Origin: Ceratodon purpureus
Lineage: Eukaryota; Streptophyta; Bryopsida; Pseudoditrichales; Ditrichaceae
DNA length: 64,000 nucleotides
NCBI GenBank assembly: GCA_014871385.1
Contig: CM026429.1
Location: forward strand, 9,109,075-9,173,074
Reading direction: 5' to 3'
Within the stretch, counting starts at the first letter, position 1. Every line of letters starts with the position of its first letter. The notes beneath the pieces are model-generated. The model did not search any database. It was not told the origin of the DNA and saw only the letters and a program-made list of their open reading frames with translations. This document shows, piece by piece, positions 1 through 64,000 of the stretch. Position numbers and translations under genes: made by a program.

Positions 1-595
1 GCCATCGGCGACAAATAAACTACTGAACAGAAATTTCATTGAACATGATTCGAAAGCTTCAGATGAAAGCAATCAAGAACTTCCCTTACTGTACAGTGAA
101 TGATATATTTCAGAGCAATAAAGTAGGACTTATTTCAAATTTGGCAATCTGCTATGAGGTCATGCCGCCGCATTTGTTCCAAGAAGTGAAATAAAAAAGG
201 GGAGGAAAATAAATATTAAAAAATTGCAGAAACAAGAAAAAAGAGAAAGATTCAACAATGTACAGTCTTAGATATTCTTTTAAAACTTATGATCGCGAAA
301 GGCATGTCAAATTTCTTGAACCATGTTCAGGGCCAAAGAAAGACGAAACAAAGTCACGACGATAACAGTGAAGGTGCAAAGGAAGAGATCGACGGAAACA
401 AGGTCAGAAGCAAAGAATGACAACGCTCCAATTTCCGATTCTATTACGAAGGAGACCTCACCACGGCTCATTCTGTCAATCGAGGTCATCAGCAAGTCTT
501 TACGGAACTAAATTTGGACTAAAATAAATTACAACAAAGACACAGCGCTCGACCCAAAACACCAATGCACAAGCCGAAAAAAGAAACCCACGTAC
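1..595. other. No supported gene; intron or 3' side of the 596-1375 gene
   Basis: Short open frames exist on both strands at about 300-510, but neither resembles a known domain. A minus-strand continuation of the neighbouring exon would have to enter here after the donor at 595-594; no acceptor I tried keeps a long frame in phase. I see nothing else. Confidence 0.4.
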
Positions 596-1375
596 CTGAC
601 TACTCTCTAGCCAGTGGCCAGCATGTGAAAGAAATCGATTGACGCCAATCCTTTTGCGCCGAACGTCCTTCTTCGATGGGCTGACGCGAGTTTCTTCGCT
701 CCAGAAGGTGACCACCGCATCAACCACAGCTTGCTCCAGAGCATCACTTCTCCTTCGTCGCGTGTTCATCGCCCAAACCTCACCTTTCACCCCTGCATTC
801 AGTGAGCTTCTTCGAAGTACACCTCTCCTTATGCTTCGCTTGTTCATTCCGATGCATGTTGATGCCGCCTCCACACAATCGGCATCCTCCAAGGAAATCA
901 CGGCAGCCTCCAAGACGTTCCGTGCCATGTGGTGGTCTTTGCCCTTGGCGAACTTCAATGAAGACCACGCAGTTGCAAGACCATTGCAGACCACCCTACA
1001 ATGCTCGTACTCTCTCCGTCTAACCACACTCTCTGGTAACACATTAATCAGAATGGGCGAAGTAAAGAACCTCTCCAACACAGCTCTTTGGAATTCTACC
1101 CCCCTCCCGGACGTTAATTCATCCACCTTCACAGCCAATTGATTGGAACAGAGGGCTACTGCTCTCTCAAACACTGAGTCCGCCGTTGATTCACTCGTAA
1201 CGCACACCTCGCTCGCAACCTGCTGCTGAATACGTACTTCCTCTGCGGCCTTTCTCAATCTACGATTCTTCGCTCTATTCCGTGTTGCTTTAGCCCTCGC
1301 TCTTTCCACTCGCAATGCATCCCGTCTTTGTAATTCAGCCTTACGCTTGGCCGCAGCAGATCGTGAACTTCCCAT
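596..1375 (-). CDS. Hypothetical basic protein, first coding exon (partial gene)
   Basis: Unrecognised. The frame is open for 260 codons from the first ATG (1375) to a good splice donor (CAG then GTACGT, donor GT at 595-594), ending in phase 0, so this is likely the first coding exon. An open GTG upstream was not used. Residues ~5-60 are very rich in Arg, Lys, Ala and Glu and look like a basic helix or nuclear-localising segment. The middle is a helical region with scattered Cys. Near the end there is a motif of type V-x-FW-x4-TRVSP-x-KKDVRRKRI followed by H-x2-HWLE. My inference is that this belongs to a lineage-specific, transposase-associated family, because comparable W-x-TR-x-SP-x-KKD motifs occur in repetitive hypothetical proteins. 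Downstream exons were not resolved. Confidence 0.45.
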
Positions 1376-1599
1376 CTTCTCAAACCCTAGTCGAAACCCA
1401 ACCGACCTGAGCACGAAACCATCGCGAACTAGGAAACCGAAGCGAATCGAAACGGGAGAGACGAAGTGGTAGCCCTCGGATCATTGCCCGCCATGGATCA
1501 ACGGCTAGAATCCTTCATGCGCTCCTTCCCGCGTGAGTCACTCCCCGACCCACAACATTCCATGATGATACTGTTACGGCCCACTAACTTGTGCTTAAT

Positions 1600-2190
1600 C
1601 ATTTCGAGATGAGTTGGTGGGAATGACAGTTTTGGGGTCCAATTTTTACACTGAATAAAATTGTCGGGGTTGTACTCCTGAGGGATTTAGAAAATAACGT
1701 TTTAAGAATACCAGGACATCCGCATTAACATTCATTAACTGCAGCCTTTATCGTTAATTCTTCACAAAGGCATTCAGAATTCCTTGAACGAAAGTTCAAA
1801 TTTATGAACAGATCAGGATCATTTCGATTTATGAAATGCTTATTATATTTTTTAATAAGTTCCCTTAAGAATCTATGTGTTCACAAAATATTACTGCTTT
1901 TTATGTCGCAGATGCCGGAAGTTCAGATGATCAGCTTTCCAAACTGAATTGTAATTTCTAAATAGAAAATTCAAATAAAAATATTGTAAAATAAAATAAA
2001 ATAAATGACAAAGCTCAAGAAGCAAATTCAGTTCATGATGCGGGTATTTTAAAATTTTTTAAAAAATTAGGAAAAAAAAAAAAAAAAAAAAAAAAAAACT
2101 AACAAACAAAGAAAGTAAACATAAATAAATAAATAAAGTAAAGCAAACTACACCTGAATTAATGAGTTCTTAAATTATAAACTTCAAATG
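1600..2190. other. AT-rich gene-free stretch with a poly-A run
   Basis: No coding potential seen. A ~30-nt A run lies at about 2070-2098. The segment around 1985-2050 looks like a diverged copy of the 113-bp repeat that follows. Confidence 0.5.
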
Positions 2191-2529
2191 AAGATGAAAT
2201 AAAACAAAAGACAAAGCTAACATTGGAAATTGAGCTGATGATAAGGAGATATTAAAAATAAAACATACATAACTAAAGTGCACTTGGAAACCAAAGGTTT
2301 AATAAGATGAAATAAAATAAAAGACAAAGCTAACTTTGGAAATTGAGTTGATGATAAGGAGATATTAAAAATAAAACATACATAAATAAAGTGCACTTGG
2401 AAACCAAAGGTTTAATAAGATGAAATAAAATAAAAGACAAAGCTCATCTTGGAAATTGAGGTGATGATAAAGAGATATTAAAAATAAAACATACAAAACT
2501 TTAGTGCACTTGGAAATCAAAGCTTTAAA
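2191..2529. repeat. 113-bp tandem repeat, three copies
   Basis: The phrase AAGATGAAATAAAA starts at 2191, 2304 and 2417, giving a constant 113-bp period. Each copy carries the same landmarks (GACAAAGCT, GATGATAA, ATTAAAAATAAAACATACA, GTGCACTTGGAAA) with a few substitutions. Confidence 0.9.
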
Positions 2530-2726
2530 AATGGTTTGCAGTATAAAAATAAATAAAATAAAATAGTTGACGCTTACAAGAGCATGAATTATTTGCATTC
2601 ATTGACAGAGCTTCATAGTAATTTTGAATAAGAATTGAACTACCCAAATCATAATCCATTCTTTTAAAAATAAGAAAAGGGTGAATGAATAAGTCATATG
2701 GTTATATATTTCATTAAAAATTTATT

Positions 2727-2728
<2 letters not shown>

Positions 2729-2789
<61 letters not shown>
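2729..2789. repeat. (TA)n microsatellite
   Basis: About 60 bp of alternating TA broken only by a single CA step near 2759. Confidence 0.95.
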
Positions 2790-2793
<4 letters not shown>

Positions 2794-2956
2794 TTAATTT
2801 ATTTCAAACCGAATTGTTAATGTCTCCTTTTTCAAAATGAAAAACAAATAAAAGAAAATGTTTATGAATAAGTAGTACGACCGTTAAAAAATGTTCATCC
2901 ACAAATTATTCAAAAACCAAATTACAATGGTCACAGAGAAGCCTGAAGTTCAGTCA

Positions 2957-3075
2957 TTGAAACCCTGGTGATTCCCTAGAAACCCTTCATATACCCTCTA
3001 AACCCTACAGATTCCCTAGAAACCCTTGAATATTCCCTGGAAAACCCTATAGATTCCCTGAAAACCCTACCCATT
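2957..3075. repeat. Degenerate AACCCT/ATTCCCTAGAA repeats
   Basis: Units of the form GATTCCCTAGAAACCCT recur about every 25-30 bp (near 2970, 3010, 3035, 3055). They contain AAACCCT, the plant telomere unit, but are separated by non-telomeric spacers, so this is an interstitial degenerate array and not a telomere. Confidence 0.6.
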
Positions 3076-3108
3076 GATACCCAACTCGAGTCCCCAACTC
3101 CAGTTCAT

Positions 3109-3190
3109 GCATCAGCTCAGAGGTGCAGCAGTTGATGCCCAGGCAACTTCACTTGAAGCATCAGCTCAGAGCTGCAGCAGTTGATGCCCG
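3109..3190. repeat. Two-copy 49-bp direct repeat
   Basis: GCATCAGCTCAGAG followed by TGCAGCAGTTGATGCCC occurs at ~3109 and ~3158 with one or two differences. Confidence 0.8.
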
Positions 3191-3199
3191 GGTGCTCCC

Positions 3200-6100
3200 C
3201 TAATGGCATGCCATGCCATGCCTTGGTGTCCTTGATGCCATGCCCGGATATCATTCGCCCACTCCTTCCCGCCCACCAACCCCACTCCATGCCGCCCACC
3301 TCACCCTCCTTCATCATTGCATTTCTCACGTCTTTTCCCCCCATTTTCTTCTTTTACCTATTATTTAGTCCAACTCAACATAGTAATGATGGCACATGCA
3401 AGCATTCTCACACAACACCCAACCTCCGGACCTTACCATTCCTTGGAAAGTCCTTTCCGGATCCATAAATTAACAAAGACTACACATCTTATTTTAAAGA
3501 GGTTTTTGAAATTTTGATGCATTGGGCATCTTTATATAAACATTTTAATCATATTAGAATCAATCATTCAAAGAAGTGAAATAAAATTCTATTAATTTAG
3601 GTTTGTTAAAAAAATTGAGCAAAATTGAACTTTTCATTGTCAACTATTATCTTAGGGGGGGAGGTTTCCGTAAACTAATACCTTCCATTAACATTGCACT
3701 CAAATGCCCAACTCTCTACAAAATTTTAGATCCAAAAAATATTGAGACCTTGTCCGGATGATTCCTTTTCTTACTAATTGGGGTTTGAGACAGATTCCGG
3801 TTTTTTCACAAAAGGACATATAAGGACATAAAATATTGGTCGGAACAAGAATTTGTAAACTTCTATGCAAGATTTAAGGGACTATGCTCCAATATTAGGA
3901 TTAAATATAAGCCAAAGGCATGTGCTCAGAGTGTGGGGCGAAGGCAAAAGAGGGGGGTGTTCAAAAAGTGGACTGAGACAGTCCTTTCTCATACGCATAT
4001 CATGCCAGTGCCCTCTCGCATTAAAATTAATGTTTGTTGTGGAACATTTTTTAAGAAAACATTCCTAATTCAAATTGGTTGAAAAAACAGTGAGTTTTAA
4101 CATTCAAGCTCTTTCTTTTCAAAGTGAGTTTCCTATACAACTTTCCTAGTCAAAGTTTCTTGTTGTCTCAAGATATTGAATCTAGTAACATCTAGTGATT
4201 TATCAACATCTAGTTTTGTTCATTTATCAATTATTTAGACTTTAGCATTGAAAAAAAATTAGGAAGAAGATTTTGTTGCAAAATAATTTTGTGATTTTTT
4301 TTGGTAGATTTATGATTTTTTTGGATATTTTTTTATTGACGAGCTTGTCTTCTCTTCAATTTGGACAACAAAAAACTTTTTATTCTTTATATTTATTTAT
4401 TTACTTAATTATAATGTATTCTTAATTTTAAACCAAATCTCTACTCAATCTACCAACTTATCCAAGTTGTAGACAATAATATACATGAGTTTTACAAAGG
4501 CAAACTTCAAAGTTTGACAATAAAAAGTTCCATATTTGCTAAAAATATTTTTAGCTAATTTCAATAAAAGGTTATCTATAAGTAATGGATTATACATTTT
4601 TAAATGTAATTTTGGATGAAACTTAAAACTTGGTAATCAACTCTAACAAGTCATAATCCACATGTCATCCTTTTTTTCTAGATCAAAGTTAACTACCTAT
4701 TTTAACCAATAAAAATTGTCAAGAAAACTACCTAAATCAAAAAAAGCTTTCCTTTCATGAAGTTGGTGGAGTTTACCAATTATTTGAAAGAAAAATTAAT
4801 TCATTGTAAAATTGAGGGGTGGGCAAAGCTTTATTTTATCAATCATTTTTTCCAGTACCTTACCTACATAGCAGATATGAGAAAAAATTAATACATTAAA
4901 TACAAGCACTTCTTACTTTAAGAAAATTAAAGACCAAGCGCTAATCCTGCTATGCATAATGCGGCCACACAGGCTACCAGCACTTATGAAACTCCGACCT
5001 CGTGACACTACGCCTTATCAATAACCACTGGTCGACAAAGTTATCATGGAAGTTTGTAACCATTTTCGATTGTGTCTAATGCAGCCTTCTTGTGTCTGCG
5101 CTCATGTTCAGTCATGTAGTCTGTACGTACACAATTTAATAAATTAATACTAGTTGTGCGAGTACATTAATGTATACAAGAATTTCAGTTGCACACGGCG
5201 GCAACTAACTTCATTCTGGTTTCTTGTCGCCTTCCACTTCCTGACTCAGATTCGTCGTTCCGAAGTTTAATTTTGGCTTTGAGCCGTGAGATTGGAGGAG
5301 TTTGTTACCAGCCAAACTAAAAGACTAGTGATATGTTGTGCTTTAGAAGCTGCTCTCATGTCGATCTAGAATTGATCTGATCCACTGCGGAACGTGTCAA
5401 CTTGCAAAAGTTAGTAGTTCTACTCTAGAATTTATTAGAGAGTCGTTAGTGTGTCGGCCTATGTGACTGGTCAGAGTTAACAGGTTTTTGATACCGGAAA
5501 GTTACCCCGATTACTGCCATGCAACTAAGCAATAACAATCACCACTGTTGATATGTAATTGCACGGAACCAACATGCCGACATAACCACCGAGTCAAACA
5601 GTTTGTAAATTCTAGATGGTCGAATTGTGGAGTAAATGCACAGCAATTAAGCAATTTTAATTCTTGTTTGTGGTCATTAATATGATTTAAAAGCAATTTC
5701 ACCTGCAAATATTCCTTAAAGGACAGATGCTAAGAATTGCGAGTCTCAGCGATTTATGGAGTGGGACGACTACTCATGGTGAGCCAAAAAGTTGGGTACT
5801 TATTCCAAAATGGGATCTAGTGCGGAATTTAGGGGCATGTGCGAGGAATTCAAACCTTCTTTTCTTGGTAAAAAATTCTCCCTGGCCCACAGAATCGTAT
5901 GAGTTCGCTCTCTAGGAGAGTGTGGAAATGAGCTCGTGAGCCCTAAAACCTATCAACTTCTTGCACTGGTTATGTGATTGGAGTATAATTTTTGCAGAAC
6001 GATGTGCACAAATTCTGTAACCTCATGAAACCAGTAATAGTTTAATTGGTACTTCTCCTGGCAAGTCCAGTGTCGTTGATTGCAGTCCAAAATTCACGCA

Positions 6101-6826
6101 AGCTGTAACTGAACCGTATTTGAGGGCATTCTTTAAAAACGCCACTGTTAGGAGAAACGGTACCAGAGAGTTATACCAAGCGTATGTACCAAGTTTACTA
6201 AAACAATCAACTGCTTGCCTTGCATGTTCAAAAACTGGTAATCACTTAGAGCTCATTGCTTGCCACTGTTGCCAGGCCGGACACTCAATGAAATGAACAG
6301 AACCAAAAAGACCTCTTCTTGCAAATCAGAACATGGAGCCTATTGTTCGAACTACATTAGAATTTGCCGAGAAATCAGATGGAGTCTGACTTGAATAACA
6401 CTGAATACCGACATTCTGTCAAGTTCGTTCTTACCATAGAACATTTAACTGCAAAGCAAGTCTAGAACCAACGCTTCATATGAATCCCTCGCCAGAAATC
6501 TCAGGATCACCACAATTGCATTTACATCTAAGCAATTTGAAAATTATATCTGTCAATGCACTCGCACCGAAAGAACAAGAAATAATTCATTTTCATTGAT
6601 CCTGAAAGCAGATTCATCTACAGTTCAACGGTCTGTGCGCTACACACAAGGCCAATATGCACTAGCTAGTACATCTACTTAAGCTGCACTAGCAGTGACT
6701 CAATAGTTTTTGCTTCATCCTAAACATATTCTCAAGGCACCAACTTTTGAATAAGCCTGTACCACCTAGTGATATATATATATCCGTAATTGATAAGGAT
6801 CTAACAGTCCAAAATGATCTCCATGG
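3200..6826. other. Gene-free stretch
   Basis: AT-rich in 3480-4920, mixed composition afterwards. Open frames are all under 100 codons, overlap on opposite strands and show no domain. Nothing supportable as a gene, RNA or mobile element. Confidence 0.4.
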
Positions 6827-7261
6827 TCAGTCCATTCCCTTTCCGCAAACACGGCAAGGGAACGTAGTGCATTTGTGTGGAGGCTCGGGCTGAGGCGCGT
6901 ACGATGACTCAGCCACACGCACATCCGAGTTCAAAAATCGAGATGAACCGTCGAACAGCGGGGATGCCTCAAAAGAGGAGACCAACTGAATTGCACATAT
7001 GTGCGCAATCATTGATGACGCCGTTCGCTTGGTGTTGCATTTATGCAGTGCCGACCTTGCTCGCAATGTCGACCTTCGTCTTGCGATATTGCATTTGGGG
7101 CAGCCAGGTCCAACACAGTAATGGTTTGGGGTCCGTGTAGAATCGGGATGAGAGGTTATCCTCGACCTCGACTTCGGAGTCTTACAACCTGGACAGCCTG
7201 GCCCGAAACAACGGTGACCATCATTAATGGGCTCCCCTTCAGAGACTAGAAACGAATCCAT
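6827..7261 (-). CDS. Small Cys/His-rich protein, three H-x-C-x4-C-x2-C modules (family member 1)
   Basis: A 144-residue protein of no family I know. The first ATG is at 7261; the open GTG upstream was not used. It carries three copies of a candidate metal-binding module, H-x-C-x4-C-x2-C. The first two are of GPGCP type (GHRCFGPGCPGC near residue 15 and NHYCVGPGCPKC near residue 47), separated by a Ser/Arg-rich linker. The third is C-terminal and of FPC type (PHKCTTFPCRVC). There is no signal peptide or membrane segment. By analogy with CCHC/CCCH knuckles each module could hold one zinc ion; that is inference. A TATA box lies 244 bp upstream. The 48299-48715 gene is a clear paralogue, and 51867, 54951 and 56857 are more distant relatives. 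Confidence 0.7.
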   Translation of the reverse strand: MDSFLVSEGEPINDGHRCFGPGCPGCKTPKSRSRITSHPDSTRTPNHYCVGPGCPKCNIARRRSTLRARSALHKCNTKRTASSMIAHICAIQLVSSFEASPLFDGSSRFLNSDVRVAESSYAPQPEPPHKCTTFPCRVCGKGMD

Positions 7262-7504
7262 AATCACTGCCGAAATAGAGGAACAGTATGTCACAAGTGG
7301 TCAAGAATCGAACACTCAATGCCTGAACTACTTGTGGCTGCAGATGTGACGTGAATCAAACATTAACTAGCTCTCAGCTCGAATTAGATTTATGAATTTC
7401 TTGTGACTCAAGAGTTAGACTTCAGTGAATGTCAAGGCTCTTCGAGAATCATATGAAAGCTGATGAATAGATGATTATTGAAGTACTGCTGGCTCTGAGG
7501 ATTT

Positions 7505-7513
7505 ATTATATAG
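7505..7513 (-). promoter_or_regulatory. TATA box of the 6827-7261 gene
   Basis: CTATATAAT on the minus strand, 244 bp upstream of the ATG; the same arrangement is seen at the related small genes. Confidence 0.45.
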
Positions 7514-7672
7514 GCCTAATCTGACAGACAATTGCTCTGACACTGAGATTTCTCTGTTTCGCATTGTTAGTCAAATTGCTTTGCGCCTTCCGGGTCGGAC
7601 GAAACTTGGTCCGCACTTTCAAAATTCACAAGACTCCTAGTAACAAATCCTAGTAGCATTTTTCATGAAAGT

Positions 7673-8311
7673 TCAGTCACAATTGCGACTAGACTCTTGT
7701 CCGTAGACGTAGTAGGTAATTGCATCGATAATTGTAGTATTGATATGTGCGTCAAGAGCTTGAGGTTGAAGTTGACAGTATACCACCAGAGATTGAATAG
7801 CAGACATGATCATCAATAAATCACGTGTCTGGAAATCGACCTTACCTTGAGCACCAAATTTTGAACTTGATTTATTGCTATGGACATATCCCAGAAAATG
7901 TCGACTAAATAAAAACAGAAGACTTTCGGAGGACCTCCCTAACAATTGCAAATTGCAGGTTACTGTGGTAACTGTTCTTCAAATCTAACCTGGTTGGATC
8001 TTGGCCAATGGTTGAGAACTTAATCGACTTGGGTTAGCTGGTGGTAATTTTGACAGTCGACGTCGGACGGAGTATTTGAACTCTGTTACGCTTGATCTTA
8101 AATCTTCAAGAATTTTTATCAACAATTTGACATGAGTAATTGAAGTCGACGATGGCGCAACAAAACTTGCGTTCAGACCAATCTGCACTAATCGTCTTGG
8201 CCCGGCTTTGTAAGAGTGCCTCGATGACTGTACAGGTTCAATTTTCCAGTGTACAAAACTGCCGCGATATTTACAATTTGACTGAGCACCTCCTTGTGCC
8301 AATTTCGGCAT
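7673..8311 (-). CDS. Possible two-exon hypothetical gene
   Basis: Two adjacent minus-strand open frames (8311-7985 and 7951-7673) could be joined by an intron: the first runs into CAG-GTTAGA at about 7990 and an acceptor-like TTAG lies at about 7940. The second frame ends with a helical, non-repetitive stretch (residues like VDFQTRDLLMIMSAIQSLVV) that looks like real protein. No domain is recognised and the start is unknown. It may be noise. Confidence 0.2.
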
Positions 8312-8859
8312 CCTCCGACATAGCGATACGGATCGCCGTCAGCAGTATGACTGATCGTAGTGCTAGGACACCCCTTTGATTGCCAAATTGTGGGCTGGAT
8401 GTAAAATAGAGTCGGGAGGAATCTCAGCGGGACCAACCGAAGTGGAACCAAAAGTCTCGGAATTTCGTCTGTGACACTTCGATTTCTGTGTGCGACTGGC
8501 GATACGACGTCTGGTGGCTTTCCAAGTTCATGACTCCTATATGACCTGTCACGCGAATCGAGCACCAGGAGAAAGTGACAAACTGAGGGATCTACGTGAC
8601 GTCGGCCTACGACGACGTCCTGATTTAACGCTGCTTTCGGCAACGTCTTGGGGACAGCTCGTCGTCGGTGTATGAGACAAGGCAATAGAAGGCTCACAAT
8701 CGCGTCTATTTACCAAGAAATTTTTCAGGTTATCAGTTGGGTATCACATTAGTATCATCTCAGTATTATCGAAGTATCAACTGAATAGTGGATGCACAAT
8801 GCATTCCGTGATCCCATAAGTTATAACCATTTTATGACATTTAGCACTGTCAAGACGCT

Positions 8860-9595
8860 TGTTACCACCCAAGACACGGACTTCATAGCCAAACAGGGAG
8901 ACAGCAAGGAAAGTTCCACCATGGCAAACTAAGAGTTAACTGAGACATCAAGGGGGAGTAGGAGAGAAGCACCGTGGCGAACAAGCAGTAGAACAGATAG
9001 TCAGCACTAGGAATAGCAAGGTAGAGTAAGTATAAGAGGCAGAGACGTCGTAGCAAGAGGATCTCTAGTTTTTCCATGACCGTCACGGCTGGTTACAAGA
9101 AGCATTAGCTCTCCACCGAGGACCTTAGGTCACTGTGCTAGTTGATCAGTTTTTCCCTCTCTATCTCCAAGTCTGTACGCTGTGTCCTTGAACTATCTCA
9201 GTAAGAAATAAAACATACAAGTCTTTGGCTAACACACTCTTTGTCTATCTTCTCTCATCTCTTGCCTAACTGTGCTGCTTCTATGCTGTTGCTTTGTCTA
9301 CCTATTCAACATGAATGTTTGAGTTGTTTCCCTTTCCCTACGTCTTCCAAGTACGCCTTGGCTCCCTGGGGTTATACGAAGGGTCTCGGTTGACAGATAG
9401 TCTCCCAGTTCAAGGAAACGTAACCGTCGCTCCCTTCTGGTCTCGGTACTAGGGGACAGAGCCCTATGACCGTTCCTCCCTACACCCGGGTTACTACCTC
9501 CTAAGCCCGCCCACCTGTATTGCCTTGGTCCTTATTCTCTTCCCATGACATACTGGACTTGGTCTCAAACAATCCATCCCTGACCCAGGCTAACA
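8860..9595 (+). repeat. Left LTR of element 1
   Basis: 736 bp, TGTTA...TAACA. Compared line by line with the right LTR; no difference found. Confidence 0.95.
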
Positions 9596-9598
9596 TTT

Positions 9599-9615
9599 TG
9601 GCGACCATGCTGGGG
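9599..9615 (+). other. Primer-binding site of element 1
   Basis: TGGCGACCATGCTGGGG begins three bases after the LTR and starts with TGG, the complement of a tRNA CCA end. Element 2 has the same site. I cannot assign the tRNA with confidence. Confidence 0.75.
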
Positions 9616-9669
9616 ATGGAAAATTGAGACCAGTGAAAAAACTCGTCACCCAAACCTTGGGCCGACACC

Positions 9670-12600
9670 ATGCCTCCACGAAAACTTCCACTTGACCGGC
9701 TCAATGACGCCGAAGAAACCATCCAACAAGACGACCCTGATCCTACTAAAGAACTGTTGCAATTTTTAAAAGAACAGATGACAGCCTTGGCTGCCAAAAA
9801 TGAAGCCACGAATGCCAAGCTGGAACTCCTAAGTCTACAACTACATGGAACCGCTACCCACGAGGCAGCTAATGCTACCCCTCACGACTTGGAAGCACCC
9901 TTGGATCCTCTTAGGTCAACTACACTTCCCAGAGAAAACCGCACTGCTGCAACATCACAAAGCGGAGGTGACCAAGAAAGAGTGACCAAGTTCCCAAAAA
10001 TACCATACCCAGTTTTTGACGAATCCGGAGACCCTGACTGGCACATCCGCAGATTCAAAGTCATTGCTCGAACAAATGGTATACTCAGCTCCCTGGATTT
10101 ACAGAACATTTTCGGTACCACGCTCCAAGGAAACCACATCAATTGGTACATTGATTTTGAAACCGAACACCCACATGCCACTTGGGACGATATGGAACGC
10201 AGTTTCTTGCACAAATTTCGAAAGCTCAAGACTAGCTCAGAGATCCTCAGGGCTTTGGGTACTATCACTCAGGACAGAAATGAGCCCGTGGACAAATTCT
10301 ATGACAGATTCAAACAATTGGCGGACAAACTTAATCAAAGGCCTGAAGAAGACTATTTATGTGAATGGTTCAAAAAAGGCTTGTTACCATGGATTCAACA
10401 GGGCATTGTAATTCGTGGGGTTAAGACGTTAAGTGACATACTCACGGCAGCCAATGACATCAGTAGAGAACTTGGAGCGCTAAACCGTACACAGTCTCCA
10501 CTGTTGCCCTTACCCACTCTAAGACCCGAGAATCGCCAAGCACCCACGGTTTGTAGCACTTGTGGTAAAATACATAGTGGCCGTTGCTGGTTCGCTCCAG
10601 GAAGCTCCCGACCAGAAGAAAACAGACGTCCACGACCCACAGCAGCCTCCATGTACGCCGAGGAAATACACGTAGACGCTTTCCAGCCAGGAAGGAATGA
10701 TACCTGCTGGGAATGCGGATCGCCCAATCACAGACGAGGCCAATGCCCCCACTTGAGGCAGCGCTGGGGTCAAACTCAAGGACCTTCGGAGATACACCGA
10801 TCTGCTCCTACCACCATGGAAAACCAGAAACCACCGGTCCAGAATCGTCGAGGCGGGGTTACACTAACTGAAGTCCATAATGCCGAGACAAACGTGGCGA
10901 CCATCAGCGCCGCAGCAGTCACGACTCGCTCCAAGGCTACCGTGACGGACCATGTCGTGGAACACAGAAAACCTTTTCCCCCAGATCACTGGGAACGCCT
11001 GCATGATATCCGCAGAGACTTACAGAAAGGACTGGAAATGACCACGGCAAGCCCAGATCTTCAAAGCATATTGGAGGACACGAACGTCACCATAACTTTG
11101 TCCAAATTATTAAAACTCAGCCCAGAATTACACAAGTATTTGCACCAAGTTACTCTGCCAGATACTAGAACAGATCCCACGGTGATCGAGGTAAACGCAA
11201 CTACCCTGGATCCAGATGCTGCAGTAATCCACCTACAACTTGGACATCATGAACTTACTAATGTGTTGGTTGACGGAGGATCTGGTGTGAATGTCATGAG
11301 TGAACACCTACGGAAACATTTGGGACTACCTCAGCCAAAAACAGCCAAGTTTATCCTTCGAATGGCCAATGACGACCCTGTCACACCCTTGGGAATCTTA
11401 ACTACCGTAGCCATCACCACCCATGGAGTATCGACACCAGCTACATTCGTCATTATAAACATGCCAAATAGTAGCAACTTCCCAATCATACTGGGAAGGC
11501 CATGGCTCCGAGATATGAACGCGGTACACGACTGGTCCCGCAACCATATACGTATTCACCGACAGGGAAAGACAGTGATCATTCCTGTCGATAGTTGTAT
11601 CACCAGAGCCAAGGCAGCCCAGATTCGCCATAAAGCAGGAACAGATTGGGTGAAGGGCCTCTCCCAGGATCAAGAAGCATTAGTCTTGCACGCGAACCCC
11701 GATCTCATACCTTTAGCGGAAATTCACTTGGCAAGCCTAGTTACAACGCCCGAAAAAATTGATCTGCCACCAAGGTTTTCCAAAGAAACAGCAGGCTCAG
11801 TCACCATAAATGCTACACCAGCATTCCGTGCCCTTGAAAACGAGGTAGTAAACGGATGGACCCATGGCGCCAAAGACAAAGTAGAATTAGTAAACTTGGG
11901 TACCATAGATGACCCCAAATTTATTAAAATAAATGCCGATGCGCCAGCGGAAATCAAACAAGCTGCCATTGCCTTATTCAGGGAATACCATGACATCTTT
12001 GCATGGAACCATGAAGATCTAAAAGGCATACCAAGGACTCTCGCGGAACATACCATTGACCTGGTACCAAATGCTACGCCGGTGCAACAGCGACGTTACA
12101 GGATGAACCCGAATTATGCGACTCGGGTCAAGGAGGAATTGGATAAGCTACTAAAGGCTAAGTTCATCTCCCCTGTCGACTCCGCACCATGGCTTTCTCC
12201 TATGGTCATCATACCCAAAAAGAATGGTGCATTAAGAATTTGCGTGGATTTCCGAAAATTAAACGCGGCAACCAAAAAGGATCATTACCCCCTGCCATAC
12301 ATGGAAGAAATCATAGATGAGGTAGCAGGACACGAAATGTACTCGTTTCTTGACTGCTTCTCAGGATACTACCAAGTAGCCATGGCTGAACAAGATAAAA
12401 ACAAAACAGCTTTTTCAACGGAGTGGGGACCTTACCAATTCGAGCGCATGCCTTTTGGAGCCAAAAATGCCCCCATGACATTCCAAAGAGTCATGGAATT
12501 AATATTTCGCCCATACTTGAAGCGCTTCTTTCGTATTTACTTGGACGACGGTACCGTATACGGACAGATGCAGGACCATGTCAGCCATTTACGGCTCATA

Positions 12601-15600
12601 TTTAATGCCTGCAGAGCCAACGGCGTCAGTCTAAACGCAGACAAATGTATGTTCCTCTTCTTTGCCGGAGTAATCTTGGGGTACATCGTTTGCAAGTATG
12701 GCAAGCTTCCAGACCCAGCCAAGATCAAGGACATCATGGATATGACACCACCTAAGGACCAAAAAGGGGTCCAGCGTCTTCTAGGCCTATCACAGTTTAA
12801 CCGTATTTACATCGAGAAACTCGCACATATTACTGCCCCTATCACGGCCCTGAACCATACCAAGTATACGTATCCAAGGGACTGGACACCGGCAGCTCAG
12901 ACAGCCTTGGATAAAATCAAGGAAGCCTACACCCATGCACCAATTTTGATCGCACCAGACTGGACCAAGCAGTTTCATGTACACACGGATGCTTCCAACC
13001 TAGCAGTAGGAGTTATGCTAGCCCAAAATATAAATGACAAACATGACCAACCTGTAGCCTATGCAAGCAGGTTGTTAAATCAGGCCGAGAGAAATTATTC
13101 TACAACAGAAAGAGAAGCTTTAGCCATGATCTATGCCGTGAAAAAATTTCGCCATTATCTCTTGGGAAATAAATTCAAGTTCATGGTAGACCACCATAGT
13201 TTGTCATACCTTGTAAATCAACCTCTCGTAACAGGACGGGTAGCTCGCTGGATTATGATACTGTTAGAATACGATTTCGAGGTGGTATACATACCTGGAA
13301 AGAGACACATTGTAGCAGATTACTTGTCTCGAGATACGAACACCAAGGAAGAAGGAATAGATGACTCCTTCAACGAACTCTATATCCAGGCCGCCACCGT
13401 GATTGTCCAAGATAACCAAGATTGGACCACTGAAATTATCAAGTATTTAACCACTGGAACGACACCACCAAGTCTCACTGGCACGCGAAAGATTAGTTTC
13501 GTTAGGACTACCCTTCCTTACACTGTCATCCAGGGCCAGCTATATCGCCAAGGGCCAGACCAAGTCCTTAGACTCTGTGTACCCACAAGAGAACAATCGA
13601 CAATACTGGCACACCTCCATGACGGACCTGTTGGTGGCCACCAGGGACCCGATACAACAATCAAAAAGATTTTGACCGCTAAATATTGGTGGCCAACACT
13701 TCACAGAGACGTTCATGTTTACATCAAAAATTGTCACGCCTGTCAGGTATCCACCACTAATTTCCAGCACCAAGGAAAGGTTCCGTTAAAATCCACACCG
13801 CCATTGGGCCCCTTCCAAAGATGGGGACTGGATTTTGTAGGACCTATCCGCCCAGCCACTCGTCAAGGGTATAAGTACATCTTAGTTGCCACAGATTACA
13901 CAACTAAATGGGTCGAAGCCAAGCCACTGCGCAGTAACACTGCGGTCGTCACTGCAACCTTCTTGTATGACAATATCATCACCAGGTTCGGCTGCCCCTT
14001 GGAAATAGTGTCCGACCAAGGATCGCACTTTGTCAACTCTGTTATAGAAGACCTCATGGAGAAACATATCATCAAGCACCGTACCAGTACCGTGTACTAT
14101 CCTCAAGGAAACGGCCAAGCTGAATCAACTAACAAGACCATTATCAATATGCTTAGGAGATTTGTGCATGCCAACCAAGGTGACTGGGATGACTGTCTCC
14201 CTGCGGCTCTCTGGGCTTATCGGGTAGCCACAAAAACTGCCACTCAACTCAGCCCTTTTGAGATGGTCTACGGCACACAGCCCTTGCTCCCCACAGAGTA
14301 TGTAGCACCTACCTTTCAGTCTATAAATCCAAGGGAGTATTCACCACATAAGGTCCTCGCTGCTCGTATCCAAGACATTCATCACTTAGAGGAAATTAGA
14401 GCCTTGGCGATCAAAAACATCACAGATAAACAGGCCCTGAGCGCCAAGTATTTCCAAGCCTCCCAGCCGGCTCGGGTTTTCCAGAAAGGAGACCAAGTAC
14501 TCTGGTGTCCACGGGATCCCAAGTTAAAAAGAACTAAATTTGAATCAATGTGGCACGGCCCTTTCCGTGTTCAGTTGGCATTACCCAATAACACTGTCCT
14601 CTTGGTCAACAATGACTACTATGACAACCAAGCAACTATTGTCAATGCAAACAAACTAAAACACTATCATACTACGTCGGTCCCTGTAGCACCCAAACTG
14701 AGCCTTGGCGAAATCTACACTAATCTGGCAAATGACGCACAGGACACGACAGAGCCAGCCAAGGACACCACGGTCACACAAGACCAGACCCTTGACCACG
14801 AAAAACAAGTAGAGGTCCATGTCAACCATATAAGGGTAGACGTATCCGATAGTCCGGATACCCATCCCGGATATGAACCCTGCCCGGAAACCCGGCCTCT
14901 TGATACCCCCGTCCCGGATCTCGGTTGCCAGTTTTGCAATCCGGGTATCCATCCAGGGCAAGTGAGATGTCCCACGACAACTCTAGGCCACCTTGGACAT
15001 AACTACCTAAACGGTTTTGGTAGGTCTAGACTACTCAGCGCGCCTAGAGCTCAGCTTCCATCAAGTCTACTCACTCCTCCAACTCCAAACTCACGATTTC
15101 TCAACCATCGCGTCAAGCACCTTGGCCGCCATGGACTCTCCAGAGCAGTCACACCCAGCAGAGCCTACCACTCCATGAAGGTAGGTCACACTCATGAGCA
15201 ACTCGCACTCCATGGCCCTGGGCATCAGGATCACCATGATCAGCTCCGCCTGAATCGGACTCAGCCGCCACAGTCCACGGACAGCTCGCCAAAGCGCGCT
15301 CACCATGTCCAAATCTACCCCCAACCGTCCCACCGCACCATGGAAACCACATCAGAAGCTCTGGGCAAACTTCTAAAGCACCTCCCTCCATTCTCTCTTT
15401 CTTCCTCTCTCAGAGTTAGGGAGACCCAGTCCCTCCAACACCACGCCACAGCTCACGGCCGCCTCAGTTGTTCGCTCCTTGTAGTTCAGCATAGCGCCCT
15501 CTTAGGATTGTTACACAACATGGCTTCCAAGACCGCCATGGGCCCCATCTACAGTCCGCGAATGGTACGCGAGTGGAAGAGGAAGCCAGACGGAGCATGG

Positions 15601-17712
15601 TTAACAAAGACGGACCTGATTAAGTACTGGACGCGCTTGGATGGGAAGGTCGATGTCGCCCAATGCATGGAGTTCCTGGCTTCAATGAAGACGCGCCGCG
15701 AGGACGAGGCGTTCCCGGCAGGCTATGTTGATGGAGTGCTGGTTCAATACTCCCCCCGATACCTTCATGCGTTTTTTGGTTGGGATGGCACTGGAGTTAC
15801 GGAATGGACACCAACCTGCAGTGCACCTCAACCCGAAGTCACTGGCCCCATCAACGGCGTCGCCCCCGAAGCCGATGGCAGGTATGATGTTTTTGCCCTT
15901 GGTCCTGCCATGAAGGAGCCGTGGTTTGCTAGGATGAGGGGCGTACTTAGTCAGATTTTTTTCAAGAACAATTGCAACCGTATCCAGCCAGATCAGCTCA
16001 GTTTACTACTCTTAGCCGACAAGGGGGAGAAAATAAACTGGGGGCTCATCGTAGATGAGCATTTCCGTGTCCAGCTCCGGGGGCATCGTAGGGATGAGGC
16101 ATACTCCAGCCCAATCGGTCCCTTCCTCACGGCCTACATCACCAGGTTTTTGACTTACTACCGAACCAACCATCAGCCGCCAAGGATTGGCACATTCTTG
16201 GATTTGCAGAAAGACATGGCCATGGCTGCCAAGCGCGACCCTTCGGCCCCATCCACCAGCAAGCGCCCGAGGACAGGCGAGCCTGCAACAACAGAGGGCG
16301 ATAGTGTCAAGACAGAGCTCGGACCAAAAGCCAAGGAAATTCAAGAACAGGGCAAGGAACTGGCTACCTGTATGGAGCGCGTACTACAGTCCGTTCACAC
16401 CATGGAGCAGGAACGCATAGCCATGGTAGCACAGCAGGGGGAGATCGAGGAGCGACACAAAAGAAAAACCATACAGGCCATCCAAGCTGCCCAAGCCCAA
16501 GCCAAGCAATCCATCATGGACGCCAGGGAGGAGTTTCAATCTCAGCTCGCAGAATCACTCCAGACCATAGGAAATTTCCGAAACCAGGTGGCGACATTGG
16601 ACCTTGAGCTGGCAGCGGCACGCGAACAGATTGAAGCCATGGAGAAAGCCAAGCAGCTAGCAGAGCAGCGTGCCTCGCGATTGGAACAGCAAGCTACTGA
16701 GACCCTGGCACGATACAAAGCCCTGAGTGAAGCTTCAGCCCTAGGAGGAACAGCAACCATGGACCCAGGAAAATCCGCGGAGCTGGCGCATCTACAGCAG
16801 CTAAGGACAGAAACCGAAAACGCTAAGACCAATTTCGAGGCCAACAAAGCAATTTGGGTACAAAACGCTGCCAAGTCAATCGCCACCCACGCCCATCGGA
16901 TGCTCTGGGAGAAACCGCCAGCCTCGGCAATTCCGACACAAGACTTCCTAGATTCTTGTATCGACGATGCCATGGTTGACCTAGAGCAATCAGAACCATC
17001 ATGGGACATGGACATCGACGGCATGGTACTAGAAGCCACGACATCCATGGAGCAGCAGCCAAATATCCCTGGAAACCTCCATCAACCCGACCAGGATCAG
17101 GAGATATACGCCCCAGTAGCAACTGTCTTCACCGAATTCCAAGAACCACTCGACCGCGTGCATATCCCAGAGGTTGCTACCGACACAGAAGACACACCCC
17201 AAGCTTCACCTCGGTTGATGGCCCTGGTCACAGCTTTGCCAGAGTTACCGACACCCGCCATCCAAGACGCCCCAAGCCATGACAATCCAATGGTACATGC
17301 TCCACCCAAGTCTTTTCGCGAACATAAATTAGCCTTGCAAAAACTAGAAGAGGAATATGACATGGAGGCAGAGCAGAGTGATGATAGCAATGCTGAAGAA
17401 AATTCTGACCTGGCCATTGCTGCAGTCAAAGACTATTTTGTTGCACACCCGGATTTAGTTAGAAGATACTCTGACCCTGAGTTAGACAATGTCCAATGTC
17501 CGGCCTGTAATAAAATACTGGGAAAGACGGTCTTTGATGTCTATCAGCATGCCCGTACCTCCAGGACCAAGCATAATCTGCTGCATCGTGGAGTCGCGGC
17601 CGCCATAGCCGCCATCTTCGCCAACCAAGACCCTCCAAGACGCCAAGCTCAGGTACCCCGCGAAGAAACCCGCCCAGACCGGCGCCCTGCTGCACGGAGA
17701 ACAAAACACTAA
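9670..17712 (+). CDS. Gag-Pol polyprotein with C-terminal extra domain (2680 aa)
   Basis: One open frame from the ATG after the primer site. The retrotransposon Gag domain spans ~110-230. Two zinc knuckles follow (CSTCGKIHSGRC near 297; CWECGSPNHRRGQC near 346). The protease has its Asp at 535 in VDGGSG. Reverse transcriptase has YLDD at 957-960. RNase H has Asp 1107 in HTDASN and EREAL near 1147. Integrase has an HHCC finger, Asp 1388 (DFVGP), Asp 1449 (SDQGSHF) and Glu 1485, a DD35E triad, then a GPF motif. Residues ~1690-1950 are a Pro/His-rich spacer. From Met 1951 (15520) comes an extra domain with a conserved globular part, a long coiled coil (~2230-2400), an acidic region and a C-terminal CPAC-x13-H-x7-H finger from Cys 2610. 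Usual gypsy polyproteins are ~1400-1600 residues. Whether the last part is made by read-through or from its own ATG is unknown. Confidence 0.95.
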   Translation: MPPRKLPLDRLNDAEETIQQDDPDPTKELLQFLKEQMTALAAKNEATNAKLELLSLQLHGTATHEAANATPHDLEAPLDPLRSTTLPRENRTAATSQSGGDQERVTKFPKIPYPVFDESGDPDWHIRRFKVIARTNGILSSLDLQNIFGTTLQGNHINWYIDFETEHPHATWDDMERSFLHKFRKLKTSSEILRALGTITQDRNEPVDKFYDRFKQLADKLNQRPEEDYLCEWFKKGLLPWIQQGIVIRGVKTLSDILTAANDISRELGALNRTQSPLLPLPTLRPENRQAPTVCSTCGKIHSGRCWFAPGSSRPEENRRPRPTAASMYAEEIHVDAFQPGRNDTCWECGSPNHRRGQCPHLRQRWGQTQGPSEIHRSAPTTMENQKPPVQNRRGGVTLTEVHNAETNVATISAAAVTTRSKATVTDHVVEHRKPFPPDHWERLHDIRRDLQKGLEMTTASPDLQSILEDTNVTITLSKLLKLSPELHKYLHQVTLPDTRTDPTVIEVNATTLDPDAAVIHLQLGHHELTNVLVDGGSGVNVMSEHLRKHLGLPQPKTAKFILRMANDDPVTPLGILTTVAITTHGVSTPATFVIINMPNSSNFPIILGRPWLRDMNAVHDWSRNHIRIHRQGKTVIIPVDSCITRAKAAQIRHKAGTDWVKGLSQDQEALVLHANPDLIPLAEIHLASLVTTPEKIDLPPRFSKETAGSVTINATPAFRALENEVVNGWTHGAKDKVELVNLGTIDDPKFIKINADAPAEIKQAAIALFREYHDIFAWNHEDLKGIPRTLAEHTIDLVPNATPVQQRRYRMNPNYATRVKEELDKLLKAKFISPVDSAPWLSPMVIIPKKNGALRICVDFRKLNAATKKDHYPLPYMEEIIDEVAGHEMYSFLDCFSGYYQVAMAEQDKNKTAFSTEWGPYQFERMPFGAKNAPMTFQRVMELIFRPYLKRFFRIYLDDGTVYGQMQDHVSHLRLIFNACRANGVSLNADKCMFLFFAGVILGYIVCKYGKLPDPAKIKDIMDMTPPKDQKGVQRLLGLSQFNRIYIEKLAHITAPITALNHTKYTYPRDWTPAAQTALDKIKEAYTHAPILIAPDWTKQFHVHTDASNLAVGVMLAQNINDKHDQPVAYASRLLNQAERNYSTTEREALAMIYAVKKFRHYLLGNKFKFMVDHHSLSYLVNQPLVTGRVARWIMILLEYDFEVVYIPGKRHIVADYLSRDTNTKEEGIDDSFNELYIQAATVIVQDNQDWTTEIIKYLTTGTTPPSLTGTRKISFVRTTLPYTVIQGQLYRQGPDQVLRLCVPTREQSTILAHLHDGPVGGHQGPDTTIKKILTAKYWWPTLHRDVHVYIKNCHACQVSTTNFQHQGKVPLKSTPPLGPFQRWGLDFVGPIRPATRQGYKYILVATDYTTKWVEAKPLRSNTAVVTATFLYDNIITRFGCPLEIVSDQGSHFVNSVIEDLMEKHIIKHRTSTVYYPQGNGQAESTNKTIINMLRRFVHANQGDWDDCLPAALWAYRVATKTATQLSPFEMVYGTQPLLPTEYVAPTFQSINPREYSPHKVLAARIQDIHHLEEIRALAIKNITDKQALSAKYFQASQPARVFQKGDQVLWCPRDPKLKRTKFESMWHGPFRVQLALPNNTVLLVNNDYYDNQATIVNANKLKHYHTTSVPVAPKLSLGEIYTNLANDAQDTTEPAKDTTVTQDQTLDHEKQVEVHVNHIRVDVSDSPDTHPGYEPCPETRPLDTPVPDLGCQFCNPGIHPGQVRCPTTTLGHLGHNYLNGFGRSRLLSAPRAQLPSSLLTPPTPNSRFLNHRVKHLGRHGLSRAVTPSRAYHSMKVGHTHEQLALHGPGHQDHHDQLRLNRTQPPQSTDSSPKRAHHVQIYPQPSHRTMETTSEALGKLLKHLPPFSLSSSLRVRETQSLQHHATAHGRLSCSLLVVQHSALLGLLHNMASKTAMGPIYSPRMVREWKRKPDGAWLTKTDLIKYWTRLDGKVDVAQCMEFLASMKTRREDEAFPAGYVDGVLVQYSPRYLHAFFGWDGTGVTEWTPTCSAPQPEVTGPINGVAPEADGRYDVFALGPAMKEPWFARMRGVLSQIFFKNNCNRIQPDQLSLLLLADKGEKINWGLIVDEHFRVQLRGHRRDEAYSSPIGPFLTAYITRFLTYYRTNHQPPRIGTFLDLQKDMAMAAKRDPSAPSTSKRPRTGEPATTEGDSVKTELGPKAKEIQEQGKELATCMERVLQSVHTMEQERIAMVAQQGEIEERHKRKTIQAIQAAQAQAKQSIMDAREEFQSQLAESLQTIGNFRNQVATLDLELAAAREQIEAMEKAKQLAEQRASRLEQQATETLARYKALSEASALGGTATMDPGKSAELAHLQQLRTETENAKTNFEANKAIWVQNAAKSIATHAHRMLWEKPPASAIPTQDFLDSCIDDAMVDLEQSEPSWDMDIDGMVLEATTSMEQQPNIPGNLHQPDQDQEIYAPVATVFTEFQEPLDRVHIPEVATDTEDTPQASPRLMALVTALPELPTPAIQDAPSHDNPMVHAPPKSFREHKLALQKLEEEYDMEAEQSDDSNAEENSDLAIAAVKDYFVAHPDLVRRYSDPELDNVQCPACNKILGKTVFDVYQHARTSRTKHNLLHRGVAAAIAAIFANQDPPRRQAQVPREETRPDRRPAARRTKH

Positions 17713-17745
17713 AACCATGCAAACCAGGGACGGTTTGCACTCTAC

Positions 17746-17759
17746 GAGGAGGGGTAAAA
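17746..17759 (+). other. Polypurine tract of element 1
   Basis: GAGGAGGGGTAAAA directly abuts the right LTR; this is the expected plus-strand priming site. Confidence 0.8.
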
Positions 17760-18495
17760 TGTTACCACCCAAGACACGGACTTCATAGCCAAACAGGGAG
17801 ACAGCAAGGAAAGTTCCACCATGGCAAACTAAGAGTTAACTGAGACATCAAGGGGGAGTAGGAGAGAAGCACCGTGGCGAACAAGCAGTAGAACAGATAG
17901 TCAGCACTAGGAATAGCAAGGTAGAGTAAGTATAAGAGGCAGAGACGTCGTAGCAAGAGGATCTCTAGTTTTTCCATGACCGTCACGGCTGGTTACAAGA
18001 AGCATTAGCTCTCCACCGAGGACCTTAGGTCACTGTGCTAGTTGATCAGTTTTTCCCTCTCTATCTCCAAGTCTGTACGCTGTGTCCTTGAACTATCTCA
18101 GTAAGAAATAAAACATACAAGTCTTTGGCTAACACACTCTTTGTCTATCTTCTCTCATCTCTTGCCTAACTGTGCTGCTTCTATGCTGTTGCTTTGTCTA
18201 CCTATTCAACATGAATGTTTGAGTTGTTTCCCTTTCCCTACGTCTTCCAAGTACGCCTTGGCTCCCTGGGGTTATACGAAGGGTCTCGGTTGACAGATAG
18301 TCTCCCAGTTCAAGGAAACGTAACCGTCGCTCCCTTCTGGTCTCGGTACTAGGGGACAGAGCCCTATGACCGTTCCTCCCTACACCCGGGTTACTACCTC
18401 CTAAGCCCGCCCACCTGTATTGCCTTGGTCCTTATTCTCTTCCCATGACATACTGGACTTGGTCTCAAACAATCCATCCCTGACCCAGGCTAACA
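17760..18495 (+). repeat. Right LTR of element 1
   Basis: 736 bp, apparently identical to 8860-9595; followed by the ACGCT target duplication. Confidence 0.95.
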
Positions 18496-18818
18496 ACGCT
18501 CCCTCCCACAAAAATGTTAGCTAGGTGCATACTGTACTGTACATGTGATAACTCTATGATATCCTGCAATATCCTTAAGATATATGTTGATAATATGATA
18601 TCCGTGGAAATCATATCATGAGGCTGCCACATATTCTGATATTCACAACATGATGTGATTTTTTCTTTTTTTGGGATAGATTTTATAACCGGATTATTTT
18701 GGTAGCAATCAAGTGAAATTTAACTTTTGGGATTGTTGTTTCTCAAATAGGAAGAATGAATATTGAGACTAATGATTCTATTGGAGGTGATGAATTGTAC
18801 AAAGAAGTGATAATGGCA

Positions 18819-19120
18819 CCCCGGACAATAAGCCTTACTCTCGTCTTAATGACAAAGCGGGCACTCTCTGTCCTACTCCTTCCTCCTCCCATAATTTTAA
18901 TTTTAAGAGGCATGTGGCCCCCTTTACGTAATTTTGATATTTTTAATAGAACCAAGGACCCCAAATTCGTTCGAAGAGACTCAATTAGTTAAACTCTTTA
19001 AGTTTTTTTTTTAAATTTGATATTTTCTTCTCCATTAACAAAATATTTACAAAGGGCATTTTGCCCCCTTCAATGGGTGCCCTGGTCGGAGGGCCTCGTC
19101 ATTATGGTTCATCACCTGGT
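18819..19120. mobile_element. MITE-like non-autonomous DNA element, copy A (302 bp)
   Basis: Flanked by a perfect 8-bp duplication TAATGGCA (18811-18818, 19121-19128). The left end reads CCCCGGACAATAAGCC then CTCGTCTTAATGACAAAGCG; the right end is a looser inverted match with CATTATGG. The interior shares many blocks in the same order with copy B at 46040-46348 (for example GGAACCAA-type and TTTTGCCCC blocks, then GGAGGGCCT near the right end). No coding capacity. An 8-bp duplication fits hAT-type transposition; family assignment is inference. Confidence 0.75.
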
Positions 19121-19122
19121 TA

Positions 19123-19248
19123 ATGGCACAGCAACAGCCTGAACAAATGGCAGCGCTTGAGAAAAAAGTTGCAGCGTCTGGTGAAGATCAGCATGAGTTC
19201 TCCCAGACTTGCACGATGCGGGAGGCCCACGGCGCTTGTCTGACTTAA
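19123..19248 (+). other. 41-codon open frame, possible gene fragment
   Basis: Opens in the target duplication of the MITE and encodes a short Gln/Ala/Glu-rich coiled-coil-like peptide. Better composition than its surroundings but no partner exon or domain. Probably a captured or relic fragment. Confidence 0.15.
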
Positions 19249-19259
19249 TTTAGATAATT

Positions 19260-20290
19260 TCAGCTAGGTCTAGATGGCGTATTAATTTAGACATGCAGAC
19301 ACGGGAGTCGTCTGAAGTCTGTGCCGACGATCGACGAGAGGGGAGGGGCCTGGGGGCAGATGACGATGGAGCACTCAGAAGCCACACTTGTGCACCTTCA
19401 CTTGAGTGACACATGATTCAACAGAAGGGCCTACATCAGTTGGTTCTCTTGTATCAATAACTTCTGCAGACAGTAGAGATAAATTTGTTGCTTTTGTTTA
19501 TATTCGTCTTACTTGGAGGCAAAGTCACAGTTGCAAGCGCATGAGCTATAATTATCATGAGCCTAACATCCTTTAGCACATATGCATGCCAAGTGTTGTT
19601 TTGAACAACTTTTCTTGAAGTCAATTTGTATGGTAAATATGGTAGCATGTCATTAACTCCTAAAGCATCAACTCAACAAAAATGGGTTGATTTAGGGTGT
19701 GGTGAGGCTCCCCGTAAACCAATTTTACACAATGAAGCTATAATTTTGGCATAGTATAGATAATTATCATATCTTTCTAATAAGACCATTAATGCTTCAA
19801 AATTTCTCATATTTGAGATATTCACTCTTAAATTTTAAAAACACTATTAGTGCATGTTGAAATCTGCCCAAGACTATGGTATATGCTCAAAATCTGCCCA
19901 AAATCCAAAAATCACCAAAATTTGAGATTTTACTTTTTTTTCAACTCTGTTTTTCCTTATATGTAAAATAGGTACCAAGGTATACTCTTGCCATTTGGAT
20001 TTTCAATACAATAATTTTTACATGCCTTTTTCACTGTCAGAAACTCACCTTTGTATTTGAATTTCAGCATACCGTCATGTGAAAAAATAATTTTCTTTTT
20101 TCTAGGGGGTACACCTAATTCACCTAGGAAGTAGAATTTGAATAGCCTCCATTCATATCTACTTGGTTTTCCCCCCAAAATACTGTTGTCTATTTCTACG
20201 ACAAAGGGAAAAAAAAAAAAAAACATCTTTTCCAACTTCAAACATTATGATTCCACAAATGGTGTAGAGTTTGTCTCTAAGATTTGGTGT
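19260..20290. other. Gene-free AT-rich stretch
   Basis: No supported gene. Short opposing open frames at 19957-20395 overlap and contain A/T runs. Confidence 0.4.
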
Positions 20291-20297
20291 ACATATA

Positions 20298-21042
20298 CGG
20301 GGGGAAGCACAATAAAGTGGACCACAAAAGTGGACATCTCATTGTCAATTTCAGCCCTTTTGCAAAAATTGCACAAAAGTCATGGAAAGATGTAATTGAA
20401 GTCAAATTTTTTTGCTAATATGGATTCTCAACTTGTTTTTCTACAACTTAGAAAAGTTTTGTTCAAAGTAGACACTTTTAAGATATTGTATGAAGGCTTT
20501 AAATCCAAGCAAAGTGAATGCAGTCATTCGTAAAAGTGGTTATAAAAGAATCAAAAACTATCTAAAAATCACTTTTGATGAAGTGGTGCCCTCTATATGT
20601 TTAAGAGGTATTCTAAAATAGTATATTCATATATTCATTAATTAGTTTAGGGTTCTTAAAGTACCGCCGGGATGTTTTTTAGGAGAGTCACTTCGGCAGT
20701 ACTTTTTGTGAGTTTTTTTTCACCAAACATTGTTTTTTAAATTGGAAAAAACATCCTCTAAAGACAATAGAAGGCACCAAATGAAGAAATCAAGACTTTG
20801 GAAAAGTTCATTTTCATGATTTAGAACTAGTGGTCAAACTAAGTTTCAATCGAGGATGTTCTTTTTATGAAGATGCGTGTAAGATGCCTTCTGACACCCT
20901 TGAGAGTGACTAAAATGCTCAAATACTTCACCAAAATGCTCAAAATCAGCTTTGAGCTTTAAAAAACAGCACACTTCATAATCACTTCTTAGTGATCACA
21001 TGTTGTACTTTGTGGTCCACTTTATTGTGCTCTTCCCCATAC
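20298..21042. mobile_element. TIR-bounded non-autonomous element (~0.75 kb)
   Basis: Left end GGGGGAAGCACAATAAAGTG (from ~20298) is matched in inverted orientation by CACTTTATTGTGCTCTTCCCC ending at about 21038, extending through GGACCACAAA; the arms differ by a 2-bp insertion. A possible 4-bp ATAC repeat abuts both ends; no longer target duplication is convincing. The interior has no coding capacity. Confidence 0.55.
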
Positions 21043-21049
21043 ATTTACA

Positions 21050-22950
21050 AGTTTGGTACTAAATCGTATAGTTATACTCTTTTGAATACATGACAAATTG
21101 AATAATTTTACCTTGCAATGAAACGAGGCAGTTTTGAAGGGAAATTGTAGAATCTGATGACAAAAACTTTAGGGGTTAACTTTAACCCAGGTTCTACATT
21201 CTCGAGGACTTACATAATGGACCATTAAAAAAATCTATTCCACACTCATGCCCATCATTTACCACTAAAAAAATCTATCACACACTCATGCCAGATTAGA
21301 CAAAATGGAAATGTTGAAAATAAAACTTTACTTATTTCCATTTACACAATCTAAGCATAACAAGAAAATAAGCCCAATGTGCTGGCACATGACCGTGAAA
21401 ATGTGACTATGCAGTCACCCCCGTCATTGGTTTAGTCATGATTCAACCTAGTCATGTAGTAGTCAGAAGAGTAGTCATATTTTTGAAGACCTCAAAGGGA
21501 ACGACTACAAAAACGGGTTCTATTTGCCTTGGTGCATTTCCATGTGGTACTCAATAAGCGCTTACTACAAGGAATTACAGTAAGGACATCAATGACTGGA
21601 TGCATCCGGATAGTTGTGATATGCTTTATTTATTTGAGGTCCTTTGTAGTCGATGAACATTCAGACTATGTTATTATGTGTTGAAGTTATTGAAGGCTTG
21701 ATTTTTGCACAAGTTGCTTTTGGTATATTATTGTAGTTACATTAGCCACATCCACTCTTGCTCAAAATTCGCCGATCAAAAAGGAAAGTTTCATTAGTTC
21801 ATACATGAGTTTGCATCTCTGGCAGTTTACAAAACATGGGAGTATATTTATTATATGAATGTAGTCATAAAACAAAACATCCAAGTAACCATGAATCTAC
21901 TATGGATGTAGGAATTAATTCACAGAATTTGTAATTTAGAAAGAGGAAAGTAAAGGAGATGTCAACAAAGTTCTGAAATCGTACTTTGAATACAGCAAGT
22001 GATTAAAAAATTTAAAAGGAGAAAAAAAATTTAAAAATGTCAACCAAGTTCTGAAACTGTACCAAAGATACAATACAGCAAGTGATTCAAAAATGACTCA
22101 TTTAAATAAAAATAAAAAATAAAAAACTAAAGTTTTGAAATTCTACTTTAGATACAGTATGTAATTGACAGAACTTGTAATTTAGAAAGAGGAAAAAAAA
22201 ATGTCAACAAAGTTCTTGTAGCGTACTTTGGATACAACAAGCGATTCAAAAATGTATAATTCAAAAAAGGATAAAAAAAAGGAAAAATAGAAACCAAAAT
22301 TCTACTTTGGAATCTGGATACAGTACCTAATACAAATAATTTGTAATAAAAGAAATTGCTTGTACTATTAAATTTGCTATAAATTTTCTATGTTGACAAT
22401 TGAGCTATTATTATTCACCTTCCTATACTTTTTTGAGATGTCAAACTGATTGCAAAATAACATAGTCGTATGGACAATTTTCTTTACTTATATTGGTGTT
22501 TGGTTATGTATGTCTTAGTGTTGTAATAGAGTTGGTTTGAGTGACTACATGTAGTCATGTAGTCATTAACTTGATTAATAGTAGTCATATATTTCAATAT
22601 GATGACTCAAAAAAGTCATAAACCCCTAAATGACTCATTCAAGAAATGACACGTGGCCAGGGTGGACCTTGCCCATATTTTTGTTTAGAGTTAGGGTTAG
22701 GGTTGGGAATATTAGCGGCAGCCAGTCACCAGCCCCTTGTTTTTTGAGCCCTCTTTCTTGTTGCATTTCCTTGAACCTTGTATGTGTCTTCTATTGAATC
22801 CCTCGTATATGTCTTCCATTGCATGATTCTGGTATTGATGTGGAATGTGAATTTTAGTCAAAGAAATCATCACTCTACGAAGTCTTAGGGCCACATACAC
22901 GGTAAGAACTTTATCACTACCACAAGTCACTCCTTTCGAGATTTGACTGA
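21050..22950. other. Gene-free region rich in GACTAC/GTAGTCAT words
   Basis: GTAGTCAT, AGTCATAT and GACTACA words recur (21400-21500, 22540-22640) and similar words recur to the right of the giant transposon (45167-45460), so this was one repeat locus before that insertion. At 21950-22290 a ~120-bp unit (AATGTCAACAAAGTTCTGAAA...ACAGCAAGTGATT) recurs imperfectly three or four times. No gene seen. Confidence 0.5.
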
Positions 22951-22954
22951 AATC

Positions 22955-23056
22955 AGTCCTCTATCCTTGACTACAACCAGTCATCTACCTTTGACTAAAA
23001 CTAGCCATCTACCTTTGACTAAAACTAGCCATCTACCTTTGACTGAAACGAGTCAT
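22955..23056. repeat. 24-bp tandem repeat, about four copies
   Basis: Units of the form CCATCTACCTTTGACTAAAA recur every 24 bp up to the edge of the giant transposon. Confidence 0.85.
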
Positions 23057-23068
23057 CTCCACTACGAC

Positions 23069-23137
23069 CAGCGACGCTATCTTGTGAGCGGTGAGCGGTG
23101 AGCAGTGAGCGGTGAGCACTAAAAATTCAAATTTTCA
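23069..23137 (+). repeat. Left terminal inverted repeat of the giant MULE
   Basis: CAGCGACGCTATCTTG, then five GTGAGC(G/A) heptamers, then an AT-rich tail (CTAAAAATTCAAATTTT). Matches the right end over ~65 bp with a few substitutions. Confidence 0.9.
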
Positions 23138-23402
23138 CCTAAAAATTTGAATTTTTAGTTTTTTTTTTCGAATTTTTTGAGAGCAATCAAACAATGATGA
23201 GCAATTTAGGACACGTCGTTGGAATATATGAATGCAAATAAAGTAGACCCTATAACCGTGGAATCAATCAAATGTGAATGGTTGGAGGGTTTAGGGTACT
23301 GTTTAAGTCACATACAGAATGTATATCCATTTTTTTTTAAAATTTTTTTTATTGTATTTCTGTGGTCGCGGAAACGAGAGAAGAATATTTCTAAGGTATG
23401 AA

Positions 23403-23440
23403 GGAATATTCTTCTCTCGGATCCGAGAGAAGAATATTCC
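23403..23440. repeat. 38-bp perfect palindrome centred on GGATCC
   Basis: Each arm is 19 bp reading GGAATATTCTTCTCTCGGA. A partial third copy of the arm (CGAGAGAAGAATATTTC) lies about 30 bp to the left. It lies between the TIR and the 3' end of the transposase gene. Confidence 0.9.
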
Positions 23441-23647
23441 CTAAGTTTGGGAATTTTTTTTTTTTTGGCTTTCATTTTACCACAAACACATTCGAGAGGT
23501 GGACAATCTATGAATAAATAGTGACCTTTATTTATGTTCTGCGGATTCCAAATCCATCACAAAGACAAAACAAATCAATTCCGCTATTCATATAATGTAT
23601 TCTTGAACTGTACTGGTCACTTAATTTCACAGTCTAACCATAAGAGA

Positions 23648-25018
23648 CTACTGAAGCGGTCCAGCAACTTTGGCCATCTCCAGAACACGCATAACTTCGT
23701 TGAAGCTGAAGCTAGGGGCGTGCATAAAAGTATCAACCTTGTAATCCATCTCACATAGATAGCGGAAGATATAATAAACATGTTTGCAGTACTTCCACTG
23801 TCCTCTTTTGCCAAGGGTTTCTGAAGTCATTTTCATGAAGTCGGGGCAAGTACATCCAGGGAAGTCCGTGATGGTGATACAATATATCGTTTCACTTGGA
23901 CTCTTCAAGGAGATGACGCAGCCAAATCCTGGATATGGAATCGATGTGACATTTGTGATCCAATAGTTGTTCATGAGACCCGCGCTGCTCCACTTGTTGC
24001 GGTGGTCGGAGGTAGGAGCGTCAGAACTTCTCCTGATGGCATATCCGTTTCAAGTCGTCGGGTGTGTATCCGGATCGACAGGAACCGGGAAATGACTCCT
24101 TGGAAGCGGCATATTAGCAGAGACTTGGAACTGACAACGAGGTGATAGTATTCCACGTTGTTGGAGTTGGAAGCCGGCCTCTTCAAGAGCCAAAATCTCT
24201 TTGATGGTCAAATTCGTGCCCATTTTCACAGGCCAAGTCTGCGGGATAGATGGCCAATCGATCACAAACGACTTCTTTGTGCCCTTCACACATCTATTAA
24301 TGTCATCGGCGCAAAACCAAAAGTCAGTAGAAATCTGGCGATCGGTTCTGAACTCCTTCTTCAGCCCTACATAGGTAGGAGCAGGCGTACCATGCGTACC
24401 TCGGCGCACTCGGGTATCGCACTTCTCATTCGTATGAGCCTGCATTGCTTGGCATTTTCGGTTAGACTTGCCGGACAGTCTGGCAATGTGCCACTTAGAG
24501 GGGTCGCAATCTGTCTCCTGCACTGAAGTAGTGTGTTCAACACCGGAGTCAGGTTGAGAAAGAGCCTCCTCAATGCGTGCTCTGGTGGATCTCGTGCCAT
24601 CACGAGGAATGGAATAATTCACTGTATCATATCGATGCGAGTCATGACTCGAACCGGGCGGCAAATCTAACTTCCGTTTTGTAGATCCAAAGATCTCTGC
24701 ACCTTCCAAGCCTCCTTTCTTCGTCAATATATCCTCGGCTCCCGGGTAGGAATTAACTGCCTCAGCAATCAACTTGGGATCACTAGAGCGTTGAGCGTGG
24801 CGTAAATGAAGTTCTGATCTGTCCGGACCTTTACCGCCCTTTCCTCCCTTCAGCCAAGATCGGTAACTTGTGATCTGCATGAATGCTCGGATCATATCAT
24901 CCACTGTTGCCTCGTACAAACATGTCATTGTATTTCCTGATTGTTGAAGCCATCTGTTATGCACGGTTTCCGCAAGGTTGCAGGAAGGCATGTCGGCTCT
25001 CTCGTCAAGGGTAAGATC
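23648..25018 (-). pseudogene. MULE transposase, last exon with SWIM zinc finger
   Basis: Begins after a good acceptor (CCCAG at 25023-25019), in phase with the preceding exon. It encodes ~456 codons: a helical region (DERADMPSCNLAE...VHNRW) typical of the segment after a MULE core, a Lys/Arg- and Ser-rich linker, a small zinc-like region, then a SWIM finger near the C-terminus (CTC...CKHVYYIFRYLC). SWIM fingers C-terminal to a DDE core are a hallmark of MULE transposases. One in-frame TGA lies at 24050-24052, immediately before the SWIM part, so the finger would be lost from the protein. The reading frame is otherwise open to the terminal stop at 23648. Confidence 0.8.
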
Positions 25019-25121
25019 CTGGGAAATACAATAAAATATATCATGTCATTTTCAGGATTAAAGATAAAAAGCAAGCTATACTATACTACTTGACGGAAGG
25101 TTTAGAGATGAATGAACTTAC
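25019..25121 (-). other. Intron of the transposase gene
   Basis: 103 bp; donor GTAAGTTC after CAGCTC, acceptor TTTCCCAG. Removing it joins the two frames in phase 0. Confidence 0.8.
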
Positions 25122-25966
25122 GAGCTGCATCGAGCCTCCCCATTGTCTATACCGATAGTGCCAGAAAACCATCCAATCATTTAGATGACGCCTTCCTTCT
25201 TCAGTTGTAGCGCCTGACGAAAGCCACCACCCGCGGATGACATTGTACTGCGCTTCTGCTTCCTCCTGGGTCTTTGCGTCCTTCCATACTTTGCACAAAG
25301 CTTTGTGTTGGTCTTGAAAGCTTGGCAAGATATTCCGGGAAGTAGCCCTCTGAAGGCACTTTGTCCAGTGGAAAAGACAAGTGCGCTCCCGTTCTTCCAT
25401 AGGGTCATTGGGGTCTCCGTTCCCATACACCTTCCGAACAGCGTGCCAGTTGGCTCCAGCATTGTCAGCCATGAATCCTTTGAAATTTGTATTTGCAAGC
25501 CCGTTTTGCGCATAACTTCATTGAGCTGGAGCCAAAATAACTCCTGAGCAGCAGCATCTTAGGATTGCATGTCACAAAGGGCAATTGTCATAACTTTACA
25601 ATACTTACTGTCATAAACGTGGCATGCCATAGTGGTCCAGTCAGCTACACGCCTAACATGGTCGAACATGATCCAGCAGTCTTGAAGATCACCTCCAGGC
25701 TGCATGCGCTTCACCAGATCCACACCGCTTCATGGACGATCAGTGGATATCTTGAACAGAAACACCTTGCCTTCATTCTGTCCAGGGAATTGATTACGGT
25801 GGATGAAATCAAAGTTGGAGTAATCCTTCAGCTCCAACATGCTATATGTGACTCCTCTCCCTTGACGGAAAAACCTCTTCGATCCAGAAACAAAATTGCG
25901 TATATTTGGTGAAGAAAGAGTCTCAAATTGGTCCATTACAGCATCCATAGATGCTCCCCAAAGGTG
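25122..25966 (-). pseudogene. MULE transposase, catalytic-core part of the split exon
   Basis: Continues in frame from the 35146-36442 segment once gypsy element 2 and one copy of its duplication are removed. It carries a likely first catalytic Asp (IMFDHV), the second in FMADNAGANW, and CLFHWTKCLQR, which is the C/H block that follows the second Asp in MULEs, then helices with WW. Damage: TGA at 25730-25732, TAA at 25559-25561, and a one-base frame slip near 25497-25507 in an A/G-rich run. The final catalytic Glu cannot be assigned by eye. Element 2 ends at 25972. Confidence 0.75.
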
Positions 25967-25971
25967 ACTGC

Positions 25972-26627
25972 TGTTACCTGCCCAAGGGATTCGGAAGCAT
26001 GGAAGACTGGGAAGGCACAGTGAAGGCATGGAAGTTGGTAGACTTCAGTCCCAGCGGTGGTACTACTAGTGACAACAAGGACTCCTAGGCAGTATCAAGT
26101 AGTATAAATACTAGGATGCTTTACAGAGTAGACACTCTTTAGTTGGTACGAGTCGTGGTTCGGTCATAGAGAAATAGACTCTGGTTTTGTAACTGCCCCT
26201 GGCCTCGGTCTTGGGTTCCATGGCACACCTTGACTCCCAGGGAGACACTTCCATTAAGACTAAGTAAAGCAGCCCTCTTTTGATAACTGTTGGCCCCTTT
26301 CTTCCCCCACACACCTTACTGTCTGATTACTATTCCTATCTGTTTCCTACACTGACTTGTCTACATTGATCCTTAGCTTGAGTATTTCTCTCACCTGTGT
26401 ATGATTCATCTAGTCTCTCAGTACTCTTAGCTTATAACGTACAAGGCTCCTTGGGGGCCTTGGGATTCTCCATTTCTCTCTCTCTTGGCCACGCTCTAAC
26501 CCTCTCAGACTCTTCCCGCCCCTGCTATGCTACTCAAGATAACTCACTAGGCCCGTAACCTCTCTTAGCCCCTGCCTTCCCTGGTCCCCTTTCACACTCA
26601 CCGTCCATCCTAGATCCCAGTATAACA
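25972..26627 (+). repeat. Left LTR of element 2
   Basis: 656 bp; contains a TATA box TATAAATA at 26103-26110 that may drive the element. Confidence 0.95.
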
Positions 26628-26630
26628 TTT

Positions 26631-26647
26631 TGGCGACCATGCTGGGG
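26631..26647 (+). other. Primer-binding site of element 2
   Basis: TGGCGACCATGCTGGGG, identical to element 1, three bases after the LTR. Confidence 0.75.
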
Positions 26648-26702
26648 ATGGCGTGTTGAGTGTTTGGAAAAAACATACTTGAAAAAATCCTAGGATAACA
26701 CC

Positions 26703-29700
26703 ATGCCGCCACGAAAAGTTGCCGCAGACAGAAACAATGATGCAGAAGAAACTGCACAACAAGACGACCCTGACCCCACAAAGGATTTCCTACAATGGAT
26801 GAAACAACAAATGACTGACTTGGTTGCCAAAAACGATGCCACGAATGCCAAGTTAGAGATGCTCAGCCTCCAATACCAGAATCTCCAAGACAGTAGAATA
26901 GAAGGGGTAAATAACATACCCCCCCAAACATCTGGGAACCCCTTGGAAGCTAGTAGATCCCCTACACTTCCCCAAGAAAACCACACCGCTGCTACATCTC
27001 TTAGCGGTGGTGACCTAGAGAGACATGCCAAGTTTCCCAAAATCCCATACCCTGTATTTGATGAATCAGGGGACCCGGATTGGCACATCCGCCGTTTTAA
27101 AGTTATTGCTCGCACAAACGGGGTGTCTAATACTGCAGATTTACAAAATATATTTGGCACAACACTCCAAGGAAACCATATTAATTGGTACATTGATTTT
27201 GAGACAGACCACGCCCACGCAACCTGGGATGACATGCAGCGAAGCTTCTTGCAGAAATTCCGAAAACTCAAGACAAGTTCAGAAATCTTGAGAGCCCTAG
27301 GAACCATAACTCAGGACCGCAATGAACCAGTCGATAAGTTTTACGACAGATTTAAACAATTGGCGGACAAACTGAACCAAAGGCCAGAGGAAGATTATTT
27401 GTGTGAATGGTTCAAAAAGGGGCTATTACCTTGGATACAGCAAGGAATTGTCATTTGAGGAGTCAAGACACTAAATGACATCCTCACCGCTGCTAATGAC
27501 ATTAGCCGAGAACTGGAGGTCCTAAACAAAAACCAAGCACCCTTGTTACCACTCCCAGCCTACCGAGCAGAGCCCAAAACCACGGCCCAACCATGCAATA
27601 CATGTGGCAAAATACACCCAGGCCGCTGCTGGTTCGCCTCTGGGAATTCCCGAGTGGATGAAAATCGACGTCCTAGAGCTACTGCAACCGCAATGTACCC
27701 AGACGAGGTCAACGTGGATGCATTCCAACCAGGGCGTGGTGACGCCTGTTGGGAATGTGGCTCCCTTGAATACCATCGGAGCCAATGCCTCCTAGTTAGG
27801 CAGCGTTGGGCCCAATATCGACCACCATCGAATAACCAAGGAACTACGACAATCCCTGGCCCTAGGAATAATAACCTGCCCCGAAGGGGGGGTGTGACGT
27901 TCACGGAAGTCCATGGTCCTGAAACAAACGTATCCACAATTAGTACCGCCGTGGTCAGTACCCGCTCCAAGGCTCCCTTGGTAGACCACGTGGTGGAACA
28001 TCGAAAACCATTCCCTGAAGGCCACTGGGACCGATTGCATGAAATTAGAACAGATTTACAAAGGGGGTTAGAACAGTCAACCAAGGACCCCGGTATGCAA
28101 GCAGTATTAGATGCCACTAATGTTACCATTACATTATCCAAGTTGATCCAAATCAGCCCTGAGCTCCAAAAATATTTACAGCAAGCCACATTACCTAGTA
28201 CGAGTGTCGATCCAGCAGTGGTTGAAGTCAATGCCACCACGCTTGACCCGGATGCAGCAGTAATCTACCTTCAACTAGGAAATCACGAACTCACTAATGT
28301 CCTGGTAGATGGGGGATCAGGAGTAAAGGTAATGAGTAACCATTTACGCAAGCAACTCGGTTTGCCTCCTCCTAAGACAGCCCAGTTTATCCTGAGAATG
28401 GCCAATGATGCTCCAATCACTCCACTAGGGATACTATCCACGGTCGCTATCACTACTCACGGAGTCTCGACCCCGGCCACGTTTGTCATTATAGAGATGC
28501 CAAATAGCAGTAATTTTCCAGTCATTCTGGGAAGACCATGGCTCAGAGACATGAATGCTATCCACGATTGGTCCCGCAACCAAATCCGTATCCATAGGCA
28601 AGGAAAAACCGTAGTCATCCCAGTAGATGGATGCATAACCAGAGCTAGAGCCGATCAGATACGTCATAATGCAGGTACAAGCTGGGTCCAGGGATTATCG
28701 CAGGATCAAGAAGCACAAGTATTCCACGCCAACCCAGACTTGGTCTCCTTGGCAGAAATTCACTTGGCAAGTTTGGTCACGGAACAGGAAAAACTGGACA
28801 TACCAGCCCATTTTTCCCAGGAAACTCAGGAAACCGTCACCATCGATGCGACACCAGCCAAGGAAGCCTTACAAACCAAGGTAATTACTGGATGGACACA
28901 TGGATCCAAGGATAAAGTGGAACTGGTAAATCTGGGAACAGCGGAAAACCCCAAGTTCCTCAAAATTAATGCGGATGCCCCAAGTCAGATCAAACAGGAA
29001 ACTATCAAGTTGTTCCATGAATACCATGATATATTTGCATGGGGACACGAGGATCTTAAGGGTATCCCACGTACCTTGGCTGAACATACTATCGATTTAG
29101 TCCCAGACGCCATACCAGTACAGCAACGTCGGTATCGAATGAATCCAAACTATGCAGAACGGGTCAAAGCAGAATTGGATAAACTTTTAAAAGCGAATTT
29201 CATATCCCCGGTAGACTCGGCCCCTTGGTTGTCTCCCATGGTCATCATACCCAAGAAAAATGGCACACTCCGTATTTGTGTGGATTTTCGGAAACTGAAT
29301 GCAGCAACCAAGAAAGACCACTACCCCTTACCCTATATGGAAGAAATTATAGATGAAGTGGCCGGCCATGAAATGTACTCATTTTTGGATTGTTTCTCAG
29401 GATACTACCAAGTAGCCATGGCCGAACATGACAAAAACAAAACCGCGTTCTCCACGGAATGGGGACCCTATCAATTTGAGAGAATGCCTTTTGGCGCTAA
29501 AAATGCACCCATGACATTTCAGCGTGTCATGGAGCTTATCTTCGGACCATACTTGAAACAATTTTTCAGAATCTATCTAGACGATGGAACAGTCTATGGC
29601 CACATGAAAGACCATGTTATGCATCTAAGACAAATATTCCACGCCTGCAGAACCAATGGAGTAAGCCTCAATGCAGATAAATGTATGTTCTTGTTCTTCG

Positions 29701-32700
29701 CTGGGGTTATCCTGGGATACATTGTCTGCAAATATGGAAAACTCCCCGACCCTGCAAAAATCAAGGATATCTTGGACATGACTCCTCCCACTGATCAAAA
29801 GGGGGTACAAAGACTCCTAGGACTCTCCCAGTTTAATAGGATCTACATTGAAAAATTGGCCCACATCACGGCTCCCATCACAGCCTTGAATCACACCAAG
29901 TATACATATCCCAGGGATTGGACCCCAGCTGCCCAGGAAGCCTTGGAAAAAATCAAACTGGCTTACTCCAACGCTCCAATATTAATCGCACCGGACTGGT
30001 CCAAGCCGTTCCACGTTCACACGGATGCGTCTAACATCGCAGTAGGCGTTATGTTAGCACAAAATATCAATGGGAAAAATGACCAACCAGTAGCATATGC
30101 TAGTAGATTGTTAAATCAAGCAGAACGTAACTATTCCACTACAGAAAGGGAAGCCTTGGCTATGATCTACGCTGTAAAAAAGTTCCGGCATTACCTTTTA
30201 GGCAACAAATTTCGCTTCATGGTAGATCACCATAGTTTATCATATTTAGTGAACCAGCCCTTGGTCACAGGGCGAGTGGCCAGATGGATCATGATTCTCT
30301 TGGAATATGATTTCGAGGTAGTCTATGTCCCAGGAAAAAGACATGTCATGGCTGATTACCTTTCCAGGGACTCCAAGGCAACCGAGGAAGGCATTGACGA
30401 TTCCTTCAACGAACCCTACCTCCAAGCAGCCAGCCTGGTCCCTGATTTCCCTGACGATTGGCACTCAGATATTATGCTGTACCTTAGCACAGGCACAGTC
30501 CCTGCCAAGTATACGGGAACCAAGCGAATTAGTTTCGTGAGAACTACACTACCCTACACCCTCATCCAAGCACAACTGTACAGAAGGGGGGCAGATCAGG
30601 AAATTCGACTATGTGTGCGGACAGCTCAGCAGCAGGAAATCATTCACCACTTACACCATGGTCCGGCAGGGGGTCACCAAGGGACCGAGACGACCATCAA
30701 GAAAATTCTACTAGCTAAGTATTGGTGGCCTACATTACATAGAGATGTGCATACCTATGTAAAAAATTGCCACCCATGCCAAGTTTCGACTACCAATTTT
30801 CAACATCAAGGCAAGGTTCCCTTGAAACCAATTCCTCCCCTAGGTCCCTTTCAGCGTTGGGGCTTGGATTTTGTGGGACCTATCCGCCCTGCTACCAAAC
30901 AAGGATACAAATATATATTAGCAGCCACGGACTATACCACAAAATGGGTCGAAGCCAAGCCATTGAGAAATAACACTGCTGTTGTTACAGCTACTTTTAT
31001 TTATGAGAATATCATTACTAGATTTGGATGTCCCTTGGAAATCGTCTCGGACCAAGGATCCCATTTTGTTAATGCCGTGATAGAGGATCTGCTCAATAAC
31101 CACATTATCAAACATAGGACAAGTACCGTATACTATCCCCAGGGTAATGGCCAAGCCGAATCTACCAACAAGACCATCATTAACATGCTACGAAGATTCG
31201 TGCACGCTAACCAGGCAGACTGGGATGACTGCCTACCAGCAGCTCTGTGGGCATATAGAGTAGCCACCAAAACATCCACGCAGCTCAGCCCATTTGAAAT
31301 GGTTTATGGTACCCAACCCTTGTTGCCCACGGAATATATTGCACCCACTTTCAGCTCTCTACAAACTCGAGACTATACACCCCACAAAGTTCTGGCCGCC
31401 CGGATACAGGACATACACCACTTGGAAGAAATCAGAGCCCAAGCCATCCAAAACATTACTGCAAAACAGGCCCTCAGTGCTAAATATTTCCAAGCAAAAC
31501 AACCACCAAGATTGTTCCAGAAAGGTGACCAGGTTCTTTGGTGTCCAAGGGATCCTAAGCTAAGAAAATCCAAGTTCGAATCTATTTGGCACGGGCCATA
31601 TAGAATACAATTGGTACTCTCAAATAATACTGTGTTATTAATTAATAATGAAAATTATGACCATCACGCAACCATGGTAAATGCAAACAAACTCAAGCAT
31701 TATTTCACCTCGGACCCTGCCCCAGTTCCAGCTATGCGCCTAGGTGATCTCCACAAATCCTTGGCAGCCGAGGCTCAAGATACCACGCCCACCTTGGAGA
31801 CCATGGACCCTGCCCCCACACCCACCATACCCGAAATACATGTTAGTTATATCCACGTTCAGCTGAAGTCCCCTACAACTCAGCACGACATGACACCCCC
31901 AGTACTCAAGACATCCCGAATCATGGGGCCTAGGCCGCCACCATCCTCGCTAGCTCTCCATGATTCCCAGCCCACCAAAAGGCCATCGGGCTGTCTCCAT
32001 CCAAAACCCCGGGTCACTTCTCCGCCCCCACAGCCCTTGGCCTCCTCTCCTTCTTCTTCCTCAGGCCCCCCACCTCCCTTCCCCCAGTGTCTTGGAAACT
32101 TGGTGTCGTGCTGCCCCCTGCTCTTCATCTCCGCGCACACGCTGTTGCGCTGCTCCAGCTTCCCTGCCTCCTGTCTCCCACATCCCTACGCATCTCCGCC
32201 TCTCCATTTCCTCGCCCCGTGGGTGCGGATTCTGCTCCATCTCTTCCTGCAGTCAGTAGAGAGTGTCTCAGTTAGTATGTCGCCTAAAAAACCGCAGCCG
32301 CCCATCTTTGTTCCTCGACAGATCATCGAATGGAAGCGACGGCCCGATCTCATATGGCAAACGAAGACGGGGCTCCATCGGTACTGCTCCTTGATGAAGG
32401 GGGAGGTCAACATCGCGCACTGCCAAGCCTTTCTCGCATCCATGAGGGAGCACCGAGAAGACGAGCCGCACCCCGCAGGAGTCGTGGAGGGGATACTGGT
32501 CCAGTACTCCAGCCGATACTTACATAAGTTCTTCGGCTGGGATGGTACTGGAGCCACCGAGTGGAGCGCAGACTGCAAGTTTCCAAAACCCGACCTCGCC
32601 TCCCATGTCAAGGACGAACAGGTGAAGGACAATGGCAGGTATGATGTCTTTGCATTGGGTGAAGTTATGAAGGATCCCTGGTTTGCTCGGATGCGTGGTA

Positions 32701-34439
32701 TCCTCAGTCAGGTGTACTTCCAGAACAATTGCAATGGGATCACCCCCGAGCAATTGTGCATCCTGCTCATGGCGGATCAGGGTGAGAAGATAAACTGGGG
32801 ACTTTTGGTAGATGAGCATTTTCGCATCCAGCTTCGAGGACACCGTCGCAGCTTGGAGTACTCCAGCCCGATTGGCCCATTCCTAACTGCCTACATTGCG
32901 CACTACCTGGCTTTTACGCGTCGCAACAACCAGCCCCCGGTTATGGGAACGTTCCTTGACGTACAGAAGGAGCTCGCAGCCAGGCCACAGCCCGATCCTT
33001 CAGCCCCTGGCCCAAGCAAACGCCCAAGACACGCGGAGTTGACCCTGCCACCGACAATCTCAGCTGCAATTCACGAGGGACCGCGGACGGCACAATTCCA
33101 GGCCCAAGTCCAGGCCATGGTCACCTGCATGACAAACATGCTACAGTTCATCAGTGGGGCGGAACAGGACATGGAGACCAGGAAGGACATTCAGCAACGC
33201 CAATTGAGCCTAGCCGTCCAAGCAGCCCAAGCGAAGGCACAAGCACAAGTCGAAACAGCAAGGAACGAGCTTCAACAGCAGTTGGAGGAGGCAAACCAGA
33301 TACTTGCTAATTTGAGGAACCGAGTTGCTAATCAAGACTTGGAGCTCGCAACGACCCAGGAACAGGTAGACATGCTTACCAAGGAGAAACAAGGGGTTCT
33401 GGAACGAGCAGAGCGACTGGAGCATCAAATCCTTGAGTTTCGTGCACGTTGCAAGGAGTTGACAGAAGCGCACGAAGCCCTAACTCGGAAGCTTGGTAGT
33501 TCCGGCCTCGTTCCGCCAACTGCTGAAGAAATCGCCCGCATCCAGCAGGAGCGCATGGCTACAGAGCAGGCGAGGGAGACCTTTGAAGCAAACAAGATTG
33601 GCTGGATCCACGATGCGGCCCGCACCATCGCCATCCATGCATATCGTATTCTCCAAGGGTCGCCACCGACTGCCCCAGAGCCACCGCAAGACTTCATTGA
33701 TCAATGTATCGATCAGGCACTGGCAACCTTGGATGGTGGAGACACTGACCCAGACTGGGAAACCATGGATCTGGATCTCCTCGACACCCCGCCTCGTGAG
33801 ACCTTACTGGTAGCTCCGGATGCTGCAGCACCTCTATTGGTGAATCCCGTGGTACAGCTTCCAACGCTGCATACCCGAGCCCCCGTGATCCTCGACCAAG
33901 CCAACCCGGCAGAGCGAGTCGACATTCCGGACTCACTGACGGACACTGAGATCACTCCACAGCCTTCACCACGTATGCCAATCCCAGCCCCAGCTCCTCC
34001 AAGCCCGCCTCGCCCTACGGTACACATTCGCTCTCAACCTATTAAAAATCACAAAGATGCACTAAAAAAGATTGAAGAGGAGTTTAGCCTAGAGGTAGAA
34101 GCCAGTGATGAGAGTGAGGCCGAAGAGGAACTAGAAACTGCTGTGAGTGAGGTCAAGAAGTATTTTGTTGCTCAGGCTGATCTGGTCTCCATCTATGGGA
34201 ATCCCGAGTCAGAAAATGTGCAATGCCTTGCCTGTAACAGGCTCCTGGGGAAGACGGTTTACGATGTGTACCAGCACGCAGTGACCTCTAGGTCAAAACA
34301 CAACTTACTCCAGCGAGGAGTCGCTGCCGCCATAGCCACACTGTATCAGGACCAAGCTCCCCCTCGACGCCAAGGGCAGGTACCCCGCGAGGAGACGCGA
34401 CCAGATCGACGCCCAGCCTCCCGACGCTCCCGAGGATGA
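26703..34439 (+). pseudogene. Gag-Pol polyprotein with C-terminal extra domain, one stop in Gag
   Basis: A single frame of 2579 codons interrupted only by TGA at 27456-27458, where element 1 has an Arg codon (CGT). Gag, two zinc knuckles, protease ([11 protein letters not shown]), RT with YLDD near residue 958, RNase H, integrase with HHCC and DD35E, and the extra C-terminal region are all recognisable and collinear with element 1. The second-domain ATG is at 32277 (residue 1859). The C-terminal finger is [11 protein letters not shown]...H...H. The stop lies near the end of the Gag capsid-like part, upstream of both zinc knuckles; without suppression only a short Gag would be made. Everything after it is open. 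Confidence 0.9.
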
Positions 34440-34470
34440 CTCAGCAATTCAGGGACGAATTGCAAGCTTC

Positions 34471-34484
34471 GAAGAACGGTAAAA
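34471..34484 (+). other. Polypurine tract of element 2
   Basis: GAAGAACGGTAAAA adjoining the right LTR; same terminal GGTAAAA as element 1. Confidence 0.65.
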
Positions 34485-35140
34485 TGTTACCTGCCCAAGG
34501 GATTCGGAAGCATGGAAGACTGGGAAGGCACAGTGAAGGCATGGAAGTTGGTAGACTTCAGTCCCAGCGGTGGTACTACTAGTGACAACAAGGACTCCTA
34601 GGCAGTATCAAGTAGTATAAATACTAGGATGCTTTACAGAGTAGACACTCTTTAGTTGGTACGAGTCGTGGTTCGGTCATAGAGAAATAGACTCTGGTTT
34701 TGTAACTGCCCCTGGCCTCGGTCTTGGGTTCCATGGCACACCTTGACTCCCAGGGAGACACTTCCATTAAGACTAAGTAAAGCAGCCCTCTTTTGATAAC
34801 TGTTGGCCCCTTTCTTCCCCCACACACCTTACTGTCTGATTACTATTCCTATCTGTTTCCTACACTGACTTGTCTACATTGATCCTTAGCTTGAGTATTT
34901 CTCTCACCTGTGTATGATTCATCTAGTCTCTCAGTACTCTTAGCTTATAACGTACAAGGCTCCATGGGGGCCTTGGGATTCTCCATTTCTCTCTCTCTTG
35001 GCCACGCTCTAACCCTCTCAGACTCTTCCCGCCCCTGCTATGCTACTCAAGATAACTCACTAGGCCCGTAACCTCTCTTAGCCCCTGCCTTCCCTGGTCC
35101 CCTTTCACACTCACCGTTCATCCTAGATCCTAGTATAACA
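34485..35140 (+). repeat. Right LTR of element 2
   Basis: 656 bp, three substitutions from the left LTR, followed by the ACTGC duplication. Confidence 0.95.
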
Positions 35141-36442
35141 ACTGCCTCTTGCAGTAGGACGGATCAGAGCATCGGCAAGGTACTGCTTGCTGGCCGCTAG
35201 AACGATAGCAGAGTTTTTGGCGTTAGGTGTCTTCTGAACCTCCTTAGCTATGCAGTCAAACATGATATCCATGGAATCTTGACATCTGCCTTGAGATACA
35301 GGATGTCTATGACGTCCTAAATGAATTGCCGCACGGGTCATATCATTGTCTGAAGACGACACATGATAGATCCTAGCCTCGCACAGTGCTAGACAAGTAG
35401 GAGGTGTCTGACATACTTTGCATGCTAAAGTAGATTTCTCTGTGGGGGAGCCTCCCACAGAGAAAGGTACTAAAGCTACGCCTGACCATTCAGTGCTATT
35501 TACCATCCCATTATTCCTGCAGATGTAATCACAACTCATGTTGGGACATTGTAAGTGTCCGGTACAGGATGACTTACGATATGTGAGGCCATACTCGTTC
35601 TTGATGTTTGTGGTCATGGTCTTGCACCAGGTGTGGCCATCATACTGCTTGCTCATCCCGTCCATTCCACCTCCGAATGGATTTGGAACTCCTTCCGATA
35701 TAGGGGGCAGCTCGAAAATCTTGTCTCCATCGTAAACTGGCGGTAAATACTTCACTTGTTCATGTTCAATACTGTCAAAATCAATCTTTGATAATTCTGA
35801 TCGGGAGCCCCTTCTTGATGCTGTCATTCTGATGGAAAACATAATGCTCCTGGTTTTTTTGGAAGTAGGGTGAATAGGTGGACGCCCTGTAGACAATGAC
35901 GCAGACATACTAGAACGACTACCCTGTCGAGATGGACGAGCTGAGTCTTGGGATCCACGGCTCTGAAATGGATTTGACCTAGTTTCTCCTAGCTTGATCT
36001 CACTGTGAGTGTCATCATCCGAGTCACTCAACAAATGTACTGAGTTGTCACTGGGTTCAATTTTGACAGATGCTAGACCAGGAACTTGAACTGTTGACGT
36101 GGAGGGGGGAGGGGTTAAAAGAACAGTAGACTCAGACATCTGTGCATGTGATAACCCATAAACCTTGAAAGTTCCAGTGCTAAGAGTCCAGACGTAACCA
36201 TCGGGTGTACTATCCTTGACTTGAAATACACACTCAAGAATCTCACCATTATCATCAAAGATCTCTTCTTCCACGTATATAGTCCCAGCTCTAAACCCAA
36301 ACCTGAGGCTAAGTAATCGCTCCTCCACAACTACTTTATTGTCTGGACCTACAGACATCACAAAAGGAATACCTCCATCATGAGACCGTAGAGAGGCCAT
36401 TCTAAGTGTACTATAGAAGATAGAAGAAGTACAATCATGCAT
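35141..36442 (-). pseudogene. MULE transposase, N-terminal part of the split exon
   Basis: Opens at ATG 36442 (a second ATG 14 codons on could be used) and runs ~434 codons to the gypsy insertion; the few codons beyond come from the LTR. Residues 1-100 form a beta-rich unknown domain. Residues ~130-215 are Ser/Arg/acidic and look disordered. Residues ~280-400 hold a zinc-chelating region (C-x3-H-x2-CPN-x2-C, then L-x-C-x2-C-x-TPPTC-x3-CEAR, then IHLGRHRHP) that resembles the WRKY-GCM1/FLYWCH-type DNA-binding fingers found at the N-termini of MULE transposases. The last part leads in frame into the catalytic core at 25966. Confidence 0.8.
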
Positions 36443-37146
36443 TGGAGGAGAGCTTGTGCAAGTAGAGTGTAAGAAGATGTGCTTGGTGTGTTTCAGGTTG
36501 TAGAGATTATATACTTGTTAGTGGTTAGTGTGGTGGGACAACTAACATACTCTAAAATGAAATAGAGTGTACTGACGAATTCACCATGACCTGTATAGCT
36601 TAATTTAAGTTCGAATTTATCTGACAAACTGAAATGCTTAGGCGGCTGAGACCGCCAACCACATCATGTTTAGCTAATACTATTATATGATTCAGGAGAG
36701 AAATTGAACCGTCACAGATGTGCACCAATGCATTTATAACAATTAACCGTCAATGTGAGCGTGATTAGGGCAACTTTAATTTAAATAGTTATTTTGATTG
36801 GAGGCAGAGTTCCCTATCTTACTTTATATTAAGGAGAGATATCATACCAGACCTGGTATTTGGAGTACACAAATTTCAACATAAGATCATGTCATTCCCT
36901 TTACTTAGATTTGGGAGCCATTCTAAAATGGTCTGCACCTAACAATTAAAATATATATACTACGATTACATATAGCAAAGATGCTGACTCGAACATTAGC
37001 AATCATAGATGGGACATGCATGTAATATAGATATGAAAGGTTTAGGGTACTAAGAGTCCACTATAAAACTGGTACTAAGCACTTGTCGATTGCAAAGCAT
37101 ACGTCTTAGTTAGAATTATGTTTAAGGGAGAGCGTTACTGAGACCT
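36443..37146. promoter_or_regulatory. Bidirectional promoter region of the giant MULE
   Basis: A 704-bp spacer between divergent start codons. For the transposase the minus strand has GTATATAAT at 36514-36506, ~65 bp from the ATG. For the other gene CTATAAAAC lies at 37061-37069, ~80 bp before its ATG. No other gene between them. Confidence 0.6.
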
Positions 37147-40100
37147 ATGAGGGAAGAGGAGGACCCAAGCCCAAGAGTGCCGAGGGCTCCTAGATCATGT
37201 ACAACTAGAGGTAGAGGGAGAAGGCGAGGTTCAGGTTTTAGTAATCCGAAGCAGGTGGCGGCCCAAAAGAGACGGAAGGAGAAAGTCGCTCTTGACCGTA
37301 TTGCAGAAGTGGATCATAGTTCAGATGATCCCAAGCATCTCAAAATCAAAGCATTAGCCACCATATGCCAGGTATACCATATCGTGCTGTTTGCTATGTG
37401 TAATTGACTAATTGTAAGTAATTTGAAATAATGCATAATTCTATTTAATGGATTACAGTAGAATTATTTTATTTTACTAGGAGGGTAAGGGGCATTAAAG
37501 GCAGTCGCCATTGTATTTTTTTCTGCATTTTGCCGGAAAGGATTTTCATTGCACAAGTACAGTACAAACTCACAGAGACTACACTCCGAGGAAGTGCAGA
37601 GCTATTTGACATTATGTTAATAACCGGTGAGCAATATCTAGGTTTAGGCCACTTATACAAGGGACGGACTTCGGATGATATCGACGAACTGTCAAGTGGA
37701 GAGAGTTGACTTTTTGACAAGTGCAGTGTTCGGTCTGCAGAGCAGCTTGCCGTCGGGAGCTGGAGGAGTTGTCGAGGAATTCCAACGCAGCGACCCAACA
37801 CTAATTCTATGCAACGAGGCATGGCTTCAATCTGTAAGTGCTTAAACAATGAGGTGGATCACGAGTTCGTTTTTTTTGTTTTGGGTTGAGAGGTACTCGT
37901 TCTGTTGGTGAATGCGGACTGTTCCTGGTATTTCTCTCTGATTGTGTCGAGTCTGGGGTGGGGACTGTGCCGTCAGTTGGTCCATTTCGTGTACCAGTCA
38001 AGCTTGTTGCAAGTTTAGTACTAAGCTGATTTAGTGTTAGTTGATCAAAGTTGTTGCAAGTATTGTGGTGCGCTGCTTTCGTGGTTATCAGCTTGATGCC
38101 TCTAGCAATTCATTTCTAACCGAAACCCTAGAATTGGATTCAGGATAATCGGGTGAGGGGATTTGAGGAGGGAGGCACTGTTGAAACTGTATCGGAAATA
38201 GAAGATTCGGTAAGTCCTGGCCTGGAGAATATTCTGTGGACAATCGTTATTATCTTGCAAGCGATTTCCAAGCTCGGGTGTGGAATGGCTTTGCAGTTTA
38301 TGAGAGGATTGGTTGTTTTGCGAACTTATTGGTTTGACACGGTTCATGCAGGAACGGGAGGGTTTCGTTGAGGGGCGAGAAGAAACCAACGAAACTGGAG
38401 CTGCTGAATCGCAAGCTCTCGACACTTGGGCAGCTTCGGTAAGTGAACATGTTGAATTTACTGATACTTTGAATAAGTTTGTTTGATTTCTGAATGTTGC
38501 GTGGTGCAGCTCTCATCCAAAGGGGATCAGAAGTTTGGCAAGTTGGTCTACCAGGATGCTCTGGCTGAGAGTCTGACTCTGAGCTTCTCAGATCATTTGG
38601 TTGAGACACCGAAGTCGACGTGGCTTGGCTTGGCGCAAGCATACGGCGGTGTGGTACCGTGGTTCATGGATTGGCGGGACAATGTAACGGAGTCTGGGCG
38701 ATGCACGCGAGTACATACTAACATAGACATTGTAACTGCTGCAGGTGATTCAAATTGAAAAAACACCGACAGAAGAGCGGACTGTTTCTCAGGAGGGGCA
38801 GGAAGACAAGTCAATTTGGAACTCGAATTCAGTGAAGGTACGATTGTGATGTGCATGGAGTGTGTTTGCGAATGAGGAGTGAGTCTAGGCTGTAGAGGAT
38901 AGAATTGAACTGGCATTTAGCATTTGTCAATATGCGTCTTTTATTGCTCAAGTTAAGGCTAACCTGGTTTAATGTTTTGCTTGCAAATGAGCAGCGACCA
39001 GGGGATGGAGGAGGTGCACAGCGCGTCCACGAGCATGGATCGTGACGATGGTGGTTTGGCTGAGATGGAAGACCAGCTCCGGAAGGCTGTGCAGGGTAAC
39101 TCACATCTTGCACTTCAAGAAGCAATTGACATACCAAGCATGGAGATTGATGTCCCACTTTGCAGGATGATTCCTATGAAGGATGTGAGGGAGCCATTGA
39201 AGACCGACATACAGAAGCTAAAGGCAGAATTCAGCCATGGGTACAAGCGAGGTTCATCTTGCTTCTATCTATCTCTGAAGAGCTTTAGAATGGAAGAGTC
39301 AAGTGTCACGGAGGCAGAGAGGTCTTCCTAGTCCGACTTATGGCGCAAGGAGGACATTGAGTTCGAGACACGTTTGCTGTCAAATCCAGACTTGAAGAAA
39401 TACTCCAACCGCTATTTCTATGTATGGGACGGCAATCATCGCCATATCGCTTGGTCAGATTTGATCAACACCCTTCATAAGCACGATGCGTCTTTCCATG
39501 TTTCAGCCCGCTCAATCATCATCAACGTCACGCCTGCAAATTGCAACATGTTGTTGCATGCCATGACAGATTGGAACAAGTAAGTAATTCATTCAGTTTG
39601 AACTCATTACCAAGTAAAGTACATAGATTAAATTCATTTATTTCATTTTCAAATGCTTGATAATTTAAGTGAATGGATTGACTGTCAACTGTTTGCAGAA
39701 AAAATGAAGTTGACCATGTTGTTCAACATTGGACCCATGAAGTGAAGCGGGTCCAACAGCTAGGTCTTTTGGACTTTGACCAGTTAAAGGGTCTGGTGAA
39801 AGATGAAGATTTGCAAGCAAGCATTATAGAGTGGGGACGCATGAAGAACAGAAAGTGGTATCATCTGTTATATGATGCATTCATTGACTTCTTATACGAG
39901 GTGAGAATGTTCAATTGATTTAAGTTGTCAAATATGAATGACTAATGACTTCTACTTTTGTAAAAGGCAAAGCACTAAGAAATGATGTATGTATTTTAGA
40001 GAGAAATTTCAGCCGCCCAAGAGGAAGCTATTCGGATCTACAGGGACACATTAGTCACAGGTCGCGGAGAGGACAAGATGGGAAGTCCTTCAGAGCTCCT

Positions 40101-43100
40101 TGCCGTTGCGAAGAAGGCCGTAGCGGCGAAGAAAACCTCCCTCTCCACTAAATTGGACTGATACTTGGCCATTGCCAACCCAGCTAATGGCGAAGGCTTC
40201 TTAAAAGAGGTATTTTTTTTTCCAGAAATTATCACAGGCTATGTCATTTTAATGTCTTTCTTGGCTCAAGTCGGAGACGCTGCGTGCTGGATGCACGCAG
40301 CTGGGGTGCCGTATTTTATTTTTTGTTTCATGTGTGAGCTGCTGCGTGCATCAAGCACGCAGCCATGCAATAATTTTCGTTGTTTGAATCCCGATGCCTC
40401 TGAGCTCGGTTGCTCTTCTATGCATGCTTGTTAAGAAAAAGTGAACTCACAAGGCACCCCCGGAGGTTCCCTCGGATCCGAGGGGTGCCTGGAGGTCTTT
40501 AACTTAACTCACTTTTTCTTGAACTGGTGCCTCGGTGACTGAGCTCGGCTCTAGCCATCTCTTTTTTTTTTAAAAATTTTATGTGTCTCATTGAACCCTC
40601 GGGTGCGGTATCATGCTGGTTGTAGCTTGTGCTATGTCATTTTAATGTCTTTCTTGGCTCAAGTCGGAGACGCTGCGTGCTGGATGCACGCAGCTGGGGT
40701 GCGGTATTTTATTTTTTGTTTCATGTGTGAGCTGCTGCGTGCATCAAGCACGCAGCCATGCAATAATTTTCGTTGTTTGAATTCCGATGCCTCTAAGCTC
40801 GGTTGCTCTTCTGTGCATGCTTGTTAAGAAAAAGTGACCTCACAAGGCACCCTCGGAGGTTCCCTCGGATCCGAGGGGTGCCTGGAGGTCTGTAACTTAA
40901 CTCACTTTTTCTTGAACTGTTGCCTCGGTGAGTGAGCTCGGCTCTAGCCATCTCTTTTTCTTTATTTATTTTATGTGTCACATTGAACCCTGTTGCTGCG
41001 ATTGTGGACTCTTTCTGCAAGCACATTAGACTGGATGCACGCAGTGGGGTCTGAAATATTTAATGGATCGTTTGCTTGCCTCTCACCGAGGCATTGACTT
41101 GCCTGTTTTTTGTTCTGATGCCATATACATTTGGGATGTTTTTCTTTTGCCTACTTAGCAATATGTGTTCACTAATGCGTGCATAATGCAGGCTTTGGTT
41201 ACTGTCTGTTGTTTACTGCTTGCTGCAAGTAGGAAACTTTATTCGTGAATTAATAATTTCTCAATCGAATATGGTTTAGTTTGTGAATATGTACTTCGTT
41301 ATGTTATCTTTAAAGGAACTTTGTTTTTGTGAGTGCGTATGTTTTAGAGGTCTATCTGACTGAAATGATTGTATAATTTTATGCAGATCATTCGCCATTT
41401 TGATGTCTATCAAAGCGACGCAGAAATGACCGCGGAGAAGTTGCAACCTTTTGCAAGCGCCAAGGTTGCTCCCAAGTACAAAGAGAGATGGCTAAAGTGG
41501 TGGAACATGAGCAAGCAGAGTCGGGTGGAGTACAACTTTCCTCCAACACCAGCGTCAGACTTAGTTCTTCGAGTTTGGATTGATCAAGCAGCCTTCTGGG
41601 CTGGGGTAAGCACAATCATTATTTCTCCTATAAATTGAATTGATCTATGTCTTCTAATGTTCCAATTGAAATTAATACCATATTCTTTCTAATGTAATGG
41701 ATTCTAATATTTTTGGTTTGTATCTTATACCGCAGTTAGAAGAGGAGGCTGTCCTTCGCTATGCCAAGATTGTAGAGGAGGATATCATAGTTTTGAGGAC
41801 AAAGGATTTACCTAATCCTGTAGATGATATTGGCTCGTGGATTGAGGCTCATTCTCTGACTCTTTGGGGGAAGGCCTGCACTGGTTTCTTCCCTAAGGCT
41901 GGCACTTTTACCAAGAAAGAGCCATTTCTCAACCAAGCAGGGGCTGAGAATGCTATGAAGAGGGTTATATTGAGGTACTTCTGGAGGGAGTTGGTAGTTA
42001 AGGGTGCCATTGATAGGAATGATATTCCACAGCGTTTTAAGAAATGGGTGGATATTTCTAGCTCTGAGTGCATTTTTACAGATTATCAGAGGAGGCATTT
42101 TCGAGCTCCACATCTTGTTCAATGTCCCTGGTACCTTGAATCGAAGGAGAATGAGAAGTGCCCTGGGGATGAGAGAGCTTTGAAGGCTAGCTGTGACAAC
42201 TTGGTGCTGCAGCTTGGAGATGAGAATACCATGAATTTGGAGGAGAATGCCTCGGAGGTTGGTGATGATGCTTCTCTTCCTGAGAAGCAAAGGAAGAAAC
42301 TAGCAGAGAGGAAGGCAAAGGCTGAGGCAAGGATGAAGGAGAAGGAGGACAAGAAGAAGGAGAAGGAGAAAGGAGTCAAGCTCAAGAGAGAATTGGCAGC
42401 AAGGAACAGGGAGCTTGCCAAGCTTGTTTTGAAGGAAGGGCCAGAGAAGATGTTGACTCATGTTGGCATTTCTCCTTCAGGTAGCAGCATGGCTGCTGCC
42501 ATAGTTCCTGTAGCTCCTCAGGTGCCTCTTTTTTCTACCCCCATGCCTTCTCAGACTATCTACACCATTCCATGCTCGCAATTGGATGAGGTAGACACTA
42601 GGGTTGAGATCATCAATGACTCCCCTATGGGCATTTTGGAGCTATTTAATGATCTATCAGAGGGGGATGAGCCTGAGGTTTGGATCAAGGTGAAGGATTG
42701 GATCAAGGAGAATCTCGGTGGCAAGGCTAGGAATTTTGGAGGTGAAGAGGCTGAGGCTGCTGTGGACCTCATCATTTTTGATGTTCCAGAGGATTTACCA
42801 GTTCCAGGTTTAGGGCAGGATGGTGACATTCCATTCTGGAACAAGCACCCCAAGATTTCAGCAGGGAAGAAAATGGAGTCTTCGTGGATTAAGGCCCATT
42901 TTGAGTTTGCTATGCAGTTTCTGCAGGATGATGGAGCCTTGATTGTATTCTACCCTGATTCAAAGTTCATTTCGAATGAGCTTCTTTCCTGGGCAGAGTG
43001 GGCTAACTTTCAGGAGGAGGCCAAGTGGTTTGCAATCAATGGCCTGCCATTGACTATTCCAGATCGTTATCCATGGGAGCACAAGACTTTTATGGTCAAG

Positions 43101-44051
43101 TGCTTCATCAAGATGGAGAATGCGGAGGAGGGTGTTCCAAGGTCTAAGTTCCAGTTTCATGATAGGGCTGAGCTTGGTGCCCAAGGCATCAAGCTCTCCA
43201 CTGATGGTCACTGTACGAACTTGATTACTGCAGATTCTCTGACTTATAATTCAGAGACAGGTTTGCCATTCAGAGGTCCTAGAGAGAAGACTTCTAACCT
43301 CTTGCAGGCTCTGATTGATCTCTGCACTGTAGAGAATGGCATTGTCATGGATCTCACAGCTTCTACAGGTATTTTTTAGTCTTTCTGTTTTGTGATTGTT
43401 GTTTTCTGTATTTCTTTTTATTCTTTAATCTCATGCAATGGAGCTTCGATTTGTCTGCAGGTGCTTCCATTTGAGCATCGAAGAGTCTCCGGCGCCATGT
43501 CATAGGCTTTGAGTATGAGACCACCTTGTACAAGCAGGTATTGTTGCCTCTTCTTCCAAGTGCAGAAGAGGTTGAGTCTGCTCCAATTCCTGTGCCATCA
43601 CCAAAGAAGAAACGTGCCATTGATTCAGATGATGAGCCTGAGAGGAAGACTGCCCCCAAGCGTTCTTGTAAGTAAGTCTCTACATTCATTTGACATTTGT
43701 TTATTTGTTTAAAAAAAATTAGTTCAATATTTATTAAACTGTGAAATTGTCATGTGCAGTCGGAAGAAAGCGTTGAAGAATGACGTTGGTGGCTCTGTTA
43801 TCTCGCGCCATCTTAGCAAGATAAAGAGTCCAGTTAGACCTTTAGAGCTTCCACATTATGCAGAGATGCAGGCTCAAGCTTATTTAGCTGCTCCTTCTCC
43901 ATCTATTTCATCTAACAGAGATAGCATTTGTCGTGATGCTGAGATTTATCTTGACATAGCTGCAGAAGTTGCCAGAGTGGTATTATCTAGTGATAGCGAT
44001 TCTTATGATGGTTGGATTGGTACTTGTAGTGATGACGAGATATCTACTTGA
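37147..44051 (+). pseudogene. Long multi-exon gene with DNA amino-methyltransferase-like C-terminal domain
   Basis: At least twelve exons, mostly checked for phase: 37147-37371; one ending 37833 (start unresolved); 38144-38209; 38352-38438; 38510-38653 (or 38683); 38745-38837; 39002-39579; 39699-39900; 40000-40209; 41387-41605; 41736-43368; 43461-43671; 43760-44051. About 1400 codons. The N-terminus is basic with a GRGRRRGSG patch; exons at 38.1-38.8 kb are acidic. The 41736 exon has a charged Lys/Glu coiled coil, then VDLIIFDVPEDLP (near 42765-42800), FWNKHP, ALIVFYPDSKF, and at its end IVMDLTASTG, continued after an intron by a helix and HVIGFE. That matches motif IV then motif I of beta-class N4/N6 DNA methyltransferases, but the catalytic (D/N/S)PP(Y/F/W) is altered to DVPE. 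Damage: TAG 39329-39331, TGA 40159-40161, TGA 43472-43474, a slip near 37701. Methyltransferase assignment is inference from motifs. Confidence 0.65.
40238..40990. repeat. 393-bp tandem duplication inside an intron
   Basis: Units start GCTATGTCATTTTAATG at 40238 and 40631 and stay nearly identical for ~360 bp. Each holds inverted repeats: CTGCGTGCTGGATGCACGCAG, CTGCGTGCATCAAGCACGCAG, and a fold-back from AAGAAAAAGTGA to TCACTTTTTCTT with CCTCGGATCCGAGG at its core (40470-40483 and 40863-40876). These may be a small fold-back element duplicated with its surroundings. Confidence 0.85.
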
Positions 44052-44334
44052 TCATTGCATATTTACTCTATATTGTTATGTTTTCCCTACTTAAATATAT
44101 TATATGATAGCTTTGGCTTTGGATTTTATATTTTGCCTTAACCTCACTTTACTCTACTTTTGTGTAAATTTATCTAGCGGCCATATATTTTAAATTGACT
44201 TCATACATGATTGAATTATAAAGATGGTACTCATTTTTTAAGAAGTTGAACATTCCTTGGTTACAGCTTGAAGGCATCACAATATAATGTGGTTTTCTTA
44301 AAACCTTTATCATGTATTTTTCCCTGCCCTATTA

Positions 44335-44403
44335 TGCAAATACCCCTAGTAATTACTTGGGGTACTTGGGCACCTCTAGTAATTACTTGGGGTACTTGGG
44401 GTC
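44335..44403. repeat. 33-bp direct repeat, two copies
   Basis: CCTCTAGTAATTACTTGGGG-type units followed by TACTTGGG occur back to back. Confidence 0.85.
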
Positions 44404-44559
44404 CCCTACGAACACAAATCCGAAGTCGGTTTTAGGAGTAATTAACTCTTAGTTAATTAATTCTGCACCTTTAAATCAGTCATCCAACACTTCGATGAAA
44501 AATTAGTCATCCCAAAAAACAAGAAGCCACATTCATCTACAATAGCCGTTGTGTATATC

Positions 44560-44890
44560 CGTTCTTCACCTAATTTTTTTTAAATTTTTTTTTATCTTTC
44601 TTCTTTCTCTCTTATATGTATTCATTCATTTTTTTATTTATTTTTCTTTTTTAGTTAATTCCTTTTTATGTTTTATCTTTTATTTTTTTATTTTTATTTT
44701 TTATTTTTTCGTTTTTTTTTTCTTTCGTTGCTTTATTTATATTTCTTTCTTGTCTTCTTATTTTCCTTCATTTTTTTATTTTTTTCCCCTATATTCCTTT
44801 TCATTATTTATTTTTAATCTATTTTCTTTCTTTCATTTATTTATTTTATTCTCTTTTCTTTTTTTTCCTTTCTTTTTATTTTTTCCTCTT
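44560..44890. repeat. T-rich low-complexity tract
   Basis: About 330 bp of almost pure T/C with short A interruptions. It creates a Phe/Leu/Ile-rich open frame that I regard as compositional noise. Confidence 0.85.
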
Positions 44891-45089
44891 GGTCTTCATG
44901 GCGTGGGATTGATAGGATATATGAAAAAATAATAACCCTTTATTCGGGTATGAATCGGGTGTAAATTTCTACATTTATCAGTTTAGAAGCCATTCTTTTT
45001 AGAATATACCCTAAAACACTTTCGACGGTCATAGGTCCCATATATGCCATGTCATGCAAAATCATCTCAAAATATCAAATAAATAGTCA

Positions 45090-45156
45090 AAAATTTGAAA
45101 ATTTACTGCTCACCGCTCACTGCTCACTGCTCACCGCTCACAAGATAGCATTCCTG
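45090..45156 (-). repeat. Right terminal inverted repeat of the giant MULE
   Basis: On the minus strand it reads CAGGAATGCTATCTTG, then five GTGAGC(G/A) heptamers, then GTAAATTTTCAAATTTT; inverted relative to 23069-23137. CCACTACGAC follows at once. Confidence 0.9.
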
Positions 45157-45166
45157 CCACTACGAC

Positions 45167-46031
45167 GGTGCACAGTCATAATCCACGGCAGCTAAAAACA
45201 TAACTACTATTAACATTCCACGTCAACGGCATTAAATATGACTCCACAAAGTCACATTCTACATCAACGGCATTAATTATGACTCCACAGTCATATTCCG
45301 TGTTAGCTGAAAATATGACTACAAACAGTCACCATCACACTACTATGCGTAGTGAAAAATCCAGTCATGTGTTGACTGATACCTCACTACAATCAGTCAC
45401 TATTTTCATATTGATGACATATGTGTAGTCACACATATGTGACTCTATACAGTCATATTTTTCCAAGTCTCAATGCAGGTGCCTATTTGAGGTCCCAAAA
45501 CACTATGGAAACACATTATTGGGAACAAAAAGTGTCCGATATGCACTAAAGAAAAGCAGGGTCTAAAATGACGCTTTTCAACGCATTTTTAAAGAGGCTT
45601 TGACGCGTTTTAAAGCGTTTATCTTTTTGACGTAAAAAACGGTCATTGCGTCACGACTCACGAGAATCAAATTCATCTAGACGTGGCGCGTCTACAAGCG
45701 TCATCGGCATGGTCACTTTGACGCTCGACGTTAGGCTTGCGTCATGTTGTGTTTGTGAAGTTAACTAGGGTCAGTAATTTGGAGAGTAACTTTTTTGCCA
45801 CGTGATCGTTTCCCTCCTTTGTGCATTCCACGTTGAATGTGACATGGACATGTTCCAATGTTTTTTAATTCCACGTCAGATATGACGTAGGCAAGTCTCC
45901 GTCAATCAATACCCTATAATCAATTATGCAATTGAAAACAACAATTGGTAAGAGTTGTTTGAAAACTATGGTGTTACGTGGAAGTTGCTCGAGAGCTCTT
46001 TTGACATAAGTATAAACAAAAGAACAGCTTT
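45167..46031. other. Gene-free region right of the giant MULE
   Basis: AGTCAT/GACTCCACA words to ~45460 match the style of 22500-23058. 45560-45740 is rich in GACGC/GCGTC words and short inverted pairs. No gene. Confidence 0.4.
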
Positions 46032-46039
46032 TATAGAAT

Positions 46040-46348
46040 CCTGGACAATATACCTTGCCCTCGTCTTAATGACAAGGCGGGCCCTCCCCATTTTTCCTCC
46101 CCTCATTGATTTTATTTTTAGGGAATATGTGAGCTATTTTTAGTAAATATTATATTTTTAATGGAACCAAAGACGCCAAATTAGTCTAAAGGGATCCATT
46201 AAATTAATTTTAGATAGTTTTATTATTATTATTATTTAACTTTTTTTCATGAACAAGCAATTTATAGATGGCTTTTTGCCCCTTCCAATGAAAGCCCTAG
46301 CTGGAGGGCCTTTGTCATTAAGATGAGGGCGAGGTTTATCGTCGGGGC
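46040..46348. mobile_element. MITE-like non-autonomous DNA element, copy B (309 bp)
   Basis: Perfect 8-bp duplication TATAGAAT (46032-46039, 46349-46356). TIRs: left CCTGGACAATATACC then GCCCTCGTCTTAATGAC; right, inverted, CCCCGACGATAAACC then GCCCTCATCTTAATGAC. Same family and orientation as 18819-19120. No coding capacity. Confidence 0.8.
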
Positions 46349-46479
46349 TATAGAATGAGTTGTCGGAGGAAATCAAGTAGCCGATCTAATAATCCTTGCC
46401 TTTGTCAATAATACGAGCGGACCCACAAGTTGACAACCACCAAATTCATTCTATTTATATATTGTCAATCAAATTTTAA

Positions 46480-46515
<36 letters not shown>

Positions 46516-46525
46516 TATATATATT
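46480..46525. repeat. (TA)n microsatellite
   Basis: Alternating TA of ~35-45 bp. Confidence 0.9.
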
Positions 46526-46689
46526 TTTTAATTTATGTTAAATTTCTCTAAATTTTACAAATGTAACCCAAATTTTTGGAGACCTTTGATTCTTAAAGTC
46601 CCAATATGCCCTAAAAATTAAAATAAAGAACAAGATTGGAAAAAGGGCCTACTGGGCTGGAGGAGGGCCAGCTCCAACAAATAAGACGA

Positions 46690-46735
46690 GGGCGAGTCAG
46701 GGGGCGGAGGCGGGGGCGGGGACGCGGCCAGAGAG
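46690..46735 (+). other. G-rich tract, possible G-quadruplex
   Basis: Closely spaced runs of three to five G (AGGGGGCGGAGGCGGGGGCG) in an otherwise AT-rich area. Confidence 0.4.
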
Positions 46736-47403
46736 TTGAGGAGGGCAGGGCAAGTCCCCAGCTGGGCGGGGGCAGGATGACACAATCGAAACCAACCTAA
46801 GCCCACTGGGATGGTCTAGACAGGTACTTTCAGTGCACAAATGTTGTCAAACCAACTTACTTGAGAGTCTATCACACTTCAACAGACAACTTATCCCAGA
46901 TCAAACTAACTTACACACCGCTGTCACCTAACATACTCTCATTTATGGGCCGTCTTCGTATCTGCTCATACACAAAAGAAGTCTGCTTGTGTAGTCATTC
47001 CACAATTGGCGTCAAGGATTGTAAAATCTCACAAGTCTGCTTGTATAGTCATTCCACAAATTGCATGTCCGCTAGGTGACGTCGTCGGCTAGGTGATTGT
47101 TAGCCTCGTCGGTATAGAAGATCTGACTGAGCAAGGAGAAGTATTTCTGCTGCCGACGGCGGCATTATCTAATTTAATCATTTCTGGTGGCAAATTCTTG
47201 TTTCGTACCTTCCAACTCGCTTCTGGAGTCTGGGATTACCTCGGGTTAAGAAGTGGCATGTCGTGTTGACGGAAGAGTTTGTCGCCATTGAAATGACTTA
47301 TTCTTTTGAGTGAGATTTTACGAAGACCAATTCACGATCGATGATCTGATCCGTTGTTGATGTGAACAAGCCCTGTGGAGTTGTACCACTGGCTGGTATT
47401 TTA

Positions 47404-47601
47404 CTACTCAGCTATTATCCCAGGGCCAATAATCTGCGGACAAGCAATAGCCTCGAAGCAGCTCAGGCCTAGCAAAATCCAGAGCATAACGATCACAACT
47501 GATGGATTGTAATTATACGGAATTGGATAGCAACCAACTAATATTCCTAACCAGCCTGAAAACAGCCATAGCCTTGGAGTTACACCAGTTTGCAAGATCA
47601 T
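47404..47601 (-). CDS. Small hydrophobic hypothetical protein or exon
   Basis: 65 codons from an ATG preceded by CAG, so it might also be an internal exon. Two strongly hydrophobic segments (around residues 12-25 and 33-50) would span a membrane. No family recognised and no neighbouring exon found. Weak. Confidence 0.2.
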   Translation of the reverse strand: MILQTGVTPRLWLFSGWLGILVGCYPIPYNYNPSVVIVMLWILLGLSCFEAIACPQIIGPGIIAE

Positions 47602-48298
47602 CTGGCTAAACCAACTTTTATCAATGTAGACCTAGAAGCAGAGGAGACATAACTATGCAGTCTCGGAATATCAACAGTTGGCAGGAACAACTGTTCGAAG
47701 TAGCGCTTAGCTATGAATGACTAAATTCTATGAGGCTCATTGAATATCAAGTGGGTTTTACGAGTGGGTTCTGCTGCTTCTGCAAGTGGGTTCCACACAA
47801 GTACAGGGTACATGTTCAAGTACACGGTGTACAAAAATGGGTACATTTTCTAGTACTTAGTTCATGTGTCTAGACGTCTTTTACCACATTGGATAATGGT
47901 TACTCGGTTATACTGTGTGGAACAGTACACACACACAAACACCAAATAAGCAAGGCAACCGCTCATGTCTCTCAATTAGCACCACCATTGCAACAATAAA
48001 AACATCAGCATTGATCATTAGACGTCATGTTGTCAATACACTATCATAAATTCGGAAAGCATTACTAAAATTGTAATGATTTCTTTGAATTGCAGAACTA
48101 AAAAAATGGTGCACACACTAATGTATATTTCAGGACTCTACCTGGGCAAACTCTCCATTAGATCCAGGTTACCAAATTTCATCAATCTATATATATAATC
48201 TGTTATAATTCTACGCTTGCCCAAAATCCTGAAATCTCTATCATTCTGCTGCAGTAATCTACTCATCAGCAAGAACAGAAAATACAGCTTGGTCTGAG

Positions 48299-48715
48299 CT
48301 ACGGTTCATGGCGTAGTCCACAGACCTTGCAAAGAATCACTCTGCATTGGAGTGGAGCTTCGGGCTCGGAGTGCATTGATGGCGCCACAGAAATCTAAGA
48401 GTCCGAAAAGTGAGCTGGATTCCCGAAAATCGCAGAATCATCGTGAGAAGTGACGAAATGAAATGGACCTGCTGGCAGACTCAAAGTTGGCAACGCCCTG
48501 CGATAGTCTGGAGTTGTGTTGCATTTGGGGCAGCCAGGTCCTAGGCAATAATGGTTCGGAGTTCGTGGGCGATCTGGATGGGAAGCGATTCTACTCCTCC
48601 CCCGTCTGCACTTTGGGCATTTTCCAGGACCAAGGCAGTAGTGATTATCAGGCGTTGCATCTGGCTCAGAATTTGCTGAAGGTCCGACAGATTTCTGCAC
48701 TCGAGAGTCCTTCAT
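48299..48715 (-). pseudogene. Small Cys/His-rich protein, paralogue of the 6827-7261 gene, with internal stop (family member 2)
   Basis: ATG at 48715. Two GPGCP-type modules (NHYCLGPGKCPKC, with one extra residue, and NHYCLGPGCPKC) are linked by a segment nearly the same as in member 1 (RSRI-x-SHPD-x2-RTPNHYC). A TAG at 48395-48397 ends the 106-residue frame, but the same frame continues to 48299 with a recognisable C-terminal module (EPEAPLQCRVILCKVCG) aligning with EPPHKCTTFPCRVCG of member 1, its His lost. So this is either a shortened gene or a decaying copy. A TATA box lies 216 bp upstream. Confidence 0.65.
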
Positions 48716-48930
48716 GATGATCTGAACTGCTGGTCAAAAACTTCACAAGAACTAAGGCTGGAAGTTAAGGTGATCTGAAAGTAAGTGGCTACAGAAACAT
48801 GAATTGAATGCGCCTCCGCAGTGCAGATTATATGGCTCAAAATCTGGACTGGCTGCAATGAAGCAGACGAAATAGGCTGTCGATGCGATAGGCAGTGAAT
48901 GAGTGAGTCGAGAAGTCGTGAGTTGTCGAG

Positions 48931-48939
48931 ATTATATAC
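48931..48939 (-). promoter_or_regulatory. TATA box of the 48299-48715 gene
   Basis: GTATATAAT on the minus strand 216 bp before the ATG; another candidate, CATATAATC, lies at ~48826-48834. Confidence 0.4.
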
Positions 48940-48944
48940 GTGAC

Positions 48945-51650
48945 TGCAGTGGAAACTATGCCAGACAAATGCTCGTCGATCACTAGCCTAAAGTCTGGTA
49001 GGATCTTGTCAGGTGTAACAGAAGTCAAGCTATGTTCATGATACTTTTCTACCTCAAGATTGAACCACTTTCACACGGTTCCGAACTCAATACTCCGCGC
49101 TCAAATATTTGAATCGACTTTGAAATTTTTTAGTCGAGTCTTTTCTGACAATTTCTACTCCTAGCAACCAAGACGCTCCCTTGGACTAGTGACCACGTAC
49201 TTTGTCGGGGAGAACTAGTTGTCAACTGAGATCATCTGTGACCTATGAAGTAGTCTCCAAAACGAACTTGATTATGACTAAACGCTGAGGTGGATAATCC
49301 AGTCTGGCCTTGGAGTACGGTAACAATTTGAGTTCATGGTCAATGCGGAAATTGTAGTTCTTCAAATTAACGATCTGCTTCAAGTTGGGCCTTTTAATAA
49401 ATCTGTTCTTGGCAGTCAACGTTTGCTTCTGATATGATTGTTATAATTGTTACGGACTCAGTGATGAAGTTCTGGTAAAGGTGAAACAATTGCTTCCAGA
49501 CGAAACTGCACACGTAGTGATCATGGTTGACATGGCTATGTCTTGAGAATGAGAAGAATTTATTGCCGTACATAACGACTGATGAATCCGGCTTCTTCAC
49601 ACTTTCACTTTGGGCGGTAGCGATATCTGGAGGACAGTTCTCTGGGAATGCGTACTTATTTTGAAGTCTGGATTGAAATCAATGAGCTTGCGTCAAGAAA
49701 AGCTCTGCCTTCTTAGGATTGACTCTTGCTCCAGTCACCACTAGTTAATATCTGTAAACGTGGGCTCTCAATCGTCGGTAAGAGTCAACGAAAAGAATTT
49801 CTGGAATTCACGGTTTATCAACGAGTCCCCGCTATGTTGGAAGCACACGTTTAAGTCCAATCAATTCTCACATGGTCTGTAAGGTGGTTCATAGAACTTC
49901 ACTTACAGAAGTCTAAGCTTCGAAGACAGAACTTCCAAGAGATGTTGGTACTATACGGCAATTGACCCACCAAGTAGTCAGAGCCTCTGGCTGTGGGACC
50001 CTTCTTCATGCGATCACTTGAGCAGATACCCAACACCCAGGTTCTTATGCAGAATTAAGTTTGTCACAGAAAAGATTTCTCGCGTATCCGACTAATAAAT
50101 AATTCAGTAGCATTTCAATGGACAAAATAAAGGAGAAAAGGCTCTGCATGCTCGAATTTGGTCGAGGTGGTATCATAAAATACTCGATTGCCTTGCACAG
50201 GCGTGAATTGATACTCAAGTGCACGGAAGGCGCTGTCGAGGCTTAGAAGGAGGGCCGTTCAGACTAACACGAAGGCCGAGAGCCCAAGCCTCTTTTAATG
50301 GTTTGATTGGTTCAAAGCTGGAGTTGGGACTTCAAAGCTTTGCTACAGACAATAAGTCTACTGTTCAATGCCCTCCAAAATAATTACATAGCAAAGACTT
50401 TTCGGACTTCATTTTGAGCCCGGTATGAACAGGCTTAAGGTGACGTCAGAATGACTATATCACAACGTGTCCCGACTGGATTTTAACATCACCTTCAAAT
50501 GTGTCGGTAGATGTCACCAAATTCTGTGCGTGGAACGAAATTTAAAATAAGGGAATCCCAAGTCCCCACGCTTTCAGCTTTAAACCTTTAGTGGATCCCA
50601 AGGCTCCAGATGGTCCACTGATATATGTAACATGTCATTTGATTAAACACACTTGGATCACAGGTACTCTTGAGTCTTGATCTCCATGTTGGCCTATCCA
50701 GGTCGAGGGGCTGTTTGGGGGGCAAATATGGCCAGATGCAGAAAGAGAAAAGCTGCCAACATGCGTGTTCTTGACAGTGTATTTATTTATTTATTTTTTC
50801 CTTTTTGTGAAAATCGTATTCTACTGTAATCGATATACCTTGGCATATCATTTTTTATATAATACTCCATCTATCCACTCGGTTTGTAACACCGAGTGAA
50901 ACTAACTTACGTGACGTCCGAACGTCCCAACCCTGTCCCTTTGAAGTGTCGACGCAGCTGCTAGCGCCGTGTTCAAGTGCCTTTACTCAATTTTCTGGTG
51001 GTAGAAAAGCTCTGCATTTCACCCAACTCCTTAACTTCTGACAAATGGGAAAAGGGTTCACACCTAAAATTCTAAGAATTCCGGGGAATTTCGGACATCA
51101 TGAGCTCTGCTCACTTTGGATCTAGTCTTGTGCACATTCAGATTTGACTCCGAAGTCCGATCCGGAAGCTTGAAGGGATTTATACCATTGAGTAGTCGAA
51201 TTACAATTATTATAAACAGAAATATTACGTGTTACATGTCGATATGCTATAAGGATCCAGTCAGCGTGGACCTTGACTGCAATCTCTGAGGTGGAGAATC
51301 TGGTCATATGCCTGCTCTGCTCATTAAAAGAACGGTTAAAAGCCATCATTCATTCTGCCACAGTGTTGGCACTATTCTGTTCACTTCCGGACTTGCAAAG
51401 AACACAAATGGTCACGAAATCCAAATGGGTCCACCCTCTAACAGTAATAACTGTCACATGTCCTGGAGGTGTGTAAGCTCAATGATCGGAGAGTAAAAGC
51501 TGAGTTTGGAGCTGATCAAGTGTGTAAGTTGATGTGGAAGTCGGTTTCACTAATCGAGCTTTTTGAGGAGTAGAAGCTGGATGGCATAATTTATGGACAT
51601 GAAATTGCCTAATTTGGACAAGTGGAGTCGTAGCAATCTCCCGTTTGCAA
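48945..51650. other. Gene-free stretch
   Basis: Only short open frames (49394-49600 minus, 51122-51349 minus) without domains. No repeats noticed. Confidence 0.4.
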
Positions 51651-51662
51651 CCTTCCGTTCGG

Positions 51663-51669
51663 TATAAAT
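51663..51669 (+). promoter_or_regulatory. TATA box of the 51867-52121 gene
   Basis: TATAAAT 204 bp upstream of the ATG. A seven-codon upstream reading frame opens at 51698. Confidence 0.4.
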
Positions 51670-51866
51670 GGAGACAAAACGAAGAAAGAATTCACAATGT
51701 CAGTGCATGAATTTTAAGCGATTTCTCTTGCTTCCTTGCTTGCAAATAAGTATTCAGCTAGAGTTAAGTCTGTCCCCCAGAATTGAGTCTGGAGTTTTGA
51801 AACACATTAGTACAAGCAATCCTGTGTAATTTACTTCCACCCAAGCATTCAGAACTCAGATTCAAG

Positions 51867-52121
51867 ATGGTGAGCAACGCCTGGAGCGCCATGATGGCAC
51901 CTGCAGCTACCAAGTCCATTGCCCAAGTGCAGCTCAACCGCTGCTTTGAAAATGACCATTCTCTGCTCAACATTAACCTCACCATCTTTGTTCATGATTC
52001 TCCAATAGAAGGGATAGAGATCATGAGTTCACTTCACAACGATGGTGGACCAAGTTTTACGTCCTTCGGAGAGAAACGGTGTGGCTGCAACAAATGGACT
52101 TGCAACATATGCAACAAATGA
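51867..52121 (+). CDS. Small protein with C-terminal CxCx4CxxC module (family member 5)
   Basis: 84 residues, unrecognised. The first half (AWSAMMAPAATKSIAQVQLNR) is helical; the end is EKRCGCNKWTCNICNK. The spacing C-x-C-x4-C-x2-C equals the module of the other small genes with His replaced by Cys, a swap that keeps four metal ligands. Membership rests on this one module and on the shared architecture (single short ORF, TATA about 200 bp upstream), so it is less sure than the others. Confidence 0.45.
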   Translation: MVSNAWSAMMAPAATKSIAQVQLNRCFENDHSLLNINLTIFVHDSPIEGIEIMSSLHNDGGPSFTSFGEKRCGCNKWTCNICNK

Positions 52122-52124
52122 GCA

Positions 52125-54720
52125 TTGTCTGTCTACATTTTATTGTGATATTGTTCTTCTCAGGAAGCTGGAAATCAGATCTGTCCTTATTTCATTTGTG
52201 TGGGATAATGAAGAACAGCGTGTGAGAGAGGTGGCGAAAATCCAGTTGGAATTAGCAATTGAAGCATATTGTTTGTTTATATTTAAATAAAAATTGAGTG
52301 GAGATCTCTTAGCCTGACTGATCATTAGCTTGAAGAGGTCCTAATATACGTTCATAGGTGTAATGTGCTGCTGCTGCATTCGATATTATATACCAGTGCA
52401 CGATGAATAAAAGTTCCAGGGTCTGAACTGGATTGATTTTTCATTCGGAGATTTGGTTTGATAGCTTGAAAATTCTAATACTACTTTGTGGACGATCTTA
52501 CCAAAACTGCTATCGGTAGTATACATGAAGGCTGTGGTTTTAACACCTTTGTCATCTAGAATGTTACAGACGACGAGGTTTACAAAATGTAGTCACAATT
52601 ATTACCCTGATTCCCTGCATGGTGCTTGGTAGCGAAATGCATGATCTCTCTATTCCCTGGTGCTTTTTTTTTTTGGAAGACTGTTGCCAATGCGAGTGCA
52701 TGTTGTTTGGAATATACGAGAGGGGTTTATCAAGGATTGCAACAAGAAATATTACTGAAAAGCAAAGAACATGTTCATTATGTTGCTTACATAATGGTTC
52801 TATATCATGTAAAAAGTATCGGAACTGGTGCATTTTCTTCCATTGAAATCGGGGCCACTAATCCGGGACAGAGCCATGATCATGGATTCCGGTCCACAGA
52901 CATACTGAACATTGCATTCTTCGTTGTTGCTCTTTTCTACTAGAAGTGAATTCTCTTAATTACATGACGCTTACTTCCGATCCTTGTGACCATTTTCGTA
53001 TGGAGTCTGATATTCCCAGCATTACTCGAGGACATCAGTCACAAATGCATTAATTAGTTGTGAATTACGAGACAAAATTTCAATCCAAAATAGAATTATA
53101 TTAATTAAAAATTTGCGACGTCCGGCCCAGTACCCCCGCAAGTAACCACCATGTCGTTATATCTGGCTGTTCTGGTAGACTGCTTTCTTCGTTAGATGGG
53201 CAGTTGGGCTTGACAGGCGCGAATGTCCAATGAGGTCAAGATTCAAAATGATGTCGCAGTTCAACGGTCGTATCTCCCCAGCAGACAACGCACAGACAAG
53301 TGATCAAGACGTTGGATTAGATAGCCCGGAGCTTGAATACCACGCAACTCCACAAAACCACAATTATCGTGTTCTGTTAGCCTTCACCATCTACTAACTC
53401 ACAAGGAGTTGGGCAGACAAATCCATGGTGGCAATCATGCGAAACTTCTTCACATCAAATCCTGAATGAATTCAGAGCTATACCATGAAGTGACACTATG
53501 TACAACGAAGTGATCCCCAGTCTGCGAATAAGCTCAATGCGTGAATTACCACCTCAAGCTCTAGTGGTGACGTCGGACCCATCTTAGAGGTTGAAAATCC
53601 CCTACAGTCTGCCGACGTAGGGACCCCACCAGCCATAGCCAAGGGAGGTGGCCGGTGGCAGACTCATCTCACCTTCATTTCACTGGAATTCCTGTCAGTC
53701 GCCAATTTGGAGGCAGTTTCATCAACCTTTCTAGCTGTCACACCGGCCCGAATCACCTCCACGCAGACAAATGATCTCAGTCGAGATTGGTGGTCTAAGG
53801 ACACGGGACACTTCAGATGTGGCTATGGTTCTCCACACTACCACTTATCATTTCAGAATCAATTCCTGCCTGGTACTCAACGTATCAGTCTGATTTTCAG
53901 ACAATATTTTCTACAAATTACCGACCTGTGAGGAAGGTAACTATATTATGAGAACAAATTCAAGAGGAGAAGAAAAAGGTGTGAAATGTGGAAGAGATTA
54001 TGTTACTATATACATCGGATTACTGTGAGATTGAGTATCGTGCCGACAATTTCTACGAATAGTCGACGCAGAATTAGGCTGGAATTAACTATTTCAACCG
54101 CATTCTCTGCTCAGACATACTCTAGAATCGTGTCTGGTAGAATTTGATGATGCGACAGTTGGAATTCGCCCACCGCTTAACTGAAAAATTCGGGGAGGAT
54201 GTGCTTAATTGTGCATTAACTCCTCTAGGGGATCAAATGGTGTTTTTATGATTGTGCGATTGACTGAATTCGATGCTAACATGATCCTTCCTTGGTATTG
54301 CTGATCATAATCTTGCAATTGCCAATTTAAAGCATATTCCCTACCTGAACAAATGAAGTTGAAGAAACGTACTTGGAACTGCCCAACGGAATGCTCCACG
54401 CAAAAGCCTCGCTTGAAGCGCACGATTCCGTTGCTCTTCAACTGCTTCTAACCATCTTCAATTCAACAATTAGTCAGATTACCGCCACACATGATATGCC
54501 AGGTGACAGATCATGATCGACTGTGAAACTACCGGTGTGGTGATGTATACCTTCTCAGGATGTCTGAGCGACACGAATCAACAGCTCGTCCTGATCCTCA
54601 AGTTCAAAGCTCCTTCGCCAGTTATTCAGAAACTGGAGACAGGCTAACCGTCCTGAATTTGCAGGCCGGCTCCTTGTCTGTCGATCACGTCCTCCAAAAT
54701 TCAGACAATTTCATAGCTGA
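52125..54720. other. Gene-free stretch
   Basis: Several 60-105-codon frames overlap one another (52140-52943, 53707-53931, 54205-54441). None has a domain or the Cys/His module. Nothing supported. Confidence 0.35.
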
Positions 54721-54728
54721 TGATCTAC

Positions 54729-54735
54729 TATAAAT
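54729..54735 (+). promoter_or_regulatory. TATA box of the 54951-55358 gene
   Basis: TATAAAT 222 bp upstream of the ATG. Confidence 0.45.
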
Positions 54736-54950
54736 CTATGGCCACGGGAAGGATGCAGTCACAGCTTACAATTTGCGTCCTCTGCCTAAATCATTTCCTG
54801 CTCTGTTCCCAGTTTACATCTCTTAGGAAGATAACTCAACTAGTCTTTTGGCTGGTCCCGTTCCAGTATTTCTGAGCATCTTTAAGCAGTGATAGTGGAT
54901 CTTCAATAATAGTATTGCTGTTGGCCTACTCAATCCATCCTACAGTGCTC

Positions 54951-55358
54951 ATGGAATTCATGTGTGCCATGAATATCAGCACCTTTCACCAGAAGGCAAA
55001 CCAGGACTCATGGTGCTTCGAGACACCACAATGCAAATGCTCCCAATGCAAAACTGAAGTTGATTTCGGCAGTTTCATCATTCCTGACGGTGCAGACGAG
55101 GGTGCATCGCCAAATATATACTTGAATCATGAATCTCCAAAGATTGTAAACTTTCCAGACGGGCATCGCTGCAAGAGGTTTCCTTGTCCAATTTGTAACC
55201 CGGGCCGGTCTCGACGTGAAGTCATGCCACAAATGCTCGAACAATATCCCCGAGCTGATCCAGTCATTACTTTTGGAGATGGTGGGCACAAATGCCGAAA
55301 GTTTCCTTGTCCAGTTTGTCACACAAGGCGTGCTTCTCTACAAGAGAACGACTTCTAA
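54951..55358 (+). CDS. Small Cys/His-rich protein with FPC-type modules (family member 3)
   Basis: 135 residues from the first ATG (54951); the open TTG upstream was not used. Two clean H-x-C-x4-C-x2-C modules of FPC type, DGHRCKRFPCPICN (near residue 70) and GGHKCRKFPCPVCH (near residue 112), are separated by ~30 residues including an Arg-rich turn. An N-terminal Cys cluster (WCFETPQCKCSQC, near residue 22) may be a degenerate third. No signal peptide. The FPC module is the same type as the C-terminal module of the 6827-7261 protein, which ties the families together. Function unknown; metal binding is inferred. Confidence 0.7.
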   Translation: MEFMCAMNISTFHQKANQDSWCFETPQCKCSQCKTEVDFGSFIIPDGADEGASPNIYLNHESPKIVNFPDGHRCKRFPCPICNPGRSRREVMPQMLEQYPRADPVITFGDGGHKCRKFPCPVCHTRRASLQENDF

Positions 55359-55359
55359 A

Positions 55360-56820
55360 ATCCTTTGACAGGATGGTGAAAGATACATTTCGTTGCTGCC
55401 AGAAAATATTTCAGATCAGTTTGTTTGCCGCAATTCTCTGGGGGCTAGTTGATGATTTCTGGTTCAAGTTTAAGTATATCAATTGGTCATGAATACATAG
55501 CTGTACGTTTTCTGTATTTCTAAATCTGTACAGATTATGCCTGCAGGCAGTATTTGAGTATTGTTTAGTTAGTCAAATTCTTGCTACTCTGTGGATGCTT
55601 CACGGAAGTTTTTCGAGTTGTGGCTCCATACAGTTTAGTCCATTCTTTATACTTAGTGTGTACATGTAGTGCGTATAGGCTCCGTACATGATTGTGCTTG
55701 TGAGTTACACTACACTTCATCAAGAATCAATAAAGAGATATCATCTCATTTGTACAGGACCACAGGTTCATTATTCCTTATAATCAATCCAAAGAGTAAT
55801 AAGTCTTTGAACTAGATTCAGCGCAAATTCTTCTTGCAGCTGTCATGTCCCCTATTTGCTTGTTGGAGTCATGATCGAAGTGAATCCAATTTTCAGCGAG
55901 CTTGATTGTCCAGTGAATCATAGGCGTACACATGAGGCTAAGAGTTGGTGCCTGGGTAATCCCAAACAATGAAATGTGTTGAAGGGCGCTACTTATTTTC
56001 TAAAATTTATATAACTCTATGGAATCAAAATGTCAAAGTCTAGAACATGTCTCAAACGGAAGAAATCCACTTTATCTCGATTCAGCAAATTTCGATAATT
56101 ATTTTTAGATTCAAGTATGCAGTTCAGATATCCACTTGTGAAGGATCACGAGACTGTGTTTTTCAAGTTAAACTTGAAGCTTTTTGTTCCAGTGGCCCTG
56201 ACTTCAAAGGATCTAAGTACGGTACGAAACAAGTTTCGGAAATGCATCTTCTTTTCTAAAAAGGAGACCTCTGAAATGAGCCAATAAGTGATGTACCCAT
56301 CCTTCAGTCTACAGAGACATGTCAACCAGATGCAAGTTTTCAATTTCATAGAACAACTCAAGAAAATTCCATCCTCACTCCAGGCAGCAAATTCATATAT
56401 CCAAAGCAAGAGGATTGAATGCTAAAGGAAAATCACATTCATTTATTGATATGTAAAAATCTTGCTAAGTCCGACTTAAGTTCGTCAACGTCGAACAAAA
56501 ATCAAGCCCACAGAATTAAGATCGTGAAGGAGCCATGTCTCAGCTACATATCCGACTGTAGCGGTGCAAGCAATCCTTCCAGCCATGCATTAAACTGCAT
56601 GTTTTTATTGGGATACAATATCAGATGTAGTTGTATGTTAGCATCAGACATAATTAAGAAAATCCAGCCAAAATTGTAGCTCTAATGACGAGTCAAATTA
56701 GAGGTACATCAACCCTATCCAGTGGACACTACGCCAAGCTGCCTCACACTGAGTTGAGAAAATCAATTAACATAACATATACGCCACACAGTCACGCGCT
56801 AGCTAGATAATATACTACAA
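55360..56820. other. Gene-free stretch
   Basis: Short open frames only (55784-55969 minus, 56146-56409 minus, 56419-56679 plus). AATAAA at 55728 could end a transcript of the 54951 gene. Confidence 0.35.
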
Positions 56821-56856
56821 AAATCTTACTCATGGCCATTATCATATATGTTGCTG

Positions 56857-57147
56857 TTAAGCGTCACCATCCCGGTTATAGTTAGGACAAGTGGGATCGT
56901 TGCATGGAAAGCCTGGGCATGAGTGACCTGGTTCTGGTTCCGAGAAGAAGCAAATTTCTGGCGCCATGGAATGATCAAAGCTGCTCTCATTCTCCCTGCT
57001 GCAATGTGGCTTGTCCAGCAAATTGAGATCGCGGTTTGATATGATTGGAAAATGTGGTCCGTTCTGGTGACGAATGCCACCACGAAGACACTCTGCATCT
57101 GTGCCGCCCATGGGTGCAGGCTTGATGCCAGTGACTTGCTGTGCCAT
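56857..57147 (-). CDS. Small Cys/His-rich protein with one FPC-type module (family member 4)
   Basis: 96 residues from the first ATG (57147); the longer frame would need a TTG. Most of the chain is polar and probably unstructured, with isolated Cys/His (AECLRGGIRHQNGPH, KPHCSREN). The C-terminus has PEPGHSCPGFPCNDPTCPNY: H-x-C-x4-C then C after four residues instead of two. PEP before the module echoes EPPH and EPEAP in members 1 and 2. A TATA box lies ~130 bp upstream. Confidence 0.6.
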   Translation of the reverse strand: MAQQVTGIKPAPMGGTDAECLRGGIRHQNGPHFPIISNRDLNLLDKPHCSRENESSFDHSMAPEICFFSEPEPGHSCPGFPCNDPTCPNYNRDGDA

Positions 57148-57274
57148 GAGGGGATTGAATGAATTGATCTTGAGCTGTGAGTTAAAGTAAGAGTAGTACT
57201 CGCTGAAACTAGCTGAACTTGGCGGAGGGAGCTGTTTGTGCAACGTTTTACTTTCTGAGGCGCCTATGTCATGC

Positions 57275-57282
57275 TTATATAG
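57275..57282 (-). promoter_or_regulatory. TATA box of the 56857-57147 gene
   Basis: CTATATAA on the minus strand. Confidence 0.5.
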
Positions 57283-57289
57283 CCCAGTA

Positions 57290-58430
57290 TATCACTGAGA
57301 ATATTTGAGGCGAGACTGTTGAGATTACGTAAGAAGTTGACGTTGTCGGAATTAATGTTTGGAGATGTCTTGAGTCATTCGTGAAATTGATTGATCAGTC
57401 AAAATGTTCACCATGTCCTGGCTGCTCCAAATTCTCAGAACCAGAATCAGCTTAGTACTTGGAGAGTCCTACACGTGTGGGATATTCTATATGAGCAGAC
57501 ACTATCCGCAGTTCTAAGTAATCAGAGCAGTAATCTTATGTTTGAGGTGTAGCTGAACCAAAATTGTATGTCTTTGTTATAAAAAGGGTTTCTGCTGGGG
57601 CATATACCCAATCCGTGTTCGAATATTTCGAAGAGGATGGTCTAACCCTCATACATTCATCACCGATTCCACATGATTTTGCAATTATCGACGTCGCTGT
57701 ACTATTTCATAAATTAAATATTAAGAAGTCAGCCAACAGAGGTGATTGCTGTCTCAAGGATTAATTGATTCTACGACAGTCTCCAAGCATCCTGAGAGCA
57801 CATTCTGGGAGATTGCCTTGTCCTTCTGCATACTTAATCCGGTATCTTGAGCATTTTCTTGCCAGATAGACAAGCATTCTGTCTCCAGCTTGTAGATATT
57901 AGCAAGTTAAAACTTGTCCAATTCCGTACCAGATTCATAAACCCACTCGTCCTTCCGTCGCAGATTCTAAGACCCCTTGATCAATGAATTACAAGTCTTG
58001 ATAATCAGTGAAGTTATTAAGAGGTCAAACGGAATTCAAAGAGGACCACTGCAGTCTGGATTGATTGCAAATTTATCCCAGTTTATGAGCACTTGTCAAG
58101 TAGCCACATCCACGGCACTGTAGACAGTAACCTGATGTATCATGCACCCCCAAGATGATCAATTCCATGACCACGACCACATTCCAGAATTTGCTATATT
58201 CATTTCGCAGCTTGAAGCGGCCACTTGCATCTTTTCCAGACATGTTTCATGTGGGTGAGGTCACTGAGGTGTCATTCGAGCCCAAGTTGCAACTGTTTGC
58301 TTTCAGGAATGGAGACTCATGTGACAAGACCATTCTAATCTTATCTTCATCAATAGCAGGGAGGGCTATTACCAACATTCGAAGAGCATCTCTAACTTAC
58401 TCCAGAACCTAAACCGGTTTCACAAACCGT
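57290..58430. other. Gene-free stretch
   Basis: A plus-strand frame at 58155-58412 (85 codons) has protein-like composition but no domain or paired exon. Nothing else. Confidence 0.35.
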
Positions 58431-58965
58431 CTCTTCCAGGGCCAGGGAGAATCAACCCCCACACTGGTACCTTACCGGATGAATGCCGTGGATGGTCCTT
58501 TCGGTATCTCATCCATCATAATCCAAGTATGTAACCCATGGTTTGAACCCATGGTTACCTTAACATGTGGATGAATGGGGGCTTTTTGGCTTTATTGTGC
58601 AACCATCCTTATGAACCCACATCTATTTAAAGGAAAAATCGCAATTTGAAATTGCCTTCCAATGAAATGAGAGGACCTCAACATTTTTGTGCACATAAAT
58701 TGGAGTAGATATCACTTGTGGTTTCAAATGAGATTTGTAAGTCAAGCATCATTGAAGTTTTGAATGGGGTATATTTTAAACCTTTAACTCATTAGTTTTA
58801 TTTGTTTTTATTTTATTGCATGCATTAAAATATATGCACATTTGAATGGTTTATATTTTAAGAGCATGTTGTTGTAATAATTTAATAATTTTTTATTTAC
58901 TATATTTATAGGTGTTTAGGATTAATTACACAAAGCAGAGATATAATTTTTTTGTAGAAATGCAA

Positions 58966-59594
58966 TCATGATGGGTATGGCTTAAAGAGTTGTGATGTAT
59001 TCTAAAGTTTCTCTATGATGGGTATTTCCACCATGTGGTTGTGATTTATCTCGAATGTAGTCCATGATGGGTATTTCATAGAAGAGAAGATGCATTTCAA
59101 AATTTCTATGATGGGTATTTTGTAGAGATTGTGATACATCTTAAAATTGCTCTATGATGGGTAATACCAAGATGAGTAAACCTTAAAGATGGCGATGGGT
59201 TTAAAATTATGTTCATGATGGGTATTGTCTAGGGACTTAGGAGGTATGTCCAAGTGTGCTTATTTTTATGATTGTTTCAAAGTTTTGTGATTTAACTCCA
59301 TTGGGGCTATGATGGGTATTGGCCCAATCTTATAGTGTGCCATTAACCCATGAAAGGGCAACCAGAGATAAATCTTTTTGCTTAAAAACTTGGATATGAT
59401 GGGTATTGCTTGGAGACTTGTGATATAATTCAAACTAGGTTTATGATGGGTATTTTTCCTAGGCCGTGATATAATTCATAAGGTCTTCATGATGGTATGG
59501 TGTAGAGAGTTATGGGAGTTGTTTATGTATGCTTCCTTTGAGGATAATTTCAAATCCTCGTGATAAATCTTATTTCGGCTTCATGATGGGTATT
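58966..59594 (+). repeat. Dispersed-tandem (C/T)ATGATGGGTATT repeats, about eleven copies
   Basis: The word recurs at roughly 58967, 59013, 59062, 59108, 59153, 59213, 59309, 59396, 59443, 59488 and 59582, always in the same orientation, commonly 45-60 bp or multiples apart, with TTGTGAT-type words between. Confidence 0.8.
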
Positions 59595-59958
59595 GCTCAA
59601 TTATGAAGGTGCATCCTTTTGTGTAGGCATGATTGTTCTTGTGTGCATACCCTTTCTATTTTTTTCTTTTTGAATACTTGCATTAAATTCCAATGGTATA
59701 GTACATGTGTCTTATAAAATCTTAAAACAAACTACTCAATCAAAACCTCAATATCATTTGTAAACCTTACGCATACAACAAACATCCAATATGAACCTAA
59801 ATCTCAATGTCATATATGTTACACTTGAAGTCCATACAATAAGCAAAGTATCTCTAAAATCCTAAAACCCTAATTTTCCAAATTCAATTCAAACTTGGAA
59901 AATGTAGGCAACAAGAAACAATGTAAGGTATCATTTCTTCAACACACTCTGTACATAC

Positions 59959-60102
59959 CAGTGTTGGACTGTTATGGCATCTTCTACAGTGAAATCTTGG
60001 ACAGTGGTTCATTCTAGATACCCGTGGACCTCAAACGGGTATTTAGAATAAACCACTATCCAAGATTTCACTGTAGAAAGATGCCATAACAGTCCAACAC
60101 TG
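59959..60102. mobile_element. hAT-type MITE, 144-bp fold-back, with 8-bp duplication
   Basis: Arms of ~65 bp pair almost perfectly around a short loop (TGGACCTCAAA). Ends are CAGTGTTGGAC and its inverse. A perfect 8-bp duplication GTACATAC flanks it (59951-59958, 60103-60110). CA(G)-start TIRs with an 8-bp duplication are diagnostic of hAT. Inserted inside the 58437-60988 segment. Confidence 0.9.
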
Positions 60103-60479
60103 GTACATACAAGAATTCAATGACTCTAAATCAATTCAAAATCAAACACAAAGGCAAATGTGGAATGTAACTTGAATCAATATACTTTAAAAATCACTTA
60201 TTACAAGTTCTCAGCTTCTATTTTTCCTACCTAACACTAACTCAAACTCCTTATTTCTTTCTTCTTGGACCTACACTTCAACCTGCAAAAGCATAACAAA
60301 CAATTTTCCATCAAACATAATAAACATGGAACCCTAAACCCTAGATTATATGTAACATAGACATACAATTCAAACATGATAAACTCAAAAGCAATCAAAA
60401 CAGCATAAAATACAAACAAAGAAGGAGCAGTGTAGTAACAAAAAAATAAAATTAAAAAGAATCAGCACCTAAAGGAAAA

Positions 60480-60950
60480 CAGAGAGTGATGTTGGGGGCT
60501 ACGGCGAGCGACGCGAGGGCGAGGCTCTAGGGAGCGAGGCAAGGGCGTCGCTCAAAAATCCTGACACTGTTGCTGAAAAAGCAGAAACTCTAGGTGTGGA
60601 GACGTGTTGCCTTGAATGTTGCACAAGGTGAGGCAGAAGCAGACTACTCTCATGGACTCCACGAGGGCGAGCGGGCTCAGCTTGCAGCTACAGAGGGCAC
60701 GTTTGAAGCAGCCAGCCTTGAGCAGGCGAAGTAAGCAGCTAGCAAAGCCGGGAGCAGGCAAAGGCGCAGAGATCAGGACTCACGTCGCAGTAGGGAGGCA
60801 AAATCGACGAGGCCAGGGAGCAAAGCGACGTCGACGAGGGAGGGGCGGGAAACTGGGGAACGGGGAGGGTGGTGAAGAACGGGGAAGGTGGGGAACGTGG
60901 GTTGGCCTGGGATGGAGAACGGAGTTGGATGAACCCCCCACACTCCGTCC
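60480..60950. other. GC- and purine-rich stretch without a supported gene
   Basis: Rich in GGCGAGG/GGGGAACG words. A 185-codon plus-strand frame (60616-61173) is Arg/Gly-rich from composition and crosses the element's right TIR, so I do not call it. Confidence 0.4.
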
Positions 60951-61414
60951 CGCGAAAGTACCAGTGTGGGGGCTGATCCTCCCCAGGCCTCTTCGAGGGC
61001 TGATAAGAGCAACAGTTTCGGGTTGCTTTTCAAGTAATGCACTTGGACACGGTGAACTCCTCTCTTTTCCGTTCATGTGTGATGTTTTTGTTACAGAGCT
61101 CAGACCAAAGGTAAAAATGAAAAAGTGTGTAGCCTTCCTCTCGCTGTGCCTTTTTATTGCCTCAGGGTGGTAACTTCAAGGCCCTTTGGGTGATAACATA
61201 GAGAGGCTAACTGCTACTTACTTCATGTCTTACTATACTTTAGTCTAGACTCTAGACATCCGGGAGTTGCATGGCGGTGCTCCCGAGGTCCCACCCTTCT
61301 AGAACCTTTCTAACACTCCTCCTTGACCGAGGAGCACCTCATTAAAAACTCACCTTTGAGGAAAAACCCCAGTGGGATAAACTCTCGGGTGAGAAAAGAG
61401 TATGTCCTCTAAAA

Positions 61415-61618
61415 CTAGTCAAATGCTATGTCGGGTCTTGTATGAGTGGCAAGGTGAATCAAAACTCCAACCGCGGCGAGGTAATACTGCTTATCAACTT
61501 CATCCAGGTCCTCCTCCATGCAAGGTTGATAAGGATCCTCTCTAGTCTTCCTTCGGCCAATCATTGGTGTTGAGATGGGGTTGGAATTTGCCATATTGAA
61601 GTGCTTCAATTTCTTCAC
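61415..61618 (-). pseudogene. Ty1/copia Pol fragment (between RT and RNase H)
   Basis: Encodes YVKKLKHFNMANSNPISTPM, then YYLAAVGVLIHLATHTRPDIAFD: the conserved TPM and Y-x2-AVG-x-L-x-YL-x3-TRPDI-x-F blocks of copia Pol. The part with the YVDD catalytic site, expected upstream, is deleted. Confidence 0.75.
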
Positions 61619-61784
61619 ATAAGTCTCATGATGAAAAAGAATGCTTCCGTTGAAGAGGTGATGAACCTACAAGCCTAGACAGAAGCTAGTATACTGTGTG
61701 ACCAACATACACTAGTAAGATAACATAACCAAATTATACATTTAAGAAATACAAAGATGAAAGGAAGGGTTGTGTGAGAAAGCG

Positions 61785-62111
61785 TCAAAGATGATGATAC
61801 CACGCTCTTCCTGCTCGCTTAAGTCCATAAAGCACTTTTTGGAACTTGAAGCCACTGAATTTCTTGGGCTGGGGAGTTGGGCTTATTGCACCATCCAAAA
61901 TCAATACTTCATAAAGTCCAGTGGCACTTTCTTGTACCGTGGCAAGCAATTGCGATCTTTTCCAGAGTTCTAGCACCATTTCATCATCACGTTCCCCTTG
62001 GATGAAGGCGTGGATCCCATTTGCACGCAAGTCCCGGTAGCTGATTAGACTACGGGGTGCGGCTAGAGCATACATGGCTCTTTCACACTTGACGGGAAAT
62101 CCCTCGGGCAA
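61785..62111 (-). pseudogene. Ty1/copia reverse transcriptase fragment with an insertion
   Basis: Begins MPEGFPVK and ends KVLYGLKRAGRAWYHHL, two copia RT blocks normally about 18 residues apart; here ~75 residues separate them, so ~170 bp of foreign sequence has entered the frame. Frame breaks lie on both sides. Confidence 0.7.
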
Positions 62112-62389
62112 TATATTTGTTGTCCGGCCCTCTCGGAACTAAAAGTTCCGGCTTCCGGCAATAGTAATAATATTACACACATTTCAAATTTTCAGGGTCC
62201 GTCCAAGCAATTGGGCTCAAAGAACTGAGGATCTCAAAAAAATAGAATGAGTAGATGCGCTATCTAGAAGTGCTATGTCAGACCGTGAACTTATGTTAAA
62301 CAGATAGACCATATAATTTTCAATGTCATTGGAAAAGGGTGCATCGAGAGTGTGCACTTTTCTCTTCTCATCTTTCATTTTCTATAACT

Positions 62390-62475
62390 CTCTGTACATT
62401 TCAACAAAGTACTTGGAGGTACGACATCCTTTAGCAAAATGACCGTGTCTTACACATCGATGACATGTTTCTCTA
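62390..62475 (-). pseudogene. Ty1/copia Gag zinc knuckle
   Basis: The minus strand reads TCHRCVRHGHFAKGCRTSKY, a C-x2-C-x4-H-x4-C knuckle, in a different frame from the neighbouring open frame, showing frame shifts in Gag. Confidence 0.75.
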
Positions 62476-63177
62476 GTGGGACTGGTTCTAAGAGACTGAC
62501 TAGATTGACTTGGATAGCGCTGATAATATTCATAATTGTTGTAATACCTAACATAGTCTCAACCCTCATTGTGATAACGTTGATTGAAATAATATCGGTG
62601 GTCTTCTCTTCTTGAGAAATATCAACCATCATGCCCTTTACCACAACCTCTTGTACCTCGGGGTTGACGTTTGGTTGCTTCAGTCACCATTGCTATAAGC
62701 CTCACGCTCTAGCTCCTTCTTGGCAAGAACAGTTGACGATTTTGGAGTTGTCACTGGGCTTTTGAGTGGAATGAATCTCCCGGACATGTCGTTTCTCCGC
62801 ATTCTTCAATCTTATTAACTACTTCTTTTCAGCTTGATACAAATAAGTCATGAGATGAGAATGACACTTATAATTCATATTTTCATATTGTTGAGGAAGA
62901 ACGGCATTAGCAGGAGGAAAGGTTGAGAGTGTTTTCTTAATAAGCTGCTCCTCGCCGCCTCGGTGATCACGTCACCACATAGACGGAGTTGTGCAAGAAT
63001 GCGGTGCATCTCTGCATCATAAGCCTTCAAGTTCGGAAAATCAATCACACGCAACCTATACTAATCAGTGCGTGCCTGTGGCAATAAGAGAGTCTTCTCA
63101 TTTCGGAAACAATTTGCAATTGCTTTGATAACTCCACCGGGTCGTTGATTTGAATGTACTGTTATCGCAATGAGGCA

Positions 63178-63459
63178 TCAATGTGACGGCGAATGATCAT
63201 CAAAGCTTGATACTTTCAAAAATTTGGAAGCATAGCCACTGTGACTTGTCTGGGCGATCAAAGCTCTATCCAATTCCTTTGCACATAGGAAGGTAGTCAT
63301 TTCAATACACCATTGACCAATCCAAAAATTAGTGCCATCAGCCGCCAAAGGGTTGAACATGAGAGTCTTGATCTTTGTTAACCGGAGATTTCTCAATCTT
63401 CCCTCCCTCAGTTTCAGTAGCCTTTTTCGCAGTTTTTCATCCCTGGCTCCGACAGTCAT
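63178..63459 (-). pseudogene. Ty1/copia Gag N-terminal fragment
   Basis: FNPLAADGTNFWIGQWCIEM then TTFLCAKELDRAL matches the start of copia Gag (L-x-G-x-NF-x2-W...L). Followed by loss of frame. Confidence 0.65.
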
Positions 63460-63460
63460 C

Positions 63461-63524
63461 CAGTCGGCTGGATGAACTCTGTCACAGCCGACTGGATGAA
63501 CTCTGTCGTAGCCGACTGGATGAT
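63461..63524. repeat. 24-bp tandem repeat
   Basis: GATGAACTCTGTC then AGCCGACTG units, nearly three copies, directly upstream of the Gag fragment. The period is a multiple of three. Confidence 0.85.
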
Positions 63525-63529
63525 TTCTG

Positions 63530-64000
63530 CTAGGTTCTTAAGGCAGGTTTTAGGGTTTCTAAGATCATTCCTCACTAGTGCACTCAGAGTTAGGAGAGAC
63601 TGAGGAGCTTTTATGAGCTACTGTACCATGATCTTGGGGCAGATTTGACCCTCTTTATACAGTTTTTGAATCACTTTTCCACTTCTTTTGAGTGTTTCCA
63701 GCATTGTATGAGTGTTTCAGCACCATTGCTAGTTGGGTTTTTGTAGGGTTTTGATGGGTTGTGAAGGTTAGGGTTTTATGGGAAATCCTCCCTTTACCAT
63801 TCGGTTTTAGCTATGACAAAGGAAAGAGCTCCTCAAGAGTTGGCCCACTCGGAAGCTTTTCAATTCCCGGGAGGAGCACGGCCACACAAACTGCTTGCTA
63901 TTTGTAAGTACTGGCGGTGTCACGCACTAGTGTCACTCGGCCGCTCCAACTTCAGAACAAAAAATCGAATTGTTGTGTAAAAGAAACCTTCGTTGCACGG
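63530..64000. other. No supported gene
   Basis: Nothing recognised up to the window edge. Confidence 0.4.

Follow-up and report, generated by a model that had tools for sequence, protein, structure and literature searches.

The window, a 64,000-nt stretch of Ceratodon purpureus contig CM026429.1 (positions 9,109,075 to 9,173,074), contains a DNA transposon with a transposase gene and an accessory gene (Table 1). The target-site duplication (TSD) CCACTACGAC flanks the element on both sides, and its inverted termini align over 99/100 nt at 82%. The accessory gene thus lies in the same bounded unit as the transposase, as an earlier note on this DNA had claimed. MULEs are defined by target duplications of ~8–11 bp plus terminal inverted repeats (TIRs). 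The TSD was 10 bp long both here and in a second complete element described below. Based on TSD length and on the PF00872 match of a related transposase, we favour a MULE-like DNA transposon over other superfamilies bearing a SWIM motif (KDZ). Each TIR contains GTGAGC five times in tandem, with a 7-bp spacing (23084-23117 and 45108-45141). GCGAGCA-type 7-bp units occupy the equivalent place in the ends of the second element, so the period was retained while the letters drifted.

Table 1 Features of the transposon in the window. Positions are those of the whole stretch; TSD, target-site duplication; TIR, terminal inverted repeat.
Feature	Position	Strand	Remark
TSD CCACTACGAC, left copy	23059..23068	.	
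Left TIR, 5 tandem GTGAGC units	23069..23167	+	
38-bp perfect palindrome, core CTCGGATCCGAG	23403..23440	.	334 bp from left end
Transposase exon, SWIM-type CxCx(n)CxH motif	23650..24046 (limits approximate)	-	motif by eye
Transposase middle exons, decayed (stops, frame change)	24050..25966	-	relative L023 has open frame
LTR retrotransposon inserted in transposase, not part of system	25972..35140	+	656-bp LTRs
Transposase N-terminal exon, 36442 first ATG of frame	35146..36442	-	L023 60% identical
Possible first exon of accessory gene, basic, RGRGRRRG stretch; model uncertain	37147..37371	+	
ParB/sulfiredoxin-like exon, box DGNHR at 39428-39442	38987..39580	+	stop at 39329-39331
Accessory gene exon 2	39700..39900	+	
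Accessory gene exon 3	40000..40209	+	stop at 40159-40161
Palindrome CCCTCGGATCCGAGGG in exon 3 - exon 4 intron	40469..40484	.	
Palindrome CCCTCGGATCCGAGGG, second copy of 393-bp tandem duplication	40862..40877	.	
Accessory gene exon 4	41387..41605	+	
Middle domain plus amino-methyltransferase-like domain as far as motif I (DLTASTG, 43350-43370)	41736..43368	+	
Motif IV DVPE	42780..42791	+	[DS]PPY in ten canonical enzymes compared
Exon with motif II (HVIGFE)	43461..43672	+	stop at 43472-43474
C-terminal exon, weakly conserved	43760..44051	+	36.6% over 82 columns with L021
Right TIR	45057..45156	-	82% to left one
TSD CCACTACGAC, right copy	45157..45166	.	

The window transposase pieces, including the SWIM exon, had no Pfam match. 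Their relative L023 has an open frame of 719 aa with 60% identity to the window transposase (E 8.3e-166), and its best Pfam match was PF00872 Transposase_mut, below threshold (E 0.038; 13.3 bits, cut-off 21). A 124-aa stretch of the SWIM exon was 66% identical in the second element. The LTR retrotransposon that interrupts the transposase gene is flanked by the TSD ACTGC (25967-25971 / 35141-35145), and its two LTRs differ at 3/656 positions. This insertion, with very long ORFs (254 and 2326 aa, separated by a stop), and a further LTR element in the window (9637-17712), with a very long ORF of 2691 aa, were both Ty3-type by eye. The transposase is encoded on the minus strand and the accessory gene on the plus strand, so that the two genes stand head to head. 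The shared promoter of the earlier note reduces to this arrangement.

The accessory protein comprises roughly 1,100 residues: a ParB/sulfiredoxin (Srx)-like domain, followed by a middle part and then by an amino-methyltransferase (MTase) domain of the permuted beta class. The strings LIIFDVPEDLP, ALIVFYPDSKF and VMDLTASTG, from which an MTase-like domain had originally been read, share a single open frame (exon 41736-43368); beyond the intron, the following exon encodes HVIGFE. The gene outline given with them was incomplete, as it did not mention the upstream ParB-like exon, which is 88% identical to the C. purpureus protein M758_9G115400. The middle domain (41736-42200) is marked by conserved CPWYLE and KWxDxSSxECIF motifs. 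Three in-frame stops break the window copy of the gene.

The host genome (362 Mb, 151 contigs) was sampled in 20 stretches of 10 kb (200 kb, 8,033 N), drawn once the palindrome described below had been defined, their contents not known beforehand. One stretch (L037) contained a ParB-MTase relative, and its upstream neighbours were then added. The second complete element, at C5:11989917-12005272, has the 10-bp TSD TTGCATGAGG at both ends. Its minus strand carries a SWIM exon and a transposase whose N-terminal exon is 60% identical to that of the window, and its plus strand carries a ParB-MTase gene (49% in the ParB exon and 38% in the MTase exon, compared with the window). One stop was found in a 730-codon transposase stretch. 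In both elements a single gene encodes the two domains and stands head to head with the transposase gene, on the opposite strand; the pairing of accessory gene and related transposase proposed from the window alone therefore recurs. Among the other sampled stretches, L046 held a ParB-MTase copy that has diverged (28-38% where window proteins matched it), with no transposase match within its 10 kb. A transposase copy was present in L035, and decayed pieces of both genes in L038.

The stops in the window copy would fit a passenger gene, captured by chance and now decaying. We regard this as highly improbable, since relatives free of in-frame stops were found, with a dN/dS of about 0.1, and since the gene recurs both in the second complete element, with zero stops in the six exon stretches tested, and in another assembly that also has a transposase relative.

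That assembly came from a scan of prokaryote genomes, which matched two contigs of one cyanobacterial metagenome-assembled genome (MAG). L021, L022 and L023 are contigs of this public MAG, AVDCRST_MAG81, and carry intron-bearing, plant-like transposon genes. The accessory-gene exons are in order on L021, and the transposase relative L023 is a different contig. We rejected these contigs as bacterial homologues, because an intron-bearing gene points to a plant contaminant, which is their probable source. Scans of viral contigs with two alignments detected no relatives. Phage tblastn searches gave no match with P0004 and only four weak ones with P0029 (E 2 to 8). Pfam, NCBIfam and PHROGs searches with the proteins returned sub-threshold or chance matches only, and PDB sequence searches coiled-coil or chance matches only. 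Relatives found by Foldseek and VIA are limited to the entries of those libraries.

Ten homologues of the MTase-like product were found, with 38-71% identity. All 49 PDB chains listed by Foldseek at E<=1e-3 for its predicted structure were amino-methyltransferases; mean pLDDT of the predicted models was low (56.1 for the MTase-like and 54.5 for the ParB-like domain). In a profile comparison with canonical amino-methyltransferases, from which L008 was left out, the score was 69.7, whereas 60 column shuffles reached at most 27.0. Predicted structure and profile together give a Rossmann amino-MTase fold with motif IV ahead of motif I, which upholds the beta-class order first read from the letters. 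A chance motif was ruled out by the fold matches, by the profile score relative to the shuffles and by purifying selection on the MTase part (dN/dS about 0.1 among relatives). In Pfam, PF01555 stayed below its cut-off of 26.7 bits for P0001 (E 0.058, 13.8 bits) and P0004 (E 0.01, 16.2 bits), and it was not listed for P0005, P0008, P0010 or L021.

The replacement of DPPY by DVPE, also seen by the earlier note, extends to the relatives. The catalytic (D/N/S)PP(Y/F/W) was found in 0/13 proteins covering motif IV (P0007 and P0013 do not reach it); 12 of them have D[VI]PE and one has DVPK. The earlier note had left a choice between an epigenetic modifier and a derived DNA-binding version, and the latter fits better, since no relative covering motif IV has the catalytic motif. 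Judged by its sequence, the D[VI]PE change predicts that ordinary methylation is not to be expected. It is unlikely that D[VI]PE is a tolerated catalytic motif and that the protein, as an active DNA amino-methyltransferase, puts 6mA or 4mC on its own element. Such activity would account for motif II, for a motif I region that can be recognised and for the purifying selection, and modification of the transposon that encodes it has been suggested for the ParB-MTase of Ectocarpus Sola1-1 (PMC12477816). However, 13/13 covering proteins lack the stacking aromatic residue in motif IV, and in rotifer N4CMT a change of SPPY to APPA, which alters both motif ends, abolishes 4mC (PMC8885841).

The other domain has the ParB/sulfiredoxin fold in its predicted structure. 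Its ParB box, DGNHR, was intact in 17 of the 21 alignment rows covering it (P0039 was left out of the alignment; P0035 and P0037 stop short of the box). Pfam listed ParB for 0/23 members. Against YbdM and seven phage relatives, the hhalign score remained at shuffle level (15.6; 100 shuffles with a mean of 13.3 and a maximum of 21.4), the best stretch being the DGxHR box.

All three copies of the palindrome CTCGGATCCGAG in the window lie within the element. The intron unit around two of these copies (40238-40930) is repeated at 393-bp spacing (97% over 300 nt), and more hairpin-like stretches flank the palindrome there. Of the 19 copies in the second element, two lie close to the left end, and the transposase and the ParB exon are each preceded by one. 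Six more are in the intron that also harbours the palindrome in the window, and nine follow the motif II exon. L021 has three copies upstream of its ParB exon. The palindrome was absent from the partial L022, in which the region preceding the ParB exon is missing, and from the rest of the 4.8-Mb assembly of L021, an imperfect control because much of this assembly is presumably cyanobacterial. It was found in 0/19 other sampled stretches, including the decayed L038 and L046. The far ParB-MTase copy of the latter (L046:3021-6558) may use another site or may be a domesticated copy.

These palindromes could also be internal subrepeats, spread by tandem duplication and unconnected with the ParB-like protein, an explanation that we consider possible but doubtful. 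Many copies do lie in tandem arrays, spaced 106-108 bp apart in L021 (units of about 107 bp), for the most part 145-151 bp in L037 and 393 bp in the window, and L046 has the diverged gene but no palindrome. Also, the motif was noticed after looking, which makes the palindrome statistics post hoc. Tandem spread does not readily explain that the core is common to elements with genes 38-49% identical to those of the window while the flanking arms differ between elements, or that the window and the second element carry the palindrome in the same intron. Moreover, the palindrome extends past the 12-bp core in 14/15 copies measured (window, L021 and L037), up to 44 bp, and in a Markov control only 2/2000 versions of L021 had any 12-bp palindrome in common with the element of the window. 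In a ParB-parS-like system the protein would bind palindromes in cis; what was observed here is the association of the palindrome with a ParB-like gene.

Our main reading, to which we assign a probability of about one half, is that a MULE-like accessory protein with a ParB part and an altered MTase part loads at the CTCGGATCCGAG palindromes and coats its own element, with no ordinary 6mA or 4mC methylation. The ParB part would load at or near the palindromes, and the protein would then cover the DNA of the element. The MTase part would read or flip bases, or use AdoMet in a non-standard way, and in this altered form may contribute base reading or block host modification. The element would gain protection from silencing, or its transposase would be helped to find and pair the ends. 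Recognition of the element as self, through the ParB part at the palindromes, is the most likely mechanism in our analysis. The predicted folds, the conservation, the way the palindrome is distributed and the gene pairing of both complete elements were observed; from them we infer binding, loss of normal catalysis and benefit to the element.

A more specific version is tentative, with the odds against it. A phage-type ParB-MTase would have been turned into a cis-acting self-recognition system, with parS-like loading, clamp spreading and a non-methylating MTase that excludes or reads host modification. The parS-like sites would be those near the element end, between the genes, in the intron and behind the gene, and a clamp over the element would lead to anti-silencing or end-pairing. 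If true, a ParB/parS-like system would operate in a eukaryotic nucleus, and the transposon might thereby have a new means of self-marking. The family can be studied through a moss genome, through its conserved change of motif, through the second complete element and through one specific palindrome.

VANDAL VANC and other MULE accessory proteins are likewise encoded beside the transposase, with short repeats in the element, but VANC is, by its description, an unrelated protein. M1.HpyAVI, CcrM, YhdJ and rotifer N4CMT share the fold and the permuted motif order with the moss protein. These enzymes have a DPFxGSG-type motif I, whereas the moss family has D[LI]T[AT][ST]TG together with motif IV D[VI]PE. 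In phages, the ParB-CTPase fold, whose members bind CTP, ATP or GTP via a conserved arginine, is frequently fused to N6_N4 methyltransferases (PMC12704722). Such fusions share both folds with the moss protein, but they are prokaryotic and were found by Pfam, whereas the moss family falls below the Pfam cut-offs.

The earlier note knew of no described MULE with this pairing, and our searches of an open-licence literature library likewise found no description of one. It had, however, overlooked prior art on ParB-MTase genes in transposons, which are already known. Similar proteins are reported from transposons of red and green algae (Petroll 2025; Iyer 2011, cited by PMC12477816), and self-binding and self-modification by transposon-borne ParB-MTases is a suggestion made in the literature. 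The closest parallel is Sola1-1_Ec32 of Ectocarpus, a giant DNA transposon with a 1,104-aa fusion of a ParB-like domain and an N4C/N6A MTase (PMC12477816). There, as in the moss, the fusion gene is opposite in strand to the transposase, but the element belongs to the Sola1 superfamily and its host is a brown alga.
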